The notes under the pieces are model-generated. The model was not told the DNA's origin. It saw only the letters and a list, made by a program, of their open reading frames with translations, and ran no database searches. This document shows, in pieces, positions 1 to 64,000 of a stretch of 64,000 nt of DNA; position 1 is the first letter of the stretch; each line of letters begins with the position of its first letter. Both the position numbers and the translations under genes were made by a program. This stretch comes from Lamellibrachia satsuma (taxonomy: Eukaryota > Annelida > Polychaeta > Sabellida > Siboglinidae): NCBI GenBank assembly GCA_033239005.1, contig BSQZ01000104.1, positions 1,479,501 to 1,543,500 of the forward strand, read 5' to 3'.

Positions 1-161
1 AGTATTATGATAGGGTTAGGGTGATGAATATGGCAGATAGTCTGGGCGATAATAGATTACAAACCTGTGTTAAACAATGGTTGGGCCCTACTTCTAGACA
101 AGTGCCCCATCCTCGCCCCTCTAAATATGCCCATGCATAGACTACACACACACGCACGAAT

Positions 162-1249
<1,088 letters not shown>

Positions 1250-1557
1250 GTTAAGGTTACCTTCCTTCGTTAATGCTGGATCCTTTGCTAAATCTGCATT
1301 TAATTAATTTTAGGTGCAACAGGGCAAAGTGTCTCAATGAGTCATACAGCTCTGCACATATGAAGACCGTTATTCTAGATCGCTTTAATTCCATTGGAGA
1401 TACAAAAAACAAGATATCCTGCTTGCTGGTGGCATAAAAGCCTTCGAGATCAAAAGGCAAAGAAAAGTCAAGGAAAATTCAACCATCACGAGAGCCTACC
1501 AATATTCCTACACAATAAGCACATGAACGGAAACATCTTCTGTGTGCCGAGAAGCAT

Positions 1558-2533
1558 ATGCGAGCCTGCAAGGTGTGGGCACTGGTCGGATTAGACGAAT
1601 ATCAAAGGCCGTTGGTGATGGTGAGGTGCCTCGGGACAATCGAGGATGTCATAACATTTGTCCCCGTGCAAATGACGAAGACGAAAATGAAGAGTGATGT
1701 GCACTTTCGTCAATACCCTTATGATGTATCACATTATGGACGTAACAGAACAAAGGAACGATATCTTGCGGCGTACAGACAGATAACAGAAGAAAATCGC
1801 ACAGCCTAAGCAACACTTCAATTATGGCTTTGGACGGCCAAGAACAGACGTCTGTGGAAAGTGTGAGGAGCTGAAAGTGAAAATCAGGTGTGAAAAAAAC
1901 AGACACATTAGAAAGCGGTTAGAAACGAAACTCAAGCGACATAAAGTGAAAGCTGGAGCGTACTATGAACACCTGCGGCAATGCGCAGAAAAGGCAACAG
2001 CGAGTGAGGAGCATGAAACCATATGCTTTGACATTGAACAAAACTTACGTTTTCCAACTTTCCCTGTTGGTGAAGTATATTACAAGTGGTTTTACAACTT
2101 CGGTGTACATTCTTGTAAAACTGGCAAACCTGTCATGTACACGTGGCCAGAGCCAACAGCCAGGACAGGCTGCAGCAAGGTGATATCTTTTCTCAGTCAC
2201 TTTATCCATACAAAGGTGCCTCATAGTGTTAAACATTTAGATCTATTCAGCGATGGGTGCAGGGGACAGAACCACAACCACACTATGATACGACATCTAT
2301 TCAAACTTGTCTACCTAAATCGGTTTCGAAGCATCGACTTCCATCTGCCCATATGCGGACATTCCTTCTTGCCATGCGATCGCGAGTTTGCAATGATAGA
2401 GAGGATGAAACGTAAAAAAGACACAGTGGAAATGTTCACAGATTGGCCTGCAATGATCGCTACAAAGTTCGCGACGGTTGCAGTGACGGGCGGCATGATA
2501 CAGGACTACAAAGGCCACTTTGACATGCTTTAA
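1558..2533 (+). pseudogene. Transposase-like protein of the 'SDxCxGQN' (DUF7869-like) family, frameshifted
   Basis: Two overlapping frames make one protein. The first (1558-1809) carries an HYGRNRTKERYLAAY segment and runs into a stop. The second is open from about 1795 to the TAA at 2531-2533 and carries YGFGRPRTDVCGKCEELK, then VHSCKTGKP, then the signature LDLFSDGCRGQNHN and GHSFLPCDREF. I recall this order of motifs, an acidic LFSD block followed by GQN and then GHSFLPxDR, from a widespread invertebrate family annotated as DUF7869 and thought to be transposase-related. The recall is from memory and was not searched. One single-base shift near 1795-1805 separates the halves, so this copy is probably dead. 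No N-terminal part and no terminal repeats were identified. The Lys-rich segment around the second frame start is typical of the family linker. Confidence 0.6.
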
Positions 2534-3457
2534 AAAAAACGGTTACTAAAAAGAAAAAAAAGTTCTAAGTTGGTGATTATAAGCAATTCCGTTTCACGAG
2601 TGGTGACAAACTACATGTGTATGCATCATAATTAATGTCTGCCGCTATCGAGTCACCATTGCCACTCCCACGCTGTGCCAACCTTCCCAACAGCACCATA
2701 CCACACAAGTATGGTACCAGTAAAGAAAGCTAAACTTGACGATGTGAAGTCGCTCTCAAAGTATCTCAGTCAGCCTCCATTAATTACATCAACAACATTC
2801 ACGAACAACTTGGAGGAGCTGATGATGATGAGGAGGAGGAGCTGATTAGTGACTTTCTCATCACCCTCGCCAGACTTGCGACTCGCTTATCTGACCTGAC
2901 GATATCGACACTGTAGTTCTGTGCATCTTGACTTCAAGTCCTTCTGTTGTTTTTTTGCTTCGGTTTCACCAGACATATTTGTTTGAATATCAAATTCTGA
3001 AGTAATAAAAATGTGTTCACTTGTAATCGGATATTTTACTATCACCTGGTAGAGAAAAAATAATCTATTATAATGATGCCTTGTGTGTGTCTGTGTGTGC
3101 GTGCGTGTATGTGCGTGTATGTGCACCTGCGTGTGCTACTGTTTCTGTCCACAACAGCCGGACACCAAAAACTTACACTAAAAATAAATGCCAAGTATCT
3201 TACTTCAACAATAGCCCAATTCCGTGACCTTTAAACTCAGCCAAGCTCTAAACTATGACACTTACATAACTGAAAAATGGTCACAGTATGCACAGTATTA
3301 TCGTTAACAACCACGGAGGACATGGTGTTGCTTGGACATTGGATCCTAAAATGAAATAGTTTTTTTCCTCCCTCCTTCCCTCAAAAAAATTACCGTTGGT
3401 GGAGTTGGGCTATTGTTGAAGTCAGGTGTTCCAATGTTAATAATTATTATGTTGTAG
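2534..3457 (+). other. AT-rich non-coding stretch, no gene seen
   Basis: Contains a short interrupted GT tract near 3080-3125 and an acidic-codon GA-rich patch near 2815-2850. I see no exon with splice sites and no recognisable mobile element. Whether it is intergenic, or an intron of the EGF/SEA gene whose 5' exons lie outside the window, cannot be decided here. Confidence 0.5.
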
Positions 3458-3574
3458 ACATCGACGAGTGTTTGAGTAGTCCTTGTGAGAATGGTGGTAC
3501 GTGTTCAACCCCACAGTTGAACATGTTCTCTTGCAAGTGTGCGGCTGGATACACGGGAACTAACTGCGACTCAG
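3458..3574 (+). CDS. EGF module 1 exon (calcium-binding type)
   Basis: Acceptor TTGTAG before 3458 and donor GTAATA after 3574. The 117-nt phase 1-1 exon encodes one EGF module with six cysteines. It begins DIDEC, the calcium-binding start, continues with PCENGGTC, and ends with GYTGTNC. The first EGF exon visible in the window; earlier exons are probably upstream of it. Confidence 0.9.
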
Positions 3575-5378
3575 GTAATAGTTATTTCAGAGATTCTACA
3601 AACTTAAAATTATGTTTGATTTTATGTGATCTAGTTACCATATAAGATAGGTAGTTTGTCCTATATTTGATACGCCTATTTTCCATTGTGTCAAAAATCT
3701 AGATAACCAAGGTGCAGAGTAATTGATTCATGGTTCTTCCTACAGTCACACTCTATTTTGATGCTCTGCAGACTAGATTGGCCAAATAGCTACTGATGGT
3801 GCCAAACACTGCTGCCAAGTTGTGTATATTTGACAAAGATTAGCATATATATCTGAACACCCACTCCCAAAAGACCCCACTAGTTGCCAATCGAGTTCAG
3901 CATCATGATTGTTCATGTATAATACATGACTGTGGTCCTGTTTGATGTGCTACATAAATAAATAAACATTAACTGTATAGCGATAAATTAAGTGCTCATT
4001 TCAGTCTAATAAACAGGTGTTGTCGTTCAAACTTTTAATATTTCATTCAACATGTTTCAGAGAATGAAAATCAGCAGTGTCCGATTGAATGGTTAAAATT
4101 AAATAAATTAACATTAAATATCAACAAAACTAAATATATGATTTTTCAAATGCCAAACAAAAAGGTAACAGTACCAACACTAACAATAGATGGTGTAAAC
4201 ATTGAAAGAGTCCAACATTTCAACTTCTTAGGTTTAATATTAGACACACATTTAAACTGGAATAAACACATTGAGAAAATAGCAAATAAGTGTTCTAGGA
4301 CAATCGGAATTATAAACAAATTGAAGCATGTCTTACCAAAAAGTATCAGAATTATACTGTATAATTCATTAATATTACCCCACATAAATTACTGCCTAAT
4401 GATTTGGGGCTATCAGTGTAATAGGATAATAAAATTACAGAAGAAAGCAATTAGAATAATATCTGTAACCAAATATAACTCACATACGGAACCATTATTT
4501 AAAAGCATCTCTGTTCTAAAGGTTGAAGACTTACTTAAAGTACAGATACTACGATTTTATTATAAATTCATACACAAACAATTACCAGCATACTTACAAA
4601 GCTGGCCGATAAACCAGAATACACACATACATAATCATTTCACGCGTAAACACAACAAAATACACACATTTAGAACACAACACGAATTTGCAAAAAAGTG
4701 TCTGAAATATAATTTACCACATATCATCAACAATACTCCAGACATATTAAAAGATAAGGTGAACACACACAGCTTACAGGGATATATATCTTATGCTAAA
4801 AAAATTATTATAAAAAGCTATGTATGCATATGCACCGAAGTTAACTGCTACACTTGCACGCATGGTCAATAATAAATAATTAATCTAGCTGTACGTGTTA
4901 ACGTTAATCTACACAAACGGAAATATACAATAAATTCAATGAAAACGTACCAAGGTGGCTCCTATGAGAGCGACTTCTTTAGTCTTAATAGGAGTCTCCC
5001 AAATCCACGTTGTACTAAATATATTAATTAATAGGAATTACAGTTACTGTAATACTATGTACAAATGGATAAATAAACGATTTTGTCTGTCTGTCTGTCT
5101 GTCTGTCTGAATATATCACCCAATATAAATATCCCTCCACAGACGACCAGTATACACCTAAAAATAGAATAATAGTCAGTGTCTGGTGGAGTCTATCACC
5201 CAGGACAAATCTTTTCATCTATGAATGGTGCATGCTTTGCTTTCCTCTTTCTCCCTGGCCCGGGGTGGGGTTGGCACAGATACTTGTCCTCCATTCTTTT
5301 CTCTGTGCCCCTGTTTCCCCGCCGTCTCCACTCCCTCACATCCCTTGCTTTCGTTCTCCATTCCAGTATGCGTGCTTG

Positions 5379-5414
<36 letters not shown>

Positions 5415-8400
5415 TGTTTCATTTTTGTTAGTACAGTTGTTGGAAGATTGAAATGTTTGATCTATAATGAGGTACTGTGGGAAAGGTACACCCCAAATAA
5501 ATAAATGATATATGTAATAATTTGTAGGATTCATCAGTTTGTTTGCTTATGATTGCATCTTTTTGAAATGCTTACTATCAAGTGAATGGATGTTTTTTCG
5601 TGAATATTTGTGTATTACATGTTCAGGAATTATTTCATTATAATGGACATCGATCTGTGCAGATCATACTCTTGTGCACTCGTAACAAGAAATTAACATA
5701 GCAGTCATACTGTCGATTGAAACTACGTCCATAATAGCAACAAAACACAAATGATGCATTTGTTGGTAAAAACATTAATAAGTACCAAAATGTTATTATA
5801 TAAACAGTATTCAAATGGAGGCCTCTGGTTGACAATTTCGAAAACACAATTAATGTGTTAATAATGTTAATGCCCGAATAAACTGGCCTCACATTTTCCT
5901 GTATCTAGTCAAATATCCTAAAACTGAAAATTACATTACTCCTTGTGTGTCCAATATTCAATATTGTCGAAATTGAGCTAAGATGTTTTTTTTATAAATT
6001 ACATAAAATAATTAAGGTTTCCATTTGTTATACATATTTCACATATTATGCTTTATATAATATGAACATATATTTGATATAAAATAGTTTGTGTGTCTGT
6101 CTTTCTGTCTGTCTGTTCCTTCACATCTCCGTAAGTTTCGCTTGTATGGGGCTACAGTTGTGTAGGTGATGTTTTGTACATTAGAAATATTCCCCGATCT
6201 GAGGGTAGGTTGTTACGTTGAAGGAACCAATGTGGATGTTTGACTTAAACGACGTAACCCAGAACAACAGCTGCGTACAATTATTAACAAGATTTAACAA
6301 GATTTAACAAGATTTGCCATCCAAGCCAAAGGCCCAGATGGCAAGTGGACAAGGAAGCCATTGGCTTATCGAGAGTCCAACAATGTTCACCTACTTATAA
6401 CCCGCCCTTCTGATATATGTGTCAACCTTGTTTTTAAACATATTCACGCTGCTAGCAGTTACACAATCTGTAGACAGTTTGTTCCATTCATTTACTGTCC
6501 TCTGTGAGAACGAGTGCTTCCTGATGTCTAATCTACATTGATCCTTTACTAATTTTACCTCATGTCCTCTAGTTCTGCTATCCTTCTTGAGTGAGAAAAA
6601 CATATTTCTATCAATATTTTCATACCCATTCAATATCTTAAAAACTTCAATCTGATCTCCTCTTAACCTCCTTGTCTCTAGAGTTGTTAAACCACATTCT
6701 TTCAGGCGTTCTTCATAACTAAGGTCTCTAAGTTCTGGAATCATTTTAGTTGCTCTCCTTTGTATGCGTTCAAGCGTATCTATATCCTTCTTACGATATG
6801 GTCTCCATGCTTGTATACAGTATTCTAAATGAGGTCTAACTATTGCTTTATAAAGAGGTATAATTAACTTTTTTCCCTTTGTATGTTATGTTTCTTCTAA
6901 TCAATCCAAGAATTTGATTACCCTTTGAAGCTGCAATACCACACTGCTCTGAAACTTTCATATCAGCGCTTATTGTAACTCCTAAGTCCTTTTCTTTTAC
7001 AGTAGTACCAAGAACAGTAGCTCCCATTTTATAGTTTACATTCAAGTTCCCATGTCCTGTATGTAGGCATTTACATTTCCCAAAATTGAACAGCATCTGC
7101 CATTTCTCAGACCATTTCACTAATCTGTCTAGATCGTTTTGTAAATGTTGTTTATCACCATCAGTATTAACCTTTCTAAACAGTTTTGTGTCGTCCGCAA
7201 ATTTCAGTACGTTACTTGTTATACTGTCGTCCAAGTCATTGATATAAATTAAGAATAATATAGGTCCTAATACTGATCCTTGAGGTACCCCACTCAAAAC
7301 CGATTTCCAATTTGAAACTTCGCCATCTACTACAACTCGTTGTCTTCTGTCAGTCAGCCATTGTTCTATCCAGTCAGTTATGCTATCCCCGATACCATGG
7401 GCTTTTAATTTAAGTAGCAATCTTTGATGTGGCACTTTGTCAAAAGCTTTCTGAAAATCTAAGTAGATAATATCTACTGGCGATCCCTCGTCTATCCACT
7501 TAGTGATTTCTTCCAAAAACATAACACATTTGTTAAGCATGACCTCGCTTTAAGGAATCCATGTTGAGATGAATTTAATAATTTATGCTTAACGAGGAAG
7601 TCCACCATATGGTCTTTAATTAACCTTTCTAATAATTTACAAATCACTGACGTTAAACTCACTGGTCTGTAATTCTCTGACTTATTTCTCGAACCCTTTT
7701 AAATAATGGTATGATGTTTGCTTCTTTCCATTCAAACGGAACAACTCCCTCTTTTAATGACAAGTTGAATACTCTTGCAAGTGGTATACTGATTTGATCT
7801 ACTGTTTCCATTAGTAATTTTGGAGGAATCCCATCCACTCCCGGTGATTTGTTATCCTTCATTGCCTTTATTTTCCTAGCTACCAATTCTGGAGTTACAA
7901 CTAACGGTCCTAAATAGTCAGATTTAGTCCCCTGAAATTTAGCATCAGCAACTGGTAATGAACTAATATCTTCTTTTGTAAACACTGAACTGAAGTAACC
8001 ATTTAGGTCTTCCGCCATTAAAAACCCCTGTGATATTATATTTCCAGCACTGTCTTCTAGAGGTCCAACCTTGTCTTGTACGTTTTGTTTACTCCTGACA
8101 TATGCATAAAAACTCTTGCTGTCAGTTTTTATGTTACATGCCAGTTTTTGCTCATAGCTTCTTTTAGATTGTCTGATTTCAGTTGTAGCTGCATTAAGTG
8201 CCTCTTTGTATTTTGCATAGTCTTCTTCCTTTCTGGTACGCCTATAAACCCTCCACATAGTTTGTTTTAGCATTATTTTTCTAATTGCCTCTTTTGACAC
8301 GTGTTTCTTTCTACACCGTTTTCCTTGTTTTCGGAAGGGAACAAATTTATCAATGATACTCTCAATTTCATATTTTAGAATATTCCAACATTCAATTGCA

Positions 8401-11400
8401 GTCTTATTCATCAGCATGTTATTCCAATCTAGCTGTGCTAAGTATTTTCTCATATCTTTGTAGTTACCTTTGTAGAAGTTTCTCTTGTACGTTTTCTTAT
8501 TTTTACTTTCTGATTTTACATTGATGTCAAAATGTATTTGATTATGGTCACTATTACCCAATGGTTCAAATATTTTTACATTGTCCACTAATTCTTTTTG
8601 TGATGACAAAACTATATCTAATACATTTTCTCCCTGGTTGGTTCTAGTACGTGCTGAGTAAGAAAGCTATCCTGGATTAAACATAGAAATTGTTGATCCT
8701 CAATCCCTGTGCTCTCTAGAGAATTCCATTGTATGTGTCCATGGTTAAAATCTCCCATTATGATACATTCCCTTTACTAACTTCCTTTATAGCGTTTTTT
8801 ATTTTTGTGTTGTCCTCTTCGTTTATGTTTGGACTTCGGTAAACTAATCCAACAGTTAATTTTGAATTTCCTGAAACAATTTTGCACCAAACAGCTTCAT
8901 CGCAATCTGCTTCCCTTTCTAGTTTCATTTCATAAGCCTGAATAGATTCTTTAACATATAAAATAACTCCCCGCCCCTTCTTCCTATTCGATCTTTCCTA
9001 AACATTACGTATCCTGTCAGTCCTAATTCAGCATCTGTTATATCTATGTTGGCCCATGATTCAGTTATACCAATTATGTGAGGGTCAATATCTTCTACCA
9101 TAATGTTTAATTCGTTTTTCTTATTTACTATGCTCCTTGCATTTAAACATACGCATCTATAACCTTTTTCAGAGATGTTTTTCGGATGATTTGATATTGG
9201 TTTATCTGTGCTAGTGGTCTCTTGTTCTGCTTGAGACACCTCTAGGTAACCCCCTGCACTTCTAGTTTAAAGAATGTTTACTTCCAAAAATATTTGTCAT
9301 TGTACCCAAGTCGCTATCTACTGCTGCTGAAAGTTTGTCCGCGAATACTGCCGCCCCTTTCCACTTAAATGAAGCCCATCCTTCATGTACATATCACCCT
9401 CCCAACAAAACTTTCCCATAAATCCACAAATCCAACTTCCTCTTCCCTACACAGCCTCTGGACTAACATGTTAATTGCCATCCCCGACAATTTCGATATT
9501 TATGACCCTCCTGCCCATCACAGGTAAAATCCCTGACAGTATTACCTGCTCAACCCGCGTCTGTTTTAGTGTTCTGACCAACTGCCTATATTTCCTAACT
9601 ATGGCAGTTGTACCCTCCCTCTCTACGTTATTTGTCCCTACATGTACTAAAACAGATCCACCCTTACCCGAGCCTACGATGTTTTTTACCCTCTCAGTTA
9701 TCGCCTCTATTTTGGCTCCAGGCAAGCAGACCACCACATCATCTCCCTTGTTTAAGACTCTGTCGGTCTTCCTAACTATCGAATCCCCCACAAACACCCT
9801 CGCTCTCTTCCTCACCCCCTCTATCACTGCTGCAGAATAACTCTTCCTTTCGATCCCCTCCATCACATTCTGTCCTGACCCCTTCCCTTCCGTCTCCCCC
9901 ACTCCCTTCTCCTTCCCTCCTGTCTCCCCTACTCCCCTCTCCTTCACTCCGGTTGTTTTCCCTCCCGTCTCCCCAACTCCCTTCTCCTTCCCTCCTGTCT
10001 CCGCTACTCCCCTCTCCTTCACCCCGGTTGTCTTCCCTCCCGTCTCCCCCACTCCCTTCTCCTTCCCTCCTGTCTCCCCCACTCCCTTCTCCTTCCCTCC
10101 TGTCTCCCCTACTCCCCTCTCCTTCACCCCGGTTGTCTTCCCTCCCGTTCCTTTCCTTCCCGTCTCCTTACGTCCTGTCTCCCTATGACCTGTCACCTTC
10201 CCTCCTCTCAGCTTCCTCCCAGGCTGAGGTGAGCTCTCCCTAGCATCTCTTGTGTCTTTCCCCACTTTATCGTCTACTGTTCCCTCACCGGAACTACTGG
10301 CACAACTCCCCTGATCCCTTCCCACCATTGCCACAACGAGCAGTCTCAGCTCTTTCAACTCCACCTCTATTTCCTTCATCCTTGCGCATCCCCTACACTC
10401 AAAATTAAAACTATCTGCCTGGACCTCAGCCCAGGACTTTTCGCACCCAGACTTGACGAAATCTACCCAGTTACTACAACTGCCACAAATTACGTGCCTT
10501 GTGGCCTTTAACTGTCGTTTGCACGGGGCCATCATACAATTTAGTTTTAATTAGTGTGCTACGTTAGCCTTGAATAAGGCTGTTTTTGTGATCAAAAGAA
10601 CACTTTAGGCTAAAAATCCTGCCGCCTAGCGAATACGGAGAACACTGTGTAACAAAACAACGAAGTGAGTGTGTACTAATTTACGCTAAAGTCCTGCTGT
10701 TAATTCCTTTTTACCGAAAACGTTGACTACCACTATGTCATATATTACCTTATGTATGTAATTTAAGTAAATAAATCACTTTATCTTATATATATATATA
10801 TATATATATTAGCTAATGTAAACGATAGCTCGATGCACGGGTTGAATGACTTGTAAACAAACTCCCTTTTATCACTCGTTGAGTTTGAATCCGGGAAAAA
10901 AAAATACTACCTCTGTTAACAACAACGGTTTCTTAATATATGTCTACAAGAAGTTGGTGAACAATATATGTATAATACTAATACTTATTCTAACCAATAT
11001 TCACTGTTACTGACTATTCACTATGTTATCTAATTTTTCGAATTGTAAACACCCCTATTAACGCTCGCTGAATTCCCTGACAGAATCCGAAACTAACTTA
11101 CTCTAAAATACTCCCTCTGACTAATAATTAACAAAACCTGTTTCCTAATATATGTCTACAATACGTTTGTGTATAATATATATGCAATAGTAATACTTAT
11201 TCTATTTGATATTCCACGTATTTCTGTAAATGATCTACACCAAATTCAAGTCGCTGCACCAAGTCCAAGTAGCCGGAAGTAGAGTACCGCTATGCGTGTT
11301 TCTGCCATTGTTACGTGTTACTTCAAACTTCCACCGAACACTTCATGAAACCGGCAGTTGTACACAAATTTTAGAGCGTGAACTTGTCATTGCCACTGGC

Positions 11401-14400
11401 ATTGCTATACCAAAGCTTGACTAGGTAGTGCACGGAGTCATAGTAGTTTGTAACTCTGTATATCTGTATGTTCCCTCATAGCTACTTCAGTCTCGCATGT
11501 ATGGGGGTTGACATTTTGTAGGCGTGACACTTGACGTAAATTACATAACTCAGAACAATAGGAGTTTACAGTTACGTACAATTGTTAGCAACGCTATTTG
11601 TGTTTTCTACGAGTTACGTCATCGTAAGTTCCTTAGTACGATATCTTCGTGAAACCAGCAGTTGGGTATGAATGTTGCATTGCCCTACCAAATTTTGCCT
11701 TTTCTCCCATGCAACGCTGGGCAACTTGGCTAGTAGATATATGAAATAGTACAATTAGTATATTAATGATAGCATAACATGTGTATGGTTTTTATTTAAC
11801 AGATGTTGATGAATGTGGAGGCAATCTTTGTCAGAATGGTGGAACGTGCCAGGACGGCTTGAATGCTTATCAGTGTAACTGTGCATCAGGCTACACTGGC
11901 AAACACTGTGAAAGAGGTTCGTTGCAAATAAGCTACAAGCTTTCGTGTGCATGCGTGCGAGCGTGAGAAATAATGTATTTTGGACTGTACGTTGCGCATT
12001 TGATAGATAACCGAATACTTGTGTTCTCGTTAAACATTAAATATATACTTGTTTTGCAATAGTGTTTGTAGAACATTCTTATATAGCACAAAATTCAGTC
12101 CTCGTGATTGCCCAAATTGCTTAACGCTTCACCCCCTGGCAGACCTGTTCATTCCAATGCCACCTCGACTTATCTGGGAAGCATTCGGCCAGGCTGCAAT
12201 TACTGCACGAAGACTATGTTAAGCGCTTTGAACTGTCTCAAGGACTGGATACCGCGTTATAAGAACGTACCCTTTTTTACTACGACATTATTTTACGTTA
12301 TGTAATATACATATTATGACTTTTATGATTTTAAAAGTTCTAAATTCTGACAATGCTATGTAAATATTCTGGTTGCTTAAATGAAAGTGCCTAATAAATA
12401 TGTATTAGTACACATCTTAAAGATAATATTAGACAAAAGTAGTAAAACAATGCAGATGTTTCATAGGTGATGCAGAGTGAAATAAACGAGGAGATCATGT
12501 AACATCTCATTGCAAACTAGTTTGCACATGTTGACTTTTTTGTTATTTCCTTAAGAGTACTACTGTGAAAAGTAGTTGCAATATCCAAGTTTACTGCAAA
12601 CAAGAGCAATTTCAACAGTGTTTGCCACAAAAGCGACAAATGCCGACAGCTATGGTGAATATCACGAATACAGTAGGTTAAAGCCAGCAATAACACGTTT
12701 GAGAAATATGCTGTCTAAAATTGAAATTGATGTCGAAGCTAATTCGTAGATTCCTTGATGAGGGTGTGCTTTTTTGACTTCGAATTGGTGTAGGAAAAAC
12801 AGCAAACAAATACTCAACAATTGATATGAATGTATGTTCTAGGAACTCCTGAATGATGCACAGTCTGTCCCATTTTCCAATAATATCCAAACAATTAAAA
12901 CAATTATTAGAACAACTGTAAAACATAGGTAACATAATTGTTTGTAACAAAACTATTATAAAATTATGTGTACTATTGTAATGTAAATATAATATCATTA
13001 ACTGCGAAGTCACTAGTTAGACGGGTAAGAGAAAAACACGAGGCACTAACCACGGAAATGTGTGTCTGTGTTTACATAGACAACCCAAGTTTTAGTTTGT
13101 TTATTCTCAAATTAATGCCATACTGCTGTACGATTTACTAGAGGTGCCAATGTTGATACTAACTTTCATGCAATATACAAATATAACATTGGTTCGGTGG
13201 TTCATTTACTTGCAACATTATATTATAAAATTATTGTAAAACTCAAACCAAGCTAGCAACGCATACATCCACATATATACACCAGTATATATTCATTTAT
13301 ATATATTATTTTGAACACAACCATAAAGGTTACTTACTTCCATATTTTGACAAACATCGGTTGCCTTCTTCAAAAACTGAATTCCACGATACTTTGATGC
13401 CTACGCCTACGTGTCTATGTCGGTATCCTCCATCGTCTCGATTTATAATAGGCGTCCTCATTCTTCTTTGTCCACTTTGTTACTTCCACCATAAATCATT
13501 TTGGCTATCTCTCAGCTTTAATCACATGTACATTGGAGAAGCAGGGATAGCGCTTGGAACAAGATTCGAGTAACATTGTAATGAGGTTTATACCATCACA
13601 ACCAGGCGGTTTACCCGTGAACAGAAGAGAGAGTCGTCAAAAGTAAAACATGTCAACAATCACAGACCATTCCAACAAAAACGACTGTAGCGTTGACTAG
13701 GAGGGGTCCAAGATGGTCAACAGGGAAAGATAAACACACGCACGCACGCACAACATAAATGTGAGACGGATAAAAGAGTCCCTCTGGGTAAAAAAGACAA
13801 CATCTATTATGAATCGAGACGAGGGTGATACTGACTCAGCCACACATGGGACTGACGAGCAGAAAAAGACCCCAGTCCCCATCATTCAGTTCCTATGGAA
13901 GGCAGCAGATGGTTGTCGAGATGTAGAACTGAATAAATGTTAATAGTTGTATTCAAAAGAAAATCAATGTTAATGTATTCTCCAAAATTTATTAACATTT
14001 TTACCAATTTAATTCTGCACTTTGCGTTTTATAGATATTGACGAATGTTTGAGCAGCCCATGCCAGAATGGTGCAACTTGCTCTATGCCACATATCGATA
14101 TGTTCTCCTGCCAGTGTCCGACTGGAGTCATAGGATCTACCTGTGAGACAGGTATATTATTCATGAAACATTGCTTATTATATTGAAATTACCAAAGCTA
14201 GTCTACTTGTACTTGTATATGTTTTATTTTTTCCACAACATGACTATCTTCCTGTGAGGCATGCTCACATATGGTTACATTCGCTCTTCCATGTATCTGG
14301 AGAGAGATATTTAAAAAAACAATGATACGTTTCTTCATAAACATGTTCACATTATATATTTATTTTATTTCTGCAAGCTTAGTTGCTTGGTGATTGGAAT

Positions 14401-17400
14401 TAGTTAATTAGAATGGGGTCGTAGACAAATCTGCACCTCAAGTAATGGCATTTGAATAATTTATTTTAATAATTTGTATGATTACCACTAGGTGAACTGG
14501 TGTTTTAATTGTAAATGTGTGTCTATGTAATTATCAGGAGTCGCTTTATTGGGACTTAGTGCAGCTGATTAATGATTTGCTTTTTTAGCAGAAAGTTGAA
14601 ATTAACTAAACAAAAATGGAAATCTTCCAAATGCATGCCAAGTAGCCATGTTTTATTGACCAGATGTTTTACTAAGTAGTTGCTCATATATAGACACATA
14701 AGTAAGATTAATATATTAATGACACGTAGCATTAACAGGAATAATATTTTTTATTTTACAGATGTCGATGAATGTGGAAGCAATCCGTGCGTGAATGGTG
14801 GAACGTGCCAGGACGGTTTGAACACTTATCAGTGTAGTTGTGCATCAGGCTACAATGGCACACACTGTGATAGAGGTGCGTCGCAAATAAGTTGCCAGCT
14901 TTTATATATTATTAAGCTTTGTCTATGACACACATCAGCATTACTTGTTTTGTGATATACCCCACTTTGGATTAATTGACAATTATTGTTGGCTTTGATG
15001 CTGTCGTATATTATTGTTTTACCTGATCCATGTTACTTACCAGTAACGAGCTATTCTTAGGGGTGTTGTAATCTCCCAGGCCCCACCCTCTTGCTGGTGG
15101 GGTCCCTCCGCCCCTGCTAAAGGGCTGAAAGTGCAATACACCTACTTTATCTGAAAGTGATTATTGTTTCTTTTAAATGTATGGCAAATTAAATGGCGTT
15201 ACAGTCATGTTTTAAATAATTCACAGACAGTGCGTTATGTAATCAGGACATTTTTATATCATCGTTGTTTTTTGTTGAGAGTAATACATTTATGTTTAAC
15301 AATGATTCCATAGTTATCAAACATGCTTTGATAATGATTTACAACATTTAGATTGTTAGTTGTCATCTCTGTCTTTTTAGTTATTCAGTTTGATCTAGTG
15401 AAGGTCAGGTTTATGCTTTTTCTGTTGTTGCTAGATCCACGGTTGTCCTGTAACCAGTACATTTAATAGTGTCACTGCTTTTATTGCCATTAGTCCCTAG
15501 ATATAGATGATTCATTGTACTTTTAAGGTGAACTCTGCCGAAACAGGCCTTGCAAAAATGGCGGCACGTGCACTGAGATTGGAAGTAAGCGAACGTGTAA
15601 ATGTGCTGGGGTTTTCACTGGCGACAGCTGCGAGAAAAGTAAGTATGTTTCATTCGCTGAAAGAAATGTTGAAAAATACGAATGAGGAAAATATTTGTAA
15701 TAATAATGTGCGTATGATTATGGCTTTATGCTGCTGAAATAAAGTGATAAGTAAAATTTCAGGTGGCATCTATGATATGTCAACTGTAATATATATTACA
15801 CGGTTTCACAATTCAGTTGCACCATTTTTTATTTATATATTTTGCATTGCTACATTTGTATTTACTTACGTGCTTTTAGTGATGCTATTTTGAGATATAC
15901 TAATGATCCTTATGATAGGTTTCACAGCAACGTTACCAGCTTCAAAGAAAACCCGGCTCACTGTCTCTGTGAAACTGTTGGATAAAACATTCTCACACGA
16001 ACTGTCAGACAAGTCTTCACGCAAATACAAGGAATTAAAGAGCGCAGTGGTAGAAGCAGTAAGTAACAAATTTATTCCCTTATTCAACACATCTTTCATA
16101 TGAATATCATTCAAATTATGAGTAGATATTTCAAATTCTGATTATATATGTGTGCATGCACAAGTGCATGCATATGTATGTAGAAACATGAAAATAAACA
16201 CACATTATTAACAAATCATAATCTGTGTTGTAGCCAAACTTAAACAAATGCTATGACACTGTTCATATTACAATGTTCTATATTACTTTACTTTACATAT
16301 GTGCACTGACACATAACCCCCCTATGTCGCTATAAAATGCTTATATTTGATATGTTGTCATAGTAATATGAACATAGCAAATATAGAAAGTATTTACTGT
16401 AAGTGATATGGTATGCTACATCAAACAAAACCATGGGAAACAAATGAGTGTCCTCTTCAGTGTTTAAAATAAATTTTTTACACAATATTCCAAATATCAT
16501 ATTGACTTTGAATGTGCATACTCCATGTGAAATTGGAACCATTTCTAAAGAACACGCAACATAAACTCTACACGACAACAACTGAACGGATTTGACGTAA
16601 TGTATCTTGTCACGTGATTTGGAAATGTATTCATCATACAATAAATACCCACACAACATTTTAAAATTTATATACATATAAAAATAACCCTCATCAGGAC
16701 ATATTGAAACTTAATAAATTATACAAAACTGGATGGACGTGGTCAATGTTGACCCAGCATGTCTTTTAACATGAACATATTGAAAATTCAAACGCTTTGC
16801 ATTTACATTGCGCCTAGTGGTTAAGTCTTATCTGTTTCCAAATCCATATATCCACTTTCTCCCGTGTTATTCGTTTTTTCAACAACACATTTTGCATTTA
16901 CTGAAAAGCATATAACAAAAATATTATTTTTGTAATACAAAATTAATGAGCAGTTGTGATCAGTATAAGGGTGTTACTATTTGTCACTGTACTTTTCTTT
17001 TTGATAACTTAATCCAACATTTGTTTGTTTTTTATTATAAATACAAAACAAATATAACTTTTTTATGCTACATCAAAATGAACCATAGTTTGTTATCATA
17101 CCGGGTGCATCCAAAATCAATGCAAATGTTATATATGTTATATGATGAAAAATATAAGCAGTGCAGCACAATTGGTGCCGTAAACTAGATAAGATGTCAA
17201 AGAAAGTGTTGTTATACTAACGTAATATGTTATACTAACGTAATATGTCAATATGTAGCACTGATATAATGTTTCCATTATCACAGTGATTTGGTACACA
17301 GTTCACAATACACTGTACCATCACATACCATTAGCAAAAGAACAGTGTATTTTGGACATCACAAGGGTGCACCACAAGGTCAAGGGTGCACCACACATCA

Positions 17401-19583
17401 GTGTGAGACTGTTCATAAGACAATAACAATCTTGTTTAAAAACAAATGCACACCTATATACATGTGACCTAGTGCCCTGCGCGGGCCGGGCTTTGGGTCC
17501 AAGCCCGGCGCAGCCCGCGGGCCGGGCCTCTACATAATTTCGCAGGCTGGGCCTACATACTGCGGGGCCGGGCCTGGGCTGAAAACAATTTAAACACATC
17601 GGGCCTGGGCCTAGTGTGAGCAGGCCGGGCCTGGACATAATAAAAATATTCATACAAAACACCGATTATTACTTTATTTTTTAATAAAAACTGTTTAAAA
17701 TTGTAATTCAGGTTAATGAATGCATAAAATTATTTCTTTAGTATTATATAGTTGCAAATTGAGGACTTGCATGGAATCTAATGGCCCCATAAGTTCACTT
17801 GGCTGGAAGTAGCCAGCCCCAAATGTTTACTTTAGAAATATTTGCAGAGGCAATCAAGCCATGATTAATGATGGATCGGGCCTGGACCTAAATTCTAGTT
17901 TGCGGGCCTGGGCCGGGCCGGGTTTGAAAAATTATTGCGGGCCTGGGCCAGGCCTGGACTCTAACTGCTAATTGCGGGCCGGGCTTGGGATCAAATTCTA
18001 GGCCCGCGCAGGGCACTAAATTACACGTATATGAACAAATATACAGAATTGGAAAAAAAACACGAGAAAAGTAACAGTTAATGAGTAAATGCTGACTGGA
18101 CTACTTTTTGTCATTGCAGTTGAAATCTGTACTTGATGTGAAGCTGGGACCGGGGAAATACGAAATTAATGGAGTCACATTCAAGTAAGTCAGAACGTCT
18201 GAAATTAGTGAAGCAATACTTTTATTCCACGGTAGTTACATGTAACATCTCAACTCAGGAGTAGCGTCACAAAATACAAATTTTGTGTAGCACTACAGTA
18301 TTTATGTAAACACTACACTTGCATTATGGTATTGTTATACGTCTTGGTGAATGTTGTAGTTACCTCCTATATAGCACATGTATTTAAGTTGTAAACATGG
18401 GAGCATATTGTATGTTAAAAGACATGTATTTGTCAATGTAAAATTCCTAATCTGTTGTGAATAATCAGTTTTCTACCTCGTAAAATTTTACTTTTTCATA
18501 ACACACCTACCAAGAGAATATCCAATATATTTTGTTTTATTGTAGTTTGTGTTAAGCAATCATCGATTAAATTAAATGTAGGTGATTCCTTCACAGCTGG
18601 ATGTTTTTACAAGTTAGCAATGTAATATAATACCATGGACAGAACTAAACATTCCACACACAAAAACATGTCATGAATAGAATTAAACATTCCACGAGAA
18701 ACGCATTGCAACAGTGTACGTATTGTTCAGATGTCTTTACAAGTTAACACACCTTCACATGCCGGTTACATCCATAATAGTGAAGCCAAAATTAATAGGA
18801 TGGGTCAGTTATACAGCATTATAGAAATACTGCTCTTTGAATACAGGCATGCAGTATGCCTACTGTCTGACCCTTGTCAGCTCTGGCAGGATTATTATCA
18901 TATGAGTGTTGCTGTTGTGCTTTACTGCTGTGGTAGCGTGGTTGTTATGTATCAATTTGTTTTTGGTAAAGTACACTACTGTTTAAACTGCTATAGTATA
19001 ATTTATTAGACTAATTGGTGTCTTAGCCGTTTTGTTGTCACATGCTGTATGAATACATCATGGTTGTTATTACTCTCTTGTTTAGCTCTGGCAGCGTTGT
19101 TGTCACGTATGACGTAGTTGTGCCAAAGAAAGAATCTACTGTCATTCAATCAAACATTATCACAGCGATCAAGAAACATAATGGTTCATTTGCTGGTTCC
19201 GCTATCGATGGCAATCATGTGTCCATTACAGGTAAGATATTTAGTTCATATTTCAGTACGCTACATATGGAATCCTTGATCAACGATCCTCCTCCTTTTA
19301 TGACCGTGTTTTTTCATTGACGGAATACATGCACTATAAATATGTATGAATGATCACTCGTCGACGACAACCCATACAAATTTACCAATGGTTAGGTCAA
19401 TTTTAATTTGCACGTGAATAACGACCGACCATATATTTATGGCAATGAAGTTTACAGTAAAGACTAATGACATCCACAACTGGAACTTCTTATCGATTGT
19501 GAACTGCTTAATCCCTTTTGTTTTGGTGCACTGTCGAGCTTGGGTCTCCTGAGGATTTTAGTGCAATAGAAGATATAATATAT

Positions 19584-19621
<38 letters not shown>

Positions 19622-19667
19622 TATCTTCTATTGCACTAAAATCATAAAATGCATGCATGCATGCATA

Positions 19668-19725
<58 letters not shown>

Positions 19726-22700
19726 TATATACATACATGCATACATACATACATACATAAGAGGCAGGACTCTTTGTTACGCGTAGTTTCAAAGGACGTT
19801 TCCGTGGCAAAAATTAATTGTACGTCTTGAAGTCACAATACCTATTAAATTCTGATCGTGGATGAGTGAGAAGTGCACTTAGCGATAGTGAGAAATTCAA
19901 AGATGACTCCCAAACTAAAGACCTATGCGGTAAGCGCATCGTCTTTGCATCAGAGTTGATGAGTAACTATTCACGAGTGTATGGCACAGGTATGCGACAA
20001 CATTACATATGCAAACGTGTAATAATGAACTGATTTAGCAAAATATCGGCCATCCTTTGAACTGCATTACCAAATACCACCTATACAATACCAACGTATA
20101 TGCAATACAGGTTATGATATCAGCTGTATACCTTTACAATAAAGGCACATACTCCCAAGTGGTCATAGCAAACCACAGTATTTTATTACCAGCCCCTTTG
20201 ATTTTGTATGTGATCCACTGAGCCTTAGCATATTATGTTTTAATAGTAATACCCTAACTTCTTTCAAAAGTGTTGCAGCAAAGAAAACAGTATACATAAT
20301 TGTACTGAGAGCAAGATATGAAATCATCTGATTATCCGTTGTGTTGATTGGAACAGAAACAACGACCATACGGTACTATGGACAGTTCCGGGTGCCTGAC
20401 TTGGACTATGTTGACAACTATGGCGTCAACACATCGGATGAGTATGTGACGTTGGCAGGGGAAGTCAGATCCAAGGTAAGTTGTGCACAGTAATATTATA
20501 TTGTGCATGTGCATGCTTGCATGTTTGCGTATCTCGTTTGACGTTTTTGTCACAAGGGCACATAGATAAACTACAATACATCCAAATGTGTATGATGTGT
20601 ATACAACAGTGTAGATAACTTTTATGTAACACCATTAAGACATTAGTGATATTGTTAATGGCAATACATGTTTTACTGTTGATTATTATTATTATCAACA
20701 GAAGTACTATAATCATAATTGTATCCAAGTAGTAACCGTTGCACACAGTTATCAGATTTTAATCTATTTTATTTTAGCAACATTAGCTTGGGTATTATTT
20801 GAGCTGTTTTAAGCATACATTTTTGTGCAAAAACAAAATGCTCCAGTCAGCTTACACATATCCTATAGGCCAAAGCAGTCAAACATGTCATTTGACGATT
20901 AAAAATAGAACATTGTATGTAGGATAAAGTATTAATCAGTGTATGGTTAGAATTGTTCAGCTGCATACATCGTTGTAGATATTAATCAGAATTGCTCCTG
21001 TAGGGTTGGATAATGTTTTCAGTTGAGTGAGATCTACCAAGCAGATGAACGTGTGGGCTCCAGACTGGTCAACGTGACAGATGTTACATTCACGTTAGTA
21101 TTATTGTTCATTTCCTAACAGACAAAATATGTTATGTAGGTATACGCAACTAACTAAAATGTATCCACCAATTAGCTGTTCACACATGTATTTGATTAAT
21201 CAAAAACAAAATTAGGTTCAATCACCAAAACCAAACATTATTCTATTGATTCCAAACATATATGTCAAAGATCACCCTTTTGTTGACACAAGCAAAGCAT
21301 ACCATTTTAGAAAACAACATCACTATGGGCTGATTATTTGTGCTACTGATATCACCATCTGAAATCAGGTATGGTTGGGTAAAAACTCTTCCGTGTATGC
21401 GTAATCAGTTATTGAGGTCTGCTGCGGTGAGTGATGATGCAAAAAGATAAGGTACGTTCTTAAATAGCGCGGTATCCAGTCCTTGGAACTGCTTAAAACG
21501 CTTTACACTTCACCCCTTGACAACCTGTTCATTCCAACGCCAACTCGACTTCTCTGGGAAGCATACAGCCACGCTGCAATTACTGCACAAAAACTATCCA
21601 TTTACATAACCATCACTGTCTATTGCCAGGTACTCATTTACAGCTTACAACAAATTGGTATTACCGAATCATGGGCCAACACAGACATAACAGATGCTGA
21701 ATTAGGATTGACAGGATACGTAATGTTTAGGAGAGATTGAATAGGAAGAAGGGGAGGGGGAGTTATTTTATATGTTAAAGAATCTATTCAGGCTTATGAA
21801 ATAAAATTAGAAAGGGAAGCAGATTACGATGAAGCTGTTTGGTGCAAAATAGTTTCAGGAAATTCAAAATTAAATATTGGATTAGTTTACCGAAGTCCAA
21901 ACATAAACGAAGAGGATAACACAACAATACAAAATGCTATAAAGGAAGTTAGTAAAGGGGAATGTATCATAATGGGAGATTTCAACCATGGACACATACA
22001 GTTGAAATCTCTAGAGAGTACAGGGTGTGAGGACCAACAATTTATATTTTTAATTCAGGATAGCTTCCTTATTCAGCACGTGCTAGAACCAACCAAGGAG
22101 AAAATGTATTAGATATAGTTCTATCATCACCAAAAGAATTATTGGACAATGTAAAAATACATGAACCATTGAGTTACAGTGACCACAATCAAATACATTT
22201 TGACATCAATGTAGAATCAGAAAGTAAAAATAAAAAACCTATAGGAGAAACTTCCACAAAGGTAACTATAAATATATGAGAAAATACTTAACAAAGCTAG
22301 ATTGGAATAACATGCTGATGAATAAGACTCTCTAGAAAGAAGCACTTGTCAAAAGAAGCTATTAGAAAATAGTGTTTAAGCAAACTATGTGGAGGGTTTA
22401 TATGTGTACCAGAAAGGATGAAGACTATGCAAATTACAAAGAGGCACTTAACCTAGCTACAACTGAAATGAGAAAATCTAAAAGAACCTTCGAAAAAAAT
22501 TGGCATGTAATATAAAAAATGACAGCAAGAGTTTCTATGCTTATGTAAGGAGTAAACAGAAAGTTTGAGATAAGGTTGGACCACTGGAAAACAACAGGGG
22601 AAACATAATTTCAGACGGGTTTCAAATAGCAGAGGTCCTGAATGAGTATTTCAGCTCAGTTTTTACCACAGAAGATATCAGCTCACTTCCAGTTCCATTT

Positions 22701-25700
22701 ACTAAATTTGAGGGCAATAAATCAGAACATTTAAGGCAGTTATTTGTAACTCCTGAAATGATAGCAAAGAAAATTAAGAAAATGAAAGATAATAAATCAC
22801 CTGGAGTTGATGGGATACCACCAAAACTACTTAAGGAAATTGTTGAGCAAATTAGTACGCCACTTGCAAAATTGTTTAACTTGTCACTAGAAGAAGGAAT
22901 AGTTCCTTCAGAATGGAAAGAAGCAAATATTACACCGCTATTTAAGAAGAGTTCGAGGAAAAAGCCAGAAAATTACAGACCAGTGAGTTTAACATGAGTT
23001 GTATGTAAATTACTCGAAACATTAATTAGAGACCACATGGTGGAATTCCTTGTAAAACATAAATTAATAAATACATCTCAACATGGGTTCCTAAAAGCAA
23101 TGTCATGTCTAACCAATCTCTTATGTTTTTTTGCAGAAATTACAAAGTGGGTAGATGACGGGTCACCAGTGGATGTTGTTTATTTACATTTTCAGAAAGC
23201 TTTTGATAAAGTGCCACATCAAAGATTGTTACTTAAACTAAAAGCCCATGGTATAGGTAATGATGTAATCAACTGGATAGAAAAGTGGCTTACACATAGA
23301 AGACAGAGAGTAATAGTAGATGGTGAGATTTCCAATTGGAAATAGGTTTTGAGTGGGGTACCACAGGGATCAGTATTAGGCCCTATACTGTTTTTAATAA
23401 ATATAAATGATTTGGAATGTGACATATCTCGCAAAGTACTCAAATTTGCAGATGACACAAAAGTATTCAGAAAGGTTACTAATGATACAGATAAACAAAG
23501 TTTACAGGATGATCTAGATAAATTAGTTAAATGGCAAATGTTATTAAATTTTGGGAAGTGTAAATGTATACACATAGGACATGGAAACATGGACGAAGAA
23601 TATAAAATGGGGGATGCTGTACTAGGTAGAACCACACAAGAAAAGAACTTAGGAGTAACATTTAGCGCTGACTTGAAAGTTTCAGAGCAATGTGGGATTG
23701 CTGCTTCAAAAGGAAATCAAATTTTTGGGCTAATTAGGAGAACTATCATGTATAAGGAGAAACAATTAATTGTACCCCTGTACAAAGCAATAGTTAGACC
23801 ACATTTGGAATATTGTATTCAGGCATGGAGGCCGTATCGGAAAAAGGACACAGACAAGCTAGAAAGAATACAACGAAGAGCAACTAAACTGATTCTAGAA
23901 TTGAGAGACATTAGTTACGAAAGTCGCTTATTACAATGTGGTTTGACAACACTAGAGACCAGGAGACTTAGAGGAGACCAAATAGAAGTATTTAAAATAG
24001 TGAACGGTTATGAGGATGTTGATAGGTATATGTTCTTCAAACTTAAAGAAGGCAGTAGAACCAGAGGACACAAAGCAGCATTAGTTAAGGAGCAGTGTAG
24101 GTTGGACATGAGAAAGTACTCTTTCTCACAGAGGGTGATAAATGATTTGAACAAACTGCCAAATGATTGTGTTAATGCTAGTAGTGTGAATATGTTTAAA
24201 AATAGAATTGACATATATTTGATAAGGGCGGGCTACACATAGATGAGAAAATTGTTGGACTCTCGATAAGCCAATGGCTTCCTTGTCCATTTGCCATCCG
24301 GAACTTGTTGTTTGGGATGGCAATATTGTTAAATCTTGTTAAATCTTGTTAAATCTGGTTAAATCTTGTTAAAATCTGAGTGAACTGAAGCAATATGGAG
24401 TAAATAGAACTGCTCAAGCTTCGAAGCGGCAGTGTATTTAAACTGTTGGATATGTTAACAAGAACTGTTATTAGTTTTATTTAGGTTTCCTTGCTAGTAC
24501 AGAGAAACATCTAATAATAATGAACTTCTATTGCGTCTATATCCTCAGGAACCTGCGATCAGAGACGCAACAAACCAGAATCATTAAACATAATCATGAA
24601 CAGGGACACTCAAAAGTCATTATCAGAACGAGGGACCACCGAAGATTTATGGTGGAATGCAATTTGGAATAAATATGTCTTGAGTTTGTTTAGGAAGGTA
24701 GCTAAGTATATCATTTCATGACTCGATACATGTGATTCAACAGGAAAGGGAGCGTCATTGTTGACTTCTTTCTGTGGGTGGATTCAACCCTCGACAATAA
24801 GGACGTGCTACAGGACATCCTCAGGAAGGTCCCATTCAGTATTGGAGGACACGCTGTTGATCTGAAGAGCGTCAGGTTGTCAGGTAAGACCACCACCACC
24901 GCCGCCGCTGCCACTGCAGTTGCTAGAGCTACTGCTAGAGCTAGAGCTACGACGACGACTGCTACTACTAATAAAAATATTTTTTATTAAATTGTATCAT
25001 TAAATGATAAATGATTTTACTAAATGATCAGAATATGTTTTGGCTGCATTATCCATAGTAAACACAACAATTATATTGTCATTATGTGACACAACTTGAT
25101 GCAAAATCACTCATTTGTCAAATGTGTCACATCATTATTAATTTGTTTTTTTTTTTTCAGATAAAGAGTTAGAAGACGCAGGTAAGACATGTTTAAAACA
25201 AATGCTGACATATTACGTGTTAATTTTGTATTTTTTACAGTGTCAATTTACATTTGTAATGTTGGATTTAATATTACTATCAAAGGGTAATTCTTACTTT
25301 ATAATGATGCACAGACTTCCCGTGGCTCCCGGTGATCCTCGGCTCAGTGCTCGCTGTCATTTTGCTCATCGGTGTCATCATCTTGGTCGTGTGCAAGTGC
25401 AGCATCAGCCGCAACACGGCCTCTTCCAGCAACATTGACAGTCATCTCTACAGGTACTGTATTAATATAACAGTGACAGCCACCACTACAGGTATTGTAA
25501 TAATGTCAGTGATAACCACCACTACATGTGCTGTACCAATGTCACATTAACACCCTCAACTACATGCACAGTACAAATGTTACAGCGACAGCTACTATTA
25601 CAGGTACTGCGTTAATGTCACAGTGACAGCCACCACTACAGGCACTGCAGTAAGACCTAACGTCATGGTGACACCTGAGTACATTGTTTTCACGATCGCT

Positions 25701-28012
25701 ATCAACATCACCATTTAAGTTAACACTATATAAATAATATGCAGGCGTTGCATGTCCGCCGAATTATATGTATGTTTATCACATAATCTATACATTAATG
25801 TGGGGCAATACATTTAAATGAAAGATCACGGCATAGTCAAGCTATGGAGAAATTGAGAAGAGGACACATTTAGCAATTCTGCGTATATTGCCACAAATTG
25901 TTGCTAAAACATGGCATAAATCCAAATGTGTTGCACACGACCATAGCTGTACTGACATGATTACATTTTGAATAGTCGAAAACGTGCAGGATAATGTCCA
26001 AAACCCTATTTGGATTTCCCAGTGTCCCAAAACTGTCGTTTCGACATCTGTGGTACATTTGTACTTTTTTTAATGTATATTACTCTTGTCATAATCTATT
26101 AATTTGATATCAGTGCCATGTTTGTCTGTGAAGTTTTGCATGGATCGAAGTACAAAAGTGCTTGCTCTTTGCTCCTTATATATTAAAGTTCCTTATATTC
26201 ACACTTGATGTTTGCGTTACATGTTTATATAGAATACACTAATCATTCTTTTTTTGTCATATTCATCATAATGACATCTTCATTACGTAATATAATATTA
26301 TTTCTGCTGCAGGCCGAATGCCTTAAGGCGAGACAGACTCTGGCGACAGACACGTCCAAGAAATCCCATCGACCCACAATGTCAGGTGCATTGAAAATGT
26401 TTTGTCATACACAATGTGGAATTTCATGTACTGATGTATGAGTGTGCGGAGGCTACACATTGTACATTGTACACATGTATTGATGTTTGGGTATGTGTAA
26501 GGCATACACGTGTACACATGTACTGATATATGAGTGTGTGGAAGGCTACACATTGAACACGTACTGATGTTTGATTGTGTGGTAGGCTACACATTGTGCA
26601 CATGTACGGATGTCTGAGTGTCTGGAAGGCTACACATTGTACACTTGTATAGATGTCTGAGTGTATGGAAGGCTACACATTGTACACGTGTACTGACATA
26701 TGAGTGCGTGGAAGGCTACACATTGTACACAAAAAGTATTTAAACAGTTTACGCTGCTTAAACATCAATTTAAGTAAATTCCTTATAACTAATATTTATA
26801 TTATGATCTTTGGTTATTGTGTGTAATGAATACTATTAAACAATATGTTCCTTACTCGTGATTGTCTAAGTATCAGTATTATTGCTTTTTCATACAGCAC
26901 CCGGCACGCTGGTCACACACCCCGGTCCCAAAGCCTGCTAGTCAGAGACGAGACGACCAGTGGGTAAGCTTGTTTTTGTACATCAAGCTGCACCAAAGAA
27001 ATATATAAATGCATGTTTGCATCTTACATGCGTATCACTGAAAAAAATTTAAATTTTGACAATACACATATGATACAATGATACATTATGCATTACAAAC
27101 GGTATGCATTCCTTACAATAAAGAGGTCAAATCCAGTCATCCTGGTTATCTAATATTTGTGAAATATAAATTCAGTGGAATCATGAAAGGTATCTGATTC
27201 AACATTGACCCATTGTATTTACAAGTTTCAAGTTTATACGCAAGAAGGACACCTGTACACAACAGGCATAACTTATTATTGGTTTTGTAACCTATGCTAA
27301 CATATGACTCAAACACGCAGTCAACGAAACTGTGATTCACAAGCCCCACAAAGCAACATATCTTCAAACAAGTTAGACAAAACAGTAGTCAGCACTACAT
27401 AATACTATATTGTTTTTAGATGTTAACATCTTAAATAATCTAGTATGATGTTACAATACTACATATTCTGTTATATGGACTTATTGGCTGCCTAACTCGT
27501 TCACACTGTTGTAATGTTTTAAGCCCCGTATATGGGCATGGAGAAGTTTAAGGATGGTGATGAGTTCTTATAAAAGCATACTGAAAAACAACAAAATGTA
27601 TTAAATTAAATATAAATATTACATATTCTCATCGGTGAATTCATCCATATGTTGACAAATATTACATTGTATATGTCGATTTTGAGATTGGCTTACCCTC
27701 AGTTCTCCAAAGATTTATGGGCGATATACGTATTCGTATTATTATATCAACATTCTGGGTATCGTGTTGATTTTATGTTGCACACTGAAACATTTTCCTA
27801 TTCACTGAAAGGGAACCTTATACAATAATGCCATTTAAATGCTTACACGAAAATGTAATAAAACCATAAAATAACGTAAGTTAAGACATATCAAGGATGT
27901 GACGTTCGTTCAACACATAGATTATATTTAATTACAGGAAGGAAATAGTTGTAGTATATCCAGTATTAATAAATATACTTTATGTTTGCAGTCGTGGTCA
28001 ATGACTCGATGA
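3458..28012 (+). CDS. Gene model: multi-EGF, double-SEA, single-pass membrane protein (3' part, 16 exons)
   Basis: Sixteen exons with AG/GT borders join in phase into about 524 codons: five EGF modules (phase 1-1 exons), SEA domain 1 (exons 15919, 18120, 19086), SEA domain 2 (exons 20357, 21023, 24744), a 7-codon linker exon, a transmembrane exon and three tail exons ending in TGA at 28010-28012. Order and phases are what exon-shuffled adhesion or mucin-like proteins show. Expected role: a cell-surface protein with calcium-binding EGF stalk and SEA modules that self-cleave but stay associated. The signal peptide and upstream exons are not in the window. Both SEA domains keep the G-S-V-[VI]-V cleavage motif. 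Introns are loaded with mobile elements (two CR1, one jockey-like LINE, several TIR elements), none of which hits an exon. No specific orthologue is recognised, so no symbol is given. Confidence 0.85.
4060..5110 (+). mobile_element. 5'-truncated non-LTR retrotransposon (jockey superfamily, Crack/Daphne-like)
   Basis: A 244-codon open frame (4138-4872) plus about 25 upstream codons ([15 protein letters not shown]) encodes the part of a LINE reverse transcriptase downstream of the catalytic motif: thumb blocks [19 protein letters not shown] and [12 protein letters not shown], then the C-terminal region. The 5' half including the YADD box and endonuclease is missing, the usual outcome of abortive reverse transcription. 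The 3' UTR ends in AATAAACGATTT followed by a (TGTC)n tail at about 5083-5108. The open frame has no stops, so the insertion is not old. It sits in sense orientation in the intron between EGF exons 1 and 2. The clade assignment is by general resemblance only. Confidence 0.75.
5111..6284. other. Intron sequence with short GT/CTGT simple repeats, no exon seen
   Basis: Contains a (TGCG)n tract at about 5380-5415 and a CTGT-rich patch near 6095-6118. 6118-6285 resembles 11470-11600 on the other side of CR1 copy A. Nothing here looks like an exon. Confidence 0.5.
6391..9239 (-). pseudogene. CR1 copy A ORF2 (endonuclease and reverse transcriptase), frameshifted
   Basis: Segments in different frames together cover an apurinic-type endonuclease ([17 protein letters not shown], and SDHNQIHF near 8555), then the RT palm and thumb, and a C-terminal block ending RRAGYK. 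Breaks lie near 8970 in a G-run, near 8770, near 8610, near 7670-7540 and near 6845-6745. Function if intact: nicking of the target and target-primed reverse transcription. The family relation to copies B, C and D in this window is obvious from shared blocks such as [14 protein letters not shown]. Confidence 0.9.
9471..10535 (-). CDS. CR1 copy A ORF1: Cys-rich finger plus SGNH esterase, with internal Gly/Lys repeat
   Basis: 354 codons. N-terminus MMAPCKRQ followed by a Cys pattern C-x2-C ... C-x2-C within the first ~60 residues (PHD-like, incomplete). Residues ~115-215 are a degenerate repeat of [10 protein letters not shown] / TTGVKERG units, visible as a C/T-rich minisatellite at about 9885-10165 on the plus strand. 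The esterase part follows: [10 protein letters not shown] (catalytic Ser block), LPGAKIEAI, then HVGTNN. The frame breaks at 9471; the remaining piece with DGLHLSGKG (catalytic Asp/His block) is readable in a shifted frame near 9390-9350. Known from the family: ORF1 binds nucleic acid, and the esterase role is unclear. Confidence 0.82.
   Translation of the reverse strand: MMAPCKRQLKATRHVICGSCSNWVDFVKSGCEKSWAEVQADSFNFECRGCARMKEIEVELKELRLLVVAMVGRDQGSCASSSGEGTVDDKVGKDTRDARESSPQPGRKLRGGKVTGHRETGRKETGRKGTGGKTTGVKERGVGETGGKEKGVGETGGKEKGVGETGGKTTGVKERGVAETGGKEKGVGETGGKTTGVKERGVGETGGKEKGVGETEGKGSGQNVMEGIERKSYSAAVIEGVRKRARVFVGDSIVRKTDRVLNKGDDVVVCLPGAKIEAITERVKNIVGSGKGGSVLVHVGTNNVEREGTTAIVRKYRQLVRTLKQTRVEQVILSGILPVMGRRVINIEIVGDGN
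10850..11225 (-). repeat. Two diverged tandem units upstream of CR1 copy A ORF1
   Basis: 10850-11045 and 11046-11225 share, in the same order, GTAAACA(A)AC/CCC, CTCG(T/C)TGA, TACT(A)CCCTCTG-like, TTTC(T/C)TAATATATGTCTACAA and TAGTAATACTTATTCTA. They lie just 5' of ORF1 on the element's strand and could be promoter-bearing 5'-UTR monomers. The alignment was made by eye. Confidence 0.55.
11803..11916 (+). CDS. EGF module 2 exon (calcium-binding type)
   Basis: Acceptor TTTAACAG ends at 11802; donor GTTCG follows 11916. 114 nt, phase 1-1. Begins DVDEC, contains [16 protein letters not shown] and ends [10 protein letters not shown]. The Asp/Asn hydroxylation-type pattern (C-x-D-x4-Y-x-C-x-C) is complete. 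Confidence 0.92.
12066..12272. mobile_element. Miniature inverted-repeat element, copy 1 (~205 bp)
   Basis: The right end reads GGACTGGATACCGCG TTATAAGAACGTACC. Its reverse complement matches the left end of the copy at 21451 (GGTACGTTCTTA ... GCGGTATCCAGTCC), and this copy's own left end (GAACATTCTTATATAGCAC) is a diverged version. The core CCTGTTCATTCCAATGCCA ... TCTGGGAAGC ... GCTGCAATTACTGCAC is shared with copies at 21.5 and 53.5 kb. No coding capacity. Target duplication not identified. Confidence 0.7.
13350..13945. repeat. Foldback-type imperfect inverted repeat
   Basis: Left arm contains CATCGTCTCGATTTATAATAG (13432-13451). The right arm, read in reverse complement, contains CCCTCGTCTCGATTCATAATAG, with further matches in TGACAAACATCGGTTGCC versus TCGACAACCATCTGCTGCC and in a shared AACTGAAT. 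Arms of roughly 110 bp or more surround a ~200-bp spacer that includes GGCGGTTTACCCGTGAACAG. Identity of the element unknown. Confidence 0.5.
14035..14151 (+). CDS. EGF module 3 exon (calcium-binding type)
   Basis: Acceptor TTTTATAG, donor GTATAT. 117 nt, phase 1-1. [16 protein letters not shown] start and an IDMFSCQC core make it the nearest relative of module 1 (same length, same LSSPC). This suggests a two-module unit (1+2, 3+4) that duplicated. Confidence 0.92.
14762..14875 (+). CDS. EGF module 4 exon (calcium-binding type)
   Basis: Acceptor TTTTACAG, donor GTGCG. 114 nt, phase 1-1. [16 protein letters not shown] and [10 protein letters not shown] are nearly the same as in module 2, including the exon length. 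An N-glycosylation-type NGT lies in GYNGTHC. Confidence 0.92.
15528..15638 (+). CDS. EGF module 5 exon (no calcium signature)
   Basis: Acceptor TTTTAAG, donor GTAAGT. 111 nt, phase 1-1. Six cysteines in [14 protein letters not shown], then TCKC and GDSCEK. It lacks the D-x-D-E start, so it is a plain EGF module, as often found next to a SEA domain. Confidence 0.88.
15919..16058 (+). CDS. SEA domain 1, first exon
   Basis: Acceptor GATAG, donor GTAAGT. Phase 1 in, phase 0 out, 140 nt. Encodes the first strand and helices: [19 protein letters not shown], then a polar helix with [12 protein letters not shown]. The next exon continues it directly. Confidence 0.85.
17470..18018. mobile_element. 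GC-rich TIR element (hAT-like, non-autonomous), 549 bp
   Basis: Perfect 18-bp terminal inverted repeats: TAGTGCCCTGCGCGGGCC at 17470 and its complement ending at 18018. They continue imperfectly inward to about 45 bp (CCAAGCCCGG on both sides). Subterminal regions carry many GGGCC(T)GGGC motifs, and the centre is AT-rich. This is the layout of non-autonomous hAT elements. No clear 8-bp target duplication was found by eye, so the superfamily is tentative. It sits in the SEA-1 intron. Confidence 0.75.
18120..18184 (+). CDS. SEA domain 1, second exon
   Basis: Acceptor TCATTGCAG, donor GTAAGT. 65 nt, phase 0 in and 2 out. [19 protein letters not shown] leads into the strand before the cleavage turn. 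Confidence 0.85.
19086..19231 (+). CDS. SEA domain 1, third exon with GSVVV cleavage motif
   Basis: Acceptor TTGTTTAG, donor GTAAGA. Phase 2 in and 1 out. Begins N-S-G-S-V-V-V-T-Y: the G^SVVV sequence is the classical SEA autoproteolysis site known from MUC1-type domains. The remaining strand-helix-strand ([14 protein letters not shown]) completes the domain. Confidence 0.9.
19554..19642. repeat. Perfect hairpin around a (TA)n core, followed by AT/ATGC microsatellites
   Basis: The arms GATTTTAGTGCAATAGAAGA at 19554 and the exact complement ending at 19642 are perfect over 26 bp and then continue into the TA tract between them. (ATGC)n and (AT)n/(ATAC)n arrays follow to about 19760. It can extrude as a cruciform. 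Confidence 0.85.
20357..20475 (+). CDS. SEA domain 2, first exon
   Basis: Acceptor GGAACAG, donor GTAAGT. 119 nt, phase 1 in and 0 out. [17 protein letters not shown] is the linker/first strand and [12 protein letters not shown] starts the helix that continues in the next exon. Confidence 0.82.
21023..21093 (+). CDS. SEA domain 2, second exon
   Basis: Acceptor TTTTCAG, donor GTTAGT. 71 nt, phase 0 in and 2 out. [18 protein letters not shown] is the helix/strand counterpart of the 65-nt exon of SEA 1, with the same intron phases, so the two domains probably arose by duplication. Confidence 0.82.
21451..21651. mobile_element. Miniature inverted-repeat element, copy 2, cut by CR1 copy B
   Basis: Starts GGTACGTTCTTAAATAGCGC, the complement of the right end of the 12.1 kb copy, and carries the same core (CCTGTTCATTCCAACGCCAA). 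After the core it follows the 53.5 kb copy (CCATCACTGTCTAT) rather than the 12.1 kb one. The right end is missing where CR1 copy B begins at about 21652. Confidence 0.7.
21652..24376 (+). mobile_element. CR1 LINE copy B, 5'-truncated, degenerate
   Basis: Starts inside the endonuclease ([20 protein letters not shown] at 21657) and runs through RT to the C-terminal RAGYT and the TTGTTAAATC tail at 24328-24376. Open pieces: 22758-22997 ([10 protein letters not shown]), 23037-23345 and 23349-24242 ([18 protein letters not shown]). Stops and frameshifts occur near 21740, 22090, 22340, 22570, 23000 and 23346, so it is inactive. Sense orientation in the intron between the second and third SEA-2 exons (21093-24744). 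It accounts for most of this intron. Confidence 0.92.
24744..24883 (+). CDS. SEA domain 2, third exon with GSVIV cleavage motif
   Basis: Acceptor TTCAACAG, donor GTAAGA. Phase 2 in and 1 out. K-G-S-V-I-V-D-F places the scissile G^S at the same position after the intron as in SEA 1. The rest ([16 protein letters not shown], then VDLKSVRLS) completes the domain. Confidence 0.88.
25161..25181 (+). CDS. 21-nt linker micro-exon
   Basis: A T-run ending in CAG precedes 25161 and GTAAGA follows 25181. Phase 1-1, giving the acidic stalk DKELEDA between SEA 2 and the membrane. Supported by splice consensus and phase only. Confidence 0.7.
25315..25453 (+). CDS. Transmembrane exon
   Basis: Acceptor TGCACAG, donor GTACTG. 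Phase 1 in and 2 out. DFPWLP leads into [19 protein letters not shown], a clear single-pass membrane helix, followed by the stop-transfer CKCSISR. The exon end CTACAG plus donor is repeated in the following intron. Confidence 0.9.
25448..25650. repeat. Minisatellite made of the transmembrane exon's 5' splice site (38-bp units, ~5 copies)
   Basis: The exon end plus donor, CTACAG|GTACTG at 25448, recurs at 25486, 25522 (CTACATGTGCTG), 25560, 25598 (TTACAGGTACTG) and 25636 with spacings of 38, 36, 38, 38 and 38. The intervening sequence (GTGACAGCCACCA) is shared. Each unit contains a potential donor. Confidence 0.85.
26313..26385 (+). CDS. Cytoplasmic tail exon 1
   Basis: Acceptor TGCTGCAG, donor GTGCAT. 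Phase 2 in, 0 out. Arg/Pro-rich [19 protein letters not shown]. Another frame of the same exon is also open, so only the phase match to the transmembrane exon decides the reading. Confidence 0.65.
26425..26735. repeat. Minisatellite, ~47-bp units, ~6 copies
   Basis: Repeated GGAAGGCTACACATTGTACA(C) plus GTACTGATRTNTGAGTGT. Unlike the neighbouring arrays I do not see a splice junction in the unit. Confidence 0.85.
26898..26963 (+). CDS. Cytoplasmic tail exon 2
   Basis: Acceptor TTCATACAG, donor GTAAGC. 66 nt, phase 0-0. [20 protein letters not shown]: Pro/Arg-rich, no motif recognised. Confidence 0.65.
27992..28012 (+). CDS. Last coding exon with stop
   Basis: Acceptor TATGTTTGCAG, then SWSMTR and TGA at 28010-28012. 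The sequence from this acceptor to about 28057 is copied about 118 bp downstream (CTCAACAG followed by the same TCGTGGTCAATGACTCGATG at 28107), so the terminal exon start is duplicated. Confidence 0.6.
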   Translation, partial: SWSMTR

Positions 28013-28529
28013 AGACTAATGAACATGGACGGACGAACGGCAAATGACAACAGCGAGAAATCTTACACAAATGACAACAGCGAGAAATCTTACACGAATA
28101 TCTCAACAGTCGTGGTCAATGACTCGATGAAGATGGTAGTGAAACTGGGTGGATGAACGGCAAATGACAACAGCGAGTAATGTTGCATATAGACCTCATC
28201 AGAGATCATGTGTCAAGAGGTTTTGCTTATCTGAACACATTCCTTGATGCATTTGTTCCACCTACATGTACAGGCAACATGGCACACGAGTACAACGTGC
28301 GTTGCTTTTTGAATTAGTATACCCCTCTTAACAAACATGTTTTATTAACCTGTGCCAATTTGTCAACTTCCAAATACTGTGCTCCAGTGACAGCAGTGAC
28401 ATGAGTTAACAGCTGTTTTTGACATTACGTTGGTTCCTCTCTTCAACGAACACTCCGACAAATGAACACATCTGGTGTTGACAGTTTTCGGTGGGTGCAC
28501 AAATTACATTATTTTAGTGTCTAATTTAC

Positions 28530-30480
28530 GTAAGACACATATTGTCAGGATTGAGTGGCAACAACATGCCTTACAGCTATAGATTATATAGCATACATGT
28601 GTGGGATAAGGTACGACTAACTACATATACTTTACATGGTATATGTAAATGTAGGTGTTACCATATATGTTAAATGTAAACAAGTGGGTGAAGGTGTTAC
28701 TACATAATTATATAAATGTATTCTGGAGGGTGCTAAGGTATGATTGCACATATGTATGTATATACCATCGTACATATACCATACACATAGACAACTATAT
28801 GTATATTTGTATATGCACAATTATAGGTGTATCAATTAATCGCATGACGAGGCATGATATTGACATTGCCAATCGTGGATATAATGGAATATGTTTTTTC
28901 ATTCTAGGCCAAACTGGTTTATAATATATTTTGTAATTGGTTGAATACAATTAACCAACATATATCTAAAACGATACCAAATAAAGATACAGCATGACTG
29001 TCGCTGTAGTAAATTAGTTCCAACATTACAAATTAAAAACGTCTGAATAAATGCACACAACTTTCTTAAGATAATTTACAGTAAGTAAGTTTTAAAGACA
29101 AATATGTTGCTTTTTGCGATAACTGGTGAAAGTGTAATTTTACTATATTATCAAATTAGCAGATGCTTACTTGATTATTGGCAATTCATCCCACAGGAAA
29201 CGGGAGGTAAATTAACATATGTAACAGTGCTTAATACGATGATGAAGTGTATAAAATGGTGATTGATAAAGTGACATATATAACCATGTGTAGCAACTGT
29301 ATACGTTACTACAATTATATTTTAAACGGAGGAATTACTTTTTGAACCACGGTTTACACTTGAATTACTATTTTAATCACATTTGAAGCACATGGACACA
29401 AGGATGTAAGTAAACGTAAGTGCAGATTTTAATATAAACGTAAGTCTAACAAAAGGAATATAACTTGGTATTCATTTCCAGCAGCATGTTTACCTGCTAA
29501 TATAGATAAACAAAATATGTATCATGAATTTCGAAGGGTGATGATGTGACCAAGTATAACACAAATACATAGAAATATGATAGACATGAATGGGTGAAGG
29601 TATGGTTAGATATACAAAGTTATATTTATTTTCGGTATAACGTTGGAAATATTGTTCTTCTATATTAATCTTAAACCTCTACGGTATTCCAATTAATGTT
29701 AGCTGAATATATCCAAATGCAAATTTTTTTAAAGTACCTTTCCTTTAAACAAATGTGCATCTATCTACATAAGACATTGTAATTCATAAGTGGCACATAC
29801 TGTCAGATATGTGTGGTGACAACATGTCTTGTAGTTCAGCTATGTATTATATAGCATACATGTGTGGGATAAGGTATTACTACATATAATTTACACGGAA
29901 TAATTATAGACGTTTAATGTAAACGTGTGGGTGAAGGTGTGACTACATATATTAAATATTATATACAGATGCAGATTAAAAAATATATAAACATGCAAAT
30001 ATATGTATTTTAGAGGGTGCTAAGGTATGATTATATATATGTATGTGTGTATGTATAGACCATTGTACATGTGTAGACAAATATATGCATGTTTGTGTAT
30101 GTACAATTATGGGTGTAAAAATTAATCGCATGACGAGGCATGACATTGACATAGCCAATGCAATAGTGTGGGTATAATGGAATACGTCCATTCATGCTGG
30201 GTCAAACATGATCTTGACATAGAGTTAACCAACATTTATGAAACGATACAAAGTACACGATACACAGCAGCAAACATATTTTATAAAATTGTTAAAGACC
30301 AAACTGTTGCGTTGTGATAACAGTTTCAAGTTTAATCTTGCAAAATTAACAAATTAGCAGACGGTTGAGTCGCCTACTTGGTTATTGTCAATTCATGCCA
30401 GAGCAAACGGGAGGTAAATTAACATGTAACAGCGTGCACGAAAACAAGGTGATGGGTACATTAACATAATTGTGTAACCG
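28530..30480. repeat. Diverged tandem duplication, ~1.25 kb apart
   Basis: 28530-29280 is matched in order by 29785-30480. Shared blocks: CATACATGTGTGGGATAAGGTA (28594, 29859), AATTAATCGCATGACGAGGCATGA (28833, 30119), and ACGGGAGGTAAATTAACAT (29201, 30408). No coding sequence is apparent. Confidence 0.8.
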
Positions 30481-30484
30481 TGTG

Positions 30485-31125
30485 TAATCCGATAAAAAAA
30501 AATTAAAAAGTGGTGATGGGAACGTTGTTTTTATTAATTTTTTGCAATTATTGCATTGTTGTCAACTTGATTGAATTTATTGCATATTTCCTTTTAAAGA
30601 TTACCTGATTACGTTCAAGCAATTCACATTCATAGACAACAGTTGCTGGTCATCAGATTTTTGCATAAGCTCATGTATGTCATCTTGGATTTATGTTGCA
30701 GTTATACTTTACTGCAATGTTTTGACTGAACATGTTAATCTTCCTGCTGTGCTGTATAGCCATTCTCGGAGACAATGACTTTCACTTCGGCTGCTATTCT
30801 GATAGGCACTGTCCAATGTCCAATTCCCATATCACGCTTTTCTTTAGAGTATCATGTATCACGTATAATTTGTTACCAAAGTGCGAGATGCATATAGGCA
30901 ATTAGGTCACTATGCAAATTCTTCTTGCATTTGGGTAATGGAACGTTTCGGATATTTTGTACATTTTCGACAATTGTTTTGACGACATCTTTTAAATTGC
31001 CACATAATAGAGAGATACATGCTTGTTGAAACAAATGTCAACGTAGAAGACAAACATTCAATTACATTTCCTTACCGCTTAATATAACAAAGTGCTCAGA
31101 CATGCGTCGTAATTCTATGCATTTT
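30485..31125. other. AT-rich intergenic stretch, nothing identified
   Basis: No exon pattern and no element ends recognised. Confidence 0.5.
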
Positions 31126-31128
31126 GCC

Positions 31129-31130
31129 GT

Positions 31131-31209
<79 letters not shown>

Positions 31210-31256
31210 CACACACACGCACACATGCACACACACGCACATGCACACACACAAAC

Positions 31257-31291
<35 letters not shown>

Positions 31292-31292
31292 G
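31129..31292. repeat. (CA)n followed by (GTA)n microsatellite
   Basis: A CA array at 31133-31250 with CACG/CATG interruptions on its right side, then about eleven GTA units at 31258-31291. Confidence 0.95.
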
Positions 31293-32486
31293 TCTTTCGA
31301 GATGATGTAACTGTAGAATGATGTATACATTTCAATGAAGTAATTTTTTACAATATGTCAACCTGGTGGCATCTTGGCCCAATTTGTTTATTACATGAAT
31401 CACTGTTCAGACCAAGTCACGGGTTTGCTAGTTACAAAGCTATATATATAGCAAATTAACAAGGGTTTTACAAAATAGTGATGTGTGCAAATATGTAGTC
31501 AATCGAATCGTGTGATTTGCAAATCTATTTTATCTAGCAAAGTAAAATGCATGACCAATGACAATGAACACCACCCTCACGAGTCAGGGGTGGCAGTCAG
31601 TACGGTGTAATACTACTCTACTTCATCTACTACTATACACAATACTTCATCCCACTTGCTATATTGGCCCCGTGATTCAAGGAACCAAAAGGGCGACACA
31701 AGAAAACGCTTGCCAGCAACGACTTGTCCGTAGCCAATTAAAGTTACATCCCTGTTAGTTCTGCTTTCTTGTTATAATATTAGTTAACACATCAACTGAC
31801 AAATACATGTTTCAATGAGTGGCTATGCCAGTGGTACTGATATACTCGGCAGCCCCGGGTTCGAGAAGATGATTAGAGCCATGTGTTGTTCAAGCACAGG
31901 CCTACGTGTTAGATCCAATTTGCTTGGAAGGATGGTGCCATTCGGGAAAAATAATTGTTAAGCTTAGAGGATTTAAACTTAAAGCTATGCTAAATCGACG
32001 AGACGAGTGAAGCAAAGACTAGGCTAAACCGTTTATTTAACTTGATTTTTTCACTTAGGTCTTAGTCTGAAGTAAGCCACGCATTGGCAAGAGGTACGCC
32101 TTTTGCTTCTAGAGAAAGGTGAGTATCCAGCAACACTAATGCGATGCATCTCTGATGCATCTCAAACTGAGCTATCAAATAAAACAGTTTATTTTGGGAA
32201 TGCTGGACGTATACCCTTACTGGGGCTTTCGAATATACCTAAGCCAGACCCTGGCCTAGGCAAGGACTAATGCTAAAAATAAGGCTACTTAAGGCTAGCC
32301 TAGGGAATAGTCTTAGCATAGGCAGTCTATTAAAGTAATGTAGACAAAGTAAAGCGAACAAGCTTGGATTCGAAAACATGATTTTTTCTTACCTTATCTT
32401 TTAATATTTTATGTTGGTATCATCAATTAGCTAATGGGAAAATAACACCAGGAATAACTATATTGTCTAAGTTGCTTGTTATTATT

Positions 32487-32550
32487 ATCGTCCAAGTCAT
32501 TGATATATATTAAGAATAATAAAGGTCCTAATAAAGATTCTTTTGGTAGG
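32487..32550 (-). mobile_element. CR1 relic, ~60 bp
   Basis: CGTCCAAGTCATTGATATA and AATAATAAAGGTCCTAATA match copy A at about 7227-7290 (the RT region just before FADD) in the same strand. The similarity stops on both sides. Confidence 0.75.
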
Positions 32551-32820
32551 GGAGACCGGGGCACCATGTATTTACATTTTCAAACCTGTGCCAAAATATA
32601 TGAGATGGAATAAATTGGAAAATGGTATGCTAAGCTCCACCATAATCTGCATAGTTGGTTGATATATAATTTCCAACAAAACAATTTCCAACAAAATCGA
32701 GAAGAGACTAAAATAAAATATGTTTATATTAATAAAATGAGCATAGTACCCCACTAGCGAGATACCGTGCTCTGGTACGTGGGGCACCATGCTCACATAT
32801 GTAATTAAGTGACATAAGAC

Positions 32821-32849
32821 ACGCACGCACGCACGCACGCACGCAATCA

Positions 32850-32938
<89 letters not shown>
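32821..32938. repeat. (CACG)n/(CA)n compound microsatellite
   Basis: Short CGCA tract merging into a CA array. Confidence 0.95.
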
Positions 32939-32943
<5 letters not shown>

Positions 32944-33174
32944 TGTCGAATGAAGTAATTTAAATTTACAAAACTGCTATAAAAATTCGTTTGACTGTAG
33001 GTGAAGAAAATTGTGCTGCGATTTGGCACATCTATTTTGCCAAATCCCCAAACTTCGATTTGCAACGACATCTAGCGTGCTACAATTCATACCATTGAAT
33101 ACATTTCAGCGCAGATCAGCTTTCGACGATGGCCCAAAATAATACATGGTCAACTGAGGTCGATAATAGGCCTG

Positions 33175-33282
<108 letters not shown>

Positions 33283-33444
33283 ATTATTATATAATACAGC
33301 ATATATGTATACACCTAGGAACAATAGGTTATAATAACAGAGATAACATTCGCATGAATGGCTATAAATCGATGATCACAGCCATACCGCAATTATGTTT
33401 TTTTGCTAGAAATACGTCTAATATTAATACTGATGCCGTGAAAT

Positions 33445-33553
33445 AGGTGAAATACAAGATGACTAAAAGTTGGTGGTATTTACTCTAACTTTAATAGACA
33501 TATTTAAAGTTAGAGTAAATACCACATACGTTTAATCCTCTTGTATTTCACCT
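33445..33553. repeat. Short hairpin element, ~50-bp arms and 10-bp loop
   Basis: AGGTGAAATACAAGA at 33445 and its complement ending at 33553, with an inner perfect block GGTATTTACTCTAACTTTAA. The arms differ at a few central bases only. Could be a tiny palindromic MITE. Confidence 0.75.
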
Positions 33554-33648
33554 ACAATTTTACTGAAAAACATCACAATATGTCATATCATTGATGTGTC
33601 AATTACATTGTACACAGTTGCTTTAAGTAAGTGTTCATGCATGTAAAA

Positions 33649-35241
33649 CTACTCGAGTTGCATTTCGCGTTGCAATTTACTAATCTGCAACTTCGTCTTC
33701 TCTTCCTGCAACTGCATCAGTTTGATTTTTTTTTCGTTTTTGGCATTGTCTGATGCCAGCCACTTCTGGAAGAGAGCACTCTCATCAGCGTCTGCTTCAG
33801 GCGTCTCTTGCATCGCTGTGCCGTCACCGCGGTGACCCCAGGAGTACGAATGGGAGTAGTCACAGAAACTGGAGTGGAGACGATCTCGGTGGCTTCAGTC
33901 ATAGACGCAGGTCTCTTCTCCAGCACACTTGTCGATGCAGGTCTAGGTCTCATCTTCAATACACCTGTCGGTGCAGGTGTTGTCTCCCAAACACCTGTCG
34001 TTGCAGGTGTTCTCTCCAAAACACCTATCGGTGCATGTGTAATCTCCAATGCTGGTGTGGCAGGGCGTGTAGGTGTCGATGTGGATCGTGCAGCTATTGC
34101 TGGCGGCTCCACAGGCATGAACCGGCTCGGAGCTGGCTGTGGCAGTGGCACAACAGATTATGATATGTCTGGAATGCCAAAACGTGTTCCTTTTTGTATG
34201 ATGCCATTTGTAAACATGTGTCAAACTTTCCCTGTTTTGTTATCTACTTACATAATTCGTGATGTTCATTTTAAACAGGTTATCCTGATCATATGAAACA
34301 TGTGAAACAAATACAAATGAATGTATGCAAGTTATTCTGTGCAACAAAAAGATGCAGTGATATGTTGATATAATTATTGTCTAGAATTAATTACATTTTA
34401 GTTTATAGTGAATTTTAATGGTGGCTCACTGTGGAAGGGACACAGAGTGTCCTCACTGTGGAGGGGACACAGTGTGTGCTCACTGTGGAAGGGACACAGT
34501 GTGTCCTCACTGTGGAAGGGACACAGTGTGTGCTCACTGTGGAGCGGACACAGTGTGTCCTCACTGTGGAGGGGACACAGTGTGTGCCAAGTGCCACAGG
34601 TCCTGTTATGTAACTTTACAGCTGTGCTGTTGTGTATTGGTACTCTTCTGTCACTGCCAGAGTTATATAATGCCTGCCACTTTTTGGTGGCTGCCTGTAA
34701 ATTGAGTCTTCTCCCACTGAGCTTATGATTCCTGCCTGTAATGTGAATCTTTCACTATCTGGTTGCTGGAAGCAACCCTCAACTTGTACTAAGGAACCAC
34801 ATGTGGCAAATTTTCACACAAGCTATATGACATTGCTAATTTTTATATGCAAATCAATTATTTATAAATAAGCTTGCTTACCCCATGCTTCATCCACTTG
34901 CACAGTCACTGACTGGCCGTCAGAAGTCTCCATGACAAAGCTGTCTGTTCCTTCCACTGAAACATTTAAAATTATGAGGTTTGTGAATATTACATATTGT
35001 GATTGTATTGCATTATGGTCATGTTGTTTACTTATATGTAATAATTTGTACAGTTTGAATATTTAAAATGCATTACAGTCCTGCATATAAGTTTTTCTTT
35101 CACAATATTGTTCATCATACATTAAAAAATGTTAATATATGCATACATTTGTCAATAAAAAATAAAGTGATGTATTCCATTAATGAACTTGATTCAGTTA
35201 TATGGAAATGAGAACAAAATGATAATTGTACTTTCATCACG

Positions 35242-35326
<85 letters not shown>

Positions 35327-36407
35327 TAATATATTTATTAATGTATTTCTTAACCAAAATTAATTTTGTATTATAATTTATTCTATCAACAAGTTTGAGT
35401 ACATCTAACTAAGAACACACGATTATTGAATGATAACAGTTAAAACAATTTCACTGCAATATGTTATGAGTCGCAGAAAAAGTCGTGTAAATAAATTCAC
35501 AGTTTTGGCTAGGAAAAAATCGCAGGAAATAAAGTCACAGCATTATTTTACAACACATTATTCGAAGACTATAATGTATATATACTAAATACAAAGTCTT
35601 GCATATTTCCACTGATAATTAAACACAACAAAGTGTGATGCATGGTTAATACAAATATTCCAAAGAAACTATCAATCTCGCTCCTTTTTATTGATAATTG
35701 TAAAATTATAAGTAAAATAATAAGTAAAATTTATTAGTGACTTGTTATCAAACTTTTGCACTGAATGTTTAGTCTTTTGTTCTGATGATTAAGACAACTA
35801 TTCTACCCGAATGTACTTAATATTTCAACTTATATCACAGATACAAAGATCTATATATTATATTTATTTAAAATTGTGATTTTTTTTCCCTGTGATTTCA
35901 TTTCATGTGACTTTATTTACTACATTCGTTTCGATACCAGCCAAAACGTCAACGTGAAACTTGAAAGCACAAAACATTATGATAAAATAAGTACAGTTTT
36001 AGAATAGAGATGAAACAGCAATTCGCCATCAATGCCTGTGGCCATGTCTGTTCTCTCGCCAATGATAATTATTCATTATGACATCGGCGTATGGAGGCGG
36101 TCTGTTTGGTGGTCCGCCTCCGGTCTTTTTTTGATCGCGTACACTATTTAAAACCATCGATTTCAAATCTTTCCATTTTGATGTAATCCTCGGTACGGAG
36201 TGCCACACTACACGCATTTACCTTGTCCTTGGCGGTGTTTTCACGCCAAACTTCCTTTTTCTTTTTATTAGTTATCGAACTTTGAAGTTTAGTCATAATA
36301 ACAACTTTTTCATTTGCGATTCCTTCAACCAAACATAGGATTTCGTCCTCTCAGAAGTTAGGTTTCCTTTTTTTCCCACCGCGCGCAGCTCCATCCACGA
36401 CATCCAT
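33649..36407 (-). pseudogene. Myb/SANT-like DNA-binding protein gene (NAIF1/Harbinger-type domain), broken
   Basis: Start ATG at 36407 gives MDVVDGAARGGKKRKPNF, then an in-frame TGA, then the Myb/SANT-like block LVEGIANEKVVIMTKLQSS and KKEVWRENTA. A frame change near 36165 is followed by SKWKDLKSMVLNSVR and KKTGGGPPNRPP, the Gly-Pro segment that commonly follows this domain. A probable middle exon lies at 34961-34878 (FVMETSDGQSVTVQVDEAW with AG/GT borders). The last exon (34136 onward) is Pro/Thr-rich. After another frame change near 33815 it ends in a coiled coil, LFQKWLASDNAK ... KLQISKLQREMQLE, stop at 33649. Either a dead host gene or the DNA-binding partner of a Harbinger-like transposon. 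No DDE partner of that type was seen. Confidence 0.65.
34430..34600. repeat. Minisatellite, 27-bp units
   Basis: Six or seven units of CACTGTGGA(A/G)GGGACACAGTGTGT(C/G)CT. Because the unit is a multiple of three, all three frames stay open, which explains the CxxC-like ORFs here. Confidence 0.9.
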
Positions 36408-36409
36408 AC

Positions 36410-36670
36410 TGATAATGAACGAAAGATAAACAAGAACAAGTGTCATCGGACGCTTTGACCAACCGCGCGTCACCTTTGACCCGTTGCGCGTGCGCAGTGC
36501 AATGGAATGTGTCGGGAATCCCTTCTACGTCCGGGCTAGCGAGCCTAGTCTAGACTAACTACGCTACGTCCGGCTCATGCATCGCGACTAAATGTATCGC
36601 TAGTGTATAGCTTAGTTAGTCCGGACGTAGGGCTTAGTCTGAGACTACGCTACGCCCGGTCCATGCAACG
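36410..36670. promoter_or_regulatory. GC-rich upstream region of the Myb/SANT gene with inner repeats
   Basis: ACTACGCTACGTCCGGCTCATGCA (36559) and ACTACGCTACGCCCGGTCCATGCA (36643) are direct repeats; TAGTCCGGACGTAG is palindromic. They lie just 5' of the start codon at 36407. A promoter or an element end is possible; neither is proven. Confidence 0.35.
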
Positions 36671-36939
36671 GCCCCAGATGTTTAAATGTCACATGAATAT
36701 GTTGCCTGTATTTCACAAGCTTAGTCTTGCAGTCTTCCAGCGTTTGGCAGATCTAAGTTTAAAAGTCCCTATAGCGCACCGCCTAAGCATTATCTGCTAT
36801 TATTTTGAAATGTATTTGTCACAAAATCGATTTATTTGCACTTTTCGACGCGGATACATTAATACATCATTATATATACTGTAAACGTAATAATTGTTAT
36901 ATAAGAAAACAATATTGCATAAAGTAAAACAAAATTTAA

Positions 36940-39510
36940 TGGGGCGCTTTGGGAACGCGTGCCCCCAATGCGCCCCACCTCCTCTCCCCAAAACGCACCT
37001 CCTGTGTAATGGTCACCAAATGCTGTCAATCACATAGAGAATCCAACTAAAATGTACACTAGGCTAAACGTTTATTGTTGCATGCTGGTAAAACAATTAC
37101 AGATGACATTAAGGAGTGGTAACTTCTGTTCATTCCATTTATGTCAACAATTATAATTAGATTATCGTACGATATATAGAACATAAAACCAATTACAATT
37201 ATATCTATACTCTAGCCACCACTGACAAATTGTTGATTGTTAACCTACACTGATAGTCTACAGTCTACCATTCTGCGACTACTGCATGCAACGCATGCGG
37301 ATTTCTCGTTCCCACACTTTTCATGGTACCATTGGCGGCACAATGGGCATTGCAGCCAATCTTCTGTTGGTGGCGTGGTATAGAGCTCACTGCAATATAT
37401 ACACCTGTACTCTTCATTCGTTGGGGTCGCACCAACTTTACGCATGTGCTTGACAATGGTTCGTTCTTTGCCCTTGTGCAGTTCGCGCTTGTTGGATTTC
37501 TTGCATGTCTGCTTGTTTTTATTGGCTTGCCTCTCAAGCTTCTCGTTCAGTTGCTGATGCTTTTGTCGCAGATTATCCTTGTATGGCGATGACGTGAGAT
37601 GTTCTGCAGACTGTGAGCGTCGTTTACCCAGCCGTGGCTAAGCCTTAGGGAGTGGTGATATGCCGTGAATGAACGTGTTTATAGTCGTCATTGGTGTAGT
37701 GCGGCCAGTCGATGTGGAGACAACTGCGTCAGGCAACGTCGCGCGTTCGGAGAGGTTAGTCGCTTTAACACGGGCGCTGCTCGGAAGAGGCTCAGGAGCG
37801 ACAATTTCAGTAGGAACAGTCACCGCTGGCATGGTGCTTGCTCGGGTTGCCTGTTCGATGATGTCCGTCATCAAAGATGGCGCAAAATCGGCATCTCTAA
37901 ACACTGCAGGGTTGAATGGCCACAGTCCACAACTGGAGAACCCTGACACGGCTTTGTCGATCGTGCAAGCCCTTGTGTACGCTGCTCCAAAGAGGGCCGC
38001 GATGTTATAGAAGGTGATTCGTTTTCCAGTGTTGCTAGTCATCCAATAGTCGCATGCCTGCCTGTAGTACTCCTTGAGCGGTCAGAAGAAGCACTTGTCG
38101 AGCGGCTGGAGTCGATGAGTAGTGTGCGGTGGAAAGGAGATGAGCTCAACGCCATTCGCCCTGGCAAGTTCCACTGCTTCGAGCGACTTGTGGCTGATGT
38201 GTCCGTCAACGAAGAGTACGACCTTTTTGGCAGGCGTCGGTTTAACCGCATCGATAAAGTTATTCAACCACTGCACGAAGACTTTGCTGTCTGTCCAGCC
38301 ACTGTCTGTCACCACTCCCACTGTACCAGGTGGACAGCCAACGAGCAAGTGCTCATTCATTTTCTTCCTCGGGTAGATTATAAATGGTGCAAGATAGCGC
38401 CCACTTGCACTCATGCCGCATATGATAGTGACCGTTTTCCCCTTTTCGCCACTCGTCACTTTTCCAACCTGTTTCTGACCTTTTTTCGCGACAATTCTTC
38501 CAGGTTTGTGCACAACCGTTAAGCCGCTCTCGTCCATGTTCCATATTCTGTCACCATCTAATGGTCCAAAGCTCTCCAGAAGCGATTTCCATATCTCGAA
38601 AAAAAATTCGATTTGTGCCTTATTAAATCCCACTGCCCGATTTATGCTAGTCGCTTCCGGTTCCCTAATTGAGAGTGTTCTGTTTCTGGCAAGAAATCCA
38701 GCTAGCCAGTGTCGACCAGCCATCTTTGTGGTGTGATCAAAGGGGTGTGCGACGCCTTTGTACTCAGCCACTTGGAAGGCCATTTGTCGGAATTCGGTAG
38801 TTGTTAACCCGTAGAACCTTTGCTGCATGTCCAATGCATGGTTGGCGATAATATCTTCAATGTCGGTGTCTAGAATCTGGCGAAATCTCCCTAGAAGTTG
38901 CCGACCTGGTGCTCGAACCTGTACGACACAGCCGAATTTGTATGGATAACTTCACACAAGCCTTTTCATAAAGTTTGAAACAACACAATAATACGGTAGT
39001 ACTACACCATGGCAATTGAAATTAAGATGCGTGGTGTTTTTTTTATTTCTTGTAACATTATTCGAATGCATAAAACATTGACCGAGTTGCAACCCATTTT
39101 ATTGCGATGGTAATAATTAGTATAATTATGACTACTGAATTATGAAAATCTAATTTTCAGAGCTGTTTTTATAAATTACATAAAAATTACCTGGCCTTTA
39201 TGGTGTCTTTGAAGAGTTCGCCTGGGGATTCCGTATTGCCGTTCAACGCTTCTATATGATTCGCCATGTTGAAGAGCAAAGAGGGACTCCTGTAAATCTA
39301 AATGCACAAATTAAGGTAAAACGTGTCATAAAACTCACCGAACGTTGTGTCGTGTCAAGGCAATCACGAATGTGCCATTTTTTTCTGCATATGCGTCAAA
39401 TAGCGACATCTATCGAATGTGACAAGCAATGCCTGCATTATGCTGGTTCAATCGGCTAGGGTAGGGATGGGGCGCTTTAGGAAGGGGGTGCGCGTTATGG
39501 ACTTTCCCCT
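36940..39510 (-). mobile_element. Probable extent of the pogo-like element
   Basis: Flanks contain related GC-rich motifs: GGGGCGCTTTGGGAACGCG with CCCCCAATGCGCCCC near 36940-36976, and GGGGCGCTTTAGGAAGGGGG with GTGCGCGTTATGG near 39471-39500. Read in reverse complement they suggest terminal inverted repeats of the form AACGCG..CCCCC..GCGCCCC. Exact ends and TA target duplication were not resolved. Confidence 0.4.
37245..39267 (-). pseudogene. pogo-like transposase with C-terminal PHD-type finger, two in-frame stops
   Basis: One frame runs from about 38940 to the stop at 37245 with only two interruptions (TGA at 38079-38081, TAG at about 37638). Order: LGRF helix-turn-helix linker, MAGRHWLAGFLARN (CENP-B-type DNA-binding end), RIWNMDESGL (first D), LFVDGHISH (second D), THRLQPLDKCFF (third D), VSGFSSCGLWPFNP, a Lys-rich linker, then a finger C-x2-C ... 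C-x2-C ... H-x2-C ... C-x2-C (CIYCSEL, CPLCRQWYHEKC, CVAC). The DDD triad and C-terminal PHD-like finger fit the pogo/Tigger group of Tc1/mariner. A 5' exon from ATG 39267 to donor 39191 (MANHIEALNGNTESPGEL) is likely, but its phase does not match, so the start is damaged. With only two stops it was lost recently. Confidence 0.85.
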
Positions 39511-41380
39511 ACATCTGTAACATGTAGATAAATTGTATTCACCGAATCATTTGAAATTGCCTCCACATCTGAAGATGTTCAGTACTCTCTGATGTATCAC
39601 TATGCCAACTTTTATAACAAACAGCCATTGCTATCCAATCTTGAACACAACGCCTGAACTATGTCTATAAGTGTGTAGCATAGTTATATTATATCAACCA
39701 TTTGTTCTTAGATTACTATTCCAGATGAACAACATGATTAACGATATAAATAACATGTCTTTTTCATTCGTCCTGTTATTTAAATAAACAAACTATCATG
39801 ATTAAGAGATTTAACTTGAACTTGGAAGTCAATGACTTGACTTGACTTGCAGGCCAATGACTTCAAACTTGGCTTGACTTTTTTATTTACAAACATAACT
39901 TTAAACATGATGTTGATGCACCTTTTAATTTTTTTATACTTTAAGTAATAATGTTTGTCTTAATTAATTTATTATCATTGGTTGTTTTACTGTGCCAATT
40001 GTATAATTTAACTGCTATAGTTTCCATTTTAATAAAATTATTATTATAAAATGACTTGCCAGTTTGTGACTCAAAATCATGTCTTAAGTGTATTTTAAGT
40101 TAGGTTTTAATCAGTTCCATCATGAATTGTTTGCAGTATGTGTACAGTTTTTCCGTCTTATTAATGCTTAAAACGGTTAACATTTGATAAAACAAACCAA
40201 AAACGGCAACCATAACATATCGAATTACGTATAAGAAATGGGTATCACTACCACACAAAAGCAGTATTGTATTTTTATTTTTGAGTACGCAATATAATTT
40301 AAATATGTGTTGGAGTGTACAATATCAATATGTAAAATCCCAGTTTTTGACACCAAACTACACTAATAACAAAACAAATTAAATTGTATATGTACTATAC
40401 ATGAGGCTCACGTGTCAAGCATCAAAGCTGTCATCGGGCAACAGCAACTGAGATGGGCCCGTCATGTATTTCACATACCTGAAACGCAGGGACAAATCTA
40501 GGATAAGACAGATGTGTACATATCAAAATCATAGTGACAGTATTAAGGGGGGACTTGGGATTGACATTTTCATTTCCCATATATCAGTAACGACCAGCCT
40601 TAAATGACCCAAATTATGTGCGTAGTTACTCCATGCAATCCCACTAAAAACTGTAATTTTTTTCTAGAAGGCTTGTTTTCGTGATTACAATTTTTTTTGT
40701 ATTTCCCCGCGAAGTTGAGGGTAAATTACATCCATAGTTCATTATAGAAAAGGTGGCCATAGTGTTAAACGGCTATTTAGTTTTCGAGATCATAATGACA
40801 CACTATGGCAAGTTTCAAGCAATTACATAAAGCAGTAGCACGGATAAATGAAACAGAAGGCAGCAGGTGGGGGGGATCTTTCTGAACTAATTTAGATGGA
40901 TGAAACCTTGTACACATTATGCAAGATTCAGGGGTGGATCTAGGCTTGTTGGCGGGGGGTCTCAGTCGTAGTCATATGTGGTTCTACTTACGAACCGGGG
41001 GGGGGACGACACGTGTCGTTATACTTACAGAAGGGTTAATATTAGCCGGCTGCTAATACTTCAGTCTTTACATTGATACTTGTTTAGATTGTCATGATTT
41101 TTTGGTTTGAGAACTTTAACATGTGTGACCGGTGATTTAGAAAAGGATATATGCTGTGTGCATATCCGGATGACAAGTATTTTGGGGAATTGTTTACCTT
41201 GGTAGTAATAGCGTGGCCAGTCACTGGTTACGCAATACTGTAAAGACAGGCAAAGTTGACTTGAAGTTTGATATTGCAGGGTTTCCTGTATGGAACTGTG
41301 TATTATGTGTAGGATAGGTAGGTAGGATTTGGGATTAAAAAGATGCTAATTTTAAGGCGACTCAAGTGATTATATATGAC
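39511..41380. other. AT-rich intergenic stretch with G-runs, no gene
   Basis: Only G-rich patches at 40867-40875, 40955-40975 and 41000-41008 stand out. GGTGGATCTAGGCTTG (40926) resembles the GGCGGATCC motif at 41384. Confidence 0.45.
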
Positions 41381-43468
41381 GGGCGGATCCAGGGTTTAGA
41401 AAAAGGGGAGCCAAGGTAATGTGTTAAGCGAAACGAGGCGTGAAACGCCTGGGGGTGTGGGGGTATCCCCTTCCTACCCATTTAAATTTTTTAGACAAAA
41501 CACTTGAATTGGTGTAATTTGGGGCACCAATAATCTGGTTTTAACAGAGTTAGGGCCTAATGTAATCAACCCAAACTTCAGACATGCGACATCGTACGTA
41601 TACAATACGAATTTTTTGGGGGGAATACGGCCTTGGGCCGTATCCCGTTTTAATACGGATTTGCTGAAAATATAAAAATTGTGTTGAAGCAATCCTATGT
41701 ATTTTCTTGTATTCGTCACATAAGTATAACTTCAAATGTCAAATTTACAGTAGACGAGGTGCAACTACTTTTGAGACTACAGTTTCGGCAAAACGCCGTG
41801 GATTTTGTTTCATTTACACCTGTAGGTAGGCCTATACCAAACGTGTATACTACAATTTACTAAACCAACACGTAATCGTCTTAACTCTGTATCGGCATTA
41901 TTGCAAACCAGAGGCACGGTAATGTAGTAATAGTAAAATATATATTTATTCGTACGACAATGTGTACAATTAAATTACAAATGAAGTATCTTTGCACACA
42001 AAGAGACTAACACGTCTTTGATTAAAAAAGTGCTACACGCATTCTCTAATATTATTCAGCACTTCCTTTGCCAAGGAAACTGTGTTTAATAGTTTCTCAC
42101 CCAGCCCCTTCTGATAGTGGTTCTGAATGATACAATAAAAGTAGCTACATTTCATATTATAGAAAGTCGTAGCATCAAGTTTGAACTGCGTAATTAAAAC
42201 TTTTGACATATATGAACCAATACCCCGAAGGGCTAGATTGCCTTCTCAAGAAAGTCTATCCAAACTGTTGTTGCATTTTAAACTACTCTGTATAAAGCGT
42301 ATCGTTCGATTCATGATCTGAATTTGAATCTGGAGACATTCTGCTAAAAGTAGTAGTAGTACCATATAATAACAGTGAGTGCAAACTCGTAGATTAAAAC
42401 GTTTCCTGAGACCTTTGCGCCATGTAAATTAAAATGCATCATATAAATACATACACCATAGAGAGAGGAACAGTATGACATAATTAATTGACGTTGTGTA
42501 CTTATATTACAAAAAACAAAAATGTAAATGTAGTGATTAACACATCCGCCTTTCATGCCATAGTTATAAATTCAAGACGCAAACCGGAGACGGTACATTT
42601 TGTGCTTGGCGATAAAGTTCTGAAAAGGCTAACTAGTTGAATGAGACCTCAAAAGGCCATAGCATTCTAACCACAGTATAATTATAAAGACTATAGTCAG
42701 TTATTAGAACGCTGCCGGGTGCTGGAAACAACTAGATACTAGAAACTCTGTTTATATCAGCTGTGTTTTATTAACGGTTGTTCAACTGTGTGTGTGCGTG
42801 TGTACGTGTGTGTGTGTGATACAAAATCAAGTGAAAATGAGTTTTTTTTAAACATTCTGCACGATAGCATGTTCCTACACTATTAACTCATACCACACCA
42901 TCGACCGAGTAGCCTTGTTTCGTGCTCTGTTCCTGGCTGGTCACAATGTGTAAATGACGTCCCAATATTCTGGCCATTCCTTGGACGTCAACCGCATCAA
43001 CACACGTGTGTGTGTGTATGTGTGCGTGCGTGCGTGCATGTACACGTGTGCGCGTGTGTGTGTACACGTGCGCGCGTGTGTGTGTACACGTGCGTGTGTG
43101 TGTATACACGTGCGTGTGTGTAAACGTGCGTGTGTACACGTGCGTGTGTGTGTACACGTGTGTACACGTTTGTACACGTGTGTGCAGTGTGCGAGTGCTG
43201 TGACTGTATGAACGACGTCACTGTTAATTCTAAGAATAACTTTGGGGATACGCTGGACACCATGTATAATATCGCCTGTGCTAGATCAGTGTCTGAAAAC
43301 GTCGGACTGCTACTACAGAATTCGTACGTAGTAAGCGATAATTCTGACCTTGTGTTGTTTCTTGGCAATGCCTTTGTCCCCCGTTGACATGCAATTACAA
43401 TGGATTTTGGTACTCAAAAAAGGGGGGAGACCGGACCCCCTGGACCCCCCCTCTGGATCCGCCTACGT
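41381..43468. mobile_element. Possible TIR element bounded by GGCGGATCCAG motifs
   Basis: GGGCGGATCCAGGG at 41382 and the complement TCTGGATCCGCC ending near 43465, both next to G-runs followed by A-runs. Such ends are common for non-coding DNA transposons of invertebrates. No transposase was found between them. Alternation-rich TG/ACGTGTG repeats occupy 43000-43190. Confidence 0.3.
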
Positions 43469-43794
43469 ACTATATGTATACATATTGGTTACGGTGTAAC
43501 TATATGTGGAGTAATTTCAAAACATATGGGAAGGATGCTAAAATGTGTGGTTCGAGACATATTGATTGATTGTCTTACCCGTAGGACGGGTTAATTTAGT
43601 GAGATGGCCGTTATTGGGTGTGGAGGTCACAAAAAAGTCATGTTGGAGATAGGGAGTTTTGTCAGCGGTCAGGACGGGTAGAGGGGAGAATCGCGAGACA
43701 GTTCTGAGAGAACAGAGATGGGGCTCTAGCACATACATAAATAGAACACCCGTTAGTAAATAGGGGGATGATTAATGATGTAAATCTATGGTTG

Positions 43795-43945
43795 TCACAG
43801 ACAAGCCGGGTTTCCCGTGAGGGATACAAGATTCGTTCCACGAGGAACGAGACCGATGTGGTGTCGGCGGACAAGCCGGGCCTCCTGTGAGGGATACAAG
43901 ATGCGCTCCACGTGGAACATGACCTAGTCGTCCCGTGAGAGGATT
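43795..43945. repeat. Tandem duplication, ~70-bp units
   Basis: GACAAGCCGGGTTTCCCGTG at 43800 and GACAAGCCGGGCCTCCTGTG at 43870, each followed by AGGGATACAAGAT and a CCACG(A/T)GGAAC block. Origin unknown. Confidence 0.75.
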
Positions 43946-44753
43946 CAATCATATGAAACACGTATCGTTGTACATATCGACATAGGGTTTATTTAACCCG
44001 GACTTTATAATAGGTCCTCTGTATTATGATAATGGTGTGACCAATACCGTTTCAAAGGGTAGCATTACCCTTGTATATTCACTATGTGTGGATAACTATT
44101 TGAATGTCATTGATGATTATTAGTAATATATACAGTGGGGGTTCTGGAGCAGCCTTAAGTGCGCCAGGTGTCTGTGTAACACACGGAGGCTGCCCCGCCC
44201 CCAGCGGCCACCCAGCTCTTGTTCGCCAAAATCTCAAGCTCCAACAATTACATAAATAATTACTAATTGCGCTTGTACCCGACCCGGCTCTACTGCTCTG
44301 CACTGCGGCCTGTCTACGTCCATAGTCCCAATAAACACTGCACTTAAAACCTGTCACGCGCGGTGCGTTATGTCACGCTGAGTACGTTCAGTCACGTTAG
44401 TCAGAGCGGGACAGGGTTTAAGTGCATCGCACAAAAATTATGTACGCCGGGCATCCTAGGGAAGCGAACATCCACCATCCCGCCGGTGGGCCGTTCATAG
44501 AGGAACGCCGATGGGAGGGTGACTGAACAGACCAGAGTCAGGAACGTGGACTATTGTGCATCGATCTAGCACATTCACGCGTTCACGCGGGAACGTGTTA
44601 AGCAGGTCAGAGCGGGACATGGTTTAAGTGCATAGCACACAAATTATGTACGCCAGCGTCCTAGGAAACTATGGGGTGTACTGGGGTGGGCTTTCATCCA
44701 CCAAATTCGGGCTGGAGCCCCCGCAGTAGCAGCTTAAAATGCAGTCAGCTTTT

Positions 44754-45103
44754 TTATGAAGGATGCCCTGGCCTCGTCACTGCCCCGTAGGATAAGGGAT
44801 TTTTTGTTTCCTCATCTGTCACGACTGCTGCGTGGGCTCCAGCCCGAATGTGGTCTTTCAACCGGTGATACTTCTCGACCTCATCCAGGACGAGGCGGAA
44901 TTCATGGAGGAGGCCGACACCTCCAATGCTAGCCTCCTTCAATACCCATTCCCATACTGGCAGTGAGTAGAGCCATCGGCGGCATTAACACCACGGCGGT
45001 ACTTTTTGTACAGGGCTGCTTCTTCGAGCTGCTGTTTGAGACGGTTTACCTGCTGCAGCCGGTATTGCTGACCCGGCGCGGGCAGCTCTGGGCATAGATT
45101 CAT
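44754..45103 (-). pseudogene. Remnant of a recurrent invertebrate ORF (ALYKKYRRGVN ... EFRLVLDEVEKYH)
   Basis: A 54-codon ORF (45103-44939) with LPAPGQQYRLQQVNRL and EEAALYKKYRRGVNAADG is followed in another frame (44942-44754) by SIGGVGLL and EFRLVLDEVEKYHRLKDHIR. I recall both halves from one unnamed invertebrate protein family, with a hydrophobic middle that is missing here. From memory only. Probably an internally deleted, frameshifted copy carried by a mobile element. Upstream (45113-45205) are four 22-24-bp repeats of GCTGTCGGTTGCAGGGGGA. Confidence 0.4.
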
Positions 45104-45344
45104 TGTCTCTGCGGTTGCAGTGGAGGTGCTGTCGGTTGCAGGGGGAGGTGCTGTCGGTTGCAGGGGGAGGTGCTGTCGGTTGCAGGGGGAGGTGTTGTCG
45201 GTTGCTTCATGTTATTTCGATAGATGCACATCTATCCAATTGTGGTGGCTTCTTTCCCGATGGGTACATGTACTATGGGAGCGCATATTTTTTTTTACCT
45301 CATGGGTACTATCTGGATAGGTGTACCGGACTAAAGATGTGGTA

Positions 45345-45967
45345 ACCGTAATTATTATTATTATACATTTATAATGCGCCATGTATCCGGGTTAAAAACC
45401 TGCTCAAAGGCGCTAACAAGGTAATGCTAAATAATTTTTAATAAATTGAAGAGCTAAAATAAAATGTGATTAAAAGACAGGTAAACATAAGTTAAATAAA
45501 AAAGTTAAATAAATGATTTAAATTAATTAATTATATCAAGAAGTTAAATAAATACATAAAATAAAATAAATAAATAATAAATAAAAAGATAAAATAAACA
45601 ACTACAATTAAGTTGATACATTAGATAACATATAAATTAATCAGATAAGTTAAATAAACAAATTAAATAAATAATAAGTTAAATAAGTAAACTGTTCGAG
45701 TGATTAAAATGTCAACAGAGTGTTCGAAAGGCTTCGCGAAAGAGATGTGTTTTTAGAAGTGACTTGAATACCGCAACGGAGTTGGCTTGCCTAATTGCGG
45801 GAGGCAGGGCGTTCCACAGTGTCGGCCCTGCCACAGAAAAGGCCCGACGACCGTACCGCTCAAGATGGTACCGCGGTATAGTCAATAGATGTTGATCGGC
45901 GGATCTCAGTGTTCGGGTGGGTGTGTATGGAATCACTATCGACATATATAGATGATGCACAGCGCGA
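45345..45967 (-). mobile_element. L2/CR1-like LINE 3' fragment
   Basis: ORF 45960-45712 encodes the typical C-terminus of LINE ORF2: TLRSADQHLLTIPR, then RRAFSVAGPTLWNALPPAIR and VFKSLLKTHLF. A 3' UTR with GGCGCATTATAAATGTATAAT and an (AAT)n tail ends near 45345. Everything 5' is absent. It lies directly against the 3' end of CR1 copy C. Confidence 0.8.
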
Positions 45968-45971
45968 AACA

Positions 45972-46733
45972 GATTTTAACAAGATTTAACAAGATTGCCA
46001 TCTCGAACAACAAGTTCCACATGGCAAGTGGACAAGGAAGCCATTGGCTTATCGAGAGTCCAACAAGTTTCTCATCTATGTGTAGCCCGCCTTTATCAGA
46101 TATCTGTCAATTCTATTTTTAAACATATTCACACTACTAGCATTAACACAATCATTTGGCAGTTTGTTCCATTCATTTATCACCCTCTGTGAGAAAGAGT
46201 ACTTTCTCATGTCCAACCTACACTGCTCCTTAACTAATGCTGCTTTGTGTCCTCTGGTTCTACTGCCTTCTTTAAGTTTGAAGAACATATTCCTATCAAC
46301 ATCCTCATAACCGTTCACTATTTTAAACACTTCTATTTGGTCTCCTCTTAGTCTCCTGGTCTCTAGTGTTGTCAAACCACATTGTAATAAGCGACTTTCG
46401 TAACTAAGGTCTCTTAATTCTGGAATCATCTTAGTTGCTCTTCGTTGTATTCTTTCTAGCTTATCTATGTCTTTTTTACGATATGGCCTCCATGCTTGAA
46501 TACAATATTCCAAATGTGGTCTAACTATTGCTTTGTACAGGGGTACAATTAGATGTTTCTCCTTATACGTGATAGTTCTCCTAATTAGCCCTAGAATTTG
46601 ATTTCCTTTCGAAGCAGCAATCCCACATTGCTCTGAAACTTTCATGTCAGCATTAAATGTTACTCCTAAATCCTTTTCTTGTGTGGTTCTACCTAGTACA
46701 GCATCCCCCATTTTATATTCCTCGTCCATATTT
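45972..46733 (-). mobile_element. CR1 LINE copy C, strongly 5'-truncated, intact frame
   Basis: 217 codons of the ORF2 C-terminus without a stop, 3' UTR and TTGTTAAATC-type tail at 45972-45992. In the shared part it differs from copy D at about three residues (ADM/ADI, PYRKK/PYHKK, LIKAG/LIRAG), so it is the youngest insertion here. The 5' junction near 46733 lies in AATATGGACGAGG, with only a few bases of possible microhomology, next to a host sequence (GAGGGGCCAGAAA) that also occurs about 120 bp upstream. Confidence 0.93.
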
Positions 46734-46799
46734 CTGGCCCCTCGCTAACTGATGAACTTGTATATTTGATCAAGAAAGTGGGCACTGTTATTTCCCCAC

Positions 46800-46935
46800 C
46801 TGTGGTTCTGTTGGTTGAAGTACAATTGGGGTCAGTTTCTGGCCCCTCGCAGACTCCCTGGTTCATGCATGGGTTCTTTAGAATGTATACTTTGATGGTT
46901 AACAAATCATAACCCGTCCCGTCTTCTGCTGTCAT
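46800..46935 (-). CDS. Exon, Cys-containing, last recognisable one of the minus-strand gene
   Basis: Acceptor TTAACGTCACAG, donor GTGGGG. Phase 0 in and 1 out. MTAEDGTGYDLLTIKVYI then NPCMNQGVCEG. The open frame continues past the donor to the CR1 junction, so an unspliced reading is possible. Confidence 0.55.
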
Positions 46936-49900
46936 CTGTGACGTTAAGCAAAGTTCTTTAATGTCACTTGAATGTAACTTGCTCTTAGAGAAATCTGCAT
47001 TATGTTCACTTTCAGCTGTCAAATCCCTTGAATCTTGAGTGTCGACCACACACAGACATATAGCTGGAGGCACCACACACACAAACAAACAGATGGCTGG
47101 AGGCACCACACACAGACATATAGCTGGAAGCATCACACACAGACAGATGGCTGGAGGCACAACACACAGACATATAGCTGGGGGCACCACACACAGACAG
47201 ATGGCTGGAGGCACCACACACACACACATACAGATGGCTGGAGACAGACAGATGGTTGGAGGTACCACACACACAGACATATGGCTGAATGCACCATACA
47301 CAGACATATGGCTGGAGGTACCACACACAGACAGATGGCTGGAAGCATCACACACAGACAGATGGCTGTAGGCACCACGCCCAGACAGATGGCTGGAGGC
47401 ACCACGCCCAGACAGATGGCTGGAGGCCCCACATACAGACAGATGGCTGGAGGCGCAATGGAATTGGTCAAAGCATAAGATTTAGTGTGCACATTATCCA
47501 TTCTGACCCACCCATTTGTACAACATTATACATTACATATAATGGTGATTAACTGATGGTAAATCTGTTACATTTTATAAAACAGGACCATAACCAGTTA
47601 GTTGGACCACACAAAGTCCTGTATTGACGACTGCTCAATGTTACATTAATGGAAGTAACGCTACCTTTTGACAACAGTATGAACATATGTGTATGTGGTT
47701 CTCTCCCAAATACAATGATGTGCCTTACCTTAATGACATCTTCACCAATGTAACCTACAAATGGCCTGTATTTGAACAGTGTGACAACCCAGGCTAGCTT
47801 GCGCGTCACAAAATCCGTTCCACATGGGTTTGGCAGTGACACCTCTGTCATAGTGGCCAAACCAGAAATTAGTTTGGTGAGTTCATCCCATTGAGGGCGC
47901 CTTGTATCCCAGGACTGTGAGCAGTCTTGTTCAATGAGGTTGACGATCTTTACTTGGCAGTACAGTGTTAGATTACCATGTTGAGGTGGATCAGATTTCA
48001 GTGATATATCATCCGTGTAATCGGGATCATAAGCAGCCAGGATGTAAACCATATCCAGGGATGCAGAATTACGATTGGTGAAGGGCTTTGTCAAAAATAC
48101 ACTGCCACTTTAGGCTGTTATTCAACTTTTTGCTTAATTCATTCATGGTGGTGTAGCAGACGTAATTCTTTATCTTAACCAAAATCTACCTTAAAGTTAT
48201 CAGTGACATTGTCATACTTACATGTATGTCATTTATTTCTTTGGGGGTTTTCTCAAAACGATATCATTTCACATTTTGTGGCTATTTCTTGCAACATAAC
48301 CAGGTAAAAAACTCCAAATTTTATTAATCTGGAATATTACACAGTATTTCAACTACAATCTGTGAGGAAATGGTTAGTTTATCTTAAAAACTTCTATTGA
48401 AACTACTCAATTGAAGACAAGCATGCAATAGTCACCCCAGCTACCTTAATCAAGAGCCTATAAGTACAATATACTAAGTGACCTTTCACAACCCAATCTC
48501 CCACTTGTTCTTTAAGTAGGAGCATACAAGAACAATATACTAAGTGACCTTTCACAACTCAATCTCCCACTTGTTCTTTAAGTAGGAGCATACAAGAACA
48601 ATATACTAAGTGACCTTTCACAACTCAATTTCCCACTTGTTCTTTATGTAGAAGGAGCATACAAGTACAATATACTAAGTGACCTTTCACAACCCAATCT
48701 CCCACTTGTTCTTTAAGTAGGAGCATATAAGTACAATATACTAAGTGACCTTTCACAACTCAATCTCCCACTTGTTCTTTAAGTAGGAGCATACAAGAAC
48801 AATATACTAAGTGACCTTTCACAAGCCAATCTCCCACTTGTTCTTTATGTAGAAGGAGCATACAAGTACAATATACTAAGTGACATTTCACAACTCAATC
48901 TCCCACTTGTTCTCTAAGTAGAAGGCGCCTACAAGAACAATATACTAAGTGACCTCTCACAACCCAATCTCCCACCTGTTCCTCAAGTATCTGTCTGTCT
49001 TGTCTCTGGATGACTCTGGGTCGACAATGAATGACTTGAACATGTCCGACGCCCCCTGACTGGTACTGAGCAGTCAAGTCATCGACTGACAGAAAAACCC
49101 CGGTCAGCATCTTGTGACTGGTCTGATCTGTGAGTGCAAGAATCACTTTACACTTCAAGTCAGCTGTAATGTCTGTGTAAAGACTGACTAGGCTGTGAGT
49201 GCAAGAATCACTTTACACTTTAAGTCAGCTGTATTGTTTGTGTAGAGACTGACTGGGATGCTAGTGCAAGAATCACTTTACACCTCAGATCAGCTGTAAT
49301 GTCTGTGTAAAGACTGACTGGGCTGCAAGTACAATAATCATTTTACACTTTAAGTCAGCTGTAAGGTCTGTGTAGAGACTGACTGGGATGCGAGTGCAAG
49401 AATCACTTTACACTTCAAGTCAGCTGTAATGTCTGTGTAAAGACTGGTTGGGCTGTAATTGCAAGAATCATGTTACACTTCAAGTAAGTTGTAATGTCTG
49501 TGTAAAGACTGACCACTTGCAAAACACGCCACTTATGTGCATTTCCAACACATAAAATTGGGTAAAAATCATCCAATTTGTACAGTATGTGAAATTAATT
49601 ACTAAACTGCAAACTACGATGTATCATTTTTCATTATTAATATATGAAAAAACTTGTGACTCTGATATATTTGTGTACACTTGATGATCCTAATCAACAT
49701 AGGAACTGATGATCTCACTGAACCAATTTTGTAGTCAACTTACGTTTTGTTGTCTTCACGGTGACAGTGTTCTTTGTGTCACCAGATGTCACCAACTTGA
49801 GGGTCAGATCACCTGCCTCAGTCTTAGCCACAGTGGCAGTGTCACCTGTAGACAACAACAGTCAACCACACGACATTCTGATCAGACACATGCAACATGA

Positions 49901-51029
49901 CAGTTGACAGTAACAAGGGTTAATTTTATAAACTATGACTAAAATCATGGAAGTTATGACGATTGATAAATATCCTGTTGGTAGAGCAGAAATTAAAATG
50001 GCTGAACTGGCAGTTAATGTAGAAGTATTTCACTGACAGGCAAATGTATTTCGCATAACGAAAAAAGGATGCACTGGCAGTTAAATGTAGTAGAATACAT
50101 TATTGCCTCTCTCTAGCTGTCAGTCGTGGCAGAGAGTTCAATTGATCTGAAACACCACAACACAGTCAGATGACGAGGACAGTCAGGGCTTTGGTCATCA
50201 GGATCTAGAGAGTTCAATTGATCTGAAACACCACAACACAGTCAGATGATGAAGACAATCAGGGCTTTGGTCATCAGGATCTAGAGTGTTCAATTGATCT
50301 GAACCACCACAGTACAGTCAGATGATGAGGACAGTCGGTTTTGGTCATCAGGATCTAGAGAGTTCAATTGATCTGAAACACCACAACACAGTCACACGAT
50401 GAGGGCAGTCAGGGTTTTGGTCATCAGGATCTAGAGAGTTCAATTGATCTGAAACACCACAACACAGTCAGATGATGAGAACAATCAGGGCTTTGGTCAT
50501 CAGGATCTAGAGAGTTCAATTGATCTGAAACACCACAACACAGTCAGTTGACGAGGACAGTCGGCTTTGGTCATCAGGATCTAGAGAGTTCAACTGGTCT
50601 GAAACACCACCACACATTCAGATGAGGAGAGTGATATGATGTAGTATTTAAATGTGTTTACAGAACCATTATATACCAAATTTGTAATAGAAATTTATTC
50701 CCAGTGAATGAATTTCAGTGTTTCAAAGAATGTGGATATTATTTTGTATAACAAAATCAATTGAGCCTGTCAAGGGGAGTCTCCAGCTTAGTTCTGTCAT
50801 CAAGCTAGATACATCGTTGTGACACTTTTGTCACTTGTAAAAAATCTCAGTTTTTTTCTACTTATTAAATTTTAATAACTCTTTGTAAATGTGTCATAAT
50901 TTCACTGCAATTTCTAGCAACTTTAATATCACAATTGATTACAGCTCAAGTATTGTTGACAAATGCTGAATTTATATTAAATAAAATACTCAGCATGTTC
51001 AGAAAACAAAGGTTTATATTTATATGCAA

Positions 51030-51081
<52 letters not shown>

Positions 51082-53389
51082 TGATAAGACAGTCCTACTT
51101 CGTGGAACGTGGCTACATCCTGAGAATAGGCAGTAGTTCCAATGGCCGCCTGGAACTCAACTACTGGGCGAGAGCTTCCTTGGAATGGGGCTCCAAAACG
51201 ACACAGCTGAGTGGACGAGGGAGGAAACCTGCAAGTCACATAGTCAGAGGTGAGGCAATGTCACATCAACAGAGGCGAGACAATATCACATCAACACAGG
51301 TGAGACAATGTCACATCAACACAGATGAGACAATGTCACATCAACAGGGGTGAGACAATGTCACATCAACACAGATGAGACAATGTCACATCAACAGAGG
51401 TGAGACAGTGTCACATGAACACAGATGAGACAATGTCACATCAACACAGGTGAGACAATGTCACATCTACAGAGGTGAGGCAATGTAACATAAACAAAGA
51501 TGAGACAATGTCATATCACATGGCCGCATGTTTTATAATTGACAACACATTAATTTCTTCTGTACATGACAGTCATCTACCCCTATGCATTTTCAGAACA
51601 ATAGAAGAACATTGTCCTAATCTTGAAAGTGGTACATACGTAAAGAAGACATTCTCCAATGGCGCCACCCAACCGTGACTTTTGTAGATACCAACTGTGA
51701 CACTAGTGTCCTGGGAGACAGTTGTTTCGACAAGGAGTGCTTGCTGTCTCTCGTCAATGTACAACTTGAACTCCCAGTTCTCCTGCAGAGCAACACAGAC
51801 GTCACACACAAGACATCAACCACTGGGTCCTAACAATGAAAGCAACAGAGACGTCACACACAAGATATCAACCACTGGGTCCTAACAATGAAAGCAACAG
51901 AGACGTCACACACAAGACAACAACCACTGTGTCTGACAATGACAACAACACATACGTCACATACAAGAGAACAACCACTTTGTCTTACAATGATAGCAAC
52001 ACAGACGTCACACACAAGACAACAACCACAGTGTCTGACAATGACAACACAGAGACGTCACACACAAGACAACACCCACTGTGTCTGACAATGACAACAG
52101 AGACGTCACATACAAGACAATAACCACTGCATCTGACAATGACAGCAACACAGACATCACACACAAGACAACAACCACTGTGTCTGACAATGACAGCAAC
52201 ACAGACATCACATACAAAACAACCACTGTGTCTGACAATGACAACACAGAGACGTCATACACAAGACAACACCCACTGTGTTTGACAATGACAACAGAGA
52301 CGTCACATACAAGACAATAACCACTGCGTCTGACAATGACAGCAACACTGTGTGTGACAATGACAGCAACATAGACGTCACACACAAGACAACAACCATT
52401 GGGGCCGACAATGGATGAATATGACGCAAAGAAAATCATGAATAGTATTTACAATTAGTGAACGGAAATAGCTTTACTAAGCAAAATTAATGTAGCATAA
52501 CAAACAAACTGTAATATTACAGTTGGTAAAATTGCACTCACTTCATGAAACATAGACGTATCTTCATTTATGACCAACTTATACGTGTGTGTTTGCTCTG
52601 TAGGGTCAAATCTCAGCTGGCTGATTGTGTGTGAAGTCTTGTTTAACTTAGCTGACCACAGCACAACCCAGTCTGATGACTGCCCCTTGTAGGATGCATC
52701 TGACAATGACAATGGCTGGTATAAAGGTTGACATGTTTAAAATCATATAACAAATTATTGTTAATGTTGGAAAGGTTGACATGTTTAAAATCATATAAAA
52801 AAATATTGTTAACGTTGAAAAGGTTGACATTTAAAAAATCATATAACAATGTTCAGGTCATCATCAATTCATATCACAGCAAGAGATCTGGCCACATTAT
52901 GTTTGGAAGGGCCATTGGAAAGAACATTTACTGCCAAAAGGAGATTGTGTTAATTTTGACCCAGAAGAAGAAACTGATGTAAAAACTTAGGCAAGTTTAC
53001 ATCTGAGAAAATGCTAAACCTGTTTCCTTGAATGCATTAAGCAGTACAGTTAATATTCCACATATAAAACTATCAAATGTACTTCCTTACACATTACACC
53101 CAATGTATGTCCACCACATAAACCTGTCGCCATGGTGCCCTCCCTCCCACTCACTTGGGAATAGATCCTTACACAGTACACCCAATGTATGTCCACCACA
53201 TAAACCTGTCCCCATGGTGCCCTCCCTCCCACTCACTTGGGAATATATCCTTATACAGTACACACAATGTATGTTCACCCTATAAACCTGTCCTCATGGT
53301 GTCCTCCTTCCCACTCACTTGGCAATAGATCCTTACAAAGTATACCAAATGTATGTCCAACCTATAAACCTGTCCAACAAAAGGAAAGG

Positions 53390-53431
<42 letters not shown>

Positions 53432-53434
53432 CAC

Positions 53435-53468
<34 letters not shown>

Positions 53469-55050
53469 ATAATGTGGTATCTCGTCCGTAAAACTACTAA
53501 AGGCACACTTCACACCTGGCAGACCTGTTAATTCCAGCATCAATTCAACATATCAGGAAGCGTTCAGCCATGTTACAATTACTGCATAAAACCTATTCAT
53601 TCACACATATCCATCACTGTCTATAACCAAGACAGCTGATTATACTGCGGTAACATGTAGACGACAAGTGAACTGAACTGCCCAGGTTTAATCACAGCAG
53701 CTCTTGTGAAGTGAAGTATATGTGTCACTAGTTAATTAGCTGTATGGCATAACTTCCTTCCCACCCACCTGGTAATCTTGGAAGGCGACACCATCTTGTT
53801 TCTTCTGTTTAAAGTCATGCAAGTATTTGTGTACAAGTGGCATCCAGTGGGAGTCTGGACCAGTCATTGGGTAGATCTGCTGTGAACGTCTCCCTGGCTG
53901 ACGGCACATAGAGGAACACTCCTGGAACAAGACAGAGGCAATGTCACCTTCATAGATGACACTCATCCAAGTCTGAAGGCACATAGAGGAACACTCCTGG
54001 GACAAGACAGAGATAGTGTCACCTTCATAGATGACACTCATCCAAGGCTGAAGGCACATAGAGGACACTCCTGGGACACGACAGAGACAATGTCAACTTC
54101 ATAGACATTCATCCAAGGTTGAAGGCACATAGAGGAACACTCCTGGGACAAGACAGTGACAATATCACCTTAATAGATGACACACATCCAAGACTGAAGG
54201 CACATTGAGGAACACTCCTGGGACAAGACAGAGACAATGTCAACTTCATAGACATTCATCCAAGGCAGCCAATGTAGTGCTGTTTTTTGTGCCTTGTGTC
54301 ATTTATAATCAAGTTAACTCTCCATACAAAACTAACGCTGAAGTAAATATATCAATGTTTAAATTATTCTATTCCTGTTACATATGGCTTTTTAAATTAC
54401 ATCAAGAATACATTTGTAGAAACCCAGCCAAATATTGTAGTGTACAGTTACGTTTAAGATAAGTGAGTATCTCATCTGGCCAACCTTTAATCTCTGTCGT
54501 TGAGCCCTGGTATGTGGCACCTTCTTTGAAGTTGTCTCCATGTTTGACAGTGCCCCCAATGGGTGAAGCAGCATCCAGTAGCACAGATGGATTGAGGTTG
54601 TGAAGTTCGAGGTCAGCGCCATTAGTTGCTTGAAGGTCAATGAAATAGACTACAGATTCCTGGACATGACAGCCACATTATTAATACAAAAACCAGTTCT
54701 GATGATAATGTTAATAGCAGTTATAAGATGTATAACATAGCAGTGTTAACGTTAATAACACCAGTACCTATAGTAACTATCACAACAATGTAAAATATAT
54801 TAATCATTCAATCAGTTATGTTCGGTTAGTTATGTTGTTCTACTAAACCTTGAATTTTAAAGTTACTAACCAGGCATTGAATTTCATTCACTCTAAACGA
54901 CACTATTTAATCAATTTGGTTGCAAAATTATTAACACGGCTATGAAAAGTCTCCAGGCTGACAGTATGATGGTCTGGTGGGTCTCTTGAAACCTTACAGC
55001 ACATTCTTGAGTAACAGTTCCTCCTCCAAATATTACTACAGCCTTAGAAC
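46800..55050 (-). CDS. Gene model: unrecognised multi-exon protein (minus strand)
   Basis: Exons by splice consensus and phase, in gene order: 55050-54998, 54659-54485, 53921-53835, 52699-52542, 51782-51640, 51228-51099, [one missing], 49845-49744, 49163-48976, 48085-47729, 46935-46800. All joins but the one across the missing exon are phase-compatible. The product has alternating hydrophobic residues, looks beta-rich (VVYFIDLQATNGADLELHN, DWVVLWSAKLNKTSH, WEFKLYIDERQQALLVETT) and has few cysteines until CSQSW, NPCGTDF and NPCMNQGVC near the end. I do not recognise a family. The ends are open: the first exon may join the 55.5-57.3 kb gene, and the last joins nothing visible because CR1 copy C and debris follow. 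Nearly every intron holds a minisatellite. Confidence 0.6.
47039..47460. repeat. Minisatellite, ~27-30-bp units, ~14 copies
   Basis: CAGA(C/T)(A/G)TATGGCTGGAGGCACCACACACA variants. It lies in the intron between exons 47729 and 46935. Long plus- and minus-strand ORFs through it are repeat artefacts. Confidence 0.92.
47729..48085 (-). CDS. Large exon (119 codons) of the minus-strand gene
   Basis: Acceptor TTTTGACAAAG, donor GTAAGG. Phase 0-0. Contains LDMVYILAAYDPDYTDD, NLTLYCQVKIVN, CSQSWDTRRPQW and NPCGTDFVTRKLAWVVTLF. Four cysteines could pair. The largest conserved-looking block of the locus and the best query for a search. Confidence 0.7.
48459..48990. repeat. Minisatellite carrying the 5' splice site of exon 48976-49163 (66/69-bp units, 8 copies)
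   Basis: ATACTAAGTG starts at 48471, 48537, 48603, 48672, 48738, 48804, 48873 and 48942 (spacings 66, 66, 69, 66, 66, 69, 69). On the minus strand each unit reads ...GAACAAGTGGGAGATTG, a copy of the real exon end and donor GAGGAACAG|GTGGGAGATTG. Confidence 0.9.
48976..49163 (-). CDS. Exon flanked on both sides by junction-derived minisatellites
   Basis: Acceptor CATTACAG, donor GTGGGA. Phase 1 in and 0 out. DLKCKVILALTDQTSH, MLTGVFLSVDDLTAQYQSGG, then CRPRVIQRQDRQ. No family recognised. Its first ~35 nt and its last ~13 nt, with the adjoining splice sites, are each amplified in the neighbouring introns. Confidence 0.75.
49127..49520. repeat. Minisatellite carrying the 3' splice site of exon 48976-49163 (65-bp units, 6 copies)
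   Basis: TGAGTGCAAG-type starts at 49131, 49196, 49261, 49326, 49391 and 49456: exactly 65 bp each. On the minus strand every unit reads CAGACATTACAG|CTGACTTGAAGTG.., that is acceptor plus the first codons of the exon. The first copy is the real exon. Confidence 0.92.
49744..49845 (-). CDS. Short exon of the minus-strand gene
   Basis: Acceptor GTCTACAG, donor GTAAGT (strong). Phase 1-1, 102 nt. GDTATVAKTEAGDLTLKLV then Thr/Lys-rich strands. Joins in phase to exon 49163. Its upstream partner (phase 0 to 1) was not found between 51098 and 49846. Confidence 0.7.
50110..50640. repeat. Minisatellite, 74-76-bp units, ~7 copies
   Basis: GGATCTAGAG recurs at 50201, 50277, 50351, 50427, 50503 and 50577. 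On the minus strand each unit contains TTGTGGTGTTTCAG|A, which looks like a splice acceptor. The missing phase 0-to-1 exon may lie here, but no unit gives a good reading. Confidence 0.9.
51099..51228 (-). CDS. Exon of the minus-strand gene
   Basis: Acceptor GACTTGCAG, donor GTAGGA. Phase 2 in and 0 out. FPPSSTQLCRFGAPFQ, PVVEFQAAIGTTAYSQDVAT, ending TFHE. The end resembles MFHE of exon 52699-52542. Confidence 0.65.
51245..51510. repeat. Minisatellite (~26-bp units) abutting the acceptor of exon 51228
   Basis: GGTGAGACAATGTCACATCAACACA units, about ten copies, begin within ~15 bp of the splice acceptor. The last intron bases, CTCTGACTATGTGACTTGCAG, are a diverged unit on the minus strand. Confidence 0.88.
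51640..51782 (-). CDS. Exon of the minus-strand gene
   Basis: Acceptor TTGCTCTGCAG, donor GTATGT. Phase 0 in and 2 out. ENWEFKLYIDERQQALLVE, SVTVGIYKSHGWVAPLENV. Joins in phase to both neighbours. No domain named. Confidence 0.75.
51785..52420. repeat. Minisatellite (~51-bp units) abutting the acceptor of exon 51782
   Basis: GCAACAGAGACGTCACACACAAGACAACAACCACTGTGTCTGACAAT-type units, about twelve. The first unit starts 5-6 bp from the splice acceptor. Long ORFs on both strands are artefacts. Confidence 0.92.
52542..52699 (-). CDS. Exon of the minus-strand gene
   Basis: Acceptor CATTGTCAG, donor GTGAGT (strong). Phase 1 in and 0 out. ASYKGQSSDWVVLWSAKLN, SQLRFDPTEQTHTYKLVIN, ending SMFHE. 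Beta-strand-like periodicity. N-glycosylation site LNKT. Confidence 0.75.
52718..52855. repeat. Three ~51-bp tandem units next to exon 52699
   Basis: GGTTGACATGTTTAAAATCATATAA repeated three times, starting about 20 bp upstream of the acceptor on the gene's strand. Confidence 0.85.
53040..53490. repeat. ~80-bp tandem units followed by (AT)n
   Basis: Four units of AATGTATGTCCACCACATAAACCTGTC plus CCCTCCCACTCACTTGGGAATA (53100-53380), then AT-rich microsatellites to about 53471. Confidence 0.88.
53509..53640. mobile_element. Miniature element, copy 3 (core only)
   Basis: ACACTTCACACCTGGCAGACCTGTTAATTCC, then GGAAGCGTTCAGCCATG and ATCCATCACTGTCTATAACCA match the 21.5 kb copy. Terminal repeats are eroded. 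Confidence 0.6.
53835..53921 (-). CDS. Short exon whose acceptor is tandemly amplified
   Basis: Acceptor TCTTGTTCCAG, donor GTACAC. Phase 1-1, 87 nt. VFLYVPSARETFTADLPNDW then SRLPLDAT. A longer open frame with a GTGGGT donor at 53769 is possible in another phase, but does not join its neighbours. Confidence 0.55.
53911..54270. repeat. Minisatellite carrying the 3' splice site of exon 53921 (71-75-bp units, 5 copies)
   Basis: Unit starts at 53911, 53986, 54061, 54132 and 54207. On the minus strand each reads TCTTGTCCCAG|GAGTGTTCCTCTATGTGCC, the acceptor and exon start of the real copy. Confidence 0.92.
54485..54659 (-). CDS. Exon of the minus-strand gene
   Basis: Acceptor CATGTCCAG, donor GTTGGC. 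Phase 0 in and 1 out. ESVVYFIDLQATNGADLELH, NPSVLLDAASPIGGTVKHG, then STTEIK. Not recognised. Confidence 0.68.
54998..55050 (-). CDS. 53-nt exon
   Basis: Acceptor TTATTTTCAG, donor GTAAGG. Phase 1 in and 0 out. SKAVVIFGGGTVTQECA. It could also follow a phase-1 donor at 55600 in the upstream gene. Confidence 0.5.
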
Positions 55051-55525
55051 CTGAAAATAAAACACTACAAATATTATATACTGCAATATTTTGAGGATTT
55101 ATTGGGAGTATGGATATATGAATATTATAAGATTTTTCCAGTTAATTTTAAGATGGGTTATCCTGTATATGAACAAATTTTCTGTATATCCTGAGCTAAG
55201 ACTTGGAGAAAACAACTGTACATGTCTCTGTTAATTTGTATTCAGTAGTGGCTTCATTACCTGGAATAAGCCACTGTTTTGTTTCTACCAAAAATAATTG
55301 AATTGTTAATTGATTTAAAGTTAATTTTTAATTTAACTGAATAATTTGGGAGGTTAATTTAATTTAATTGACCTGAAAAATGTGTGAGGTTAGTTTAATT
55401 GGAACTTTTCTGAGTTAATTGTAATTTAATTAATTAACATTTCAAGTTAATTGCCTAATGCCTGGTACAGGTACAATTTATGCAAAAATATCAGCATCAT
55501 GATTTGAGCCTGGGCGTCCAACCAT

Positions 55526-57311
55526 TCAGCCATCATAGCTGAAGCTATGTAGCCTTTCTGGTGATAACGAAAGGTTGATGGTGAGATACGGCAGAGCACC
55601 GGAGAGGAGAATAGCACAGGAGATGAGGATGTAGCCAGCTGGAAGTCTCCTTGTGTATGGCTGACTGGTCCAGGTCTTCAAGCACCCACACTTCCTACAA
55701 TTCTGCATGACCTCTATGAGTATGCCATCTTCCTTGTTAATAACACCTTGAGTTGGATGGCCACATTCAGCACACAGCTGGAAGAGCTGCATTAGCAGGT
55801 CCTCAAAAACCATGTATTTCAGCTGCTCTCTGATGCCCTTGCTATTTTTCTGTTTGTAGATGAAAATGCACACATTCCACATCATTATTTTTGAATATAA
55901 AATTTGTGAAGTCATGCAACTCATGAACTGTTTGCTAATAATTAACATGACTAAATCAGTATTCAAGGTATTATGTTGTATTGAAAATCGCAAAGGAATG
56001 GAAAACCAAAGAATGTACATAGTAATACTAACTAATCATCACTGGACTCCTCATTGGCCTCTTCTGCAGCATCCAGAATAGATGGTTTGTAGTCACTGGA
56101 CGGCTTTACTGGTGCTGACAAGGTGGAGGGAGAGGGTGATGGTGGCTCAGTTGATGGGACATCGGCTGGAGTCTTCTTGGGTGTGGAAATTAGACAGGAT
56201 GGCTCAAGTTGAATGTTGACAGAGATATCATCCAAGCTGTACTGTGTCCCTGTGTCACATGTCACCACCATATCTGTCTGAACCTCTGGAATGTAGAATA
56301 ATCATTTATAAAAAACAAAGTTAATAATAATTATGTATATTTGGTGACCTACAGACTACACGCCAAAGATTAAGTAGTAATAATGCTGAGAGAAATACAA
56401 TTATGATCTATTTTCTTATTTTTGATGGAGAAATTCATCTTGTATGGTATATAAAAGTACTAATAATTATGCTGCTGAAGACAGACATACTAGACACAAT
56501 TCGCTACAAATATCAATGATGTTATCATTCACATTACCACTGTCTAAAGCTTCATATATTAGGCACTGTCTGATTTTTAATAGACTTGTATGGTTTTTGG
56601 TCTGCAGGTGGTATAAATCTACCGGGCATTCACAAAACCATATATCTATCATATACTGGGGGTCTCACCTGGTTCGAGCTCCCTCCCTAAAATTGCATGC
56701 CATGAGGTGTGAAAATTTTGAACAGTTAGCTTGAAAATTGTAGATTTTGGGTCATCTCGTTAATTTCCCTGTCCTTTCTGTCTGCCACTGTAAATATGTG
56801 TAAGGTTTTTAATAGCGGGTAGCAAAAATTCACAATTGAATTGTTGCACAGTCATTCTGATATTTGACAGATGCTGTGGCATTTTTGATCTATGCCAAAA
56901 GAATATACTTCTAGGCCCAATAGTACATCTACATTGTACATTCCCAATTTATTGCCAAAATCAAGGAGTGTTTTGGGGGTAAATCATTCTGATATAATCA
57001 TCTAATGACATATTTCCCCTAAATGCGCTGACTGGGCAATTATCGATTACCATTAAAAAATCCTGGTATAATATTAGACTCATAGCAGTCTCAAGTAGTT
57101 ATACTCCAAACAGCCCAACCTTAGGCCGACTTGGCAAGTGCAACTCCATAAAATCTAATTAAAATCTAGAGCTAAACACCAAACTTATATTGATTTTTTT
57201 ACCTACATTTTGTGACAATATGACAGCAATAAAAAGTCTAGACCTATCGTGGACGTCACCACTACTGCCACTGGCAATGGTCACATGACATGGGGAGGGC
57301 TCGTCAGCCAT
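55526..57311 (-). CDS. Three-exon gene: transposase-derived protein with a Cys-rich (zinc-ribbon-like) block
   Basis: Exon 1 57311-57203 (ATG in CCATGG context, MADEPSPCHVTIASGSSGD; donor GTAAAA). Exon 2 56285-56033 (VQTDMVVTCDTGTQYSLDD, then a Ser/Pro-rich stretch and a Glu/Asp run). Exon 3 55841-55526. Phases 1 and 2 match. Exon 3 has KYMVFEDLLMQLFQLC, then C-x2-C, C-x2-C (CAECGHP, CRKCGC), TWTSQPY, and PAGYILISCAILLSGALP. I recall this series (VFE..L.LF..C, paired CxxC, SQP, PAGN.LLS.AILFSGA) from large THAP-containing, transposase-like invertebrate proteins; it was not searched. Here the protein stops soon after the block, without the THAP start and without the DDE part, so it may be a short domesticated or truncated form. 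Confidence 0.6.
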
Positions 57312-57845
57312 GGGAATGATTATGTCTTCTGTAAACCACTTCAGGGTTAGCTACATATGGGGTTAGCTAAAGTTAGGGTTGCATAACTTCATTTCCTTGT
57401 TCCCAAGCACTTACAAAGTACTGCACACAACATGAAATTGGTATAGATATATGGTTAATAGACATTTTGGAAAGGCAACAGTTATTTTTGGTACTGAAAA
57501 TTGCTTAATGTAGATTTGTAGCTTACCACAAGTTCTTTCATACTATTTTAACACATGGACAATTAAAAAGTTGTGTTTATTAACAATTAAATATCATATT
57601 AAATATCAAAATGCGCAAAATATCAGCTTGTGTACATCAAATGTTATAGTATAAAACTAAAAAGTACATTTATTTGACATTTTCTATATTGAGTAGATCG
57701 GTTAAACAGTTTAAATAGTAATGGTGTTTAAACAGTAATGATCTTGTTGACTAGATAGAATCAATAAAATATATATAATCATATTTATACCTAGTATAAA
57801 TTGATTATAAACGGATTATAAACAAATACAAATCTAATTTCTAAC

Positions 57846-58871
57846 ATGGCGCCGTGCAAACGCCAAGTAAAGGCAAAACGTAATTTGCTATATTCTAGCT
57901 GCGATAGCTGGCAGGCGGATGATTTCCATTTCATGTGTAGGGGGTGTACGACAGTGAAATATCTGCAGGAGCACGTGATTGAGCTAAGGCATATGATTTT
58001 GATGATGACAGGGCAGGGTGAGACAGAAGTGAGCAGAGGTGGTGAGAATGATGAGAGCAGAGGTGGTGAGACCGAGGAGAGCAGAGGTGGTGAGACTGAG
58101 GAGAGCAGAGGTTTTGAGACCGAGGAGAACAAGGAGAGCTGTGGCAATGTGAGGGAGAAAGCTGGTAAGAAGAAAGATGACAGAAGGCAGAGAATGCAAC
58201 AAAAGAGAGGTAAGCGGGTGAATGGAGATGGATTGCCAGGTGGTAAGACAGTAAAGGTTGGTGATATGAGAGAAAGGGGGCATACTAGTAGTGTGCAGCA
58301 GGAAAGGAGCTTTGCTGATGTAGTATCACAGGGGAAAGCGAGGAAAGCCCGGGTATTTATGGGGGATTCCATCATTAGGAAAGTGGATAAAATTGTAAAT
58401 AGAGGAGATGACATAACAGTATGCCTACCAGGGGCAAAAGTAGAGGATATAGCAGAGAAGGCAGGACAGGTCATGGGTGGTGGCACGGGAGGTGCTGTTC
58501 TCATGCATGTGGGAACGAACAATGCAGATAAGGAGGGAATGTCAGCCATCATTGGTAAGTACAGGAGGTTGATCAAGACACTTAAAGAGGCACGAGTTGG
58601 GCAGATCGTATTGTCGGGGATATTACCAATAATGAGAGGCAGGGGTGAGGAATATAGGAACTGTAGAAGGATGGCGATCAACACACAGGTACAGAAGGTA
58701 TGTATGGAGGAGGGAGTAGGCTTTGTAGACATGTGGTTAAACTTTGTGGGAAGAGGTGACTTTTTCATGAGAGATGGACTTTATCTGACAGGGAAGGGCG
58801 CTGCAGTTCTTGCGTGTGAGTTTGTCAGAGTTGTCGACGAGGGCACAGGTACCATAGATTATTTAAACTAG
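57846..58871 (+). CDS. CR1 copy D ORF1: finger plus SGNH-type esterase, putative catalytic His replaced by Tyr
   Basis: 341 codons, MAPCKRQVKAKRN start. The Cys-rich finger is shortened compared with copy A (one C-x2-C, then CRGC). Residues ~58-100 hold a five-fold GGETEESR-type repeat. Esterase blocks: VFMGDSIIRK (Ser), LPGAKVEDIA, HVGTNNADKEG (Gly/Asn), and RDGLYLTGKG near the C-terminus. In copy A the last block reads DGLHLSGKG, so the His expected at this position of SGNH enzymes is Tyr here, a single CAT-to-TAT step. The Ser, Asn and Asp blocks are kept. The rest of the frame is clean. Confidence 0.88.
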   Translation: MAPCKRQVKAKRNLLYSSCDSWQADDFHFMCRGCTTVKYLQEHVIELRHMILMMTGQGETEVSRGGENDESRGGETEESRGGETEESRGFETEENKESCGNVREKAGKKKDDRRQRMQQKRGKRVNGDGLPGGKTVKVGDMRERGHTSSVQQERSFADVVSQGKARKARVFMGDSIIRKVDKIVNRGDDITVCLPGAKVEDIAEKAGQVMGGGTGGAVLMHVGTNNADKEGMSAIIGKYRRLIKTLKEARVGQIVLSGILPIMRGRGEEYRNCRRMAINTQVQKVCMEEGVGFVDMWLNFVGRGDFFMRDGLYLTGKGAAVLACEFVRVVDEGTGTIDYLN

Positions 58872-61732
58872 ATGCGCAGGGGGAACTGACAGAGAAAACT
58901 CAAAGGAGTACTACTACAAATACACATCCAAAGAAATGTTCACCAATAATTTCAGACAATGAACTTAAATGTGTATGCTTAAATGCCAGGAGCATAGTAA
59001 ATAAAAAAAGTGAGTTAGACATTATGGTAGCAGATATTGATCCTCATGTAATAGGCATCACAGAATCATGGGCAAATGAAGATATAGTAGATGCTGAGTT
59101 AGCACTGACAGGCTATGTAATGTTTAGGAAGGATAGACGAGAAAGAAGGGGAGGTGGAGTAATTTTGTATATTAAAGAATCTATCCAAGCATATGAAATT
59201 ACACTGAAAAGTGAAGCAGATAGTGTGGAAGCAATTTGGTGTAACATAGTTACCAGGAACTCAACATTAACAATAGGAGTAGTTTATCGTAGTCGTAACA
59301 TAGGACAAGAGGAAGATGTAAAATTACAAAAGGCGATAAGGGAGGTGAGCAAGGGAGAATGTGTTATAATGGGTGATTTTAACCATGGCCATATACAATG
59401 GGAATCATTAGAGAGTGCTGGAGGTGACGACCATCAGTTTCTACTTCTAACACAGGATTGTTTCCTTACTCAACATGTCTTGGAACCAACCAGAGGTGGG
59501 AATGTGTTAGATTTAATTTTGTCTTCTCAAAATTAATTAGTTTACAATGTTAAAGTACACGAACCTTTGGGTTCAAGTGACCATAACCAAATCCATTTTA
59601 ATATAAAAGTAAAAACAGGGAATACATATAAAAAACAATGGAGGAGGAACTTCAACAAAGGCAAATATAAAGTGATGAGAACATATCTAGCAAATATAGA
59701 TTGGAATAACTTGCTGAAGAACAAGAGAGCAACAGAATGCTGGACTTGTTTAAAATATGAGATTGAGGGCATTATTGAGAAATTTATTCCATTAAGAAAA
59801 CAAGGGAAAAGATCCAAGAAAAAAAACCTGTCAAAAGAAGCTATTAGAAAAATTGCTCACAAAAAGATGCTGTGGATAAACACACTGGAAATGTAGAAGA
59901 CTACACAAACTACAAAGAGGCACTTAACCTAGCTACAACTGAAATTAGAAAATCTAAAAGAACCTTTGAACAAAAATTGGCAGGTAATATAAAAAATGAC
60001 AGCAAGAGTTTCTATGCTATATGTAAGGAGTATACAGAAAGTTCGAGATAAGGTCGGACCACTGGAAAACAACAGTGAAAACATAATTTCAGATGGGTTC
60101 CAAATGGCAGAGGTCCTGAATGAGTATTTCAGCTCAGTTTTTACCACAGAAGATATCAGCTCACTTCCAGTTCCATTGACTAAATTTGAGGGCAATAAAT
60201 CAGAACATTTAGGGCAGTTATTTGTAACTCCTGAAATGATAGCAAAGAAAATTAAGAAGATGAAAGATAATAAATCACCTGGAGCTGATGGGATACCACC
60301 AAAACTGCTAAAGGAAATTGTTGATCAAATTAGTACACCACTTGCAAACTTATTTAACTTGTCACTAGAAGAAGGAATAGTTCCTTCAGAATGGAAAGAA
60401 GCAAACATTACGCCGCTATTTAAGAAGGGATCGAGGAAGAAGCCAGAAAATTACAGACCAGTGAATTTAACATCAGTTGTATGTAAATTACTCGAAACAT
60501 TAATTAGAGACCACATGGTGGAATTCCTCATAAAACATAAATTAATAAATACATCTCAAAATGGATTCCTAAAAGCAAGGTCATGTCTAACCAATCTCTT
60601 ATGTTTTTTAGAAGAAATTACAAAGTGGGTAGATGACGGGTCACCAGTGGATGTTGTCTACTTAGATTTTCAGAAAGCTTTCGATAAAGTGCCACATCAA
60701 AGATTGTTACTTAAACTAAAAGCCCATGGTATAGGCAATGATGTAATCAACTGGATAGAAAAGTGGCTTACACACAGAAGACAGAGAGTAATAGTAGATG
60801 GTAAGATTTCAAACTGGAAATCTGTTTTGAGTGGGGTACCACAAGGATCAGTGTTAGGCCCTATACTATTTTTAATATATATAAATGATTTGGAGGATGA
60901 CATATCTAGCAAAGTACTCAAATTTGCAGATGACACAAAAGTATTCAGAAAGGTTACTAATGATACAGATAAACAAAGTTGACAGGATGATCTAGAAAAA
61001 TTAGTTAAATGGTCAGAAAAATGGCAAATGTTATTCAATTTTGGGAAGTGTAAATGTATACACATAGGACATGGAAATATGGACGAGGAATATAAAATGG
61101 GGGATGCTGTACTAGGTAGAACCACACAAGAAAAGGATTTAGGAGTAACATTTAATGCTGACATAAAAGTTTCAGAGCAATGTGGGATTGCTGCTTCGAA
61201 AGGAAATCAAATTCTAGGGCTAATTAGGAGAACTATCACGTATAAGGAGAAACATCTAATTGTACCCCTGTACAAAGCAATAGTTAGACCACATTTGGAA
61301 TATTGTATTCAAGCATGGAGGCCATATCATAAAAAAGACATAGATAAGCTAGAAAGAATACAACGAAGAGCAACTAAGATGATTCCAGAATTAAGAGACC
61401 TTAGTTACGAAAGTCGCTTATTACAATGTGGTTTGACAACATTAGAGACCAGGAGACTAAGAGGAGACCAAATAGAAGTGTTTAAAATAGTGAACGGTTA
61501 TGAGGATGTTGATAGGAATATGTTCTTCAAACTTAAAGAAGGCAGTAGAACCAGAGGACACAAAGCAGCATTAGTTAAGGAGCAGTGTAGGTTGGACATG
61601 AGAAAGTACTCTTTCTCACAGAGGGTGATAAATGAATGGAACAAACTGCCAAATGATTGTGTTAATGCTAGTAGTGTGAATATGTTTAAAAATAGAATTG
61701 ACAGATATCTGATAAGGGCGGGCTACACATAG
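58860..61732 (+). pseudogene. CR1 copy D ORF2 (endonuclease-RT), few lesions
   Basis: Endonuclease 58958-59590 with [28 protein letters not shown] and [10 protein letters not shown] follows. Lesions: TAA near 59534 between LDLILSSQN and LVYNVKVHEP; frame changes near 59885 and 60020; TGA at 60980 where the family has TTA (Leu). Everything else is open, ending RAGYT at 61732. Confidence 0.9.
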
Positions 61733-61836
61733 ATGAGAAAATTGTTGGACTCTCGATAAGCCAATGGCTTCCTTGTCCACTTGCCATGTGGAACTTGTTG
61801 TTCGAGATGGCAATCTTGTTAAATCTTGTTAAATAT

Positions 61837-64000
61837 ATTATCCAGTCTGACATCGACAGTTTTCTAAGTCAAACACATACAACATGGGGCACACTAGCAA
61901 CCGTTTTTATTTATTTATTTCTAAAAAGGAAGCCCAAATTATGTTATCGGAATTGCAAATTATAAAAGTTATAAGAAATTTGTTATAACAGAGTAATAAT
62001 TTCATCCAAATTACTTGTAATATCCACAATTAAGCTAACAACAATGACCAAAACATAAACTGTGTTTGTGACCATCACTTCCATTTATTTCGGGGCAGAC
62101 CACAGTACAAACATGTATTGGTGGCCATGTTAACGTTTTGTCTGATAGGAAAACATGACCATCAAAAATTCTGAAATCGTTTATAACAACTGCCATCATC
62201 TCATTGACATGCTGACCAAGTTTTGTAAAAATCACATACCACCAGCTCTATTAAAACACCCCGACGTGCGATGGCCGTCAATTTTAACATAAATAGCCAT
62301 GTATTTTTGCACCCACGTGGTCCACAGTAGAAAAATTCCCATCAATCCCTCCGCGTTTTACACTCTAAAAAAATTCACTGTTTCACAGCCAATAGCCTAA
62401 GCCTGGCCCTGGGACATCTTCTTAGTATACTGGTCGGTGTAGTTTTCGACCTACTTAATAGAATATGCTGTTTAACAAAAAATATTAAGAAACATTTTGT
62501 GTAAGAGATTGATATACCAAATCAGCAAAAGCTACTTCATTTATTCAATGCAAACAAATTGTTAAAACAGTTGTTTTGAGTGAAAAACTTACGAATATTG
62601 AATGTCTGAACCATGTCACGTGAGTCGAGGAAACGTGCGGAATTCGACTTATATTTATGGCAAGCCGTACTGACATAGCGCTTTCTAAAACACATATATT
62701 TGTATTGAATATATAACGTTAATGTAGTACATTTTTTCTCGTATATTTAACACATTTTAATTATTCCTACTTTTATGACAAGACTAGCTTGCCATACATC
62801 TACCACAAAAAGGGCTATTATTGTCGCGTGGCCAAGAACGAGACATGCGTCAGCAGACGCTCGACAATAATACTGTCTGGTAAGCATGCAAAGTCGGTTT
62901 TTGTCAAGGTATGTATATCATAAACGTGTTCTATGTTATAGTATATATTAAAATATAATTTGCTCAGACAAGACTCTGGGTCGTTATTGTCGCAAACAGA
63001 CGCTGTGACGTCTCTAACGCGATATCAAGCGAGATTTCAATGGATCGAAAACTGGCGTGGGTCGAAAACTGCACCGGTAACTATACTAGAGTAGATAAGC
63101 AGAAACCGCAGTCGTGTAAAATGTTGCAGATACGGTTAACATATGGGAGCAGGAAAATAACGCATCCGTTCTGATCCGTACGTCACTTACCTTCAGATAG
63201 CGGGCAAATAAAAATACGAAATCATAACCTACGAATTTCGCAGTAATAATAACAAAATTGAACAATAACTTTCTTTACGCGTCTACGCATAACCTCGCGC
63301 GCGCACCTACCGGATAAATTGCGGTTCGTCTGAACTTTCCGCCAGGAGAGCCATCTTTACCGCCAGTGCCCTGTTAGAAGCCGGCCTCACCACAACACAG
63401 ACTATTTCACACATAAATTGGCGCCGGATTAATTAAACACATGGCACATTCTCAAATTGTCGATGACAGCAATTTTGTTCTACTATTAAATTATAGTAAC
63501 AGAACAAGTGCAGATTTTCCCATTCTCTTTCCCTTTCCCATGATGGCCACGTTAACGTTTTGCATGATTAGTAGAAAACGTGACCATCAAAAATCCTACA
63601 ACTTTATGACATCCACTTTTACTATACTGCCAATGTGCTGAACAAATAAGTTTCGTCAAAATCACATAACTCTAGCAAAAGTAAATTGGGAGTTTTCATC
63701 AAATATTAATACACTGCTTCCTGAGGCACTGGTTGTTTCGAGAACGTCACCACCAAAATAATAATACTAAAATATGATATTTATATATCGCCATAATAAC
63801 TTAGTGTTATTATACAATAATAATACAGCTAAACGTATATACGCAGTTAAATAATTAAAATAATAAATGAATTAAGAACAATACAACTAAAAATCATACA
63901 TCAAATTAAGCAATTAAAAAACAAGTACAATTTAAATTGAAGGGCAGTACAACTAAAACGTATACATGGAATCAAATAATTTAAACGATGAATTACAAAG
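61837..64000. other. Non-coding stretch with a diverged repeat, no gene
   Basis: 62118-62260 and 63540-63690 are related (GGCCA(T/C)GTTAACGTTTTG, ACCATCAAAAAT, AAAATCACATA). No splice-bounded exon or element ORF was recognised. The last 300 bases are AT-rich. Confidence 0.5.

Follow-up and report, generated by a model that had tools for sequence, protein, structure and literature searches.

Known minisatellites at splice junctions

Tandem repeats across an exon-intron boundary were reportedly described by Canestro et al. in 2002 as mirages in the amphioxus gene Adh3, and the arrays analyzed here resemble them in spanning the boundary and in copying splice signals into the intron. In the available part of one report, mirages are the junction-spanning minisatellites of amphioxus, found in Adh3 and two globin genes, with units of 10-72 bp in Adh3 and of about 10-160 bp over the published range (PMC3087553). 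Of the two Branchiostoma floridae globin genes treated there, BflGb6 and BflGb9, one carries an acceptor-side array and the other an array at a 3' exon boundary; globin RT-PCR and the Adh3 data reportedly suggest that splicing past the arrays is normal, and an intron-gain model was built on the globin mirages (PMC3087553, same part). A second paper, in its available part, describes repeats in lancelet PGBD5 and cites Adh and troponin C as further cases (PMC3902484). The amphioxus boundary minisatellites mentioned in the original prediction for the present locus do exist and have been published as mirages (PMC3087553, PMC3902484). The mirage reports that we found concern single cases and, in the parts available, contain no count against chance. 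The main text of the lancelet genome paper (PMC4284660) contains neither 'minisatellite' nor 'tandem repeat', and PMC2679011 contains neither 'minisatellite' nor 'mirage'.

The phenomenon itself is thus known from amphioxus; what is new here is that arrays flank one exon on both sides and that they are dense. The window, i.e., the whole 64-kb stretch of DNA analyzed, has seven junction arrays, distributed over two genes, and provides a first test for their excess. Comparison with the described systems, as far as the available parts of the sources reach, revealed the following likenesses and differences: (i) as in BflGb6 and BflGb9, an acceptor with the exon head or a 3' exon boundary is duplicated and many of the decoy splice sites keep AG or GT, but the two kinds of arrays occur there in separate genes, whereas here a single exon has both, one on each side, and arrays occur at several exons of one gene (PMC3087553); (ii) PGBD5 likewise has two arrays per gene, its 60- and 108-bp repeats abutting or overlapping splice sites, but these arrays are at different exons (PMC3902484); and (iii) intron gain by tandem genomic duplication also involves tandem duplication within a gene, but produces a new intron, whereas the repeats described here sit in existing introns (PMC4974935).

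Arrays on both sides of exon Eh

Exon Eh of the minus-strand gene occupies positions 48976..49127, or extends to 49163 with the upstream acceptor, and has the donor CAG|GTGGGA at its low end. Array A3 (49128..49513, minus strand) lies on its acceptor side, upstream, and consists of about six 65-bp units, six copies when the real junction is included. Tandem Repeats Finder reports it with a period of 65, 5.9 copies, 0% indels and a score of 569, and the aligned copies form six rows of 65 nt in strict register, with pairwise identity of 77-92%; the row adjoining the exon is 1 base off the consensus. Array A2 (48454..48989, minus strand) lies downstream and extends 14 nt into the 3' end of the exon. 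It contains eight copies of a 66/69-bp unit, the real junction again included, at spacings of 69, 69, 66, 66, 69, 66, and 66 bp; Tandem Repeats Finder reports a period of 66 with 8.0 copies and a score of 830, and a three-unit period of 201 with a score of 926. Each of the eight rows starts with the common 14 nt of exon, followed by 52 or 55 nt of intron. When the window was shuffled 20 times with dinucleotides preserved, the score of arrays with a period of 20 or more never exceeded 62.

The exon part of the real A2 copy is identical to the decoy consensus at 11 of 14 positions, the next best 14-mer of Eh reaching 7; of the 63980 14-mers on the strand, only 16, including the copies in the array itself, agree with the decoy exon part at 11 or more positions. 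Upstream of these 14 nt, the exon has no match to the A2 unit. Matches between neighboring copies were also counted per 10 nt. At the donor, the first intron block has 10, the two blocks that make up the last 20 exon nt have 6 each, and the count is 0 beyond them; at the acceptor, it is 7-10 up to 49128 and then 2-3. By this count, the copy-to-copy similarity stops within the last 20 nt of Eh at the donor end and at position 49128 at the acceptor end. We considered a degenerate seventh 65-bp copy within Eh and rejected it, since 220 of 500 shuffles were as good for 49127-49060 and 73 of 500 for the whole exon.

Both 49163 and 49128 are preceded by AG and are in frame with the upstream exon Eg, with no stop; the A3 unit carries 36 nt of exon with the former acceptor and 0 nt with the latter. 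The codon score, trained on 380 codons from other hand-called exons, is mildly positive on both sides of 49128 (0.20 bits per codon for 49163-49128 and 0.32 for 49127-49066) and leans to the acceptor at 49163 without deciding between the two. The remainder of the exon (49065-48976) scores best in another frame (0.39 versus -0.15 bits per codon), and therefore Eh holds an internal frame switch near 49065. The repeats at Eh are confirmed; the exon borders given for it are those that we infer from the sequence.

The original prediction that the 5' splice site with the exon end is repeated eight times at 66/69 bp was confirmed both by Tandem Repeats Finder and by the row alignment, with 14 nt of exon in the unit. 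For the other side, six repeats of the acceptor with about 35 nt of exon at 65-bp spacing had been proposed: the six in-register rows bear out the repeat, and its exon content holds only if the acceptor is at 49163. The count of six acceptors is correct when the exon-adjoining one is counted, but in the 49163 register the outermost copy reads AA rather than AG. The claim that both arrays were built from sequence at the edges of Eh is supported.

Other arrays of the minus-strand gene

The exons of this gene were called by hand, using splice dinucleotides, open frames and phase, after the arrays had already been listed. In addition to Eh, they are Ea (54998-55050), Eb (54485-54659), Ec (53769..53921, acceptor TTCCAG|GAGTG and donor CCAG|GTGGGT, with an internal frame switch), Ed (52542-52715), Ee (51640-51782), Ef (51099-51228), Eg (49744-49845), Ei (47729-48101), and Ej (from 46935 down), all on the minus strand. 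The phases fail to chain between Eb and Ec and between Ef and Eg, and thus exons may be missing. The frame switches in Eh (49065) and Ec (53921-53769) may reflect a sequence error, an allele or a decayed gene. A Pfam search with 7 peptides or reading frames of the minus-strand stretch and a PDB search with one joined peptide gave no family above the cut-off.

Four further arrays of this gene are found at acceptors, all on the minus strand. Array A9 (53896..54266) has 75-bp units that run across the Ec acceptor and include 26-30 nt of the exon, with four decoy acceptors, all CAG; the matches per 10 nt between neighboring copies are 10, 9, and 7 over the first 30 exon nt and then 3. The other three end shortly before the exon: A7 (52723..52849, 48-bp units) 7 bp from the Ed acceptor, A6 (51789..52348, units of about 51 bp) 6 bp from the Ee acceptor, and A5 (51248..51518, 25-bp units) 19 bp from the Ef acceptor. 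At Ed, Ee and Ef, the matches drop to 5-6 per 10 nt in the last 10 intron nt. Three arrays of the same strand count against an excess at junctions: A4 (50131..50629, 76-bp units) and A8 (53084..53375, 82-bp units) are 285 and 368 bp, respectively, from the nearest called junction, and A1 (47045..47454, 27-bp units) is 109 bp from the Ej acceptor.

The A4 unit resembles 40 nt inside Ed (score 32; none of 300 dinucleotide shuffles, the best of which reached 31, and none of 356 random segments was as good), and A4 sits where the phases suggest a missing exon. One A6 copy and the head of Ed (52715) have 17 identical nt in common (0 of 300 shuffles as good).

A second gene with a junction array

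A plus-strand gene at 15919-26962 probably encodes a SEA-domain membrane protein. Three of its exons, joined by hand, match the Pfam SEA family PF01390 (E 7.3e-6; 26.5 bits against a cut-off of 26.4). An EGF exon (PF00008, E 1.8e-9) at about 3517, upstream, may belong to the same gene. The gene was examined only after its array had been listed by Tandem Repeats Finder.

Its transmembrane exon (25315..25453, plus strand) ends in the donor CTACAG|GTACTG at 25453. Array B1 (25432..25647, plus strand) consists of 38-bp units that repeat this donor with about 22 nt of the exon. In the comparison of the B1 unit with the transmembrane exon, the match corresponds to the last 22 exon nt, and 0 of 1000 shuffles were as good, or 1 of 200 under stricter scoring. 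The second array of the gene, B2 (26425..26731, plus strand, 43-bp units), starts 39 bp past the donor of exon 26313-26385 and counts against an excess.

Relative to the called borders, the seven junction arrays are thus of two kinds. Units that cross the junction, and so contain both exon and intron as mirages do, are those of A9 (26-30 nt of exon), A2 (14 nt) and B1 (about 22 nt), all with hand-called exon borders, and of A3 if the acceptor is at 49163. Units that stop less than 20 bp short of the junction are those of A5, A6, and A7, and of A3 if the acceptor is at 49128. The unit lengths of all seven (25 to 75 bp) fall within the published range.

Comparison of repeat units and exons

The 11 unit consensuses were compared with 14 exons, i.e., in 154 pairs. 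A9 and its own exon Ec form by far the best pair (z 18, exon nt 1-26), and B1 matches its own transmembrane exon at the very end of the exon (z 5.0); for the A2 and A3 units, the own exon Eh is not singled out in this comparison. The z value is not a specific measure, since several non-adjacent pairs reach z 4-8, among them A4-Ed (8.2), A6-Ed (6.5), and B1-Ee (4.9).

When nine units were compared with each other on both strands, the 72 comparisons revealed no clear common family, which makes a mobile repeat unlikely. A4-A1 scores 28 versus 26 for the best of 100 shuffles, and A5-A9 scores 26 versus 27; with the former pair barely over its shuffles and the latter under them, we claim no kinship among the arrays. 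Every array seems to have grown in place, which the comparison of units with exons supports for A9 and B1.

Position of arrays relative to junctions

We used the following strategy to measure the preference of arrays for junctions. Fourteen distinct arrays of period at least 24 and score at least 150 were retained, having been merged by hand, with the thresholds set afterwards. Eleven of the 14 lie in called introns and form the tested set; two arrays in LINE-like open reading frames (9881-10183 and 58017-58128) and one in a stretch without a called exon (34425-34585) were left out, as were arrays below the thresholds, e.g., 16110-16149, 28041-28099, 45112-45205, and 55327-55400. In the placement test, each array was put at random inside its own intron, and the distance from array edge to junction was scored; array-free introns (e.g., Ea-Eb) carry no weight in it.

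For both genes together, 6 of 11 arrays lie within 10 bp of a junction versus 0.82 expected (P 5e-5), and 7 of 11 within 30 bp versus 2.30 expected (P 0.0013); the remaining 4 of 11 are more than 30 bp away from any called junction. For eight arrays of the minus-strand gene alone, the counts are 5 versus 0.62 expected within 10 bp (P 7e-5) and 6 versus 1.75 within 30 bp (P 0.00075), and with intron Ei-Ej added they are 5 of 9 versus 0.68 (P 1.5e-4) and 6 of 9 versus 1.91 (P 0.0024). Removal of A2 and A3 leaves 4 of 9 arrays of both genes within 10 bp (0.66 expected, P 0.002) and 5 of 9 within 30 bp (1.87 expected, P 0.017), and in the minus-strand gene 3 of 7 (0.52 expected, P 0.0097) and 4 of 7 (1.47 expected, P 0.030), respectively. 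Use of the acceptor 49163 in place of 49128 does not change the placement counts.

A laxer null, with random non-overlapping placement over the whole minus-strand gene, included the array 55327-55400 and excluded the second gene. Of the 10 arrays, 3 lie within 10 bp (1.12 expected; 422 of 5000 simulations as high), 5 within 20 bp (2.19; 194 of 5000), and 6 within 30 bp (3.16; 204 of 5000), within 50 bp (3.99; 653 of 5000) and within 100 bp (5.77; 2954 of 5000). This null is exceeded weakly, with P about 0.04-0.08.

Origin of the arrays

We consider it likely that the arrays are mirages, i.e., minisatellites seeded at splice junctions, then multiplied and neutrally tolerated. The following scenario is consistent with the observed units: (i) the minisatellite would be seeded when a block that spans an exon-intron junction, or lies right at it, is duplicated in tandem, (ii) the original junction would stay beside the exon body while the extra copies fall on the intron side, (iii) the exon-adjoining copy of the junction would remain the working splice site, leaving the mRNA unchanged, (iv) replication slippage or unequal exchange would add further copies, and (v) the array would be free to grow, shrink and decay, and the decoys might decay with it. 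The extra copies would be removed with the intron because the duplicated block lies on its intron side, and the array would be free to change because the mRNA stays the same. Erosion of the intron until pre-existing arrays touch the exons was rejected, since A9, A2, and B1 carry exon sequence.

With neutral tolerance alone, arrays would be expected at any place in an intron, and the excess at junctions is left unexplained. The original prediction had raised a mechanism that starts tandem duplication at splice junctions. In such a mechanism, junctions would raise the rate of tandem duplication and arrays would preferentially be born there, with the pyrimidine tract, R-loops, co-transcriptional splicing, or a nucleosome edge as candidate causes; it would complement the mirage explanation rather than exclude it. 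The preference of array edges for junctions under the within-intron null, seen in two genes on opposite strands, and the location of 5 of the 7 junction arrays at acceptors (the 2 at donors being A2 and B1) speak for it, whereas the numbers are small and the laxer null is only weakly exceeded. We take this mechanism seriously without expecting it to hold. Slightly less probable is its extension to the whole genome, with splice junctions as birth sites of minisatellites at a raised rate, in many genes, from unrelated sequences and with exons flanked on both sides. If the excess does hold genome-wide, tandem duplication would have a mutational hot spot at splice junctions, and this would affect the growth of introns, the origin of new introns and errors in gene models.

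Intron gain or conversion of exon to intron, in which the arrays would be remnants of duplicated exon sequence turned intron, has been proposed for amphioxus globins (PMC3087553) but appears improbable here. It draws on the likeness of A4 to 40 nt in Ed, on the exact match between A6 and Ed, and on two weak matches of units to the exon across the intron among the 154 comparisons (A6-Ed, z 6.5, and A7-Ec, z 4.0). However, the units of 5 of the 7 junction arrays (A9, A5, A3, A2, and B1) show no likeness to the exon across the intron, and the eight arrays of the minus-strand gene outside intron Ei-Ej fill 12-74% of their introns, none of them reaching both ends.

We also find it unlikely that the pattern is an artefact of wrong exon calls, a pseudogene, or an assembly error, as the frame switches in Ec and Eh and the unchained phases might suggest. 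An automatic exon scan, which was blind to the arrays and used a codon model trained on the hand-called exons, placed Eh at 49192 to 49036, kept the hand-called donor of Ec but put its acceptor inside the array at 54047, chose another donor for Eb, and listed neither Ea, Ef nor the transmembrane exon. The same scan, trained as it was on these exons, agreed with the hand calls at both ends of Ed, Ee and Eg and at one end each of Eb, Ec, Ei and Ej; moreover, the second gene has its SEA match, just over the cut-off, and the divergence among copies, 8-23% in A3 and 0-15% over 54 nt in A2, is not that of a simple assembly duplication.

Decoy splice sites

The seven decoy donors of A2 all read CAA|GTGGGA, whereas the real donor is CAG|GTGGGA; GT is kept in 7 of 7 and the G at -1 is absent from 7 of 7. 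Among the five decoy acceptors of A3, AG is missing from two in the 49128 register and from one in the 49163 register, and in A9 it is kept in 4 of 4. Reading on from the decoys, a stop is reached within the decoy part at all five A3 acceptors in either register and at 7 of 7 or 6 of 7 A2 donors depending on the frame. Regular use of the decoys would be costly, because nearly every one of them brings a stop codon. Selection for redundant splice sites, which the original prediction offered as an alternative and which would keep spare donors and acceptors as back-ups or for splicing regulation, was rejected as very improbable: many decoys do retain AG or GT (4 of 4 in A9, 7 of 7 in A2), but their signals are imperfect, with the -1 G gone from all decoy donors, AG lost from some acceptors, and the stops described above.

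Other elements in the window

A search of Rfam gave no match. Frames that look like a LINE with reverse transcriptase were found at 6394-10550 (minus strand), 21468-24239 (plus), 57822-61729 (plus), and 46079-46744 (minus), and these LINE-like frames may be CR1-like; a Pfam search with the frame at 46079-46744 gave no match. The 15-mer GCGAGGGGCCAGAAA, noticed by eye, occurs twice in 46731-46850 on the minus strand, once in Ej and a second time directly ahead of the LINE-like fragment. A fragment of a DDE transposase is located at 38085-38951 on the minus strand (PF03184, E 3.5e-15), and an AC microsatellite of 553 copies with 99% matches occupies positions 144-1249.
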